From assembly GCA_914767715.1 (NCBI GenBank), contig OU612071.1:17418948-17482947 (forward strand): 64,000 nt of DNA, written 5' to 3'. Both the position numbers and the translations under genes were made by a program. Position 1 is the first letter of the stretch. Each line of letters starts with the position of its first letter. This document shows positions 1 to 64,000 of this stretch, piece after piece. The DNA comes from Membranipora membranacea (lineage: Eukaryota; Bryozoa; Gymnolaemata; Cheilostomatida; Membraniporidae). The notes below the pieces were generated by a model. It saw nothing but the letters and a program-made list of their open reading frames with translations, ran no database searches and was not told where the DNA came from.

Positions 1-1755
1 TAGCTATCGAGAGAACTTTTTAACAGATTCAAGTTAGCGCCTCGTGACCCGTGTACGAAGGGAATTGAATCTATTCGGTCAGTAATCGGTGATGCTCAAA
101 ACTGTGGTTGTTTGTCTTGGCCACTAGATTCCGGCTAAGCAATTTAAGAAATCTAGTTGCTTTTCACAAACTATTCCTGACAATGGTCTGATTCCATGTA
201 GGCGATAGACTATTGCTCCTTGTACTGTACAACGCTTTGCGTGGTTCTTTTAGTGTGCGCTGCCCAATTTCTTGGCTATCACATTATCATCCACCAAATT
301 TGTGTAAGGGCAACAGAAAAAGCATGTGTTTTGTTGTTCGCCATGTTATGGCTGCCAACTAATTTAAAGTACTGTAATGTTTGTTCAAACAATAATCAAG
401 GTTTTGAAATTCCTCTGATAAGCTGTTCCTACAATGACATCAAAGGTTTCTGTATTATTCTTAGTTCTATTCAACAGCTAATCATATCTGGTGATTCATC
501 TGATTCAAGTTTGTCACCAGCTTTGTTAGAAAACTTGAACCTATATGATGAATTTGTTCCATGCAAAACATGCTGGAGATAGTTTTGTGCACCCAAAACC
601 TTTGCTCTCCTCTCCGATAGACCACCCCTTCTCCCATCCAACTGGCTGGCGGTTTAGCGAAGGTAGCTTGAAATCAGCTACAGAGTCCTGGTTCTGGGTT
701 TACAGATTGTTATAAATCAGAATAGATTCGGTTAGTAACTCTTGCTGGTCCCTTATACTTCCTTGTACAGGTTCCAATATTGCCCAAAGAAAAAAGTTTA
801 CCGCGCTTGTACAAACACTCTCCTATACGTAGGCACATGGAGGGGATTACTTCAATGTTTTTCTCTATCTCTTGCAAAACTGGTTACATACAATTAGGCC
901 ACGCAGACAATCATAACTGATCTGATCAATCCCTTTTGCTGCATCATGTTATCCTGTGCACACTCTTGCCCCCTCCCCTGTCCGACGGTCCCTCGGGCCG
1001 AGGAGGGTGACAATGAGTCATTTAGTTGATCAATGTCTTCCCCAACTTCGAGCCAATCAACAACATGGACTGTATGATATTCTATCCTCAGTAGACTTCT
1101 TTTTAATTTCCTACTGCAAGCGCAACTGAAAAACTGAAAAAGAAGTCGAAATCAATATAAATGTAAACTAGAATTGCCGGGCCGATCATAAATGCCACAA
1201 AACTTCAGGTGTGTGGATGACATACACTCAGGTTGTCGATTAAGTTTATGATGGATGGCCAATAGGCGATGTCATTATAAGTGCAAATTAAAATTGAACA
1301 ATTATTCTAAGTAAATACAGCCTTACGATATAGCGCATCAAACATGTTATAATTGTGGTACATTTATTTATATACATATAAAAAAAAGGGGTTTATTTGA
1401 TATACACTTGCATTTATCATAAACACAAAACAGAAGTTTCGTGGATAATACATTGTAGTTTGTAATTTGTATTAGCCTATTGTTGTAGACACTGATATAT
1501 ATTCTATATCTAAACAATTTCTCATCTTTGATTGGCCCAAAAGTTCAGTAATGCTACAGCTGACCCCTTGTAAACATTTGTCAAGTAGCTTGCCTGAGAT
1601 TTTAAATGTTGTTACTGGGACGTCAGTCAATGCATAACGCTAAAGCTGCCAGAATTTTAGCTAGATCCAATTACTGACACAAAGTTATATACTGATGTTA
1701 TTTCTCCACAAATAGCCATACTGTCGATTTTACCACTAATCCATGAATGTTGTAG
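1..1755. other. No supported gene
   Basis: Only short open frames occur here. The longest (220-582, +) starts at a TTG and shows no splice context or family resemblance. The 5' exons and promoter of the gene beginning at 1,756 should lie here or outside the window. A GC-rich patch near 970-1,010 stands out from the AT-rich background but carries no clear signal. Confidence 0.5.
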
Positions 1756-4700
1756 AGGTTTAACACATGGAAGGTAAGAAAGGACCTGGTAGATGTGGAT
1801 AGAGTACAGCAGAGAGTGGCTGAGAGAAGAAGAACCGCGCTAGAGGCAGCCAATCGGCAACAAGATGACAAAATTAATTGTGAGTTATCTCACCTACACA
1901 CTTTTGGTTTATGGTTGCTTCTAGTTTGTAAGCCCAATGTTTTACAAGACCTATCTCTATTGTCAATTTTCTTCAACTATAGTCTCTGCAATGAAACCAA
2001 TATTATTATACAGTTATTAATTTTATTGTATAATAGTATAGAAAAAAAACTCTATAGCACAGCCCTTCTTTAGATTTAGTCCGGTGGTCAAGACATCCTT
2101 CGGCCTCTACAACTGGGGAATTTTACCACTCGACTTGCCAAAACTACAGGAGGCCTGACATGCTCTCTGAATAATACAGAGACATAGTGGAAATTTCATT
2201 CTTAATGTACTTTCTCATTAGCATATCTGTTGGCTCTGATTGAATTGGGAGCCGGTCAGAGCCAACACATTGGCTAATGTCTCATAGACATAACAAGATT
2301 GTTGTCCTGCAATTCTAGTACTGAAACATTATTGTAAGTACCAAAGTCAATCAAACTGAGTTTACCCATGTAGAGTCGGCTTCAAGTTTGCCAGCTGGTT
2401 GACTGTTTGATTTTCTTTCTTTTACAGTGCCAACCATAGGTAGAGTTTGCACAGTTGGTGGAGACATCAGGGGTGACTTTCCTACCCCCTCCCTCTCAAG
2501 GGCCAGGTATGAATTGACTCTTCTCTTGGTTTTTGCTCCTATCTTTATATGAGAAGAGTATACTCTTGTATTCATAGTCAGGTATTCCAATGCTAAACTT
2601 TCAGACACTTTAGCTGCCTATGGTATTGACCAGATTTGACCATATAGATACGGATTGGACCCAGCAACATACAGCTATCCCACAATGCAATTCTATTATT
2701 TGACCGATTTGAGTCCAAATGTGCAAAATTTCTATTCTTTTTACTTGAGTAGTGTTATGGTAAAACACAAATATCTAGGGACAACAGGACATCTCAGATA
2801 TTACAATGCAGCGATCAGGTTTTCCCCTGTGATTAGGGGGATAGATCTGATTCTGCGAGGCTGGAAAACTACTTGGCAATTTAGTTATATGTGGTTCTCT
2901 TCACACTAACATCGAGATAACACTATTAACATTTGCATCTCAAGTCAAATAAGTAGCAGTACCTAACATGTACCCATCCCTAATTAATAAAATTGAACAC
3001 GGGTCGTCACACCAAACTCCTGGTGACGGTACTACTACTAAGTGAATTAATTCACGCTATCGATCAGAGATTTACATGCAACAGTATATAATGTGATCAG
3101 TGTGAGTTCTCTTTATAGACCTGCTGTAGCTCAGTCTGTGTGCGGCTCTATACGAGAAGGTAGACAGATGGACTCGAGGCATTCTTTACCTGCGGGTATA
3201 GCACTGCAGAGCCAAGATAGATACAAGGTAGATATTGATGAGATTTCGCTGAGGAAGAAAAATTTCCTCAGTTGTTCACTTTTCACTTTATCCTCATTTG
3301 ACTAACTATTCAAATGTAATGAGTGACCAATGCCCTTTTCCTGGTTTTGGCAAGCTGTAAACACCGATATTGAATCATGACTTTACCGATGGTTGGGGAA
3401 TGAATGTTATTAGTTTTTGAGGTCGGCTAGGGTTAATGACCAGTGACAGACAAATCAGGAGTTTGAACCAACGGGCACCACTGAGGATGGAAACATTACC
3501 TTGCAGTCAAAAGTCCAGCGTTCTACCAACCCAGCTGTTCCTGTTATGGCATAATGCATTTGATATATTTGATATGACAGGGATTGTCTTTTCACGAGCA
3601 AGGGGCAGACAACTCTCAAATATGGTCCTCATGCAAAATTTCTTGTAAATGTTACAGAATATAAAAGCAGATCTTGTGGAGGCAGCTGAAGATTACTTAC
3701 AGAAGAATCCTCAATCAGATAGGAGAGTTATAGACAAAGCTCTCAGATCAAGGTTTGTACAAGTTGTTTTTAAGAAGATCAGAAACATTGGCAATAATCT
3801 TTGAGAGTTACACTAAATGTTTTCTTTGATTAATCATAGGTGGAACTACTGTGCTATGGCGTGATGCAAATGCAGGTCATTAAAGTTTACTGTTGCAGCT
3901 GTAAATTTGGAAGCAGATTATCCTTCATGCAGACCTTATATTTGAATAAAATTTTGTTTTCAAATTTGCAAGCAACAACAGCTAGAAAATTGTGAAACAT
4001 CATCATCTGTAAAAAAGAAATTATCTTGACATGTGTGAATTGCATCTGTGTGTATTTTTCCTTGCCACTATAAACAGCCTAAGCTCCTGTCCCTTAACCT
4101 TTGTAAAGAACATTATATCTGGTGTTTCGTAGTACTGCTCCAGCCGATGAACCAAAGAGGAAATCACAACCAGCCAACACTAAACAGGAAGTAGCTAAGT
4201 GGTTAGAGCAGGCGACAGATGAAGGTTAGCGTCTCACCTTGAAATGGTTCAAACAAATAACACCTACCTCAATGTGTACAGGATATCAATAGCAGAATGT
4301 AGATGTGGTCTTTTAGTTTAGACCTCTTTGGTTTTAAGTTAGTTTTTTTTGTTTCATTAATCATATTTGTCCAGTTTATGGTAGAAGTTTTCAGATTGGA
4401 TTTTACTTTGGATCTTGATTCTGAAACATACCAGAAAAATCCACTAGCTAAGCTCCTAAGGTATATCATCAAATTAATCAGTCCCACCAGCAAAGTTCAC
4501 CTTCAAGCTTTCACCAGATCGATCAATCAAATTGTATGATGCGCAAACTTTGATATTTATCTTCCACAGAACAAGAGATAGCTCTGCACTTTTTCCGCTC
4601 AGTTGGAGGGATGAGACTGATGGGTACTGGAGGTAAACCGGAGATGAATACCAGACACCAAACCTTATTATCAGCTCTCGAGACAGGGGAGGCTGGAAAC

Positions 4701-6154
4701 CCTCACCTACCTCGTCTCAGCTACCGGGACGAGCAGAAACGCAGAGAGAGAAAGCAGAGAAATCTGCAGTTTGTTAGACTTCTTAGCCCCAAAACTCTTA
4801 ACAACAGGTTTGTAAATTTTACCTTCCCTGAGGCCTTGCCTTTAACTGACTGAGACTTCCCATTCATGCAAAGACGGAATCCCTTAGAAAAGCATGTGAG
4901 AGGACAACTATTCTGTTATTCCATTCAAATGCAAGCTTTATCTCCCCTGCCTAAACAATAAAATTTTCTTTGGAAAGAGTTGATGTGCTCAACAGCCTCC
5001 AAAAATCGCTGCCCATGTTTGACCTCCACCACCATCATCTTGTGTGCAAAATAACAACTACCAGTAACTACTTCAGTACCATTCCAGAGATAGAATAAAC
5101 ATCATAATACTACAGATCAACATTTCCTACCACGCAAATAGTGATCTATCTTTTGACAAAACTGCTATTGTTTCTTTTTGGAGAGATAATCGCAACTTCA
5201 TTGATTTGAAGGTTATTGCAATGTGGCTTGCCATAGCCGGTTTTTACTTTCCTGGTCGACTCGGGTGAATGGCCCACAACAGCCAAATTAGGTAGTACTA
5301 GACAAACAGTGCACGCGGTTGGGCTTGACCTTATGATACCAAATCCGACGCCACTAACACTGAGCTATCTCTGATCCTGTCCTGTTGTAGGCAAGAGCTA
5401 CAGAGCTGGCACCACCTGCCAGCCTACAGACAGGCAAATAGAGCTGATAACGTGAGGTCACACTACACTCAGCCTCAGAAAGTTAGACCACTTCACTTCA
5501 CTATTCATCCAGACTGGGGACCGTAATAACATCTGCCCCTCAATCGATGGGTTCTTGTGAAGACCTAAGGCTATCACCAAAGTAACAACTGCCATATAGT
5601 GTGTCAAACTTGACCTTTTTTAATTGCTCAAAATAAGCGACATTCTGATGTTTAGTTTTATTTTCATATATTCGTCCAATTTTAGTTCTTTTCAAATCAA
5701 GCTGGTTTAAGTTAGGAGGACACATAAAGTCGAATCAAGACAACACCAACACTTTGCTCAAATGACAGAAATGTGCTCGCTATTTTTGTGATATTATAAT
5801 GCCATAAGAGAGTTTGTCTATTTTTAGAGTTTTAAAATGTGTCCAATTTGTTGTCAACTTCATTGTCACATGTAAGATAGTAGCTATATTGAAAATAAAC
5901 TTGAGAAACAGTTTCACTTATTCTGTTCTTCACTACTATAGCACTTTGAGGTTACTAGACAATGCGTTGGCTTTGATTGCCTGGCGTTTGGATCCTTACA
6001 TCCAATCAGGTAAGAACTTACACATTGACTGCAATCTGGCACACTACCAGACAGTTTTGTGCATGTTGCAGTACCCAAGGAAGCTTTGTCTGAGCATCTC
6101 AGACTTTTGCCCCCTCAAGACGATTCTGAGCAGGAACAGACCTTAATTCTGTGA
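1756..6154 (+). CDS. Unrecognised multi-exon protein, 5' partial
   Basis: Nine exons join in phase: 1756-1879, 2428-2506, 3119-3227, 3658-3752, 4133-4224, 4570-4807, 5391-5522, 5942-6009 and 6072-6154, with the TGA at 6152-6154. All junctions have AG acceptors and GT donors with matching phase. The product is hydrophilic and rich in Arg, Gln, Glu and Ser. Visible stretches include DRVQQRVAERRRTALEAANR (helical, charged), EVAKWLEQATDE, a basic run around RDEQKRRERKQRN, the motif HFTIHPDWGP, and a C-terminal helix LRLLDNALALIAWRLDPYIQ followed by an acidic tail. No signal peptide, membrane segment or catalytic motif is seen. The first listed exon starts in an open phase-0 frame after a good acceptor, so earlier exons should lie upstream of 1,756; none is convincing. 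Exon 7 could instead run into TAA at 5524-5526, ending at WGP. I do not recognise the family; a structural or scaffold role is only a guess. Exon structure is well supported, function unknown. Confidence 0.72.
2985..3082. repeat. Interspersed repeat fragment
   Basis: This intronic stretch resembles 12,388-12,480 and 22,635-22,730. It contains the shared words GGTCGTCACACCAAA and a following GGTGA(C/T)GGTACT. In the other two places it sits just upstream of a LINE reverse-transcriptase fragment, so it is probably part of the same dispersed element. It is diverged here and has no coding capacity. Confidence 0.55.
3440..3538 (-). repeat. tRNA-derived SINE relic
   Basis: Read on the minus strand this shows a tRNA-like A box (GCTGGGTTGGTAGAACGC) and a B box (GGTTCAAACTCC) at about the right spacing, but the intervening arms do not fold cleanly. 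It lies in an intron of the first gene. It looks like a decayed SINE head, not a functional tRNA. Confidence 0.5.
5318..5380 (-). repeat. Weak tRNA-like SINE relic
   Basis: On the minus strand an A-box-like TAGCTCAGTGTTAGTGGC is followed by GGTCAAGCCC, a poor B box. It is in the intron just before exon 7 of the first gene. The resemblance is limited. Confidence 0.3.
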
Positions 6155-6553
6155 GGTATCACATGTCAGAGTAACTTTGATCTTATCTTTTGATATTTTC
6201 TGGCTTAGGCGTCGAGAGCTTTGATGATGGTCTATATTGATATATCAATTTAACGATCATTTTGACAATCAAATGGTATAACTTGATGGTTATCTAGATG
6301 CGAATGGTTGTTTTTGCCACAGTTACAGTCATCAATATTTTATATCAAGGTTTTATAAGCGCTCTCCTCTATATTTTCTTGTAAGTATTCAGTTCCCACC
6401 TGTTGCCATTCACTTTCAACACTGCATTTAGGGGTTTGGGCAACAATCTTGTTGATGATATTTACTACAACTGTCTATGGGAGTCCAGCAAACTATTCTG
6501 GCTTCCAGAGCAAGTTCTGCAGAATATGGTATTCTGTTACTACATTACTGTTT

Positions 6554-6850
6554 TTAAAGGGCAACCAGGGTTACAAACAGGTCCTCATCGATTGATAGCA
6601 GATTGCACATTATGCATAGGGAAACAAACTCAATCTAAATCGGATGATTATTCAGTGAGAATTCCCGTGAAACATTTCGTCCATCAGGTACTAAAATGCT
6701 GCTCAAACTCAACTAACATGGAACTTCATAGAGCAGTTTCCTGTTCCTGTTCCTGTTACATTTAGCCTGTGCTCTATCATTATTACAGTGATGTCTTTCA
6801 CCCTCCCCGAGACTGAAGTGTAACTCAGCTAAGAGTCAGCAACTACTGAA
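6554..6850 (-). mobile_element. Truncated copy of the TTAA MITE
   Basis: The left end reads TTAAAGGGCAACCAGGGTT and the next 290 bases match, in reverse orientation and with divergence, the 377-bp elements at 26,469-27,226, including the GCAGATTGCAC word and the GTTTCCTGTTCCTGTT block. The far end is lost, so no second TTAA is seen. It is an older, decayed member of the family. Confidence 0.7.
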
Positions 6851-7771
6851 AAGTGAATTGCAACAATTTTGGTTGAAATTGCGACAACTTTAAGCGAACA
6901 CTAATTATAAAAAATCACTAGCGAAAAAAGATAACTACATGGGCATTATCTATCTCTCAGAAACTCAAAACTGGAGCAAAACAAATCACAAAATAAAAAG
7001 AGAATATCAAATTGAGCAAATAATTGAGGGGTTTAGAAACTAGAGGTCTAGATCAAAAGCTTGATCAGATACTGGAATATTAATATGCTTACCAACGTAA
7101 TTTACCAGGTGACCTAGAGGGAACTCCCTTTATTGAGGTCACAGCCTTAGGAATACTCCATTACATTGTGTTTTTACACACACCAGGTATTGCTACCCAT
7201 ATCTCAACACTGGATAGCAGCAGAGTGATAACAATTTGTGGGTATATGTAATGAAGCACAGAGAACTAGCTGCCAATAGTCTTTCAACCCATGCTTTGTC
7301 CATTAGCGTTTAAGACACTCCGGAAGCATTCTGCACCTTTGATTGCAAACGCCAAGCTACAGATGGCTCTGTCATATAGCCTTGGTTCAACATTCTGGCA
7401 TGAAGTCCTATGTGGCTCTCTGTGTAATATAATCACCCGTTGCTTATGTGATAGGTTTTTCCAAGTTTTATGGAAATAGTTATGGCAGTTGGACTCTAGA
7501 GCTCTCAAAACATCAACAGCAGTCAAATCTGCAGGCGACCTCACTCTCAAGCATAATCAACAGAAACCACAGATCATTTTTCTTGAAGTAGTTCTCTAGT
7601 GGGACGAGCATATCATGATTACCAATTCAAGAGAATCTCTGATATTTAACCAAGGTAATATCAATAATCACTGTACCAACACTTGACAGTTTAACTTTCA
7701 AGTAACACAGATGGCTAGAGAAAACAGCAATGTGCTGCCCGGATTACAGGCTAACAACCGCTGTGATATAT
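6851..7771. other. No supported gene
   Basis: An 81-codon open stretch on the minus strand (about 7,284-7,529) follows a possible acceptor (GCCTGCAG) but cannot be joined in phase to the nearby coiled-coil exons and matches nothing I recognise. The rest is AT-rich without structure. Confidence 0.4.
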
Positions 7772-8356
7772 TTAAGAAAAAACTCCTAGCTTGAGAAGAC
7801 GGATTGCTCTATCTTTTGTGTTAAGGCTATTATATACCTCCTTGAGTTTTTGTTCACTGCCGTTGTTAAAGGAACCACTATCTTCACACTTGACATCAGC
7901 AATCAGAAAGTGATGCTGAAAGAGAGGTTTTCGCCAGACGCAGTAATGTGAAGCAGGGAGTCTGTTTCTTTCCATTTTGAAGAACTCTCCGGAAATAACG
8001 AATTTCTGAGATTTCAATGTGGCATCTGTTGATACCACACTTTCACTTTGCTCAGACTGCTTTTCTTTTTTCTTCTCTTTACTCTCCCGCAAGGAGCATT
8101 ACAGATCATGTTTCTACTCTTTATATAGTATGTCAGTACGTTTAATACAAATGGTGTTTGACTGACAATTAATTGCATAAACATACATTATTGGACATGT
8201 GAATTATTGATTAGTGTATAGCAGCCAAACTAAAGTTTTGCCTGTATTTTGTATGCTTATACAAAAAATACCTCTAACACTTTCTTTTCTAACCTTAAGT
8301 TCTGCTTCTCGCTTATCTATCTGTAATTTTAGCAGTCTCCTTTTAGCCTCAAGCTC
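7772..8356 (-). CDS. Possible two-exon coiled-coil protein, partial
   Basis: Exon 8356-8272 has a good acceptor (TTATAG) and donor and encodes a heptad-like helix, ELEAKRRLLKLQIDKREAEL and onward, with alternating acidic and basic residues. A second exon 8076-7772 can be joined in phase 1 and encodes about 100 residues: a Lys/Glu/Ser-rich start, then a globular-looking stretch with KFVISGEFFKMERN, ending in RLLKLGVFS and a stop. The second acceptor has a poor pyrimidine tract, so this join is uncertain. Coiled-coil ends of this kind occur in MADF/Myb-like proteins, including transposon-derived ones, but no DNA-binding domain is seen here and foldback elements lie upstream. It could be the 3' end of a host gene or a transposon remnant. 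Confidence 0.35.
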
Positions 8357-8705
8357 CTATAATTATACAACACAATAAAAGGTTTTTAGCAGTTGGTTCT
8401 CTCTCTGTGGATATGGTACGGAAACATTGATGTATCCTGGAATGTATGATACGTTACTGTAAGATCGCATATTGTTACCATGGGGCTTGTTCCTGAATAA
8501 GCCTTATTCCATTGAGACAACAAAAATCAAAACAGCGTCTCCACACTTACTGCTACAAGTAGACAGCAGTGTTTTAGATGTTCTAAGCTCAGGCTCTTTT
8601 TAATGTCAGCTCAGGCTATTAAGTAACTCTTTCCAATACCGACGTTGACCAATTTTGACATTTTATCAAACACTGATTCTGAAAACATTGGTTTCAACCT
8701 AACGC

Positions 8706-9915
8706 TGCAACAATTTAAGGTTATGATACCAGCGTTGACCGATTTGGACATTTCAAACGTCGTTGGAAAGGTAATCGAACACTGATTTTGAAACTATTGG
8801 TTTCAGCGTGACGTCATGTCATGGCGTTGGGCTATATTGATAAAAGGCAGGATAATCGTCTTTGAGGAGGATTTATAAGGACAATGTGGTGCGTGCAAAT
8901 ACTATGGTTCATATCAGACTTTCAACTGCATAATGTTTACACAGAGTAAGGATATACAGAGAGGACAGTTCAATGATAGTTATAGTGCCTGCGGGTTTTT
9001 GATTCACTGAGGGAAAATTGTGCACAGCTGGATGCCAAAAACTCATTATCTCTATATGTTATAATGACATTTTTCTTGCAGACATCCCTACCTTTGATGG
9101 GCCATAATTCATTCTGTATTTATTCTAAAGACTGATTTCTAACTTTGTTGGAATGTCCAACCTTCAAGCTATACACCATATTATTGTCATTTTTTTGCTA
9201 GGATACATAGGCTATGATTTATATGGGTTTTTAAAATGAGTTATATCATATATATTAACAAGCGGCTTGGGTCAGTACACGACATTTCCTAATTTTGATG
9301 ACCAGCCATCCATCAATTGTCACATGTAAATCTATATGGAAAAACTCATTTTAAAAACCCATATAACTCATAGCCTATGTATCCTAGGAAAAAATGACAA
9401 CGATATGGTGTATAGCTTGAAGGTTGGACATTTCAAAAAAGATTGAAATCAGTCTTTGGGATAAATACAGAAAGAATTATGACCTATCAAAGGTAGGTAT
9501 GTCTGCCTAAAACCTCACATTGTAACTTATATAATTGTTGAAATTTGCAGGTGGCCAGATTGATGATTTTCCCCCAGTGGATCAAAACCGCAGGCACTAT
9601 TACGATCATTGAAGTGTCCCCTCTGTTTATCCTTACTCTGTGATGTTTACAAGACGCCTCTGAAGCACCCATGAGGGGCAATTTCTGGATCTTGTGGCAT
9701 TGCGCACCAGAGGAGAAATCATCTTTTTATCATTGCTTATTAGCTCATTTAGGTCGCTTTGGTTTAATGGATGAGGATCCAATGTGATGCAAGCCACACA
9801 CAGAAAAGACAGGTTATTTACTTCAGGAAAACCCTATGCTACATGTCATGACTAATAAACGACATTGGTATCAATAATATTAGGAGTTGCCTCTCTGTCA
9901 GAATGCTTATAATTG
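8706..9915 (+). mobile_element. Long-TIR element, one arm, interrupted by a foldback
   Basis: Bases 8,706-8,932 and 9,650-9,915 match, in order, the left arm of the inverted-repeat element at 47,345-48,683 (shared words AAGGTTATGATACCAGC, AGGCAGGATAATCGTCTTTG, CCCATGAGGGGCAATTTCTGG, ATGGATGAGGATCCAATGTG). The arm is split by the foldback at 8,940-9,642. No right arm follows; the sequence changes at about 9,916 into another repeat. Confidence 0.75.
8940..9642. mobile_element. Foldback element (family A), about 703 bp
   Basis: The ends are inverted copies of CACAGAGTAAGGATA, and the arms stay complementary for roughly 300 bp each, so the whole element can fold into one long hairpin. It is flanked by the direct repeat ATGTTTA at 8,933-8,939 and 9,643-9,649. 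The uninterrupted host sequence at 47,558 has a single ATTGTTTAC at this place, which supports a 7-8 bp target duplication. No transposase is encoded. The second copy is at 52,173-52,876. Confidence 0.85.
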
Positions 9916-10044
9916 CCATCACATTGGAAGTTTGAGAGGCCATAACTTCCTCAATATTTGGATTCTAAAGCTGAATATCGCTCACATGATAGAATAAAAT
10001 ATGGAGAATAAGATGTGATACAAAAGAGCAACCTCAAACAAAGT
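9916..10044 (+). repeat. Repeat shared with the 53-kb palindrome
   Basis: The run from GAGAGGCCATAACTTCC through GGAGAATAAGATGTGAT matches the right arm of the large inverted repeat at 53,640-53,735 and, inverted, its left arm. It abuts the start of segmental duplication copy 1. Confidence 0.65.
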
Positions 10045-10218
10045 CTTTAAGCTGGGTACTTTGATTGACCTGATGGCACCAATATTTATGTGCACAAACT
10101 AAGTAACATGGAATCATAAAGTTGGTGAACCCATAATTGAACTTGTCCTATGAGTTTTAAGCTTGAGTCGTCGAATTTTCAATGTAATTTTTTATTTGAA
10201 TTTTTCAAAATTTTACAG

Positions 10219-10359
10219 GTGCAACAGATGGAGAAACAGGGACCAAAAACAAGACACATACAGCGACTGGTTTGACGGGTTTAAGTTTCAACAAGACATG
10301 GAATGGTTCACAACTGTAGACTATGATTTGCCTTTAGCCCTGCTGCTCAACATTGATTT
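10219..10359 (+). pseudogene. Orphan transposase-derived exon, copy 1
   Basis: This is a duplicate of exon 19,820-19,960, same length and same open frame, with acceptor TTTTACAG and donor GTGAGT. It encodes CNRWRNRD, a DWFDGFKFQQ segment and LALLLNIDL. The final Trp codon of the other copy is changed here because the last exon base is T, not G. The exon that should precede it (19,066-19,394) is missing; a different repeat lies there. It is therefore most likely non-functional. Confidence 0.65.
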
Positions 10360-10417
10360 GTGAGTTGGTTAAAAATGTTGGTTAAAATCCCAATGGTTAG
10401 TCACATCGTGGCAGCGA

Positions 10418-10615
10418 AATAGTGTGCCTTATGGGCGAGGCTGCAATGTCCTCGCCAATTTGCTCTCAGTTAGTAGGCAGGTCGGAGCACACCTGGGGGT
10501 CCAACTACTCCCAGTAGGCAGTGGACTGCAGTGGGATTCCAACCCACGACCTTCAACACTTGCATGCTGAAGGATCGGCGCTCAAACCACTGAGCCACCT
10601 CCTACTCCTTGTTTG
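10418..10615 (-). repeat. tRNA-derived SINE
   Basis: On the minus strand the head has an A box (GTGGCTCAGTGGTTTGAGCGC) spaced from a B box (GGGTTGGAATCCC), followed by a body with GTGTGCTCCGACCTGCC. The near-identical copy at 20,028-20,225 travelled with the segmental duplication. Arms do not fold as a real tRNA and no CCA-proximal stem is evident. Confidence 0.75.
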
Positions 10616-10795
10616 TTTGTGAGGGTTAGCTATCTTGATTCCTGACCTCTATCACTGCTATTAATTTAATCTTCCTTTGGTTCGGCTGAATAACACCAGA
10701 GAGATCTGATTTCTGTGCAAATGTTCCCTGCCACATTATTTTTCTTTTTAACTCAAACATCAAGGTTCGCCTTTCTTCTTAAACGTTCTTGAAGA

Positions 10796-12057
10796 ATGGG
10801 GTTGTGTTTTTCGGAGTAATCTCCCTTGATTATATACAGATGAGACAATACTTTCGCAAAGTTTTATATAAGCCATAAAGGAAGCAGATGAGATCTTTTG
10901 CTGTAAAAACTCCTCGGTTTCTGCTAGCGACAATTGATATTTTTATTCGGTAATCCAAAAACCTGACCTATATGCTGAAATAAAAAAGTGTCGGAAAATC
11001 TTAATTTTTAATACAAGTAAAATTAAATAATAATACATTAAATTATAAAAACCTGATCAATCACAATGAAATTCAGTGGCAGGGAGGAAGGTGTCATGAA
11101 GTATACAGCTAAATTTGTTTTGTAAAAATTTTCCATATATATATTAAGTTATTGTATTAGATATATAATTTTTTTGTATTACAATAACATAATATATATA
11201 TATGTTATTCTGAATTTTTTTTCTGCAATCAATATTTTCAGGTTGGATTTATATAATATTCAAAATTCAAAACTGGTATATTATTATTTCTCTTTATTTT
11301 AATGATGTATTTATTATATATTAAATATAAAATTATATTCGCAGTCAATTTTGGTCTCATAAAGTGTGTCAGCATAATTCGCCTATGAAATTACCCTCAT
11401 TTTGTTTCTATCTTAATTTCCCTGGCAGTCAGACCAAAAAGTGTGATCTGCTCCAATAATGTTGCTGGGAAGGAGCTTTGCACCTATACAGGAAAGCCAA
11501 AGCTATTGATTGAAAGCGAATCGGATCAATGTAGATAACCTCAGGCAACAGGTATGATAGTTTATGACTCCAATTTGCTATCATCTGGCGTTATATTATA
11601 CCCAGGATTGAATCAGTTTCACTCGGTGTTACTTTTCAACCATCACCCATAAATAATAAGGCAGTATTTACAGTTTTGCTGTTAGTGACATTACTCGGCC
11701 ATACCATTAATCTGTAACAACAAGATTATTGTCATTTGGATAAAAATAAGCCTTGCTTGAATTTGTGATGATAAATTATGGGTTTTGGTCCAATATTCTT
11801 TTAATGGCATTTCATTGCCTCACGCCCTCTAGCTCAGTTCGATATCGGGTGATATTTATGGCCAACTGAATTATGTTGGCTGAATAGCATATTTGTGAGC
11901 AGAATCTGCTTTTTTGAATCACCGCGAAGAATTTCTCAAAATTGGCAAGGTCTGCTAATGATTGTTATCAGTTGCAGACAAAACATGATGGCAATCAGTA
12001 ATTAGTAGAGTCACTGACATCAAGACTTCTCTCCAATTTTATGTGTGCCTCTGATCG
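10796..12057. other. Copy-1-specific AT-rich spacer
   Basis: This lies between the two duplicated blocks and has no counterpart in 20,400-22,313. Bases 10,960-11,340 are very AT-rich with short runs of TA repeats. No gene, tRNA or clear transposon was seen. Confidence 0.6.
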
Positions 12058-12164
12058 TTTTAGTCAATTTAATGCGAGTATCTAACATGCACTATGGTTC
12101 CGTGCTTCTGCCCCTCCAATGTCGAATGATAATTGTTATCGATTTACATGATGAAAAAACATGA

Positions 12165-12250
12165 ATAGAGCTCTGCCCCGGCTGAGATTTGAACCCGGGC
12201 CTCTCGTATAGTTTCTATTGTTACATGCTATCCATTCATCTACGCCATCT
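12165..12250 (-). repeat. tRNA-derived SINE head
   Basis: On the minus strand AAGATGGCGTAGATGAATGG (A-box region) precedes CCCGGGTTCAAATCTC (B box). The paralogue is at 22,420-22,503. It is a degenerate promoter head and not a functional tRNA. Confidence 0.65.
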
Positions 12251-12479
12251 TAACAATAGTTGCAGGAAGAAATGCCTATCAATGCATGTGAAAGTTGATC
12301 AAAAATTCTAATCCAATGTATCGATTTTGCCTGAATCTGATGTCACGTTGACATATGGAAACATAGTGTTGTATTCGGCCCTAATTAGTAAAATTAAACT
12401 CAGGTCGTCACACCAAATTCCTTGTGATGGTACTCATGCATAGTCAATATAATCACTCTCTATCAAACAGAAATATGCA

Positions 12480-13005
12480 TGCATCACACCATCAGATCAA
12501 ACAAAGTTGTTAGATATTATCAATGATAATAAGTTGAATTTTAGTAGCCATATTGAATATTTAATTTCTAAGTGTAATAGCCGATTATTGTTAAAGGGAC
12601 AACTGAAATCTTTTGGACTCAACAGTGACAGCCTCAACACCTTTTATATATTTAACATAAGATCAATTTTATTGTATGGGACCCTGCTTGGTATAGCCTT
12701 TTATCCTTGACATCAAAAGAAAAACTAGAGAACATTCAACCCCCTTCCCATATGAGTTACATTGATAGGTTAGCTTTCCATTCTATTCCGCTACTAAATG
12801 ATGTTATATTTTCTAGCTGTACCAAACATTTTGAACGTATTTCTAGTAGCCAGTCTCATCCACTTTTTAGTCGCCTTTGTTTTAATAATTTCAGGAGATC
12901 TTCCTCTGCTAATAGTGTATGCACTTATTACCGTCCAGATATATTTCCCAAACCCAGGAACGCTCAAAAAACTTTTTTCAGTTTTATATAAGATTTTTTA
13001 ATAAT
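12480..13005 (+). mobile_element. Non-LTR retrotransposon fragment (RT C-terminus)
   Basis: Two overlapping frames encode the end of a LINE-type open reading frame: LDIINDNKLNFSSHIEYL, then SKCNSRLL, FGLNSDSLNTFYI, RSILLYGT and, in another frame, YIDRLAFHSIPLLND and ISSSQSHPLFSRLCFNNF. The order (thumb-like DNKLNF..HI, then SILLYG) is typical of the C-terminal part of jockey/CR1-type reverse transcriptases. Frameshifts around 12,595 and 12,705 and the lack of the catalytic core make it dead. Confidence 0.75.
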
Positions 13006-13379
13006 GGCAACATTTATATTGAGTAAAACGAGCACGACATTTCAATGTTATCGAACCTTGGTTTGATAGAGAATTGAAAGGAAACCATTACTAATACCAA
13101 TTAGTATATCACTTGATCAGTGTGGTCAGCAGAACTATGGTTGTGTCATTGGAGATCGAATAACCATGCCCACTTCGATTTTGCAGTAAATCTAAAACGT
13201 CAACTGTCCTTCAGGCTTGAAATTTAATTTAATTTTATATACATAATTATGCTGACACTGATCTGTAATTTCGTTTTTGTTCCCAGCAGACCAAGCATTA
13301 ACCTCTCTGAACATGAGAGACTGAATGGAAGGAAAAAGTCAAAGCAAGTGAATCGACTGCAACCTCAGATGGGCAACAC

Positions 13380-13700
13380 TATAAAGTGCAAAACATCATA
13401 ATAGTGAACAAGGAAACAGTGATATTTGAGTGCAACCGGTATGAAGACAGAGATTTAGATTCTAGTCAGGCAACAGCAGGATGTTTATACCGACAACTTT
13501 CCGATATAATGTATTATTATGTACCATTGACAGATTATACACAGAAGTACAATGCTGTCCAGCATGCTAGGAATTTCTTGCTCCTTCCACTGAGAAAAAA
13601 ATCGTTCAATCCATATGCCTTCTTTTCTTCTTCATCTGAAATTTGTGTACAGCCATTATTAGGGTCAAACTTTTTAATTTTGCCCGATTTGATGCTTTGA
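13380..13700 (+). other. Short ORF kept open in both duplication copies
   Basis: An open frame of about 100 codons, paired with 23,215-23,496. The copies differ by a 33-base and a 3-base indel, both in frame. Recognisable pieces are FECNRYEDRDLDSS, PLTDYTQKY and SEICVQPLLGSNFLILP. No domain is recognised; it sits close downstream of a LINE fragment and may be transposon-derived. No start context or splice model is convincing. Confidence 0.25.
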
Positions 13701-15013
13701 GGTTTCAATCACCTAAAGAGTTATCTGGACTGGCTTTATGTAATATATTTCATTATTTTTATGCATTATTTAGATTACACATTGTTATCAATAACGTCCA
13801 GCAGTATCAGTAACTGCTGCAACTTCAGTCATGTGCTACTTCATACAACACTTTTACATGTATTGATAATTATGCTTGCCACAGATTTGAAAAATGGGTT
13901 GTTGACTTGACTGATACTTAAAATAATAATCCCATCTTTGACACTTAAATAATAGAACAGCGAAAGCATAACTCCAATTTAGACCCATGTTTCAAAATAC
14001 AGACATGCGATGTAGCTTTTGATAATCAGCCACTGGATGGACCGATGCTAACTCTCTAATCTGACTCGCAGTCACACCCACTCTCCTGGCCCTTGATTGA
14101 GTGAGGCCCACTCTGTCTGGCCTCCCCGATCAGCAACTGATCTTCAGCCGGAGGGATGGCCAGTAAAAATCGGATGTCAGAGGCATGCATTTTTGACATT
14201 CCTTGGCACTTATCATTTAGCTCCATTTGTATCATTGAAATATTAGGTATTGTTATCTTTCTTGTGATTCAGCTGTTCTTGATCTCTTTGTTTTCACAGA
14301 GAAAGCATCTCTCATGAGGACTTGCCTCTTGCTAGCCATCCCGAGAGCTGTGTTATTAATTAAAATGGTCAAACAGTCAAAGACAATTGATCATTCCTGA
14401 AATTGTCCAATCACGTCATTTTGTTTCCGCAGAGCCGCTCAATCTGTGCAGATTCTAGTTCCACGTCCTTAGTAACGCTTTAGCAACCAGTAAAAAGTTG
14501 ATCAAAGTACAGGAACAGTCACCAAGGTATATTCAAGTTTTTAGGCTCAAATGAAGGGGTGGTGAGCAACCTGGGCGCTCAAGGGAAAATCCGCTACTGC
14601 AATCAAACATTATTTAGGAATCATTCAACCCCTCTTGTTTCACTATTTGATTTTACTCTCAACTGAAAATGGTGTGGTGTTTCTAAAAACTTTTATTTTT
14701 TTGTGGTTAAAGTGCTAAACAAGCTGTATTTTGCTAATATTAAGTTAATATATAACATTACCGCTAGCGTAAATAAAAATCTGCACAATTGGAATCAGGA
14801 GGGTCACAAAACCAAGCAAGTCCAAATATTTTGTGATAGCGCAAAAGTATTGAATGATATTATTAGGCGCAACTCTGGTATACATTCTGAATCAAGATAA
14901 CACGACAGACTGGTGAGTGAAAAGCATGAAAACTTTGTATTCAATAAATGTCGATGATAGTAAACATCGGATTTGATAACGTGCTGAAAATGTGCATACT
15001 CAGCCTTCAATGA

Positions 15014-15400
15014 TCAAGCAAATGCAATATATGCCAGTGTAGATATGTGATATGACAATATTATGATGAGTAGCCAGACACATGCAGTATACGAAAATGA
15101 GGTTACAACTACTGTTATTGTTGAAGGGTTAGTAAAGTAAGTAAGGCTATGCCTTATGATAGGACTGTAAACTAACCAAGCCAGTATACCATAGCTTATG
15201 TCAAAGGTAGTTGATGCCACAGCCTTGAGGACGATGATAGATATCCCATCAAAGTATTGATCCATTGCCAGATAGCTAATATGAATATAGATTACAGGAA
15301 TGGTCTTAAATGTGCTCAGAATAATGTTATCACAAAAGACTAAACTACTACAAAGTTTTATAATCAGCTCAGCACGGAGTGAGGGTAAGATGAATAACAA
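15014..15400 (-). other. Hydrophobic ORF, membrane-like, conserved in copy 2
   Basis: A 128-codon open frame reads as several hydrophobic segments (for example ISIIVLKAVASTTFDISYGI and CVWLLIIILSYHISTLAYIA). The last 83 codons stay open in copy 2 (24,810-25,061) with a few conservative changes, but the upstream part is broken there. It might be a relic of a multi-pass membrane protein, or only a T-rich frame. No family motif is visible. Confidence 0.2.
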
Positions 15401-16407
15401 TTCAGCATGCTGCTTAATTTTGTATAAGTCAGCAAAATTTTAATATGATAGATAAATGGAAATATCGATCTACTAATATAGTTATGATTGTGGAAATAAA
15501 TGTTACAACATAGCTTATGACAATGGCAGTTTTTACCAAGGCCATCAAGGCGTGTTGAAGATGACTATGAAGATAAACAATCATAGAACTGATCCATTGC
15601 CTGAGAAATAGATATTAAAGTAAAATGTGATAAAGCGATAAATATTGGTGAGTCACACATAATCACCATGATATAAATATGCACTAGTTAAAAATAATGA
15701 TACTCTACTATTGGAGTGATAAGCACTATGTACATCACAATGCCGACTCTGATGACATTGTGTTTGCAGGTTGCAGATCGGCAGTATGCACCAGCAGGAT
15801 TAGTCCATGTATCTCAAAAACCTGTGAAAAATTATATTGTATATATTGGATTGAGGTGGGAAAATAAGCGGACATTCCAGTTAACAGATATATCCAACTA
15901 CAAATTTCAAAGTTGATACCACAATGATCAGCAAAAAAAATTCATGATACATATAATGTAGGAGTAACACCATACCTAGATTAAAATATCAGGACATTGA
16001 ATGCTTGCTGCTCTTCTGCACACGACGACTCAAGGCAATGTGTGAAAGGTGTTGAACATTTAAACGAGAAGGCATTTTACACTACCCAAACCAGCAATCA
16101 TCATCTGACAACATTTACTCATGTAAGATCTTGCAAGGTAAATTGCATTGTGTTTTTCTCCGGAGAGGTATTTAATGTGAGTCAAACTCTGATGATTGAG
16201 AGCAATAAACTACCATATTGCGGAGGAATGATGTATTTATGCTATATCTAGTTAACCTGAAAATATCCTGCACCTCAAGAGAATATGCACATTACTACAA
16301 TGCTTTAAGATGAGTCAACTATGTTGATGAACAGTTGGTAAAATAAATGAACAGTATTCTTTGAAGATTTAAAAGATAGCACTCTTAAATTTCCACTCAC
16401 CAATCCC

Positions 16408-17971
16408 TTAAAGCTGGTTTGGATTCTGTACATTATTTTCTACTCTGAAGCGCTTCTGTGTGCTTACTGGTTCCTCATAGCCTGCATACTTTTCTACTAC
16501 CTTAACATCTGTGGGTAGAAATAAGAAAAGTGTATCAGTATGCTTAAGATGATTAAAAGGCCTTTGTTTCATATTCTTCATTACATTTAATAACCACCTC
16601 CAATGTCTACTCTGAGTTTGCCAAAACAGAACACATGTTTCTTAGTTGATTGTGGAAGCCTAAACTTTTTATCCGAACACTTTGGGAATGTTGTTATTTC
16701 CCTTAATTAGGACTGCCTACTGCTCTGATAATACACAATTCAATGTATTAATAAGTTGAGTATAATCACTGACCAGGATCCCAGACGAGTTTAGTTGTTC
16801 TCTCATTCTCAGATGGTAGCTGCTGATTAGCCTCAGTGATGGTCTCAGCTGGAATGTCTGTTCTCATGTTGACTTTAGGATACAGGTATAGCTTCCTGCC
16901 GTGTGTGAACGTGTTCATAGTAATGGAGTTCTGTCCATATTGAGGGTTACTTTTACACTTACTAGGAGCTTTCCGGGTACTTTTTATACTGGACTCTCTT
17001 GTTTGTTCCTGGATCTATAAGGTCAAAGAGCTCAACACCACATTGTTGATGGACATTCTCATAAAACAATTGTTGATGTTCTGAGCAGTGTGTATTTCAA
17101 TTTACATTTAATGCCATTTAGATATAGCTCTTCTCATACAGAGAAGGAGAGAATGTTGAAAAGAGGAAACAAGATTGTACTCACTATTTCACCAAGTCTC
17201 ACTAAGTCCTTCCTACCAGCTAGTTTGTAAAAGGCTGAGACAAGAATCCTGATAAACGGAGAGCCCACCTCTGGGTCTCTAAATGCGCGATTTCCTGCAA
17301 GCAAAGAACAACATTCAAACTGATTGCGTTGAAATAGTTGTATGACCAGTAGCTAGAGCATATCACGTTTTGAATGTGTAAGACAATGCAAAGTAAAAGT
17401 TTGGTTAACTATGTCTTCGAGTATATGTGAGCTGATGGCAATGTGACAACAGTAGTACTGTCTTATGGGGGGAGGGGGGTCTGAAACTTCTCACAACACA
17501 TCTTAATAGCACACACAAACATAGCAATGACGGATAAATACATAATTTAGATTTGACACATTAATTTGGTAGGTGATAAATGAACGGCGCTAAAGCTGAC
17601 ATCCATACACTGCTCACACTTCACCTGCAATAAGGTCGTCAATATGAAATCTTTACCAGTTTAAGAGTGAGTCTTAGGTAGAAGCAATTCATGAGAGTTA
17701 AATAAGTTTTGATGAGGTCACCAAAGTTAATCTCTAGGGAAATCGATCAGTATCATATCAAGATCTAGTATAGGCTCTTTTCACTTCCACAGTGCACATT
17801 TCAAAGTAGGTGCCTATCACTGTAGGTAGAAAAAATGTATATATATATATATTAGAAACAGACCGTCAAAGCTTGGTTTCATGACAAGAAGATCATCAGT
17901 AGTGAGATGAGCAGTAGCTGCTTCCTCATTAGAATGAATGGGATCCTGATTTGGCTGAAAATCTCCAGTTG
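16408..17971 (-). CDS. Second caspase p10 (small subunit) cassette, orphan copy
   Basis: Four exons, 17971-17864, 17294-17185, 17014-16774 and 16508-16408 (stop at 16408-16410), have exactly the lengths and phases (108, 110, 241, 101 bp) of the cassette at 26,171-29,994, with all acceptors and donors kept and no stop or frameshift. They encode the caspase small-subunit fold: the S1-pocket Arg in AFRDPEVGSPFIRIL (equivalent of SWR in animal caspases), the FYKLAGRKDLVRLGEI helix, and the strand TMNTFTHGRKLYLYP. Differences from the other copy include NRAFRDPE for NCSFRDPK and APSKCKSN for ALSKRISN. No p20 lies upstream between this cassette and the first one. It could be used by skipping the first cassette, or be an unexpressed by-product. 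Intactness argues for recent origin or use; I cannot tell which. Confidence 0.6.
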
Positions 17972-18262
17972 CTATACAAAATAATGAAGATTAATTAGTA
18001 AAAAGTAAAGGAATTGGAATGAGAAGAGTGTTGAAAATAAAAAAGAAACAATAAATTTGATTATCCTAAACAAAATCATGAATGAAGTTTAAAATGACAC
18101 TATAGAGAAATTGATGCTGTTAACATCTGAGGTCATGAATATGGTCAAGTAATTTTATACTGGCAGTTTAGACTAGTGGGACAAACGTCACTTGACAGCC
18201 CTGTTTCCTAATGTAAAGCCTATTTTCCGATCACTCTACTGGTTCGAATTTCTGTTGTCGAA

Positions 18263-19065
18263 AAGGCTCTCAACATTATAGAGGTTGTGAATATTTCTGA
18301 GAGCCATCTTGCACAAAACTGATATTTAAGTTTTGGATACACTGCAATTTATAAACTTACACATAGTGCTATTAATTTTGAGTGAAATTAACACAATTAC
18401 TAATATAAGCATTTATTTGGTATATTGGTATATTGGATATCAACATCTCATCCTATGGCTCAGATTCTGTTTGCACAGAAAGGTCAAACTCACTCAGATT
18501 CTTATTGTTGTCGGTGACAAATTTCTCTGCAGATTGACTGCAGAGTTATTCAGCTCAATTTCTGTAAGGTTGTGCAATGAAATGATTTGTATGGTATGGT
18601 TGGGTAAGGCCAAAATATTCACCTTCCCATGAATATAAAGGGCAGCTGGTTGCATTTACGCAACATCGGTTCTTGCCTGCAGTGAATAATCCCTCTGACA
18701 AATTTGTTTTGCGCTGCCGAGCAAAATTATTTTACAAAACCACCAACAGATTGTTAGGCAACCATAATCAAACAATACTGGCATTTAATACAGAGTGCAT
18801 GAATCAAAGTTCGCTGAAATGTATTATAAAAAATGTGGTGTCAATAGAGTGAACTGCTTATCCTTCTTAATAACATGTCACACCAACAGATCAGAATTTA
18901 ATCATTCAGCTTTGTGGCTCATCACATAGTACAATTATCAAGGTGTGTAAGATAACCACCCCAAGCACCCAAAATAGTCATGCACTTCTAAATTTCTGAG
19001 CATCATGGAATGTTATCAACTTGAGGCTGAAGGACAGTACTGCTTTAAGCTTCTTTCTAAAGTAG
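18263..19065. other. Unique spacer between duplication copies
   Basis: No homology to copy 2 and no supported gene. A 99-codon + frame at 18,333-18,632 has no splice context and no recognisable motif. Confidence 0.5.
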
Positions 19066-19960
19066 CTGCCGAAAACATATCAAATTGTAGCTGTTCGTAT
19101 TATAACTGGGATAAAGAATGATCCCAATCTACCTAAGTCATGGAAGGGATTGATGTCAAGAGCTGAACTGGTGGAGAAATTTCAGGTTATCAGGCTGTGT
19201 TCATCTTGTAAGTGCGCATACTTGGACAGAGACATAGAGGGTGGCAAACTATGTGGAAACACAATACAACAAGGGTGGCGTAGGAAAATTTGCCGGACTC
19301 CATTATCGGATAGCATGTCAATGTCGTACCGCCCTATATCCACATTGATTGAGGATAATTTGAGAAGATATGGAGCCAACAACTTTATACAAATGTAAGT
19401 CCGGTATATTGAATATGTTTACCTGCCAAGGCAATAGTACTCTATTTTGGAGGTAGAAAGCTTTTATATTCATGATCATTTTGTGTGTGGCTAAGCTGGC
19501 TGACTTAGCAATATTTTTGAAAGATATTTGAAAAAAGTTCCCGACAGTTTGTTTTGGCCAGATAGACCAGACCCAATATCAAATAAAAGTGTGTCTTGCA
19601 CGAGGGAATGTTATGCGCATCTAATGTTTCAAAATGTGTCTTTTTTAAACTACCGTAAAGCTGGGTACTTTGATTGACCTGATGGCACCAATATTTATGT
19701 ACACAAACTAAGTAACATGGAATCATAAAGTTGGTGAACCCATAATTGAACTTGTCCTATGAGTTTTAAGCTTGAATTTTCTATGTAATTACTTATTTGA
19801 ATTTTTCAACATTTTGCAGGTGCAACAGATGGAGAACCAGGGACCAAAAACAAGACACATACATCGACTGGTTTGACCGGTTTAAGTTTCAACAGGACAA
19901 AGAATGGCTCACATCTGTAGACTATGATTTGTCTTTAGCCCTGCTGCTCAACATTGATTG
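19066..19960 (+). mobile_element. Transposase-derived gene fragment, two exons
   Basis: Exon 19,066-19,394 (acceptor preceded by a pyrimidine-rich run, donor GTAAGT) joins in phase 2 to exon 19,820-19,960, making FIQM-CNRWR continuous. The first exon carries LPKSWKGLMSRAELVEKF, a zinc-ribbon-like set of cysteines (CSSCKCAY, then GKLCGN, then RKICRTPL) and YRPISTLIEDNLRRYG. The second carries CNRWRTRD, DWFDRFKFQQ and LALLLNIDW. That order (C-x2-C-x3-Y, paired Cys, a SL-like helix, C-x2-WR, D-x-x-D, LN-x-DW) recalls the N-terminal region of transposases seen in many cnidarian and sponge transposons, of CACTA/Plavaka-like type; the family name is from memory and needs a profile search. The catalytic core is not found downstream, where a SINE begins at 20,028. 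It is most likely a relic. Confidence 0.6.
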
Positions 19961-20400
19961 GTGAGTTGGTTAAAAATGTTGGTTAAAATCCCAATGGTTA
20001 GTCACTCACCACATCGTGGCAGCTAAATAGTGTGCCTTAAGGGCGAGGCTGCAATGTCCGCGCCAATTTGCTCTCAGTTAGTAGGCAGGTCGGAGCACAC
20101 CTGGGGGTCCAACAGCTCCCAGTAGTCAGTGGACTGCAGTGGGATTCCAACCCACGACCTTCAACACTTGCATGCTGAAGGACCGGCGCTCTAACCACTG
20201 AGCCACCTCATACTCCTTGTTTGTTTGTGAGGGTTAGCTATCTTGATTCCTGACCTCTATCACTGCTATTAATTTAATCTTCCCTTGGTTTGGCTGAATA
20301 ACACCAGAGAGATCTGATTTCTGTGCAAATGTTCCCTGCCTCATTATTTTTCTTTTTAACTCACCCATCAAGGTTCGCCTTTCTTCTTAAACGTTCTTGA
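19657..20400. repeat. Segmental duplication, small block, copy 2
   Basis: Paralogue of 10,045-10,795. Its left edge falls inside the intron of the two-exon transposase fragment, so copy 1 received only the downstream exon. Confidence 0.85.
20028..20225 (-). repeat. tRNA-derived SINE, duplicate copy
   Basis: Same element as 10,418-10,615, with few substitutions (for example GGACCGGCGCTCTAACC here). A and B boxes are kept. Confidence 0.75.
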
Positions 20401-22313
20401 ACGTAAATGAGTTCAAAGTTATGTCCTTAGTATACCCTCATGTTCGCAAGCCTCAATTCTTCGCTCACAGCACAACACAATTAATTCAAACTGTCCTGGC
20501 TTCCAACTAAAATTGTCAAAATTCCAATTCCACATTATAATGGTGCAAAGGGATAAACCCAACTCATCAAGTATAATACTCCTGATGAAGATATTGTTTT
20601 ACCTGATCTTAAAAATAATTGAACCGTTGGAATAAGCATCTAAGATCATAATTATTTGAGGGAGCTCTCAATATTTGATTTTCTTTCATTACCTACATCA
20701 CACTATTTAAATACAATGTCTAAAGCTTTGATTGCCGTTTGTCAGTGTTCTTCCTGGTATACTGCATGTTTCATCAGGGTTAATTCAATTCTTTTCATGA
20801 AAACATCTCTTTAATATTAAAGTTGAAAGTTTGTTTATTGCCTAATTCTAATATCCATCCTGTAACAGGCTTATAACATCGGGAGCTGCCGTGGAGCGGC
20901 CGTGGCGCAATGGGTAAGGCATGGGTCTTTCAATCCAGAGGTCCCGTGTTCGATTCTCCGCGTGGCACGGTGGTGTCAGGAAGAGCATCCGACCTCAAAT
21001 GCTCCTGTGCCCCATCAGGATCCAGTCCGTAGACCCGTACTGATATTGAGACAAAAAACCAAGTAACATCATGGTTTCTCACAGGGTATCACAAGGTATC
21101 ACAAGGTATCACAGGGTATCGAGACTATAAATGGACCTGAATAGGCTTATTACATCGAAAGTATGGCACAAAAAAAGAGGGAAAAATAAATTGAAAAGGA
21201 GTTTGGGCTGAATCAGTTGAAAAATCACATTTAAATTCAATAAAGGTTTATTGTCTCTTGGTGGTTCGACACTTGGATGGTCGGTATTTATCTATTTTTT
21301 CTCTGCGGGCAGATTTACTATTACTACTTTAATACGAGAGTTCAGGGGATGGTGTTTGTCGCTAGCTATTTTTGATGAAGTGTTCACTGAAAGAGGTGGG
21401 CATGGAAGTTGCGATAGTTGACAGTGCAAGGATGTCAAGCCTCTGTTCGTAGTTGACAGAGAATGGCAGAGTCCTGGATTCTCTCTAGTCTAGTTGTGTC
21501 AGTGTCTGATAACATAATTTACTATAAGGGCAGGTGTAGGCGATTAAAAACTTAATATTAGTTACATAAAAAAATCATCATCTCCGTAGGTTACACCAGG
21601 ATGCATAGCAAGTTAATTTGTGAAAGCCACATTCAGTATCACAGTTTTGGTAAAATTCAAAATCATATTGTTTTGCTCAGACCAATTGTTCGCTAATATG
21701 AGGTAGAATAGATATAGAATTGAACATGCATACTTCGGATGTATTAATATTATTGTCCACTCCTGTAGTCTGAATCTGATGACATTTTCCATTGCCTATA
21801 ATATTTCTGGGCACAGCTGTATCAAACTACAGCGACTCTCTGTATCGATCAATGTGACGCTGACAACCTCAGTGCATATCAATTTGCATTTTGCAATTTG
21901 CATAGTATAGGGTACACATCAGGCCATAATATTCTTATTGTTCCATTCACATTATTTCTCTTCAGTTTTGTTACATTGTTTTAATTGTTATTTATAATCT
22001 ATTTGGCTTCGATCTAGCCTAGTTCCTTCGGGCAGCTCTAGATATCGAGGAACTGCTCCAAACTCGGTATTGTTATTATCCTGTTTAATTTGGGTTTGCA
22101 TAGGAGTTTTTACAAAACTAACAGAGTAAAACCTGGATGCATTGTTTCTGGGTTGTTTGATCTCCTACTATGTTTAATATTCAGATTTAATTTTTATTAT
22201 CAAAACAATCCATCGTATTAGGGCTGTCTGACACATTGTGGATTCTAGCCCATCAATGTTTGCTGCATCTGTAATCATAGGGATTAACTTTAAATTCTAA
22301 AATAATATTGCCA
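20401..22313. other. Copy-2-specific spacer
   Basis: Apart from the SINE at 20,887-21,121 no gene or structured element was seen. It replaces the unrelated AT-rich spacer of copy 1, so the two blocks of the duplication are separated by different DNA in each copy. Confidence 0.5.
20887..21121 (+). repeat. tRNA-derived SINE with short tandem tail
   Basis: The head has an A box (GTGGCGCAATGGGTAAGGC) and B box (GTGTTCGATTCTCC), followed by a body with GGAAGAGCATCCGACCTCA and CCAGTCCGTAGACCCGTAC. The tail holds four copies of a 10-base unit, TCACA(A/G)GGTA, around 21,078-21,121. A second copy of the body lies inverted at 59,467-59,540. Confidence 0.8.
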
Positions 22314-22419
22314 TTAGTCAATTTAATGCGAGTATCTAACATGCACTATGGTTCCATGCTTCTGCCCCTCCAATGTCGAATGGTAATTGCTAACGATTTA
22401 CATGATGAAAAAACATGAA

Positions 22420-22503
22420 TAGAGCTCTGCCGTGGCTGAGATTTGAACCCGGGCCTCTCGTACAGTTTCTATTGTTACATGCTATCCATTCATCTGCATC
22501 TTA
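22420..22503 (-). repeat. tRNA-derived SINE head, duplicate copy
   Basis: Same element as 12,165-12,250, differing by a few bases. Confidence 0.6.
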
Positions 22504-22734
22504 ACAATAGTTGCAGGAAGAAATGCCTATCAATGCATGTGAAAGTTGATCGAAAACTCTAATCCAATGTATCGATTTGGCCTGAATCTGATGTCACGTT
22601 GACATATGGAAACATAGTGATGTATTCGGCCCTAATTAGTAAAATTAAACTCAGGTCGTCACACCAAATTCCTTGTGATGGTACTCATGCATAGTCAATA
22701 TAATCACTCTCTATCAAACAGAAATATGCATGCA

Positions 22735-22880
22735 TATATTGGTAAATGATCTTATGATCACACCATCAGATCAAACAAAGTTGTTAGATATTATCATTGA
22801 TAATAAGTTGAATTTTAGTAGCCATATTGAATATCTAATTTCTAAGTGTAATAGCCGATTATTGTTAATGAATAAAACGA
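22735..22880 (+). mobile_element. Non-LTR retrotransposon fragment, deleted copy
   Basis: Encodes ILVNDLMITPSDQTK followed by DNKLNFSSHIEYLISKC. Compared with 12,480-13,005 it keeps about 20 bp more at the left but has lost about 420 bp on the right, rejoining copy 1 at AAAACGAGCACGACATTTC. Confidence 0.75.
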
Positions 22881-23214
22881 GCACGACATTTCAATGTTAT
22901 CGAACCTTGGTTTGATAGAGAATTGAAAGGAAACCAATACCAATACCAATTAGTATATCACTTGATCAGTGTGGTCAGCAGACCTATGGTTGTGTCATTG
23001 GAGATCGAATAACCGTGCCCACTTCGATTTTGCAGTAAATCTAAAACGTCAACTGTCTTCAGGCTTGAATTATAATTTAGTTTTATATACTTAATTATGC
23101 TGACACTGATCTGTAATTTCGTTTTTGTTCCCAGCAGACCAAGCATTAACCTCTCTGGACATGAGTGACTGAATGGAAGGAAAAAGTCAAAGCAAGTGAA
23201 TCGATTGCAATAAA

Positions 23215-23496
23215 GTGCAAAACATCATATTAGTGAACAAGGAAACAGTGATATTTGAGTGCAACCGGTATGAAGACAGAGATTTAGATTCTAGTCAGGC
23301 TGATATAATGTATTATGTACCATTGACAGATTATACACAGAAGTACAAAGCTGTCCAGCATGCTGTGAATTTCTTGCTCCTTCCACTGAGAAAAAAATCG
23401 CTCAATCAATATGCCTTCTTTTCTTCTTTATCTGAAATTTGTGTACAGCCACTATTAGGATCAAACTTTTTAATTTTGCCCTATTTGATGCTTTGA
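23215..23496 (+). other. Short ORF, copy-2 partner of 13,380-13,700
   Basis: Still open over 93 codons despite a 33-base and a 3-base in-frame deletion relative to copy 1. No recognised family. Confidence 0.25.
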
Positions 23497-24809
23497 GGTT
23501 TCAATCACCCAAAGAGTTATCTGGACTGGCTATTATTATTATTATTATTTCATTATTCTTATGCATTATTTAGATTACCCATTGTTATAAATTACGTCCA
23601 GCAGTATCAGTAACTGCTGCAACTTCAGTCATGTGCTACTTCATACACCACTTTTACATGTATTGATAATTATGGTTGCCACAGATTTGAAAAATGGGTT
23701 GTTGACTTGACAGATACTTAAAATAATAATCCCATCTTTGACACTTAAATAATAGAACTGCGAAAGCATAACTCCAATTTAGACCCATGTTTCAAAACTA
23801 CATACATGCGATGTAGTTTTCGATATGATAATCAGCCACTGGATGGACCGATGCTAACTCTCTAATCTGACTCGCAGTCACATCCACTCTCCTGGCCCTT
23901 GATTGAGTGAGGCCCACTCTGTCTGGCCTCCCCAATCAGCAACTGATCTTCAGTCGGCCAGTAAAAATCGGGTGTCAGAGGCATGCATTTTTGACATTCC
24001 TTTGCACTTATAACTTAGCTCCTTGTTTATCATTGAAATATGAGGTATTGTTATCTTTCTTGTGATTCAGCTGTTCTTGATCTCTTGGTTTTCACAGAGA
24101 AACATCTCTCATGAGGAATTGCCTCTTGCTAGCCATCCTGAGAGCTGTGTTATTAATTAAAATGGTCAAACAGTCAAAGACAATTGAAAATTCCTGAAAT
24201 TGTCCAATCACGTCATTTTGTTTCCGCAGAGCCGCTCAATCTGTGCAGATTCTAGTTCCACGTCCTTAGTAACGCTTTATCAACCAGTAAAAAGTTGATC
24301 AAAGTACAGGAACAGTCACAAAGGTATTTTCGAGTTTTTAGGCTCAAATGAAGGGGTGGTGAGCAACCTGGGCGCTCAAGGGAAAATCCGCTACTGCAAT
24401 CAAACATTATTAAGGAATCATTCAACCCCTCTTGTTTCACTATCTGCTTTTACTAAACTGCAAATGGTGTGGTGTTTCTAAAAACTTTTATTTTTTTGTG
24501 GTTAAAGTGCTAAATAAGCTGTATTTTGCTAATATTAAGTTAATATATAACACTACTGCTAGCGTAAATAAAAATCTGCACAATTGGAATCAGGAGGGTC
24601 ACACAACCAAGCAAGTCCAAATATTTTGTGATAGCGCAAAAGTATTGAATGATATTATTAGGCGCAACTCTGGTATATATCCTGAATCAACATAACACGG
24701 ACAGATTGGTGAGTGAAAAGCATGAAAACTTTGTAAGCAATAAATGTTGATAATAGTAAACATCGGATTTGATAACGTGCTGAAAATGTGCATACTCAGC
24801 CTTCAATGA

Positions 24810-25061
24810 TCAAGCAAATGCAACATATGCCAGTGTAGATATGTGATATGACAATATTATGATGAGTAGCCAGACACATGCAGTATACGAAAATGAGGTT
24901 ACAACTACTGTTATTGTTGAAGGGTTAGTAAAGTAAGTAAGGATATGCTTTATGATAGGACTGTAAACTAACCAAGCCATTATACCATAGCTTATGTCAA
25001 AGGTAGTTGATGCCACAGCCTTGAGGACGATGATAGATATCCCATCAAAGTATTGATCCAT
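24810..25061 (-). other. Hydrophobic ORF, copy-2 partner
   Basis: The 83 codons match the C-terminal part of 15,014-15,400 with changes such as L to M, R to K and I to V. Upstream the frame is broken by short indels near 25,070 and 25,125. Probably not a working gene. Confidence 0.2.
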
Positions 25062-26170
25062 TGCCAGATAGCTAACGAATATAGATTACAGGAATGGTCT
25101 TAAATGTGCTCATAATAATGTTATCAAAAGACTAAACTACTATAAAGTTTTGTAATCAGCTCAGCACGGAGTGAGCGTAAGATGAATAACAATTCAGCAT
25201 GCTGCTAAATTTTGTATAAGTCAGCAAAATGTTAATATGATAGATAGATGGAAATATTGATCTACTAATATAGTTATGATTGTGGAAATAAATGTTACAA
25301 CATAGCTTATGACAATGGTAGTTTTTACCATGAAGATAAACAATCATAGAACTGATCCATTGCCTGAGAAATAGATATTAAAGTAAAATGTGATAATGCG
25401 ATAAATATTGGTGAGTCACACATAATCACCATGATATAAATATGCACTAGTTAAAAATAATGATACTCTACTATTGGAGTGATAAGCACTATGTACATCA
25501 CAATGTCGACTCTGATGACATTGTGTTTGCAGGTTGCAGATCGGCAGTATGCACCAGCAGGATTAGTCCATGTATCTCAAAAACCTGTGAAAAATTATAT
25601 TGTATATGTAGGATTGAGGTGGGAAAATAAGCGGACATTCCAGTTAACAGATATATCCAACTACAAATTTCAAAGTTGATACCACAATGATCAGCAAAAA
25701 AAATTCATGATACATATAATGTAGGAGTAACACCATACCTAGATTAAAATATCAGGACATTGAATGCTTGCTGCTCTTCTGCACACGACGAATCAAGGCA
25801 ATGTGTGAAAGGTGTTGAACATTTAAACGAGAAGGCATTTTACACTACCCAAACCAGCAATCATCATCTGACAACATTTACTCATGTAAGATCTTGCAAG
25901 GTAAATTGCATTGTGTTTTTCTCCGGAGAGGTATTTAATGTGAGTCAAACGCTGATGATTGAGAGCAATAAACTACCATATTGCGGAGGAACGAATTATT
26001 AATGCTATATCTAGTTAACCTGAAAATATCCTGCACCTCAAGAGAATATGCACATTACTACAATGCTTTAAGATGAGTCAACTATGTTGATGAACAGTTA
26101 GTAAAATAAATGAACAGTATTCCTTGAAGATTTAAAAGATAGCACTCTTAAATTTCCACTCACCAATCCC

Positions 26171-29100
26171 TTAAAGCTGGTTTGGATTCTGTACATTATT
26201 TTCTACTCTGAAGCGCCTCTGTGTGCTTACTGGTTTCTCATAGCCTGCATACTTTTCTACTACCTTAACATCTGTGGGTAGAAATAAGAAAAGTGTATCA
26301 GTATGCTTAAGATGATTAAAAGGCCTTTGTTTATATTCTTCATTACATTTATTAACCACCTCCAATGTCTACTCTGAGTTTGCCAAAACAGAACACATGT
26401 TTCTTAGTTGATTGTGGAAGCCTAAACTTTTTATCCGAACACTTGGGGAATATTGTTATTTCCCTTAAAGGGCAACCAAGGTTTCGCAGCAATGCATTAA
26501 TGGGTATGAAATAATGTGCTAGGCATCATCAGCTTTGTGCATTACGCGATGCAAAACTCAAAGTAGTTGCTGACTCTAAGCTGGGTAACACTTCAGTTTA
26601 GGGGAGGTTCCAAGACTTTGCTGTAATAATTAAAGAGCACAGGCTAAATAATAACAGGAACAGGAAACTGCTATGTGGTATTCTCTTTTAGCTGAGTTTG
26701 AGCGCCTGATGGAAAAAATGTTTCACAAGAATTCTGGCTGAATAATCATCCGAATTATATTTTGTCTGTTTCCCCATGCAGAAGGTGCAATCTGCTATTA
26801 ATCAATGGCCATCAATGAGAAGTTGTTTGAAACCTTGGTTGCCCTTTAAAGGGCAACCAAGGTTTCGCAGCAATGCATTAATGGGTAGGAAATAATGTGC
26901 TCGGCAGCATCGGCTTCGTGCATTACGCGATGCAAAACTCAAAGTAGTTGCTGACTCTAAGCTGGGTAACACTTCAGTTTAGGGGAGGTTCCAGGACTTT
27001 GCTATAATAATTATAGAGCACAGGCTAAATAATAACAGGAACAGGAAACTGCTATGTGGTATTCTCTTTTAGCTGAGTTTGAGTGCCTGATGGAAGAAAT
27101 GTTTCACAAGAATTCTGGCTGAATAATCATCCGAATTATATTTTGTCTTTTTCCCCATGCAGAAGGTGCAATCTGCTATTAATCAATGGCCATCAATGAG
27201 AAGTTGTTTGAAACCTTGGTTGCCCTTTAATTAGGACTGCCTACTGCTCTGATAATACACCATTCAAAGTATTAATAAGTTGAGTATAGTCACTGACCAG
27301 GATCCCAGACGAGTTTAGTTGTTCTCTCATTCTCAGATGGTAGCTGCTGATTAGCCTCAGTGATGGTCTCAGCTGGAATGTCTGTTCTCATGTTGACTCT
27401 AGGATACAGGTATAGCTTCCTGCCGTGTGTGAACGTGTTCATAGTAATGGAGTTCTGTCCATATTGAGGGTTACTTATGCGCTTACTAAGAGCTTCCCGG
27501 GTACTTTTTATACTGGACTCTCTTGTTTGTTCCTGGATCTATAATGTCAAAGAGCTCAACACCACATTGTTGATGGACATTCTCATATAACAATTGTTGA
27601 TGTTCTGAGCAGTGTGAATTCCAATTTAAATTTAATGCCATTTAGATATAGCTCTTCTCAGTGGATGAATGAAAATCCGTGATTACTGTGTTCAAGTCAT
27701 GGGGACTGGGTGTAGCTTACTACTGTAATTCCTCACCTATAACTCGCGTATCAAAGCACAGCTTTTAAAGCCAGGCTGAATAGCTCAGTGTGTAAAGTGC
27801 CTGCCTAGTAATCACTGTTTATTAGGAATGTTGCGGGTTTGAATCCCAAACAAGGCCAGATTTTTTTTGACATGGGTGCTTTATAACTGGAGCATTTTTA
27901 CTTTTCCCAAGGGGGGTGTCTTATAAGTGAGGAATTACGGTATATACAGAGTTTGACTTTTGACCTTGAGCTGGACAAGCCAATCAAAAGCCCGGTGAAT
28001 TGAAAATGTGACACTGTTGCCTAGTAGCTAATCAAAACAACTTGCAGTGAAAGGAACATAAATCAGGGACACGCTGCCTGAGCTGACTGGACTAGTGGAC
28101 TGACTAGCTAGCTAGCTAGAACATTTTTGCTATACATATTCCTGAACAGACTTTGTAAAATTGTAAGATACTCCGACAATTTGTGTTGTTGGCAGTTTTC
28201 CGGTTTTATTCAGACACAATATACATGACCCTAGCAGCAAGCTGCCAGGTAAAATCCAAATTGCGACTACTCCATTCAAAATGCCGCTAGCAACTGATCT
28301 TTATAAAAAATTCTACTTTACATTACAGAAAGATTTTGCAGGATTTAATTAAGGATGCTCATTCAAGGATGGTACATGACGGTAGCAATAACCCTCAAAA
28401 CCCTCAAAACAGGAGATTGGGCTTCCTAATTAAGCATGATGATGATGATATAAAGAGTTATTTAGGAAGTTATCAAGTAGCATAATCTGTAATGCACGGC
28501 AAGCGGAGATTCACTTAAAGTACACTGCACAGTAATGTTGAACAACCAACCGCCAATGGTGGATAATGTGGCATACAGGTACAGGGGTACCTGTATGTCA
28601 CAGAATCTCAAATCAAAGCTTGTCACTCTTGTAGAATCTCAAATCAAAGCTTGTCACTCTTGTAGAATCTCAAATCAAAGCTTGTCACTCTTGTAGAATC
28701 TCAAATCAAAGCTCGTCACTCTTGTAGAATCTCAAATCAAAGCTTGTCACCCTTGTAGAATCTCAAATCAAAACTGGTCACTCTTGTAGAATCTCAAATC
28801 AAAGCTCGTCACTCTTGTAGAATCTCAAATCAGAACTCGTCACTCTTGTAGAATCTCAAGTCAAAGCTATTATTTGTTTGTTCATGTTATATACATGTAT
28901 AAACACATAGCATAGTTTGTACATGGGCCCTCACAGTTTTCTATCAAGAAGAGACTGCTTAAAGCGCAGAATAATTAGTTTCCCTAATCGGTACCGCTCT
29001 GCTTTCCGTTCAATACATACGAACACTAAGCAGGGTTTGGGCTATATATATAATCGTCTTGTCTTGTTTGTTTACCGTAATCTTCTACTGCTATTGAGTT

Positions 29101-32100
29101 GTTTTCTGAAAGTACCCAACAGCTCAGTGAGCTATTGAAATACCTCTCTGATTGCACTATTTAGCTACCGATATGCAAAAATTTCCGTGGTGGGAGCTTA
29201 AGCACCCCTCCCACACCCTCCCCGCCACGCCTACTGCATGTGAATAGGGCTGCGCCCGATCATTATGCTCATCTCTAAAAAGTCAGTTTGTGAAATTTTT
29301 TAGAATATACGCCCCTGGCTCTTCTCATACAGAGAAGGAGAGAATGTTGAAAAGAGGAAACAAGATTGTACTCACTATTTCACCAAGTCTCACTAAGTCC
29401 TTCCTACCAGCTAGTTTGTAAAAGGCTGAGACAAGAATCCTGATAAACGGAGAACCCACCTTTGGGTCTCTAAATGAGCAATTTCCTGTAAGCAAAGAAC
29501 AACATTCAAGCTGATTGTGTTGAAATAGTTGTATGACCAGTAGCTAGAGCATATCACATTTTGAATGTGTAAGACAATGCAAAGTAAAAGCTTGGTTAAC
29601 TATGTCTTCGAGTATATGTGAACTGATGGCAATGTGACAGCAGTAGTACTGTCTTATGGGGGGAGGGGGGGGGGTCTGAAACTTCTCACAAAACATCTTA
29701 ATAGCACACACAAACATAGCAATGATGGATAAATACATAATTTTGATTTGACACATTCATTTGGTAGGTGATAAATGAATGGCGCTAAAGCTGACGTCCA
29801 TACACTGCTCACACTTCACCTGCAATAAGGTCATCAAGGTGCCTATCACTGTAGGTAGAAAAAATGTATATATATTAGAAACAGACCGTCAAAGCTTGGT
29901 TTCATGACAAGAAGATCATCAGTAGTGAGATGAGCAGTAGCTGCTTCCTCATTAGAATGAATGGGATCCTGATTTGGCTGAAAATCTCCAGTTGCTATAC
30001 AAGATAATGAAGATTAATTAGTAAAAAGTAAAGGAATTGGAATGAGAACAGAGTGCTGAAAATAAAAAAGAAACAATAAATTTGATTATCCCAAACAAAA
30101 TCATGAATGAAGTTTTAAATGACACTATAGAGAAACTGATGCTGTTAAAAGATGAGGTCATGAATATGGTCAAGTAATTTTCTACCGGCAGTTTAGACTA
30201 GTGGGACAAACGTCACTTGACAGCCCTGTTTCCTAATGTAAAAACTATTTTCAGATCACTCTACTGGTTCGAATTTCTGTTTATGATCCTCAAAATATTA
30301 CATGATTTTGTAGGGTCACTCTGCTGGGGTAGGTTGACATCCGATGGTTGTTCACTGCTACTTGATAATCGTGGAACCGTAGTAGGAGGTTCTGTGTCCG
30401 ACTCTGTTGAAGAATCTGAGTGCGGAGGGCAGGGGTGTACAGATTGAACATCGTCATTAGCAGGTTGATCCTTTTTCAATGTACATCCAGAAGAATGCAC
30501 ACTGTTCGCACTACCATCTAGCTGCTCCCTCTCGGCTTGAAACAGGGAATGACTATCATTCATGGGAGGCTTGAGTAGGAGAGCATATCAGGAGTTCCAT
30601 GTATTGATTTATCCTCAAAAACTTATAAATGACTAATTCTCAATAAAGATTGCATTGCCAAGTGTGCAGTATGTTCTGAAACGAAAATTGACTGAATTTG
30701 TACAATGTTACTGAATGCATAATTTATACTTTCTTACCTCCACTACATGCCTGTGAAATAACAAGCTTTGGTTTTCCAGCCATAGAAGGGAAACTTCTTG
30801 AGGAAAGAAGATGTTTGTAAATGTCTCGTAGCCTGATCACAATTCCATCACTACCAGCTATTGTGCCGTTACCTCCATGACTCATGATGACAAGAGCAAA
30901 CATCCCGAATGATCTGTGAAGTGATGCTTTGGTCTTTGTATCTACTAACTGTGTCTCTTTGTAAATTGTTTCAACAATATCCTACAATGAATTATCAAAA
31001 CGAAATTTTGAGTGAAAGTCATTAGATTAATTTTTCATGAAGATAACTTTTTAGACTTAATAATAGGTGCAATGAATGGTATTTTGCTTCAATGAGTTCA
31101 TGAAAGTGTCCCATATCGTTACATACCACCCTACCCTCCTCAAAAGGCCGCACATGTAAAGCATCTGTTTGAAGCTACAAAGCATTCTAATGATATGACA
31201 GGAATATCAATGTTCAATACCTGAGCGGTCCAGTCTCTGTCTCTCCCAATGCTGAATCCACTGATGATGAATCCGAACTTTCGAAACATTCTCTCTATAT
31301 TGTCATAATCATATTCAGAGCCTACTCTCTCCTTCAACTTTCCAGAAACACATCTGTTGTTGATGATGAGCACCCGTCCTCTTATTTCTGTCATCCTGTA
31401 ATCCTATAATTCAGAAAGAAAGCAACAACAGATTGTTTGTGCCAGTATCAAGGCATGGGCGTGTATGATGACCTCAAAAGGAGCATATTCTCAAATTGTT
31501 CACAAAATATTCTTTGATTTTTCACTTATTCACATCGGTTTTTGTTTACTTTTTCAACTTTGTACTCAGGCTGGAGAGCTTGTTGAGGTCTCGGATCCAG
31601 TTCAATGATACTCTTATATGTGTTAAGAGCATCCATGATTTCATCTCCTTCAGTTGGCTTGAACTTTCTGACATAGGACATGTAATTGTCCCGTTCGTCT
31701 GTATTCATGACTGTGCCTGGTAAAGGTTAGAACATAGTTGTAACAATACTGTCATATTGTAGGCTGGAAAAGGACTCACTCAGAATCGCTACAGCTGGAG
31801 ATAGACATGGGTGAAGAAGTGCCAAAGTAAGAGATCCGCAATCAAACTTTATTCATAGCAGTGTAAGTATTAGAAAAATTGAACTGTGTTTTGTTGGCAA
31901 AGTTGGCACAATTATGCCATATCGTTGTTTTAAGTCAAATGAGTGCTATCTTGTCAACAGCATGTGTCATGGTGTGGTCTATTTATATGCATATTGTTCA
32001 GATGAGATAGATGCCCTGAGTTTTGACTTTAGCTTGGATAGGTTGGTATTTCTGTGTGAGACAATTGATTTTATATGATTGTTTATAGAATAAAAGGAAG

Positions 32101-35100
32101 GGGCCTAATGCATGTTGAAAGAATAAAATATAAAACACTTTTTCAACACCTTGAATTCGGCAACCATAAGTCTTACTGAAGAGTTAAAACATAATAATGT
32201 AACCTGTCAATAATATACTCACATGGATGAACAAGACAGTTTGGAATACCCTCCTGATGCGGATGATGTTGTTGACAGGGCACAGCTTTTCCAATCTTCT
32301 TACATAGATATACAGGGTCGGTGTCTATGTGTGGATGTAGCTGATCTGTAAGCGTGCAGTGTGCACATTGCACTTCGTATGTGATCTGTGCTGCCTTCCA
32401 TACTTGCTTTACTTCCTTGTCCAGCTGCTCAACCGTTTCAAGCAAGATCCCCCAGCATGTCTCAATAGCCTCAGCATCTGCTTCAACTCTCAGTAGAATC
32501 CTCTGATCTTCTACTTGATGACACATATGTACATGTATCTGCATTTTGCCGTTTGTGAGTTTTGCAGACGAACCGTTGCCATAAATGTATAGCTGGTCTT
32601 CTGATTGGTTGCTCCCTTTCTTGAATTGATTCATAAAACTCACAGTGAGTTGGTTGTATGTGTACCTTGGGACAGAGAGTCCAGTGAAGATCATAGATAA
32701 TTGCAAACTAATATCATTCTTTGCAATAGATGCACTGCGAGGCGGCATGAAACATGGAATTGCGTACGTATCTATCTTATTTTCCTTGGTCGGTCCGTAT
32801 ATGAGCTGGAATTTCTTCAGAAGGGAAACTGCAACGGATGCAGGGACTGGCTTGTCATTTGTCCCAGTTGGTGATAAAAGACGATGGAGATCATGTTCTG
32901 TGATGATACCTTTGGACCATTCGCCGTTCCAGTTACATTCACTGGCTTTGTGATTGAACAACTTATTGATGACCTCTGTGACTTTTGGCATGTTGTGATA
33001 TATTTCATCTTCAAAGCCTTCAGACTCTATCTTTCTTTCTCCATCCTTGTCTGTCACAGCCTTATGGTACCATAAGATATCCCCGCTGCGCTTCATGTAT
33101 TTTAGAATTGCATCTAGCCTAGCAGACTTGTGTGGACCGGATTGGAGGTCGCTGTACCGTAATATTGGTTCCTTATTTTCACGGATTTTCCTGATTTCAT
33201 CCATCCAGGTGTTTGGAATCGTGGAAACATGCGATGCTAGCCTCTTGTACAGAGTACGCTCTAAAGGTGTGAAAATGCTCACATAACTCGATGGTGACTC
33301 TGGGTATCCTATTTCATGAATGTCTTCATTTGCAAAGAGCTTTGTGTCAGGCTCGCGCAAAATGTCAATATCGGATGCGATGTCATTATCGAGGAGGAGA
33401 TCCTCTTTAAGTTCCTCGATGGTTTGCAGGAGCGTTTTCCGTAATCTTTTGAAGTTGACCTTCTCCGATTCAGATTTCTGATATTGATCCCGGTGTGTAA
33501 GAACCAAAATAGGTCGCCCAAGATGTGTGCAACTTAGATACAGATGTGCTATCCAGTCGAAGACGATTCTTCTAGTTGCCTCACGGCGTCCCCACTTCCT
33601 AGCTTCATTCTCAAAGTCTTTGATATTGACCACCACAACAGGAGTGCAGTCATCTCTAAATGTCAGCTGGTATGAATACTGGTATACCTCGTCTCCTCCA
33701 AAATCAATAGCTTTCACTGAAAGGGGATCATCACCTTCACATCCCACTGAAATTTCAACAAATTCAAACACGCTGGTTGTTTGGTCGTCAGTCGCAGCTG
33801 CTGTCCTATCAGTTTTCGAAAATTTCTTGTTCCGAATACTTTTGATCACACTGGATTTTCCAGCCATACTCCGTCCGATGAAGGCCAATGTCGAAACAAC
33901 TAAGTTTTCTTCACCTAATGCCAGATCTGAGTAATACTGCTTTATGTCAGTAATTTCACCTTGGGATATCGCATATGGGGGCTCAACGATGTTTATGCAG
34001 TCGCTACAGTCCAGTGTTTTGAGAGGTGACTTGTTAAGACAACGATTTAGCCTTTTCAGTGTTCTGTTTCCTTGAAGATGTAGGTATTCGAGCTTAGGAA
34101 AGTCGTTTATCCAAGAGGGAATCTCTGTAATATTGTTCTCCGCCAATCTAAGGGTCTCGAGATGACGGAGACACTGTAACCTGAAACAAATACCATGGTC
34201 AGGACAAGTCGAATTTGTAAGGTGTGCTACATCAATATTATCTTGGTTAAGTCATAGCAAGCTTGTAAACACTATCAAACGGCCCGTCGAAGCATGCATG
34301 TAGCATGATGATGTGAAATAATAGCTAATTACTTTTGGTATTTGGTATCTTAATTCAGATACCTGATGAGAAGGTATCTGAGGCAGGGTGGCAGTTGATA
34401 ATGCTACCAAGCTTTTGCAAATAGCTGTTGTTGTCTTAACATGGGGAGGGAAATCAAGTCTTAAGCAGTTTTCAAAAGAAGAAGGTACAACACCCCTATT
34501 TGACCAATGATGGGCCTGTTGAACCACCGCTCGAAGAAAAATAAATTATAAATTTGATCAAAAACAAGATAGGAAAGATGTATTATTGCATTGGTGAGCT
34601 GTATAATACTATAGAAATATTTTCAAATGTGTAAGGAACTGAAATTCGAAAATTAAAATGATCTAAAATATTTAGCATAATGCATTTAAAGCCTGCGATG
34701 GTGTCCATGTTGGCAGTAGAAAAGTGCAGTAAAAAAGGGTGAAATTTCAATTGGTGCTCTTTCCAGGGCTGTAAAAAAGTTAGCAATCCGCAGGATTTGA
34801 CAGAAGTGATATATATTTAAAATACAGGTTTTGGGCTACATTTTGGGTGGTTATTTATGGTGAGTATGAGTAGCAGGCCTTTGGAGCTAGCAAGACAGCA
34901 TGATTCATATATAACACAATGGGGAAATAAATAGAGGTGTTGTACTGAATATTAGATGTTGTTGTGCGTCCGAACGGTGAAGTAGGTGTTTGATGTCGGC
35001 AAGAAGAGTAGGATAAAGTAGGATGTCTGTCTAATAATTAGCTTGTTCAAATCAAGGTACTGCATGAACCATGTCATGCTGTTCTCTCTGTTGTCTTTTT

Positions 35101-38100
35101 TCCTGCTGGCCAGCCTCGCTGCTCACAAAAGTATACAGTTTGAAGTAGGTCAGTCGTGGTAAGTCCAACAAATTTCAGCTGTCCTGTGTTTGTGAGCTGT
35201 TTGTAGGCAAAGAAATTCACCTATTCAGTTGTGTTGGTGAGTCCGGAGTTCTGTTACTACCAATGGTAGTATTAGTGCTGGGTTTTTCTTTTCAATTAGT
35301 AGTCCTCTCTAAATCCAATGCACTTTTCTTGATTTTATTTGTCTATAGGATAATTTTATAATGTGCTCTGAAATTATGTGGAGCAGGGTGACCCTCCACG
35401 CTGTCTGTCTGCCGAGCATCACCTGTTAGCTCACCCTGACAACTACCCATGGCCGATAGCTGCCTTGAATAGAATATTCAATACTGGTAGCACACTCCTT
35501 TTAGATTGGTGGAAACCTTTTTATTGGTTACTTTGTCATAAATATATGCTCTGAAGATGTCCATGATGAAAGACTCTGTTTGTCTACCTGCATCTATGTT
35601 TTTGCTAATGTCAGCTGCGAACACTACTAACTGCTTCTTATCTTATCTGTATTTAGTTGAGTTTGTGCTTGGAAGGAAAGTGCTCTCTAGTTTTCAGCAT
35701 AGTCTGTTGTGAGCCTGGTAGATCGTGTATGCCCAACCTGTTCAGAATTTACCCACTTTTATTTAGGGATCATACCCATTAGCCACACCACGTTCTCAGA
35801 AATTTTTGATGTTAGATAGATATTGGGGAATTTCCATTCCTGCATTAGAGCAAGAATTGGTCTTTTTTATAATGATATAGCTAGGATTCCAAAAGTGAAA
35901 GAATACTGAAGACAATGTAAACCTTGTATTTTTATTTGCACAAGACGGGAAAACATTTTCAACTTTTTTCTGTTTATAGGGTGCAGTGGGCCAAACCACA
36001 TGACCATTTTGCCAGCAGTCTCTCAGTACTCTCGGGACACATGGTCGGGGCCAGCAGCTTGCAGAGGGCTATTGCTTCAGCTATTTTAGTATGTTTGATT
36101 CATGCTTTGGAAAAGACAAAAACTAATTGCATGTTGGGTTGGAGCTCTTTCTTTGGAGTAGATGATATGTTTGTGTTCATCTCTTAATGTAAGCGTATTT
36201 GAGATTATGTTTGATCTTCAATGTTTAACGTAGCCAAACGTACAAATGTAACAAAGTGCCCAGATCTGACTTCCTTAGTTTCCTTGTCTTCAGTGAATAG
36301 GTTGCCACATATTTTGCTCCCTTTAGCCAATAGAAGATCATTATGGTACTTTCAGGAATGTACTTTATCACTTTGACGATGCCGAACGTTTGGTAAATGA
36401 GGTATAATGCATCAGATGAAAATTTGGTGACAATATGGGTTTGATACCGCAACGCTCAAGTCACTGTGCCAGTGCTCTACCAATTGCTCTAAGAGATCAA
36501 GTGATGATAGTAAGCCTTAGCAATAAATGGAGATGGAGATGGAGGCCAGCCCAAAGCCTACTGTCAAGAAATAATAATGACAATAATAACGTATGACCTG
36601 CCATTGGTTTTTTACTCCAACCAATCTGATCCAACAAATAAGCTAACAAATAGGTAAACCATGTGCTGGTTCTGTTTAGCCAATGCAAGGTCATAATGTT
36701 CTTTTCTGGAAATCGCTTGATTGACCGTGTCATTTCCTACCTTTTGATGAATATGAGATCATGCATAAGGTGAAAGTTTGGTGTTCTGAGTGGGTTGTGA
36801 GCAACGACTTAATCAATAAACAGATCAAGGCCAGTCAAAAGGTACTTTCAGGACAGCACCATATAACCTGGCATTGGCTATCTTACATGACACAACCAAT
36901 TAGAGCCAACACATAGGCTAGTGAATATGTTGTGGTGATTGAATCATGAATTTTCCTGAAAAGGAGTTTTGGGAATGAATGGTTTCTTCTTTCATCTTTT
37001 AAACTTCCTTTGATCGTGCTATCTCAATTTTTGGCAATGTCTGTCAGCTTCGAATAGACCGAGCTATTCATGACTGGTCCCATCACTTGGGAAGAAAACA
37101 TTCATGGCTCCTCATAGAAGGGTTTGACCTAGGTCTGAAATTAGTCTGGTGTTGGTATGATCCCTTTACCAGGTAACCTAGATTTTGATATGCTCCCCAA
37201 GCAGCCATAGTGCACCAGTAGAAAGCAGATTACCCAAAGTGCTAGGATTCTTTTTCTTGGTTTCACAGCAGTCTCCAAGTAGGCTATGCCATACTCTCTT
37301 ACACCCATGATCACCTAAGTCCTGCTCACTTGGTTAGGTACATTGGCAGCTTTGGGCTTGGATTGCTCCGTATAATTTGATTAAATATCTCTCAAAATGG
37401 TACACACATTTACGTACCCTTCAGGAAGCGCTGAAAGTCCACAATTTGACAGGTTCATCTCTTTTAACTGCAGTCGAGCCTTAAGATTCTCAGCAAGTTT
37501 GCTATCATTAGTCAACCAATTCCCACTGATGTCTAGACTTTCAAGATCTGGCAGCTGTAGGCTAGGGAGACAAAAATACTCTAATTGATGTTTTGATTAT
37601 ATGACACAACCAATTAGAGCCGACACATAGGCTAGTGAATATGTTGTGGTGACCAGTAGAAAGAGTATTACCCAAAGTGCTAGGATTCTTGTAGTTGGTT
37701 TGACAGCAGTCTCCAAGTAGGCTATGCCATACTCTCTTACACCCATGATCACCTAAGTCCTGCTCACTTGGTTAGGTACATTGGCAGCTTTGGGCTTGGA
37801 TTGCTCCGTATTCTGTGGACCCCCTGACCTTAACAAGCAGTGGGAGGATGGGTTAGAGAACTTGGCAGTGAGAGTGAGAACAATCATGTCGAAAAACAGC
37901 AATATTTTCAACCAGAGCAGCAAGACCAGAGCTAGACTGCAATGTTGGCCAATGAGCAGGAGAAATACAATATTGATGTAGCTGCACCGTCATATGAGAC
38001 CTGACATGCTTGATATGGATATGCAAGTGCCTAGCGAGAAAGCTTTTCTACTCGCAGCTGAAGATCTGAGACTGTGAAAGCTGATGAAAATTACCTACCC

Positions 38101-41100
38101 TTCAGGAAATTCAGAGAGTTTACACCCTGAGATGTTCAAATCCGTCAGCAGTTTCAGACCACTTAGCTTCTCTCCAAGTTTTTTATCATTACTGAATACG
38201 TTCCCACTGGCATTCAGCTTTTCAAGACATGGCAGCAGTAAACTGGAAAGACAAAAATAATCTCTTTGATCTTAATCTTAAGCTTGACCTTATATTGTAA
38301 TCTACTTAAAAGATGATTGATTACCCAAAAAAAGTGTTAAGGATGTTAGTTTTTGTTCTGGAAGAGGCAAAGATCAAGTCAAGTGAGGTAATTTGATTAA
38401 ATATCTCTCGAAATGGTACACACATTTACGTACTCTTCAGGAAGCGCTGAAAGTCCACAATTTGACAGGTTCATCTCTTTTAACTGCAGTAGAGCATTAA
38501 GATTCTCAGCAAGTTTGCTATCATTGGTCAACCTATTCCCACTGATGTCTAGCTTTTCGAGATCTGGCAGCTGTAGGCTAGGGAGACAAAAAATACTCCA
38601 ATTGATGTTTTGATTATAATGCTGTGTCACCTTACATCAAACTTACATCAATTAAGGTAATAAGTTTTGCATCACAAGATAAATTCGCTTAACACTTGAA
38701 ATGAACATGGATCCACATACTTTTGGGGAAGCTTAGTTAGTTCACAATTTGATAGGTTTATCTCTTTTAACTGCCGTAGACCATTTAGCCCCTCAGTAAG
38801 CTGATTATGATTAGTTATCCTATTTCCACTGATATTCAGCTTTTCCAGATAATATAGTAGTTGTATGCTACAAAAAAAGAAGTTCACTTGAATTGATGCG
38901 AAGATGATCATAAGTAGCACCTTACATCAAATGCTAATGTAATTTATCTCGTAATTTTGGTATCTCGTGTATCTGGCCAAGTGGAGGACTCATGAATGAC
39001 AGTTCTCAGTCTGTGAGAGTCAAGCACACTCTCTTTTACACTTCATTGGCATCTGCATCTTTTTTCGAGAAATGTTTTTAAAAAATGTCATTATATAAGA
39101 AACAAGAAAAGGGTGAATCAAAAAATATGATTGACTGGTTATAGATCATAATTGTAGCATGTGATACTGAAATAAGGCTTTTTTAAAACAAAACTGTTTA
39201 GAGACGCTGCATAAAGTAACAGGCCGAGAACTAAATTCAGATAAAATCATATAAGGTTAAGCTTGTTGAAAAGCATACACAGAACTGAAGTAAGTTTATA
39301 AAGAAACTTCATTTATTACCTGGATAGGTTTGTATTACATTCTCGAAAAAAGTGACATAATATCTACATACCCTTTGGGAAACTCAGATAGTTCACACGT
39401 TGACAGGTTTAACTCTTTCAACTTCCATAGACGGTCTAACTTCTCAGCAAGCTTGTCTTGATTCAACAACTTAGTTCCACTGATATTCAGCTTCTCTAGA
39501 TAGGGTAGTTCCAGACTGGAATAATAAGCGATAATATGATATCAAATTTGCTGTGACACTTTCGATATTAACATTGTTTCTGCAAAACCTTCAGAAGACA
39601 AATCAAGTTATATTTAATTTCGATTCTCTGCCTTGGTATTGATCATGGTTGACTGGAACATCTTAAAACGGCATATTTTTCAGGTACAACAGCCCATCAA
39701 AATTTTGTTACTCCAGCCAGGTGAAAATCAATATTAATTTGAAACAAAATAAAGGAGTAGAAGATGATAATCCTGTTAGATTCACAGCCAGCCCTTAAAA
39801 GCATTCGGGATGGCGATCGCGGCCGTAAGCGGTCGTTAACGACCGCTTAAGGCCGCGATCGCCATCCAGAACACAATTTTGAGATGTCAAAACAAAAAGA
39901 TAATATACAGAACAAATTGTCGTTATCAGCGACAGATGCTACATAGGGTTTTCTGGGAGCGACGTCATCCGATAATTAAAGGAGCACATATTCTGTTTGA
40001 TCGACCAATGTGCGTGAAAAAATAGAACATTGTAATCATATAAAAAATTGCTGAATGTACTATACCTTAAGGTATCAACATCTAATGATGACCCTTCAAG
40101 ACGTAACTCTTTCAGGGAGGAAAACTGGACTAGGATTTCCATTAATTGAGTATTATCTTCCCACCCCCTAAACAGAAACAAAATGGCAAATAATGATTAA
40201 AACAGTGATACCTCGACCATAAGAAATGATTGTATCTTGATCGATCTGATTGTACTATGATACATACAATTGTTCTGCTGATGGATTGAAATAATGTGAA
40301 GTCACATTGTAACCTTGCTTGTCAATGTTCCACTGTGTTACAAGATTCTGGATAAAACCACAATAACTGGATCAGCCCAAAAATCACTCAATTATCCAAA
40401 ACTCAATTAATTCTTATAAGCACAAGTAAGCAGACATCTATCAATGTTGACAACTCTTTTGCATTACTGATGTCAAGTATTTGACGATGATGATGACACT
40501 TCCCGGTTGCTATAATAATTCTGACAACCAATTGCTTAATGGAGTGTCTCTGTCGGTCAAATTTACTGTGGCCTGACATTGAATATTAATAAGGCCATGA
40601 AAGGTACTACTTTTATGTATATTGAACGTAAATTTTAGACATATCATTTACCGGGCTCCACTTTTCACACAAATGTGCCGTATAGATTCTCTCAGTGATT
40701 CACTAGGTCGACTGCGTAGTAAATCTTCATGTTCAATCCTAAGATGTGTGACAGCAGACTTGCGTCTCATATCTATATCCATCAATAGAGTCCCTGTTAA
40801 ACCGCTACAACTGTTAGCTAGACTTCCATGCTTGCACCAATCATCACCTGGCTCCGGATCATTCTCTTCTCTCCAAAATGCTTCGTCGATTGTGTAGCTG
40901 AAAATACCAATCACTACGATTTTATGATGCGTTGTCTACGCTAGGTATTTCTATTTGACCAGAGTTATCCTCTCTCTCTCAACTGATTATTAACCATGGG
41001 CACATAACTCTAAATTACTATAAATACACTCCTTTGACCCTGCATATGATTTTTGTCAGCGCTCTCAACCACTCAGATTTATCCCGAGTTACTTTTTGGT

Positions 41101-44100
41101 TCTACTAATGCAACTCAGGTTATTTGGGACAATGAGCTAAAAACTCCTCATATTCATATGAGATTTGGAATTCCTCTCAGTGTGGTCTACTTGTATGATT
41201 ATAAAGAAACATTTTGACGTTGTAATAATATTTGAAAATCGATAACCAGGATGCGATTAATAGTGATGCTGATGATGGTCTAATCTCTAAAAAAGCAATA
41301 TAATTCATCTGCAGATCCCCAAATTGCTCTCTAGTCTTCGGCGACTGGACCTGCTAGGATGGCTTACAGAGCACCCATATCCCCAGCTGTTTATGAACAG
41401 GGCATTTTGGGCATTTGAAATGGCACTTCCTGACACACAGTAATGCAAAATGCAAGAGATGAATCCTCCTAGGTTGAGAGCCCTGATATTGGGTCTTGCA
41501 GTAATCAATGTGAACAACTATTTAAACTAGTATGGGTGGCTGATATCCCCAATAAACACTATGCGAGCATTCAATATCCTCTAGGTATTAAATGTATGTT
41601 AAATCAACAGTTGTAAACATGGTGAAGAGGGTGGGCTGTATAGTCATTTGGTATTTATCATCAAAGAGTGAAACTGATACACTTTGTATCCTTATTGTTT
41701 CTGCCTAAATTACTAGCTTATTAAACACCTTACCAATTCTGTAATTAGTCCCAGATTTGTGTCCCTTAGCATTGGCTTGGCATGGCATTGGCATTGGCAT
41801 TGTGCAGCCTAGCTTAGCATAGAAGCTGACAACAAAGGATTGCCATCAATAGTTTTGTAGGAGATCTAAGAATTCCTGAATTTGAATCTTCTGTTTGTAT
41901 CTTTGATCCCTAAAACTGTTGGTATATTGACTAAATTATTGGAGCCCAGACTCATTCTTCGACAGTGTGAGAATACAGACATTACCACCAATCAAATTAC
42001 AATCTATCTGCTGTTATTATTACGCAGATTAGGATTGGTATTTTTGATACATAGGACCTCAGAACAATTACCATCATGAATGACAACTAAGTGAAAATCA
42101 CCGAACACTATGTGCATGGGAGTGATTAATAGCTGATACTCCTAGCTAATTCTTCATCGTGCACTTATTCTTAGATTCTTACTCTCTCTCTCAAGCCCAC
42201 TTAGTAGGCGAAGAAGTTTCCTTCTACAATGTGTCATCTCAAAGTATCTGTTTGTGATTGAGTGAATTAAATCTGGACGGTTGTACTACATTAATCTTCA
42301 GTATTAAGTAGCACTGAGAAATAGTTGTGTTGTGTTGAATATGAATACCAAACAAATGCTTGCCCTCTAAGTGACTAAAGGATTTAGATAAAAGACGCCT
42401 GTTTTGACCAAATTACAGCGCCCCACCTGGTCTTATTCCTACCCTCAAGGACTTTGATTTTGCCTAAAACTTTTCTACATAATCAGCATAATATCATGAT
42501 ATTGAAAACAATGAAAATATTCTACTAACGTTGCATTAAAAGGGATGCAACTGGGCTCTATCAACATCGTCTCGCAGGGCGGTATCCTAGTATACGGCCA
42601 CACTGGCCTAGTTTGAACCCAAAGCTGCATAATACCTGGCCATTTAATTCGCTCTTATTATTATGAAAATAAAAAAAATATTAGATGATGTGTGTATTGA
42701 CATTGCCAATTTTGTACCTGTATGAATAGACAGTCAAGCTTTCGCAGTGAATTGCATCACCCAAAATAATCGAAGGTTTTGTCAACAAAGCATCTGTCAT
42801 TTAACACAAATTAAACTGATGCCAAATTGTCTCAAGATTTAATTCCTTCTAATCTGTGATTTTCTGTTGTTTTTTTTCTAAATCTGTGAGAGCTCCATAG
42901 TTTTCAACCATACAATTTAGCTGTATCTGCTGAAGCTGAATTTAATTGATCTCCCTAAGATAAACGCATCATTGATATACAGGCAGCTAATTGAGGTGCA
43001 GTCGTGGGGATTTAAAATGGAATATTTATGTCATGCTTAATCAAATCGATATGCCCTTGATTGTATGATGAGATAGATCTTAACAAACAAAATCCTGAAG
43101 ATTCCCCCCTCCCGTATTTCCAGAAATGGTGTCACATTTTCGACCTAAACAGGGATTTTGAGGATAATCCTACTTAATAACTGCTTTATGTGGCTTCACA
43201 TAATATTAAGAAAGACTTTACTACTGTGTGTTAAATGAAAAAGACAGGATAAAAGTCAAAGTCAGGTGACCGTGACATTCACATATGAAGTCAATTTAGT
43301 CCGATGGCAGCCTATGCAAAATGTGGCTAGAAATGCAACTTCATTAACGATTTTGTGTGGATAGGGTTTGACAGTTGTTTCTGGTTCCTTGCTGATCGCA
43401 ATGGCAATATTTGGTCTCCTATCATAAATAGCTAAGATAAGTCCAACAACAGTTGCAATACCCCCTTATATCACCTGCATACTACCGTAATTAAAGCGAA
43501 ACTCCTTTTTTAATTTTGCTGCCACCCCGAAAACTGGCTGAGAATGTTCGTGTAGATCTGATATTTTTATAGTAGTTTTTAGTGTCATTACCGATGACCA
43601 GAAACTTTTTTCCAGAACTAAGCACTTTTTTTTATGATATTGTTGGAGCTAATTTTTGATTTATAAGCTATGTAACCTAATAAAAACCATTTCAATGGAA
43701 CTATGTTGGAAACTTAATAATTCATACTATTTGAAGAAACATGAACATTGCAAACTGGTGGTATGCGATGGGAGTGTAAATAAACGGTCACCAGATTAAC
43801 CACCCAAAATTGTAAATGGAAAGGAAAAGATAGGCGGAGCTGCCACCGGACTAATTTATGCAAAGGTGCACAAGATTTATTTAGTTTTATTCTTTAGGTT
43901 ATCTGCTTGTGAACTTTCACTCTCCGACACTCCTCCAAAATACAGACAAATTGATTTTCATGGCACTAAATTGCTCTTTAGGCTTACAGTGCTCCCCCCA
44001 CCAAACCCTCCAGCTGGGTTTACTCAGCCAACTCAAGCCCTCGGTGTGCTGCTATGCTGCACAGGATAGTCAGAATGGCAGGGTAGCAATTTAAAGCTAG

Positions 44101-45939
44101 AAATCCCTCCTGTTTGTCGTGATAAAATATGGTTTGCAATGATTTATTTTGCACTTAAAATCAATTGACTGCTGGCAAAACTGTTACATAAAATTACTGT
44201 AAGTGTTTCAGTAATAAAATGTTAAAAACGAATAATTGAAAATCTCTTAGGAATACTGCTGCTGTAGTGGTTGTAGTGGTTTGCGGCTGGATGTACTTAG
44301 TTTTGTGATTCCTTATCAGGTTGATTTGCCTCCAAGGTTTGTTAATTCAAGTGGGTACAACTCCAAATTCAACTCAAAATAATCTAGTGTAGACAGCGCA
44401 TTGTAAAGTCGTTGTGAATGGCACCTCGATAAATGTTAATAAGGCCAAAAACTCCCTAATCTCTATTGAGAACTTTTCCTTACATTTTAACCACATCTAA
44501 CCTTTTGAGATTGTGTGCAGATCCCTGCTAGAAAATCTCTAAGACAAATAAAATAATATAATCTTGGTAACACCCCATGTTATTCAACAGCGAGTAGCTT
44601 TGGCCAGTCACATAAAAACCGATGATGAATGAAATGTTAGGATTATATTGGTGGACGCTTTAAGAACAGACAATTATTGATGAGTAGTCAAAATGTGCAT
44701 CATGAACCAATCTAAAAAATGACAAACTTTTCTCAGGCCTCATACAAGCCACAGTACATTAAGTTAAGCAAGTCCAATTTTATTAGTTTCGTGTGAAGTT
44801 ATGTGTGAAGTAAAAGTTTCTAGACTTAGTTTCTTTGCGTTTCGCTTTTATGGAATCGTATAGAAGGCCTACGTTATTGCCAAATTTTGACCAGTTTAAG
44901 GAGCAAAGCTGCATCAACCGGTAACCATCAAAGCCTCCTAAACCAATAAGCACCACTATTTTCATCTGTTCTGAGAACATCATAATTATGACTAAAACAC
45001 ATATTACCATAAGGAATTCAAAACTATTGCAGTACTAATTGAGCACACAAGGTCTTTTCTAGACAGTTATCAGCGAAGTTCTGTTTGAGTTTGCTTGCCA
45101 AAGTCTACTGTTCAATTGTCACATCAATTTTAGAATTGCTAGCAACCAGGAAGACTTTATTATGAGTCTGAGTATAAATTCTGATGACAGAGTCCAAAAA
45201 CCTTTCAACAAATGCTTATTGCATGTTTAATTTCTTTTGACGGTTGTTGATTTGTATAACATCCAAATATAATTATAATAGAAATAGTAATTTGATTGTT
45301 GAAATTATGAAATTATGTCTTAAGACTTCAGCGCAATCAAGGATGTCATTGTGAATGAATTTTTTGTCTTCAATGTAAATTTTCACATGGTGAGTTACAT
45401 CATATTTAGAATATAAATTTGACAATGACATCATACGGAGTTTGATTATACCCGACTGAATCATTTCAATATTTGAAGAACTATCCGGACTATCGATTTT
45501 GTAAGTAATTGCCTTTAGCTTCTCAAGAATGTTCGTAGGTTTAGAGATATAGTTGGCTGTGCTGCTTGAGCCAAACGAAAAGTTTGTTTGTTTTCATCTT
45601 CGTAAATGATGATATTTATCCGCATAAAGGCTAGAATGAAAAAAAACAGGCCTAACATGCTTTCTGATTATGAATGGCATTGGTCTGTAGGTAGCCTTTC
45701 ATCACAAATATTAAAATGGTCAGTATCATATTTTAACAGTTTAAGGTAGGACAACTTCAGGGCTTGCTTCCAGCACCGTGATCTTGAGCATCCATAGTGA
45801 GAAGATATAGGAAGAAAAACCTTGGTTAATACTTGGAAATTATTCTACTCACGTTTTCCTACTCCTCAGACGTGGTATGGATCCAGACATTTTCTCTGAT
45901 GAGAGCTCCAATGAAAGCTGAGGCTTAATATGTGATCCT
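26171..45939 (-). CDS. LRR-Roc-COR-caspase fusion protein
   Basis: Exons, in transcript order: possible first exon 45939-45853 (ATG near 45,890); 40897-40652; 40167-40066; LRR exons 39515-39372, 38867-38721, 38577-38434, 38242-38099, 37561-37418; 34180-32223 (Roc-COR); 31716-31550; 31403-31221 and 30981-30738 (caspase p20); 30535-30302 (linker); 29994-29887, 29485-29376, 27538-27298 and 26271-26171 (p10 and tail, stop 26171-26173). Every junction is phase-consistent. The product would be about 1,484 residues: N-terminal region 1-95, LRRs about 95-410, Roc about 460-650, COR about 650-1020, helical linker 1024-1079, p20 1080-1222, acidic linker to 1300, p10 to about 1450. By family knowledge Roc-COR modules bind GTP and dimerise, and caspases cut after Asp and are activated by induced proximity. 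A cytosolic sensor or cell-death protein is therefore likely, but this is inference. No CARD, DED or Death domain is recognised. The first exon is the least certain part. Confidence 0.82.
26469..26845. mobile_element. piggyBac-type MITE, first of a pair
   Basis: 377 bp with inverted ends AGGGCAACCAAGGTTTC, flanked by TTAA at 26,465-26,468 and 26,846-26,849. The matching place in copy 1 (16,703-16,706) is an empty site with a single TTAA. There is no coding capacity. TTAA duplication with ends starting AGGG is characteristic of piggyBac-mobilised elements; the assignment rests on that. Confidence 0.88.
26850..27226. mobile_element. piggyBac-type MITE, second of a pair
   Basis: Same length, orientation and ends as its neighbour, with a handful of substitutions. 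It shares the central TTAA (26,846-26,849) and ends at TTAA 27,227-27,230. It lies in the last intron of the caspase gene. Confidence 0.88.
27721..27942. mobile_element. MITE with tRNA-like core
   Basis: Inverted ends of about 22 bp, TACTGTAATTCCTCACCTAT on the left and the complement of TAAGTGAGGAATTACGGTA on the right, next to TA dinucleotides. The interior at 27,773-27,858 has a tRNA-like A box (TAGCTCAGTGTGTAAAGTGC) and a good B box (GGGTTTGAATCCC). Confidence 0.75.
28602..28870. repeat. 31-bp minisatellite, 8.7 copies
   Basis: Eight full units and a partial ninth of a 31-base unit beginning AGAATCTCAAATCAAAGCTT and ending CACTCTTGT. Units are head to tail with no spacers and differ at a few positions, so it is not a CRISPR array. 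Confidence 0.95.
30302..31716 (-). other. Caspase p20 exons and interdomain linker
   Basis: Exon 31403-31221 opens with DYRMTEIRGRVLIINN and contains RVGSEYDYDNIERMFRKFGF, including the RxG Arg of the S1 pocket. Exon 30981-30738 contains the catalytic His in FALVIMSHGGNG and the catalytic Cys in KPKLVISQACSGG; the usual QACRG is QACSG. Exon 30535-30302 is a 78-residue acidic Ser/Pro/Asp-rich linker with several Asp residues that could be cut when p20 and p10 separate. Exon 31716-31550 is a 55-residue helical segment in the pro-domain position; it is too short for a full death-fold domain. Confidence 0.85.
32223..34180 (-). other. Roc GTPase and COR domain exon
   Basis: One 1,958-bp exon. It begins with the last LRRs (LRLAENNITEIPSWINDFPK). 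The Roc GTPase follows, with P-loop GRSMAGKSS, switch II IDFGGDEVYQYSY (DxxG kept) and the G4 motif VLTHRDQ. The COR region has IPNTWMDEI, SGDILWYHK, an LLSPTGTN segment and AIPCFMPPRSAS. The exon ends in a Cys/His-rich patch (CAHC, then PCQQHHPHQ). LRRK, MFHAS1 and DAPK1 share Roc-COR; unlike LRRK and DAPK1, no kinase is attached here. Confidence 0.88.
34181..37417. other. Large intron with repeats
   Basis: This separates the LRR exons from the Roc exon. A tRNA-like SINE lies at about 36,420-36,490. Part of the duplicated unit described at 36,887-37,812 lies at its upstream-in-coordinate end. A + frame with a possible donor at 35,980-36,090 has no family support. Confidence 0.55.
36420..36490 (-). 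repeat. tRNA-derived SINE head
   Basis: On the minus strand GAGCAATTGGTAGAGCACTG (A box) is followed by GCGGTATCAAACCC (B box). Intronic and degenerate. Confidence 0.6.
36887..37812. repeat. Local tandem duplication in LRR intron
   Basis: Bases 36,887-36,935 recur at 37,600-37,650 and bases 37,209-37,372 recur at 37,652-37,812, nearly unchanged. The sequence around LRR exon 37,418-37,561 recurs at 38,395-38,610. The simplest reading is one or two unequal exchanges that duplicated an LRR exon with its flanks. Confidence 0.8.
37418..39515 (-). other. LRR exon array
   Basis: Five exons of 144, 144, 144, 147 and 144 bp, all phase 2 at both ends, so any can be lost or copied without shifting frame. 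Each encodes two leucine-rich repeats of about 24 residues on the pattern LPxLEKLdISGN followed by LKEmNLSnCgLsalPe. Exons 37561-37418 and 38577-38434 are nearly identical, differing by a few residues. The array is preceded by a cap-like exon with FSSLKELRLEGSSLD (40167-40066) and continues into the Roc exon. Confidence 0.88.
39808..39867. other. 60-bp GC-rich near-perfect palindrome
   Basis: Two 30-base arms around the centre GTTAAC are complementary at 29 of 30 positions (the one mismatch is at position 18). The arm starts GGATGGCGATCGCGGCC. It lies in an intron of the LRR-caspase gene and is far richer in GC and CpG than its surroundings. Confidence 0.95.
40652..40897 (-). other. N-terminal exon of LRR-caspase gene
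   Basis: 246 bp, phase 2 in and phase 2 out. It encodes a hydrophilic region with EAFWREENDPEPGDDW and LRIEHEDLLRSRPSESL before the LRRs. An in-frame ATG at about 40,914, just upstream of the acceptor, would be the start if 45,939-45,853 is not used. No signal peptide is visible, consistent with a cytosolic protein. Confidence 0.75.
41057..41485. mobile_element. hAT-like MITE, family D
   Basis: Ends CAGCGCTCTCAACC and, inverted, GGTTGAGAGCCCTG. Interior words such as CCCCAGCTGTTTATGAACAGG and ATCCTCC recur at 55,574-56,699. I could not identify a convincing target duplication. Confidence 0.6.
41486..45852. other. Intron or intergenic DNA, no supported gene
   Basis: If the exon at 45,939-45,853 is real, this is the first intron of the LRR-caspase gene. 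No RNA gene or ordered repeat was recognised. Short open frames at 43,866-44,094 (+) and 44,783-45,010 (-) have no splice support. Confidence 0.5.
45853..45939 (-). other. Candidate first coding exon of LRR-caspase gene
   Basis: 87 bp between a TTGCAG acceptor and a GTGAGT donor. Its open frame, SHIKPQLSLELSSEKMSGSI and RLRSRK, joins in phase 2 to exon 40897-40652. The internal ATG could be the start. The acceptor implies a further upstream exon, possibly non-coding. Confidence 0.4.
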
Positions 45940-46221
45940 CTGCAATGAAGATTATGAGCTTTACATTGCTGGGCTCAGATAACACCAACATTGTCTCTCA
46001 CATTCAGTTTCATTTTTGTTTGTATTTCGAGTAGGCCATCACAGTTCTATATTAACTAGTAGGTACAATTCTTAAAATCATTGAAAGCATTTAACATGAC
46101 CTTCTTCAAGAGCCAAGAGACATTGTTATTTTTATTTTCTCACTAGATTGATGAGTGCCTTTTAGGACCTAAAGGAACTTGCGACTTTGAAAATACATCC
46201 TCAACCATTTAACTATCAAAC

Positions 46222-47141
46222 CTAGGGGTATAATGGATCAGGACTGGTTTAGGCTACCTTGGATCGGATATCAGAGCGGTCCATAAATTCAACCTCGGAT
46301 CAGATCCAGATCCAGACCCAGATAACGCATACAAGCGCTAAATTTGCCAGTCGCAGCAGCTGTACTTTTGCACCATAATATACAGTTAGGGTCATTGAAT
46401 ACAAGGATAAACAACCATTACCCTAATTTAAATGTACATATATCTGCTTGGATATAATACTTCACAAGGAGCAACTTATCACTCACACGGCCAAGGCGCA
46501 AGGATCACACAAACAGATTATTTGAAATGATCATTTAATGAATATAGAGATCTCTCGACTACGAGCATTTTGTGCATAGACACTCAATTTGCAAGGATCC
46601 GTCACTCAAACCCCGATGTTAATAATCACTGAGTTTGAACAATCTCCCTGCTCATATGTCCCAAACTCTCTGCTGTGATTAGGATAGGATTGGTCCTCTT
46701 ACTTTGAAGAAGCAGAAGAAGATAACCTTGTACATCAAACTAGACAGTTGGTCACAGGGAACATCACTGGACAAAAATTGTGGCTTATTCACATTGATCT
46801 GATTAAAGATGCTTCTCTAAATTTAAGCAGAAAACACATCAATCAAATTTAATCAGCAACAATATCGATATGAAAATGAGATATGTATTGAACGCCTACA
46901 TACTGATAACCACTGAGAGCTTTCAACCAAACTCAATTATCTAATCAGAACTACAAGTTACTGAATATCATACTTCCTTCTTTGTCATTTTTAGTGAGAT
47001 AAAATTTTCTAAGTAAGCCTTGATTAAAAACGTATCATCTCGGATCAGACATAACCCATCTATCTGATCCCGTTTGTGGTTGAATCCGAGGTCAAATATC
47101 CGAAATTCAACTCCAACCTCAAGACGTCGTTCCACCCCTAT
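46222..47141. mobile_element. hAT-like non-autonomous element
   Basis: Inverted ends TAGGGGT...GGA with sub-terminal inverted words (CAACCTCGGATCAGATCC against GATCCCG...TGAATCCGAGGTC). The 8-bp flanks ATCAAACC and TTCATACC match at 6 of 8. A small GATCC(A)-rich tandem lies at 46,296-46,320. No transposase. Confidence 0.5.
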
Positions 47142-47344
47142 TCATACCAACCTTGCTATTGACAAATTCTTTTTTTCTAATTGGCAAGGAAAAGGGAGAT
47201 AGCTGATGCCAGGTAGAAATTAGAGAGTGATATGAAAAAAAATCACTTATGTTGCACTGGCATTAGCTCTATTTCCTTCCAAACAAGCAAACGAAACAGA
47301 GCTTATGCATTTGCTACATTATCCACATGTGGTTTTACAAATGA

Positions 47345-48683
47345 TTAAGGTTATGATACCAGCATTGTCCGATTTTGACATTTTATATATCGTTGGAAAG
47401 CTAATCGAACACTGATTCTGAAAATGTTGGTTTCGGTATGAGGTCATGTCATTACCTTGTGCTATTTTGATATAAGGCAGGATAATCGTCTTTGAAGAGG
47501 ATTTTTTAGGACGATGTGGTGCAGATACTTTGGTACATATCAGACTTTCAACTGCATATTGTTTACAAGAAGCCTCTGAAGCACCCATGAGGGGCAATTT
47601 CTGGACCCTGTGGCATTGCGCACCAGTGGAAAAACCATGTTTTTATCATCTATCATGAGCTTGATTAGGTTGCTTTAGTTAAATGGATGAGGATCCAATG
47701 TGATGCGTGCCACACACAGAAAAGACAGGTTATCTGCTTTGGGAAGACCTTATGATACATGTCATGACTAATAGACTACATTGGTATCAATAATAATAGG
47801 AGTTGCCCTCTCTGTCAGAATGTTTATAATTACAAAATGTTATTACCAGCTGAAACGACTTTTTGGGAAACATTAGAGTTGATACAAGCAGTTTGGTGAT
47901 ATTCATGTATTAGCAGAGATGTATGGAACAATGCTACGCGGTGATTTTGTATCTATGTCCCATAAATCATGACACAGTGCACAATAAAGGGAAAATTATG
48001 GTCAAAGTCCAGTTATCATTGCCTCAAAATTGCTAATCTTAAGCGACTTCTTTAGAGCAGCTGCTTCCAGACAATCAACTAAACAATAGTGATGATTACA
48101 GCGGACACCAGACAACAATGCTACGATCTCAAACTAAATTAAAATCCATGTCTCTCCCATCTACAGTCTCCAAAGTTGACATCACACAAGACATACTAGA
48201 ATTATAGCATTCCGACAGAGCAGCGACTCCTAATATAATTGATACCAATGTTATTTATTTGTTGCGACATGTAGCATCGGGTCTCCCACAGTAAACTACT
48301 TGTCTTTTCTGCATGTGGTTTGCATCACATTGAATCCTCATCCATTTAACCAAAGCGACCTAAATGAGCTAATAACCAATGCATTTAAGATGATTTATCA
48401 TCTGATGTGCAACGCCACAGGAGACGGCAATTGCCCCTCATGGGTGCTTCAGAGTTTTCTGGTAACTATAATTCAGTTGAAAGTCTGATATGAACAATTG
48501 TTTCTTCACTACATCGCTCTAAAAAATCCTCCTCAAAGACGATTATTCTGCCTTTTATCAATACAGCGCAACGCCATGACATGACCTCACGCTGAAACCA
48601 TTAGTTTCAGAATCAGTGTTCGATTAGCTTTCCAACGACATATAAAATGTCCAAATCGGTCAACGCCGGTATCATAACCTTAA
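47345..48683. mobile_element. Long terminal-inverted-repeat element, family B
   Basis: Arms of about 450 bp are inverted copies of each other, beginning TTAAGGTTATGATACCAGC and ending with its complement. Matching blocks include GGCAGGATAATCGTCTTTGA and TGCCCCTCATGGGTGCTTC. The middle, about 47,850-48,170, has no coding capacity. One arm of another copy is at 8,706-9,915. Confidence 0.8.
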
Positions 48684-49227
48684 ATTGTTGCAGCTGTCTG
48701 GCAATTGAACCAGAAAACTGCATATTAAATTTTATATGGTTATGCCCTCCAATCACACTGCAAAAACCTGACCACAGCTTAAAAAGTGTAGTTCATTGAC
48801 AGTTGGCTTGTTTGTATGCAATGGCTAATGAATTCTTTGTTTCAAACAGACAGGAACTAACTGAGATTGAAAGCCAAGGTATATGTTGGATCTTAATGGG
48901 GGAGATGCTAAAAGTAAAACTCAACCACATATTAATAATTCTCAAAGATTATTAAGGTCACTATCATTCATCATTTGTTCTCAAGGTAAACTATATTTAC
49001 ATTTTATATATTTACTATAAAAAAAAGAAAAGAATATCACATCAGATTCTTAGATCAGCTCACGTTCGCTTATTGCATGTACCGCTTTAAATGCAACTAG
49101 TACTATGGTCATTGGTTTGGACCCTACCACTTTGTGTTTCTATACTATTGTATGTTATTTATATATTATTATGGACCTTATTCGACTGAGTACGGGCAAT
49201 ATAATTTAAAATAGTAAATTGTATTTA
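48684..49227. other. No feature seen
   Basis: AT-rich DNA following the long-TIR element; no gene or repeat recognised. Confidence 0.4.
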
Positions 49228-49632
49228 CCGATTCTGATGGTCTGTATATTGGATTAGCCATCTGTTTTGCTCCTCCTGCAATAATAATGCTATAATATGT
49301 TTAGATTTGCTGAGTTGTGCACATTCTAGAATTATTTCATATTTTTGAAAGCTTATTATCTGAATCCAAAGAGCTATAAAGGAATGTTCACCAAATTTGT
49401 CATGCGTGCCTTTTCCTGATAACTGGTTGGTATGCCACGAGAAATTAGGGAAAACTTACCAGAAGCAAAATTGTGATATGTTGTGAATGGGTCTTTATAG
49501 ATGGGGATTATTTCACATTTATAATTTTTCACATGCCTTGTTGAGGTATGACAAAGCCTGATGAAAAATCTGGCCAGAATGGTGATATCATCCTCAATAT
49601 AGCGAGAGTTAAACTGACTAGCGGAATGTGGA
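49228..49632 (-). other. Possible exon pair, unassigned
   Basis: A minus-strand stretch from a repeated TTCTCAG acceptor (about 49,632) to a GTAAGT donor (about 49,460) encodes RYIEDDITILARFFIRL and IYKDPFTTYHNFASG. It can be joined in phase to a 47-bp exon (49,274-49,228) encoding KQMANPIYRPSES before another donor. The NPxY motif would suit a receptor tail. I could not extend it in either direction and it does not join in phase to the LRR-caspase exons. Confidence 0.25.
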
Positions 49633-50365
49633 ACTGAGAACTGAGAACTGAGAACCAAATTCTATGAAGCACAACCTAGGGGGGGATACTTTGTGCCGAT
49701 ACCTAACCATCGGACCCAACCCACAACTTAGATTGTTAATCAATATTAAGCGGTGTCCTAAATTTCAAAGTTTTTTATCACTCAGCTACTTAAATAAAAA
49801 TAGGCTATGATTTCAGCACAGTATAAATTGCTGAACCCATTGTTACCATGAATTGATCGGCAGTTCGGAGTCACGGTTTGAATACACAATGGGAACTAGG
49901 ATTCTGTGTTTTAGCAGCAACATATCGGTTATATGGATCTCCTATGTTCCCATCTATAGTTTGATAGCAAATATTATTTAGTTTAGGCGGGAGGTTACTG
50001 AGCAACAGCGGTGTGATTGTGACTTGTAATTGGAAAATGAAGATAAAAATTGGACCGTCTAATGCAAATAATTTACTAATTTCCTTGGATAAGAGGAAAG
50101 AGGCACGGAGAGGATTGGTAGACTAGGGTGTGAGGGCCTGTTCGGCAACAAATGGAAGGGGTTCACCATGAGGGATATGTTGGGGTGTTATATCTGAGCC
50201 ACTGTATCTCACAACTAGGAGCAAGAAGCCAACACTTGAAACAGGAAACTGACAAGTTAAAAGTAGGGCAATAATTATGAATCCTGTACCGTCATACAAA
50301 CCAATTAAAAACTTTTAGAAAACCTCAATAAATAAATAAATAAAATTAAATTAGTTGCACTTGAA

Positions 50366-51385
50366 TAGACAGTTTTCTGAGCTCCGATTAAGGCCTCAAT
50401 TAGGAGTTGTCCTCTCTCCAGTTTGGTACTTTTAAAGAGGGGTGCGGGTTAGATTCATTTTCCCCCATCCCTATCCAGGTTGATAGATCACCCAATTGTG
50501 ATTATGTACATGTGCTCAAATTTGGCACCATATACATCATAACAATTTGTTTACATTTATAAGCAAGAATATGAGGTCATACGTAGGACTCTCATAAACA
50601 ATGCTCTATCAATCAATAATGACTGATTTAAATTTAGCAATTTTTCACAGTAATTAGTTATTATTTTTGAAAATCATGATATCTACACATTTCTCAACTA
50701 TATTTGACTTTGCTGATTGATTTTTGAAATATATTTTCTTTTTTTAATAGAAAATTAGATATGAAAAAGTGTAGGAATACAATCATTTTGAGTTCAGTTT
50801 ATAGTTAAATGACAGGTTCACAATGTGTGCCACAGCAGGTGCACTGCAAATATTGATTTTCTAGTGAATTATAAATCAATAGATCATTAATCATCATGAT
50901 CTACTATATTAAATAAGGATCAATGTAGCCTGTCTTGACAAGACATGCTATGCTCCGTGTAATTACCGTGATCTCATGAGTTTTTAGGATTTAATTTTGA
51001 GCATAGCAAATTGGTAAAAGTGAGTCTCATAAAAAACTTTTGGTCCGTATTATTACTCCCCGCACAAGTAAATCCCTGTACTAGACTACCAAGTGTCTAC
51101 AATTTATGCTGGATCTGAATTACACTCCGTCATTAACCCACGCCGCATAGGAAAAACGTGCTGAAAGAGGGCTATCACGCAAGCCGTTTATGTTAGGATA
51201 AGAATGATTTTTGATTCAGAATCAGAATCTGTACTATTTAAAGTCATTTTCAACCTAACACAAGCGGTTTTCAAGATAACCCTCTTTTCAGCACGTTTCT
51301 CCTATGAGGCGGTTAAAAGTAACAAACTGGAGAGAGGACAACTCCGAATTAAGGCCTAAATCAGAGCTTGGAAAACTGTCTATAC
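50366..51385. repeat. Inverted-repeat region with an inner MITE
   Basis: The block around TTGTCCTCTCTCCAGTTTG (50,400) recurs inverted at 51,325-51,350. Within it a smaller element at about 51,137-51,314 has 58-bp inverted arms containing AACGTGCTGAAAGAGGG. The stretch GTTGATAGATCACCCAATT at 50,479 also recurs in direct orientation at 51,511. No coding capacity. Confidence 0.7.
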
Positions 51386-51597
51386 ATATATCAGGGGGGT
51401 TCGAACAAGAAATTGTAATAGGCAAATCAAATATAAAATACTTGTTTTGGTCTAAGCGACAAGACATTTCACGGCAGTAATTACTATGTCTAAAATCATT
51501 TACAAACAAGTTGATAGATCACCCAATTCTGATCAAAACAATTTTTTTGTTTACATTTATAGCAAGAATATGATCACTGCTGATTTTAGGAGGAACA

Positions 51598-51705
51598 CAA
51601 ATACATACATACATACATACATACATGCATACATACATGCATACATACATACATACATGCATACATACATACATACATACATGCATGCATGCATGCATAC
51701 AATGA
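51598..51705. repeat. Tetranucleotide microsatellite
   Basis: About 26 units of ATAC/ATGC, with the ATGC variants interspersed. Confidence 0.95.
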
Positions 51706-52172
51706 AACCCATTGAGAGTGCATGAAAAGTATAAAACTATGACTTTGCTTTATTTACGGTGCATTTTGAAGATATGCCAAGGTATCTCAGGTTTGGCCTT
51801 AGACTACTGAACACTTTTCTTTGTCCGATATCAGACGCATGGATTGTTTTAACAATGTTGAACTGATTGGTTGTGACTGAATTGTGTCCGCCCCTTTCAT
51901 AAATACAGTCACTGGCACCAGGGAGAATTCCATTCTCCCTGCTGGCACCAACGTTAAAAACTACTTAATCTCTTCACTTTTTCATATCAAAATATGTGTG
52001 CAGGCTTGCATCATTTAGCTCTCGCAACCGATGTGTCCTATCAATTCAAATCTCTTTATTAGCAGTTTATGTAGAGGAGTTCAGCCAATAGACCTAATAA
52101 ATAACCTAGCGCTTATGCACTGAGGCATTTAATTGTAGATTAAGCAACAACATTGAATTGTGTAGAATAAAG

Positions 52173-52876
52173 CACAGAGTAAGGATATACAGAGGGGCCA
52201 CTTCAATGATCGTTATAGTGCCTGCGGTTTCTATCCACTGGGGAAAATTCATCAATCTGGCCACCTGCCAATTTCAGAATATATATAAGTTACAGTGGAG
52301 TTTTGTCATGCAGACATAGCCACCATTGATAGGTCATAATTCATTCTGTATTTATCCTAAAGACTGATTTCCAACTTTTCTGAAATATCCAATCTTCAAG
52401 CTATACATCATATTATTGTCATTTTTTGCTAGGATACATAGGCTATGGGTAATCCAGGTTTTTAAAATGAGTTTTATCATATAGATTTACATGGGGGTTA
52501 GGTCAATGCACGGACATGTCCTAATTTTGATGACCAGCCTTCTATCAACTGTCACATGTAAATCTATATGATATAACTCATTTTAAAAACCTGGATTACT
52601 CTTAGCCTATGAATCCTAGCAAAAAAAGACAACAATATGGTGTATAGCTTGAAGGTTGGACATTCCAACAAAGTTGGAAATCAGTCTTTAGGATATAAAT
52701 ACAGACTGAATTATGGCCCATCAAAGATAGGGATGTCTGCAAGAAAAATGCCATTATAACATATAGAGATAATGAGTTTTTGGCATCTAGCTGTGCACAA
52801 TTTGCCCCCAGTGAATCAAATACCACAGGCACTATAACTATCATTGAAGTGTCGCTCTGTATATCCTTACTCTTTG
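52173..52876. mobile_element. Foldback element (family A), second copy
   Basis: Same inverted ends (CACAGAGTAAGGATA) and near-complementary arms as 8,940-9,642. Flanked by AATAAAG on the left and AATAAAT on the right, a probable 7-bp target duplication with one change. Confidence 0.82.
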
Positions 52877-53144
52877 AATAAATGCTGTTGAATGATGCAA
52901 ATTCTAAGTTAAAAAATACCAATAGATTCGGCAGTTTGGCGCAATCAATTTGCCTGCAAACAGAGAGCAACCTGGTGCAGATATTGCGGCCTCGCCACTC
53001 AGGCACTAAAATTTCGCCTTGCTTCGGAATGTGGCAAGTGGTAAGACATCTCATTTTATTCAACCTTTAATCATTTTAATCAACCAATCTTCAACCTAAT
53101 ATTTCTTTCGATAGAACCAACATTAAAGACATGCTTCAAGGCTG

Positions 53145-53735
53145 CTTTATTGTATCACATCTTTTTCTCAATATTTAATTCTATTATGTGGGCCATTTCC
53201 AGCTTTAGAATCCAAATATTGAGGAAGTTATGGTCTCTCAAACTTACAAGGTGACGGCAGTCAATCGGCATTAAGAATCAGTGGGGCACGCCGTGTGGGA
53301 CGTCACAACGTGTCATACTTATTATGAGTATATTCTGCTAATAATTCCACAGATAAGATGATGATCAAAACTCGACATTGAACAGGACCCGAACCCGGGA
53401 CTTTCATACCAGCAAGCAACACCGCTACCATCGCTACCATCACACCACTAGTTCTAGCTCTGTAATCCAGTAGACAATATGGATCAGATGCCTTGAGGAT
53501 CTGGGTTCGAGCCTCACTAGATCCCAGAACATTTTGATTATCACCTTATCTATTCGTATATCATAATAATTATGACGCGTTGGGACATCCCACACGGTGT
53601 GCTCGCTGATTCCCAATGCCAATTCAAGGTGATCACTTGAAGGTTTGAGAGGCCATAACAATATTTGGATTCTAAAGCTGGAAATCGCTCACATGATAAA
53701 ATAAAATATGGAGAATAAGATGTGATGCAAAATGC
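53145..53735. mobile_element. Palindromic element with tRNA-like B boxes facing each other
   Basis: The arms (about 53,145-53,330 and 53,560-53,735) are inverted copies with shared words such as CCGTGTGGGA. Inside lie two B-box-like words in opposite orientation: GACCCGAACCCGGGAC at 53,385 (minus) and CTGGGTTCGAGCC at 53,502 (plus). The outer arm also occurs alone at 9,916-10,044. Confidence 0.65.
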
Positions 53736-55185
53736 CTTAAACTAAGTCTTTAAAATGATTACAAGAAGCTATTGATTTGATGGAAATTTCCAAGCTCAAA
53801 ACATGATCAGAATTTATCAAGTAATTGTAATTGTTGATAGCAAGTAAACTGACTACACCTTTGCTGCAACCCAATCCAATGGCATAACAATACCCACAAT
53901 AAAGTGCCTCACTTATGCTGTATATAGTATCAAACAACAAATACATCTGTTAGGGCGGAAGGAACAATTTTTGAACAACCCTTTGCAATGAGCGACGATC
54001 ATGGCAAATAACCAGGTCATGGACACCAACAAACGAAATAGGTAAAACTGCAAAATATATCTCACTTACCGACTCTGACAATGTCTCTGTGTACGTAGAT
54101 TTAATATTGAAAGCCTCCACCTCAGTCAGCCTCTACTCTCAGAATATCTAAAACCTTGTAGTTTGTTTAGCTCTTTCATTATATTTAATCCTTTGTTTAA
54201 TATCGTACATACGGGGAGTCCCCTTCTTTTGTGACAAGTTTTTAGAGCATTATTCTTTTTTAGTATTGCTTATTCAGGACTTTTGTTTGCAGCTACTTTT
54301 GTTTGATGTGATAGGATCAGGTAACACTTCTACTTAGAGACTGGGCAGGCATAAGATCAATATGTCATATTGTTATTTCGTCTGAAAAATACAATATTAT
54401 TTCTCCTGTGTCAAACATCATTGCCCCCTATACTGCCATGAGAAAATCTAACCCTTGGAGGGAGTTGATCATATGTTTTTGCAATGTGCTGTATCAGCAT
54501 ACATTTCCACTCATAGCGACCTTCATCTATTTCCAGGGGACCGATGGGCGGGGGCAAAAGATTTGTGAGATAAAAGAAACAACTTGTCCCTCGGTAGTTG
54601 AACAGCGATATATGAATTATGTACAAGTTTCTCAAATGTGTATTCGGCTAGGATCTAGTGAGATTTAGTCTCATTTCAGTTCCTGTGCTGATATATATAT
54701 ATATATATATCGGCTTCTTCTAGATTTTCTTGGTATGGGCCAATATGTGAAGTTTGGTGTTCGCATGCAAAAGCAAACAGGATTCCTCTGCGGAACCATG
54801 GCACAGTTTGTTTCGTGTCGGATCCAAACAGTCTTCTTGTACAGGAAGCAGGCCACTTCCAGCATCCTTCACCTCAGCTGGAACTTATCCACACTCTGTG
54901 ACTGTTCACATAATATGAATACGAATGATGATCAGGTGGTGTGTTTTGTTGTATTCCAATAATTTTGAAACTCAAGAAACGAACAACACTGGGAGATATC
55001 ATTGCACGTTGAAGCATACATGAAATAAAGCCCAAAACTATCAAATATATTTCTTCAGCTAGAAAAGCCTAAGAACAGCTAAATTTTACAATCGGGACAA
55101 ACATTTCTGAGTTATCAAAGTCAGGCATCGCTGAAATGATCACTCAGTGATGCCTGGGGAAGGAGAATGTGGTGTCAGAAAGATG
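53736..55185. other. No supported gene
   Basis: Several overlapping open frames on both strands at 54,400-54,960 have no recognisable motif. An AT dinucleotide run lies at 54,693-54,711. A possible donor follows a minus-strand STYTETLSES reading at about 54,070, but no exon can be completed. Confidence 0.4.
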
Positions 55186-56342
55186 TGTGTACCAGTGGTA
55201 CTTTTGTAAGGGATAATGAAGTGGAGCTCTTACTTATTTATAATTTTTAATTCATAAATCCTCTCAGCCGGCAAGGTTTAGCCAGCAACCTTCTGTAGAG
55301 GTTGCCAATGGGCAGCTTTATTGTTAGCCAATATCCTCTGACATCACCTGTCTTTGATAGGTATGCCAGAGGGAGCCAGATATCCCCATTTCCCAGCAAC
55401 AGATATAATTGGTTGTAGATGCTTCTGCTTTTATACTCTATTTTCTTGCCATTGGCGGTTGCAGAAATAACTTTTCTGGACTGACAACACATAGCCAACA
55501 CTCAAATATTAGTGTATTTACCATCTATTAGCATGGCTCCAGCATGAGAACAGTTTACTCCCCATTGTTTTCGACAGGGCTCTCAACCACTCAGGTTTAG
55601 CCCGAGTTACTCAGATTTTTGGGTTCAACTCAGGCTACTCAGGGGATTTTAGAATGTAAGCTAAAAACTCAGATTTCGCTCGTTGGCAGAGATGAATAAT
55701 ATATAAACAATGCTAAATGTTGCCTTACAATAATTTATGCCATATTATTAATGAATGATCCAGTATTAGATTCTAGTTGTGATAAGCTATGTAAATAATA
55801 CTGCACTGGCTATACTAATAATGCCTCTCATTGAACTCACTGTAATAATACTCTCACTGCACTGACTATTCAATTCATTTCCAAAGAGATTATTATGGTT
55901 AAATAGAAATTGGAATTTTAGAAATGTTAAAAAAGTGATTTTGCAGGTGAACCGGATAAATCCAGGCAATGATTTCAAAAGCATCACATTACATTAATTA
56001 TGCCTTTCTACCCTGGCGCCTTTAAATCAATATTTTTACAAACATCATATTTTAACATCATGGGGATTCATTTTCACCTGTGGCAACGGCCTTGGTTAGT
56101 CCATAATTATGAATTGGTTCATCTGGATCAAATCTAAAATTATTTACGATTTTATATTTACAAGAAATGCTCTAGGTTTTTATTGATTTACTTGCTATCA
56201 CAAACATGAAATGTTGCGAGAAAAGGATGCATATACTTTGTCAATAAAGGAACTTGCTACTAGAGTATGGAACTTGCATTTGAGGGCATCGCTCTAGAAA
56301 ATTGTGTATGATGTGATCAAGGAGTTGTCTTTAACAATTAAA

Positions 56343-56570
56343 TTAAAAACTTTCCTTAGTAATTCCTTGTCTATGGTACATATGCTCGTGTGCAAAACAG
56401 GCAGACAATAAATACATAAAGAGGGAAACTACACAACTTTTGAACATCATGAAAGCTAATGGCTTTGAACTTAGATGCAACATTTTTTTAACAACATACA
56501 TTTTTTGACTTGCTTTGCCAGCTATTCTTTGCACATAATCTTCACAAATCTCAGGTGTTTCACCCGACAA
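56343..56570 (-). mobile_element. Possible LINE reverse-transcriptase tail
   Basis: Encodes DYVQRIAGKASQKMYVVKKM and then FMMFKSCVVSLFMYLLSACF, a pattern (helix with KAS.(K/R)(L/M)Y, then a SxxxYxxSxxF strand) resembling the end of CR1/jockey-type enzymes. Short and degenerate. Confidence 0.35.
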
Positions 56571-56724
56571 TATTTCGGTGCAATCTCAGGCGTACCCTCA
56601 GCTGTTTATGCTCAGGGCGTTTTACACCTTTAAAATACCACTATGCGACATGCTAATATCAAAACTCAGGTTTCGAATCCTCCCAGGCTCAGAGCCCTGC
56701 TTATCCAGGGAATAAAAAAAATTG

Positions 56725-56786
56725 AAGTGGAGCTCAGCTCCACTTCAAGAAGAGTGTTTATAACCAAGTGGAGCTGAGCTCCACTT
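56725..56786. other. Twin perfect hairpins
   Basis: Two perfect palindromes with the same arm, GAAGTGGAGCT-C-AGCTCCACTTC and AAGTGGAGCT-G-AGCTCCACTT, about 18 bp apart. They lie just inside the right inverted end of the element above. Confidence 0.9.
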
Positions 56787-57523
56787 ACTCACTGTACAAA
56801 AGTACCACTGGTGTGTACCATCTGAAACTTTTGACTCTTGCATTTTCCTCAATAATTGATGAATATAGGGGTGTTGTTTTGGTATTTTTTGAAGGCATGG
56901 TTTCAACCGTTTTGAGCCAGGTATGACCAGGATCTTGTTGAACGCAGGGTATCAGCTGTTTTGACTCAGACATCTACAAACTCAGACAACTCAGACAACA
57001 ACAAACACCATGACCTCAGAAAATCTAGCCATTACATAAGGATAAAAACATTATGCGTCATGTGGTATTTTCAGAAAAACTTAATAACTGCTATTAGATA
57101 GTCAAACCCCCTCAAACCAATGAACTTGGAGTTTGTTGCTCAAACGCTCGACACATTGTAACTTGTAGGTAATAATGGTTTAAGCCGCTCTTTTAAAACC
57201 ACACCTTCTTAGAGCATGACCAAATTCAATATTTTTTTACTGCTACTTATTGCTGTTCATCATTTCACACACTGGTCCCCCTCCCAACTGCCCTGCTGTT
57301 ACATCTGAAAAAAAAAAAGATTCTGATATCTTAAGAATTGTCTTCCCTTGTAAAAACAAGAGTTGTTCTTTCGTTGCCAATGACATAAGAATCGACCTAT
57401 TTCTAAATAAGCCAATTATTGAGTTCGGATCAGACTCTGAGCCAATCATATTTCACATCCTGTTCTAGCAAAACATTCTTTTTCATTCTATCAAATAAGT
57501 TTCTAAAAATACAATTTATTTCA

Positions 57524-57628
57524 GGATCACCCCAGTTTCTCTACAAGTCTGCTATACTAAGAGTTTTACCTAATCTTGATACTTTGACCGAGTACAGGAG
57601 ACTGTCATCAGTCTGCTCAGATAAATAG
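57524..57628 (+). CDS. Possible terminal exon of an LRR protein
   Basis: After a good acceptor (TTTATTTCAG) the frame reads SPQFLYKSAILRVLPNLDTL and TEYRRLSSVCSDK to a TAG. The pattern YKSAILRVLPNLDTL is that of the cap that closes leucine-rich-repeat domains (Y-R-x3-L-x2-LP-x-L-x2-L). No preceding LRR exons were found on this strand, so the gene is unproven. Confidence 0.3.
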   Translation, partial: GSPQFLYKSAILRVLPNLDTLTEYRRLSSVCSDK

Positions 57629-57630
57629 CT

Positions 57631-58352
57631 GTTATCAAGGTAAAAACTTTGTCCAAAAAGAGAGAATATAACATAACATTTTTAAACATCTGGTAGTGTT
57701 AGTTCACCAGCCAGTACTGAGTACTACCTTCAGCTTACTACTACTGCTATTAGAACACAGAGTAGAACCTACATCAAAACATAATTCTGAGAGGTACAGT
57801 TGGTACAGTGCTGTCGAGCGAACCTTCACTGCACCCACTTTGTTCTTGCGCACCACCTTAAAATGTAAATGTAATTGTGCGTTTATATGGCTTGAAAACC
57901 ATTAGCACATCACTAGAAGAAGAAGAAGAAAGAAGAAGAAGGTTGATTGACACAAATGGTTATTTTTGGAGCTATATACAAAAATACAAAGGCTTGACCG
58001 GAACCCTTTGAATTGCATCAATAACTAAACTAAAGAAAAGATTAAAGAGTTACATTAAACTAACCATTTTGTGTCAATAAATTTAATCATTTAATAGGAT
58101 AGTGGAGACAGGACTTGGTTAATATTTACCTAGCAATGTCTTCTCATTGATTGAATACACTATTGTGTAGGCGGTACTCAGTAGAGTAGTCAAAGCAACC
58201 TTTACCGGTTCATAGCTCTCATATTTGTAAGCTTACACCTTAGGCTATATAGCTCTTGTATTTGACAAACATGGCCATCTTATGATCACTAATACATGTA
58301 ATACATATAATACATATATCATGATTTTAATTGCCATTTTGTAGAACACACA
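57631..58352. promoter_or_regulatory. Region upstream of PPP6C
   Basis: No gene seen. A GAA-rich run lies at 57,916-57,942. The PPP6C start codon is at 58,353; a TAG just before AACACACA at 58,341-58,343 looks like an acceptor, so the 5' UTR may be spliced. No promoter motif can be named with confidence. Confidence 0.3.
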
Positions 58353-61300
58353 ATGGCCGACATTGATAAGTGGGTAGATATTGCCAAAGAGTGTAGATAT
58401 CTCAACGAAACAGATCTCAAGGTAGGTGATTACTGCATTTTAGGGTGGAAAAACATTCAACGGAAAGCTTCCAAGGCACAAGCAACTTCTACAAAAATTC
58501 CTGTGGGAAAAAATTGGCACAGTTCCTGGTCACATTTCCAGACATATTTTTTTCGCTCTCAATCTGATACTCATACTTCATCTTTTGGCTCCTCACAACA
58601 TGTTCAGCAAGGTTGCAGAACGGTGACAGCATACATTGATGCAATCCTTATAGCACCCACTAGTCCTAAACAGCTTAGGGTGTCTTGAGTGCTGTAGGTC
58701 TTAGGCATGCCATATAGAGCTCTTACACTGATGCGGCATTGTTGTGACATTGTACTACACCAAACAAAAGCGGTTACCCATTCCTAAGATTGACCTGTCA
58801 ATCATACCTTGATTACAGCACCTGTGTGACCATGTATGCTCTCTGCTGTTGGAAGAATCTAATGTACAACCTGTCTCTTCACTGTGTGTGGTGATATACA
58901 CGGTCAATTCTACGATCTCAAAGAGCTCTTTGTCAAAGGAGGTAAGTTTGACTTTATGGTTTTCTAGCCCTTTGTTTGTACCACTTTTTTTTGCACTTCT
59001 CACTTGTACCATCTACACCGTCATAACTCAGATGGATGATCATGGTTGCACATCAGTGCATCATTGAAGCTTTCAACTAATCCATTTACTTAGATTCATT
59101 GATACTCAATAATAACAATCATTTGTTGTACACAAGGTTATAGTTCCATACATTCCAGTTATTGACCCACAGGTAGCCCTATTTGTACCGCGGAGTAAAA
59201 TAGTTGTTGCTTATTTTATGCTTATGCGGGGAGTACTTTGTCTAATTTACTGTTGATGATGACGTTTTACAGGAAGTTTACCAGAGACAAACTACATCTT
59301 CATGGGAGATTTTGTGGATAGAGGCTATTTCAGTTTCGAGACACTAACCTATCTTATGGCTTTGAAAGCAAAGTAAGTTTTGTATCTATACATGGAAATC
59401 AAAACTCACGTTCATTTGTAGTCTCGCTACCTTGTGAGAAACCTCGCTGTTACTTTTTTTTCTATATCAGTATGGGTCTACGGACTGTATACTGATGTGG
59501 CACAGGATCAATTGAGGTCAGATGCCCTTCCTGACAAAATACCTCCCGATTGAAATAAGCCCATGCCTTTTGCCCCACCCATTTCACGATTGCCACTCCC
59601 TTTTTGTATCTATGCAAATGTTGCACATATTTGGTAGGGTCAGATAAATAGGTGATTATTATCAATCCATGAACATGGGAAACTTATTTGGATGGGTCAT
59701 TGTTGAAATTTCATAGTTGATGTCCTGTCATGAAATGCATCAACCACCCAACTCCGCAGAAATAGCAGCCATGTCTTTGAAACTGAAAATCCCAACAATA
59801 TCGACATATGTTATATCATATGAAATTTCCAGTCCTACACATAATGAATCCTCCTAAAGTCACAAAACGACACTTGCTACCAGGTTGAAGTCTTCTGGCT
59901 TTAATTTCACATACAGGCCTCTCTTTCACAGAGTCTGCAGTATATGACTTTATTTGTGACTACAAATTTTAGTTAGTGTATTTTCTTTCAGATACCCGGA
60001 TAAGATAACTTTACTCAGAGGTAATCACGAAAGTAGACAAATCACGCAAGTCTACGGATTCTACGGTCAGTATATCGGTGATTGTATTGTGTTTACCCAT
60101 CAATAATATACAGAAAGGAATCATACATTAGCACCCTGTAGCTTGAAATGTTAGCCTTAGTACCTGGGCAACTCATAATGGATAATATGAGTTTTCCAAT
60201 TACTTATTTCAACATCATTTTAGATATGTTGTGAATCCTTGATTGTTGCATCGGCTGAGAAATTCAAAAATTCAAATTTTAGTATTGGCATTGGCCATAT
60301 TAGGCTTCTGTCTGCAATCATGCCCTCCGAACTGATAAAAGGATAAACATGAAGTGGTCTCCTCAATTATACTATAGCTCTTAGGGATGCCCCGTATATT
60401 TATGTCATCTTTTGATGCCCTCAGGCTATATGAGTATGTAGCTTTTTAACAGCACAACGTTTGGGTTATATAGTTTTGCATGTGTATATCTGATTAATAA
60501 GTTCCTGTAGCTTGAGATCAATCAGGAGGAATTAGGTGTAGCGACCAACATAAATTTCCATAATTTAGGGTCGGCACACCATGAGGTACTCAAACTAAAC
60601 TTGACTCTAGCCATCAGAGATACACAGGCTAACAGTTTAATCTCGATGTCAATGTGGGTGTACAGTGATGCTCTTGTTGAACTATTCATACATAACCCTA
60701 GCTCGCCCACTCCTACCTAGGGTAATGGCAATAAAGTTTATTATTTATATTGATTGTCATTCTTGTTCTACAGATGAATGTCAGAATAAGTACGGTAACG
60801 CTAACGCCTGGAGGTACTGCTGTAAAGTATTCGATCTTCTAACAGTCGCTGCTGTAAGTTAATGTCCAACTTACAGTGTAGTTGTTTTGCTTCACAGCAA
60901 ACTCCTTCCGGGCATCTGAAGATGTCACATGACTCATGCTTAGTTATTAGCCAATAGGAATTCAGTATCAGTGGTACATATAATCATGAGGAAATCAAGC
61001 GTGTCATCATTAGCTTACATCAACTAAGACTTGAATTGAAGCTGCAGCTAGACATCGGTGTATTTGAGAGGCTACCAAGGGGCCCCTAATTTTTCAAATG
61101 CAATGAAAATTTGAACATGTGTGTAAAAGACTCTAGCGCACAACATGGTGTTAATGATTTGGCGACCTTTAAGGTAGCTCCTCCCTCCTTACACTTTGAC
61201 GATTTGGCCATTTAATAAAAGACAATGCCTCTGCTTACTATGCAAGTTGACTGTAGCGACTGTCAACCTAACACAGACAGAAGATAATACCAAAATACCA

Positions 61301-63559
61301 CTCCACTAACTGCAGATATCTAACACAGTAAATAAATAAAAGCCCAGTCTTATACAAGTTATCATTCAGGTGTACGGCCGTCACACCTTAATATAATTAT
61401 TCTTTTAATATTTTTAACCGCAATTTTCAAAAGGAACATATATTGGCATTGTATTGCTGTGAGATTGAGATGTATTACTAAAGTTATCAAATAATTGAAT
61501 GATTTTTGTACTCAGCTATGGATATATAATACTATGTATTTCTATTAATATAATTATAGATAATTGATGAGAGTATACTTTGTGTACACGGAGGTCTCAG
61601 TCCAGATATTAAAACACTCGATCAGATCAGAACTATAGACAGAAATCAGGAGATTCCTCATAAGGTAAGGTCAAGGTCTTTGTTAACATGTGATTTATAC
61701 CTATTCTTTCTTGCTACCAGAATGAGAGCAATTATCAAGAATGTGTTTGTTGAGCTACACTGCTCTATTCAGTATATGTAGACTATCGACTTTCTATATC
61801 TTAGACATATTTGGTTTGGGTGGAGTCGAATGTAAAATATTCTGATAAAAATGGCATTTAGTTAATCAGTTAGTTAGTGAATGAGTCAGGCCAACCAAGA
61901 TAAGTTTGCCCGCATTTGGAATTGCTCCCCTCTGCGAACTAGCCAACGGGATATTATTGGTGGAGGAGAAACTCTGAATGCAGGCACTTGAGCAAACTTG
62001 ATGTAGGTCTATTGCTTTGCAGTAACAGTCACACATATATCTATAAAAGTATTTGAGCTGTCCATTTATATGCTCACTTACTACATACAAGATCATGAGT
62101 GGGCAACCTTTTTTTTAAAGGCCAAATTTTACGCAGGCACAACTCCAAAGGTCCCAACATATCTATCAGGTATAAAACTGGAACCAGAGCAGAAGTTTTG
62201 TACACACTAAAACAGATTTATGTGTAAAAACTGTGGTATGTTGCTGGAAACGTCAGCTCAACAGAATTACTGGTTTAACAAAGTTCTTGTGAAGTGATGC
62301 ATGATCTGCCTGTGTACATGACTATCTCCCAATATTTCATGTGTATGGAAAAGGGCTGATCAATAATATGATTGTACAATTATACTTATATTCTTATAGG
62401 GAGCTTTCTGCGATCTCGTCTGGTCTGACCCGGATGATATAGATGGATGGGCTGTCTCACCAAGAGGTGCTGGCTGGCTCTTTGGTGCTAAAGTTACCAA
62501 CGAGGTAAGGTGTCAGTTCATACTAGAGCATGGAATATCACACAGCTTTATAATATCAGTAGCCAGTCAACCTTAGCTGCAATATTTAGTGTGGCACATA
62601 TCTTCCTAAATAAGACATCACAAAAGATTGGCTGATGTGGTGTGACCTTGTATTGAAGTTTCAGAGCGCTTATTTGTGTATGATAGCATACCAGAAGTCT
62701 GAAAATGTTCATTTAGATCGGTTACTCTCTGCTTCGTAGTAATAACCAATAAAATGATATCTGGGTTTTTAGGTATTATTTTTGAGTTGTCTGCTCTTTG
62801 ACATACATTTTTCATAGGTGCACTATTCTATCGTTATTTCAAGTTTTACCAATCATTGCACAGTTGGTGTGACCAGAGTAACTGATGAGTTGGCATCAAT
62901 CTGAAAGCGGTTTTTCTATTTTCTTGCAGTTTATCAGTGCCAGAGGAGTTCTGGGTTCGACTCTAATTGGCTGAGCAATTCAGATTGATCTATTCCAATC
63001 GATCACCACTTATTGGACCGTTTTGCATGACTTAATATTTTATTATTTTGTAGTTTGTACACATAAACAACCTGAGTCTGATATGCAGAGCTCATCAGCT
63101 GGTACATGATGGTAAGTGATCAATATTCTCATAACCCAAGTCACATGTAAGAACAGTGAATGCCACTCTCATAAGTTGAGGAAATGTCGATGTTAAAAAT
63201 TTCATGAGTCAATCCAATTTGCAATATCCAGTGTTCCCATAACCCAAATCACATCATAAGAACAAATAAGTTAAGATGATAGAAAATACCCACAATACAT
63301 TTACTATTGTTGACTTTATCTCACCTGGACTACCAAAGCATTGCACTGTGGGATACACATTAATTTGCCCTCTTTGAATTAAGAGCGTTAGTCCATAGAA
63401 ATGTGAGCTGAGGTTCGCCCTTATAAGGGAAGTTCCTGAACTTTTGACGCTAATTTGCTTGAGTATATTTACTAAATGTATTTTGTTTCTCTGCAGGATA
63501 CAATACATGTTCTCTGATAAGCTGGTGACTGTGTGGTCAGCCCCTAACTACTGCTATAG
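58353..63559 (+). CDS. PPP6C: Serine/threonine protein phosphatase 6 catalytic subunit, 3' partial, two frameshifts
   Basis: Nine exons: 58353-58421, 58819-58941, 59273-59372, 59992-60065, 60774-60853, 61560-61664, 62400-62504, 63054-63111, 63497-63559. The start [19 protein letters not shown] is diagnostic of PP6 over PP4 and PP2A. PPP-family metal-binding and catalytic motifs are present: [38 protein letters not shown] and [14 protein letters not shown]6 removes phosphate from Ser/Thr in cell-cycle and signalling substrates with regulatory and ankyrin subunits. The usual protein is about 305 residues; the final exon lies beyond the window. Two breaks are seen: exon 2 is 7 bases short of the family pattern between PVS and TVCGDIHG, and exon 9 lacks one base just after GYN/K, before [17 protein letters not shown] replaces the common GYYSLET. 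All splice sites are good, so sequence error or a young pseudogene are both possible. Confidence 0.9.
59467..59640 (-). repeat. SINE body, inverted copy
   Basis: The stretch GGGTCTACGGACTGTATACT through GATGCCCTTCCTGAC is the reverse complement, with changes, of the body of the SINE at 20,887-21,121. The tRNA-like head is not recognisable. It lies in a PPP6C intron. Confidence 0.65.
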
Positions 63560-64000
63560 GTAAAGTATTCTACTCGATATGAAGAATATTTTGTGACAGG
63601 GGCGACAATACTGCCCTGAGCTTGCAAAACAGTGCCACTGACAAAAAATACAATATTCCCAAAATCTGTCGAACTTCACCCGAACCTTGTAAACACCGTA
63701 TCTGGCTTACTTACATTTGTTTGATCGCTGTGTCTGCTGTAAACTTACAAATGTAGCAGGTACTTTGTTTTGCCTACCCAGAGCTAACTGATCTGTTGTC
63801 CAATTCACTTCAAAGTAGCTCCAGTAACTCATGACAGATCATAACTGTTCAAGGGTAGATCCTAGGATACTATCAGCCGTTCACTGCACTCTGAAACACT
63901 AATATCCAAGGTCTTGCCAAAGCCAGTTACCCTAAATTTGGAAGATTATGTTCTCATTTGTGAAACTTGGACATGTAATTTTAATTTTGTCTAAACAATT
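63560..64000. other. PPP6C intron running off the window
   Basis: Starts with a GTAAAG donor. No acceptor followed by the expected RCGN continuation is seen before the window ends. Confidence 0.7.

What the first reader, a model, noticed from the sequence alone, without database searches (positions are those of the whole stretch)
26171..45939. LRR-Roc-COR GTPase fused to a complete caspase
Seen: exons with LRRs, a Roc domain (GRSMAGKSS, DFGGDE, THRD), a COR region, then caspase p20 and p10, all on one strand and phase-consistent across every intron. Known: Roco proteins (LRRK, MFHAS1, DAPK1) carry kinases, death domains or nothing after COR; animal NLR and apoptosome receptors recruit caspases through CARD, DED or Death adaptors. 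Inference: here sensor, GTPase dimeriser and protease are one polypeptide, which would let COR-driven dimerisation activate the caspase directly. I do not know a described family with this order.
Basis: partly seen in the sequence, partly recalled or inferred. Interest (0 to 1): 0.88.

Follow-up and report, generated by a model that had tools for sequence, protein, structure and literature searches.

The report
Bryozoan LRR-GTPase fused to a caspase
This stretch of a sea-mat (bryozoan) genome holds what is very probably one gene joining a repeat-built sensor, a GTPase switch and a cell-death protease in a single protein, and it is one of many such copies in that genome, so the animal may carry many sensors with a built-in executioner.

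Summary
On the minus strand, five symmetrical LRR exons, one LRR-Roc-COR exon and eight further exons join without a stop into LRR-Roc-COR-caspase p20-p10. Pfam finds the caspase (9e-25) and Roc (1.4e-6); COR-A is sub-threshold, but a predicted structure of that exon matches LRRK1 and CtRoco LRR-Roc-COR. The genome fits Membranipora membranacea, a bryozoan, not a sponge. The rival, two adjacent genes, is unlikely. In this genome 83 of 107 Roc loci have a caspase hit within 6 kb downstream on the same strand, and none in the other three arrangements. In four paralog models the exon after COR has no in-frame ATG in its first 33 residues; one of those introns is 109 nt. An annotated Watersipora subatra protein is collinear from LRR to p10 (1105 aa, E 4e-118). 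Bacteria already have LRR-Roc-COR proteins with C-terminal caspases (PMC8195603), and a sea anemone "Caspase-8" carries Roc-COR, so the order has precedents. My searches found no description of the bryozoan family. Likely function: a receptor-protease switched by the GTPase. I saw no transcript or biochemical evidence.

The parts
39372..39515 (-). LRR exon 1 (48 aa module, phase 2-2)
   Evidence: 5' exons before it not found
38721..38867 (-). LRR exon 2
38434..38577 (-). LRR exon 3
   Evidence: lies in a 204-nt repeat 96% identical to the one holding LRR exon 5
38099..38242 (-). LRR exon 4
37418..37561 (-). LRR exon 5
32223..34180 (-). Exon A: last LRRs, Roc GTPase, COR-A/COR-B, ending at a phase-1 donor inside the Cys of '..HPC'
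31550..31716 (-). Exon B: helix-like and linker stretch between COR and caspase; a similar stretch follows COR in paralogs and in Watersipora P0007/P0010/P0011/P0012
31221..31403 (-). Exon C: caspase p20, first half (YRMT..RGRVLIINN; S1-pocket Arg position)
30738..30981 (-). Exon D: caspase p20, second half with catalytic His (MSHGG) and Cys (QACSG)
30302..30535 (-). Exon E: p20/p10 linker
29887..29994 (-). Exon F: linker to start of p10 (DDLLVMKPSFDG)
29376..29485 (-). Exon G: p10 (SFRDPKVGSPFIR, S1-pocket Arg position)
27298..27538 (-). Exon H: end of p10 (TFTHGRKLYLYP) and tail; the frame stops at 27292-27290 if not spliced
26171..26271 (-). Exon I: C-terminal tail with stop codon
16408..17971 (-). 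Second, downstream set of exons F-I (17971-17864, 17294-17185, 17014-16774, 16508-16408), 96-100% identical; no second copy of exons A-E found in the window

Best explanation
The window holds one copy of a multigene family of LRR-Roc-COR-caspase proteins in a genome that fits the bryozoan Membranipora membranacea. Proposed working: LRR modules sense a ligand; Roc-COR changes nucleotide state and shape; this brings two tethered caspase domains together, or frees them, so that they dimerise, cut their long p20/p10 linker after Asp, and cleave substrates to kill or alarm the cell without a CARD, DED or Death adaptor. Shown by sequence: the order of parts, the catalytic His and Cys, the S1-pocket Arg positions, low dN/dS on both halves, and the family. 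Strongly inferred: one transcript. Inferred only: ligand sensing, GTP control, activation by proximity, and a role in immunity or cell death. My separate estimates: single fused polypeptide 0.93; active Asp-specific caspase 0.8; caspase activation controlled by Roc-COR 0.6; role in immune or self/non-self cell death 0.6.
For: Joined model and domains. Catalytic His and Cys invariant in 9 of 9 p20 exons aligned. Solved caspases align well over p20 (for example E 8.3e-13) and, in the caspase-9 alignment, weakly over p10 (stretch E 0.024), including the Arg positions of the S1 pocket (the role of these Arg residues is recalled); the Pfam match of the joined model runs over profile positions 1-203 of 233. 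Family: 83 of 107 Roc loci have a caspase hit within 6 kb downstream on the same strand (74 of 107 counting p20 exon-D hits alone; 55 of 107 counting PF00656 hits alone), 0 upstream and 0 on the opposite strand, against 0.26 expected for random placement. All 20 loci that I fetched by hand, plus the window, carry the p20 exon-C motif downstream on the Roc strand (21 of 21), the exon-D motif in 20 of 21 (missed in L024), and a p10 motif in 19 of 21 (missed in L029, L032). Fusion: COR-to-B introns are 109-569 nt in the 6 loci counted, with no in-frame ATG in the first 33 residues of exon B, or upstream in its frame, in L033, L034, L035 and L036; the junction is phase 1 in 8 of 8 models. External: P0011 (Watersipora, annotated as MFHAS1 homolog, 1105 aa) is collinear with the window model from LRR to p10, and its predicted structure matches LRRK1/CtRoco and caspase-3 in one chain, with a helix and then a low-confidence tether between COR and caspase.
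Against: No transcript seen. The window's exon A can read through to a stop just after 32176 and exon B holds an in-frame ATG, so taken alone the window allows two genes. L020 has an in-frame ATG just before its acceptor. Models were built to be in phase. L022 failed at D-E, the L033 p10 exon in my model is probably wrong, L035 and L038 were modelled only to exon F, and the L035 and L036 exon B lack the helix-like motif and may be wrong. 24 of 107 Roc loci have no caspase hit within 6 kb, 17 of them on C3, and none of the 20 loci fetched comes from those 24. Hit lists are capped and the loci sit in tandem clusters, so pairs are not independent events. At 12 kb one upstream same-strand hit appears beside 85 downstream. 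The direction of the Roco switch differs between relatives.
Confidence: 0.7

Rival explanations
1. Two adjacent genes: a caspase-less Roco (MFHAS1-like) ending at the stop just after 32176 and a short-prodomain caspase starting at the ATG in exon B, duplicated together as a pair.
For: Exon A is open to 32176; exon B of the window has an in-frame ATG; L020 has one just before its acceptor; tandem clusters would copy a pair together; 24 of 107 Roc loci have no caspase hit within 6 kb.
Against: The window's ATG has no counterpart at that place in L020, and the L033-L036 models have none in the first 33 residues; 109-162 nt would have to hold the 3' and 5' ends of two genes in L034, L033 and L020; exon B resembles the stretch after COR in Watersipora Roco proteins; an annotated protein of another cheilostome suborder is collinear throughout; the order persists between families at about 30-38% identity to the window's Roc-COR.
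Confidence: 0.07
2. A fused gene whose caspase is no longer catalytic and serves as a scaffold or decoy, like a FLIP-type pseudocaspase.
For: Large expanded families often contain decayed copies (general knowledge); L020 reads QSCSG instead of QACSG, as do L025, L027 and L029.
Against: His and Cys invariant in 9 of 9 p20 exons; S1 Arg positions kept in the window; dN/dS 0.15 for p20 and 0.17 for p10 between window and L020, with high dS.
Confidence: 0.12
3. The GTPase part does not switch the caspase; the caspase is cleaved off and acts alone, with Roc-COR a separate module.
For: A long, low-confidence tether joins COR and caspase in the P0011 model, and the p20/p10 linker is long.
Against: Other Roco proteins combine Roc-COR with catalytic or signalling domains (review passages), and the pairing is kept over many paralogs.
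Confidence: 0.2

Closest known systems
Bacterial LRR-AP-GTPase(Roc)-COR conflict proteins with variable C-terminal effectors (Kaur et al. 2021, PMC8195603)
   Same: LRR, Roc-type GTPase, COR, then an effector at the C-terminus; caspase is named among at least 24 effector kinds (passages)
   Different: Prokaryotic and predicted only; here a metazoan-type p20/p10 caspase split over exons, a further exon between COR and caspase, and many copies with the same effector type
MFHAS1-type Roco proteins of animals
   Same: LRR-Roc-COR; two Watersipora relatives (P0007, P0011) are annotated as MFHAS1 homologs
   Different: MFHAS1 is described as LRR plus RocCOR only (review passage); no caspase
LRRK1/LRRK2, DAPK1
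   Same: Roc-COR in a chain with a catalytic or signalling part; the structure of exon A matches LRRK1/2
   Different: kinase (LRRK) or kinase plus Death domain (DAPK1; Death domain, kinase recalled) in place of a caspase
Trichoplax Roco set (CARD, Death, TPR, AAA, TIR) and actiniarian NG1 (LRR-Roc/COR-TIR)
   Same: animal Roco genes combined with apoptosis or immune domains (passages)
   Different: adaptor or TIR domains; no caspase domain named in the passages read
Exaiptasia 'Caspase-8' P0015 and P0018 (source organism unnamed)
   Same: Roc and a C-terminal caspase in one predicted protein, with COR-A also found in P0015
   Different: no LRR found at E 0.01; little similarity between P0015 and P0011 in Roc-COR (E 0.002); apart from the bryozoan group in the tree on long branches, so possibly an independent fusion
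Animal NLR inflammasome / apoptosome
   Same: sensor repeats, NTP switch, caspase output
   Different: NACHT/NB-ARC ATPase and a recruited caspase through CARD or Death adaptors (established knowledge); here a Roc GTPase and a built-in caspase

Membership tests
Roco (Roc-COR) GTPases | Roc domain with P-loop and G3/G4 motifs | tested here: met
   PF08477 29 bits over cut-off 27; IGRSMAGKSS, DFGG, THRD in sequence
Roco (Roc-COR) GTPases | COR domain directly after Roc | tested here: met
   By structure: matches RocCOR 3dpu and COR 3dpt. By Pfam alone not met: PF16095 18.5 of 35.3 bits
Roco (Roc-COR) GTPases | GTP binding and nucleotide-driven change of oligomeric state | not testable with these tools
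   needs purified protein
Caspases (C14A) | p20 and p10 with catalytic His and Cys | tested here: met
   PF00656 9e-25; His and Cys invariant in 9 of 9 p20 exons; p20 aligns to solved caspases, p10 only weakly (stretch E 0.024)
Caspases (C14A) | S1 pocket Arg/Gln/Arg for P1 Asp (recalled) | tested here: met
   Arg of ERVGS, Gln of QAC and Arg of SFRDPK align with solved caspases
Caspases (C14A) | Asp-specific peptidase activity | not testable with these tools
   needs enzyme assay
Bacterial LRR-Roc-COR-effector conflict systems | LRR-Roc-COR with C-terminal effector | tested here: met
Bacterial LRR-Roc-COR-effector conflict systems | prokaryotic genome, effectors varying between paralogs | tested here: not met
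   Genome fits an animal; all 20 loci fetched carry the caspase exon-C motif, though 24 of 107 Roc loci have no caspase hit within 6 kb and were not fetched
NLR / apoptosome | NACHT or NB-ARC NTPase | tested here: not met
   Pfam of the joined model at E 0.01 lists Roc and MMR_HSR1, no NACHT or NB-ARC
Initiator caspases | CARD or DED prodomain | tested here: inconclusive
   none in the joined model from exon A on at E 0.01, but the first exon was not found, so an N-terminal one is not excluded

The most novel reading that the evidence does not exclude
Cheilostome bryozoans run a one-protein counterpart of the inflammasome: scores of LRR-Roc-COR-caspase receptors, with LRR exons as interchangeable phase 2-2 cassettes that let specificity evolve by exon shuffling, and a GTPase rather than an ATPase as the switch. 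It would be a larger Roco set than any I found reported, and an adaptor-free cell-death immunity (or allorecognition) system of a colonial animal.
Probability: 0.4. Interest if true: 0.9.

Novelty: new variant of a known kind. Interest (0 to 1): 0.76.

Why it matters
In studied animals, immune and apoptotic sensors recruit caspases through adaptor domains. A large animal family with sensor, GTPase switch and caspase in one chain would offer a single-protein test of how a Roco GTPase state is turned into catalysis, which is an open question for LRRK2. It would also give an animal counterpart to bacterial LRR-Roc-COR-caspase systems. The 107 Roc loci in long open frames counted here (loci, not proven genes, some may be pseudogenes) compare with 9-47 ROCO genes per species in brown algae, said to be more than in other organisms reported by then.

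Tried and rejected
Sponge origin: I first assumed a sponge.

Single-protein homology search with the window model found 8 proteins, Roc-COR or LRR pieces without a caspase, and one with L037 found only P0009, which reads through L037's own exon A into the intron. The profile of six paralogs reached the Watersipora and Exaiptasia fusions.

Open frames at 39.9, 40.6, 44.8, 45.3 and 47.3 kb were tested as 5' exons: no Pfam family above cut-off. Nine long open frames elsewhere in the window: no Pfam hit at E 0.01.

COR-A family search of the genome is insensitive (9 hits), so pairing used Roc and Roc-COR hits. The 107 Roc loci are 68 of the 108 hits (the other 40 are later pieces within 1.5 kb behind a listed one, checked) plus 39 of the 148 hits, those in open frames of 371 aa or more and not already listed. 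One search hits in shorter frames were left out as mostly small GTPases; two of them on C5 (frames of 233 and 204 aa) may be broken Rocos. One search added only ten PF00656 hits picked by hand; one search repeats the count with all 145 PF00656 hits and all 150 exon-D hits and gives the same 83. At 12 kb it is 85 of 107, with one upstream hit. Of the 150 exon-D hits, 74 have a listed Roc within 6 kb upstream; 30 of the other 76 lie on C1, where no Roc locus is listed. This was not resolved, because the search that would have extended the Roc list did not complete.

The 20 loci fetched were picked by hand from the list; 8 of them had no partner, but none is among the 24 without a partner, and none is on C3 or C1. 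In one search the exon-D pattern allowed D in place of H and for L021 it caught an earlier DG, so that call does not test the catalytic His.

Literature: searches (open-licence PMC only) listed no paper on a bryozoan or other animal Roc-COR-caspase, as far as titles, abstracts and the passages I opened show. I saw passages of PMC8195603, PMC12909245, PMC10290214, PMC6337361, PMC4104024 and PMC5094078, the abstract and one section of PMC11378527, and abstracts of PMC11052575 and PMC10643122. All other listed papers were seen only as listings. In PMC12909245 a figure legend on sponge NLRs lists CASc and COR among the domains drawn; I did not see which proteins carry them.

Full report
What is there. 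The minus strand of 26171-39515 encodes, in order, five LRR exons, one long exon with the last LRRs, Roc and COR, a short linker exon, and seven exons that make a complete caspase with a long p20/p10 linker and a C-terminal tail. Exon A to exon I join to 1114 aa without an inner stop, and the five LRR exons (144 or 147 nt each, phase 2-2) join exon A in frame.

Domains. Pfam: Peptidase_C14 9e-25, Roc 1.4e-6, LRR_4 1.3e-7, COR-A 0.0019 and below its cut-off. A structure predicted for exon A matches LRRK1, LRRK2, CtRoco LRR-Roc-COR and the isolated COR domain. The caspase part aligns to solved caspases over p20 and, weakly, over p10 (stretch E 0.024). The catalytic His and Cys are invariant in 9 of 9 p20 exons of the family. 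The Gln and the two Arg positions that bind P1 Asp (role recalled) are present in the window.

Whose genome. G000 has 339,339,785 bases in 18 contigs. Eight contig lengths, C2, C4, C5 and C7-C11, agree with the chromosome sizes of Membranipora membranacea in the genome note (39.53, 35, 29.96, 28.51, 27.17, 25.74, 24.42 and 23.37 Mb). The window is contig 7, 17,418,948-17,482,947. Membranipora is a cheilostome bryozoan.

A family, not one gene. The genome gave 108 Roc-COR hits, 145 C14 exon hits, and 150 p20 exon-D hits, 150 being the number scored of 210 candidates. For 107 Roc loci (68 and 39), 55 have a C14 hit within 6 kb downstream on the same strand, 74 have an exon-D hit, and 83 have one or the other; none has one upstream or on the opposite strand, and random placement gives 0.26. 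At 12 kb the count is 85, with one upstream. 24 loci have none within 6 kb, 17 of them on C3. The loci sit in tandem clusters, so these are not 83 independent events. Of 20 loci fetched by hand to span the subfamilies (8 without a partner, none from the 24 above), all 20, and the window, carry the exon-C motif downstream on the Roc strand; the exon-D motif was found in 20 of 21 and p10 in 19 of 21.

One gene or two. In the window alone two genes are possible: exon A reads on to a stop just after 32176 and exon B has an ATG. Four lines speak against it. First, spliced models could be built for 8 of 9 loci tried, all with a phase-1 COR-to-B junction (the method asks for matching phase, L022 failed at D-E, and L035 and L038 were modelled only to exon F). 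Second, in the L033, L034, L035 and L036 models exon B has no in-frame ATG in its first 33 residues or upstream in its frame, and the intron is 109 nt in L034, 161 in L033 and 162 in L020 (which stopped at L037). L020 does have an ATG just before its acceptor. Third, a helix-like stretch follows the '..PC' end of COR in 6 of 8 models (not in L035 and L036) and in Watersipora P0007, P0010, P0011 and P0012. Fourth, P0011 of Watersipora subatra, from another cheilostome suborder, is one annotated protein collinear with the window model from LRR to p10 (27% identity, E 4e-118), with C14 at 1.8e-33 and Roc below cut-off. Its predicted structure (mean pLDDT 69.7) matches LRRK1/CtRoco and caspase-3 in one chain. 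Whether that annotation rests on transcripts I could not see.

Selection. Between the window and L020 (69% for exon A), dN/dS is 0.26 for exon A, 0.19 for B, 0.15 for p20 and 0.17 for p10. dS of B, p20 and p10 is above 1, so these are rough, and the E-F linker is saturated with dN 0.66.

Mechanism. Sequence supports a sensor-switch-protease chain. The P0011 model shows a helix after COR and then a low-confidence tether of about 65 residues before the caspase, which would let two caspases meet if two Roc-COR units come together. Which state does so is open: CtRoco is active as a GTP-bound monomer (abstract), LRRK1 is autoinhibited as a dimer and LRRK2 as a monomer (abstract). I take 'nucleotide-controlled proximity of tethered caspases' as most likely and leave the sign open.

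What is known. Bacterial LRR-AP-GTPase-COR proteins carry at least 24 kinds of C-terminal effector, caspase among them (PMC8195603, passages). Trichoplax Rocos carry CARD, Death and other domains (PMC4104024, passages), and anemone NG1 carries LRR, Roc/COR and TIR (PMC5094078, passages). Brown algae, with 9-47 ROCO genes per species, have separate LRR exons under shuffling (PMC11378527, abstract and section 14), much like the LRR exons here. Exaiptasia P0015 and the unnamed P0018 hold Roc and caspase, but the Roc-COR of P0015 is hardly similar to that of P0011, and both fall apart from the bryozoan group (support 93/94, below the tool's strict mark) on long branches. The kind is therefore known in bacteria and present in databases for a cnidarian; the expanded bryozoan family is the part for which my searches found no description. 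They covered only open-licence PMC texts.

Verdict. Real; very probably a single-chain Roco-caspase; one member of a large family; new variant of a known kind.

Noticed in passing
window 10000-18256 and 19600-30281: Partial tandem duplication (blocks 93-98% identical) that gives the gene a second intact set of exons F-I (p10 half) 10-12 kb downstream, without exons A-E; possible alternative p10 exons, or an assembly or haplotype effect.
   Followed up: partly
window 37373-39530: Five LRR exons lie in a direct repeat; two repeat copies are 96% identical over 204 nt, a recent copy, like the exon shuffling reported for brown-algal ROCO genes.
   Followed up: partly
G000 C3:14.5-28.1 Mb: 17 of the 24 Roc loci without a caspase hit within 6 kb lie on C3; they may be caspase-less Rocos or carry another effector.
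   Followed up: no
G000 C1:31.5-39.8 Mb: 30 p20 exon-D hits with no Roc locus in my list upstream; a further caspase cluster whose partner domain is unknown.
   Followed up: no
L019 (G000 C7:17265449-17275448): Near-identical (97-100% per exon for A-H) inverted copy of the Roco-caspase about 183 kb away on the same chromosome.
   Followed up: partly
P0015 (Exaiptasia diaphana) and P0018: Roc-caspase proteins outside bryozoans, P0015 with COR-A and named Caspase-8, P0018 without a name.
   Followed up: partly
window 28602-28868 and 26465-27230: 31-bp minisatellite (8.6 copies) in intron G-H and a two-copy 381-bp tandem repeat in intron H-I.
   Followed up: no
window 47345-47744 and 48284-48683: 400-nt inverted repeat, 81% complementary, with related copies near 8.7-9.8 kb; perhaps a mobile-element remnant.
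   Followed up: no
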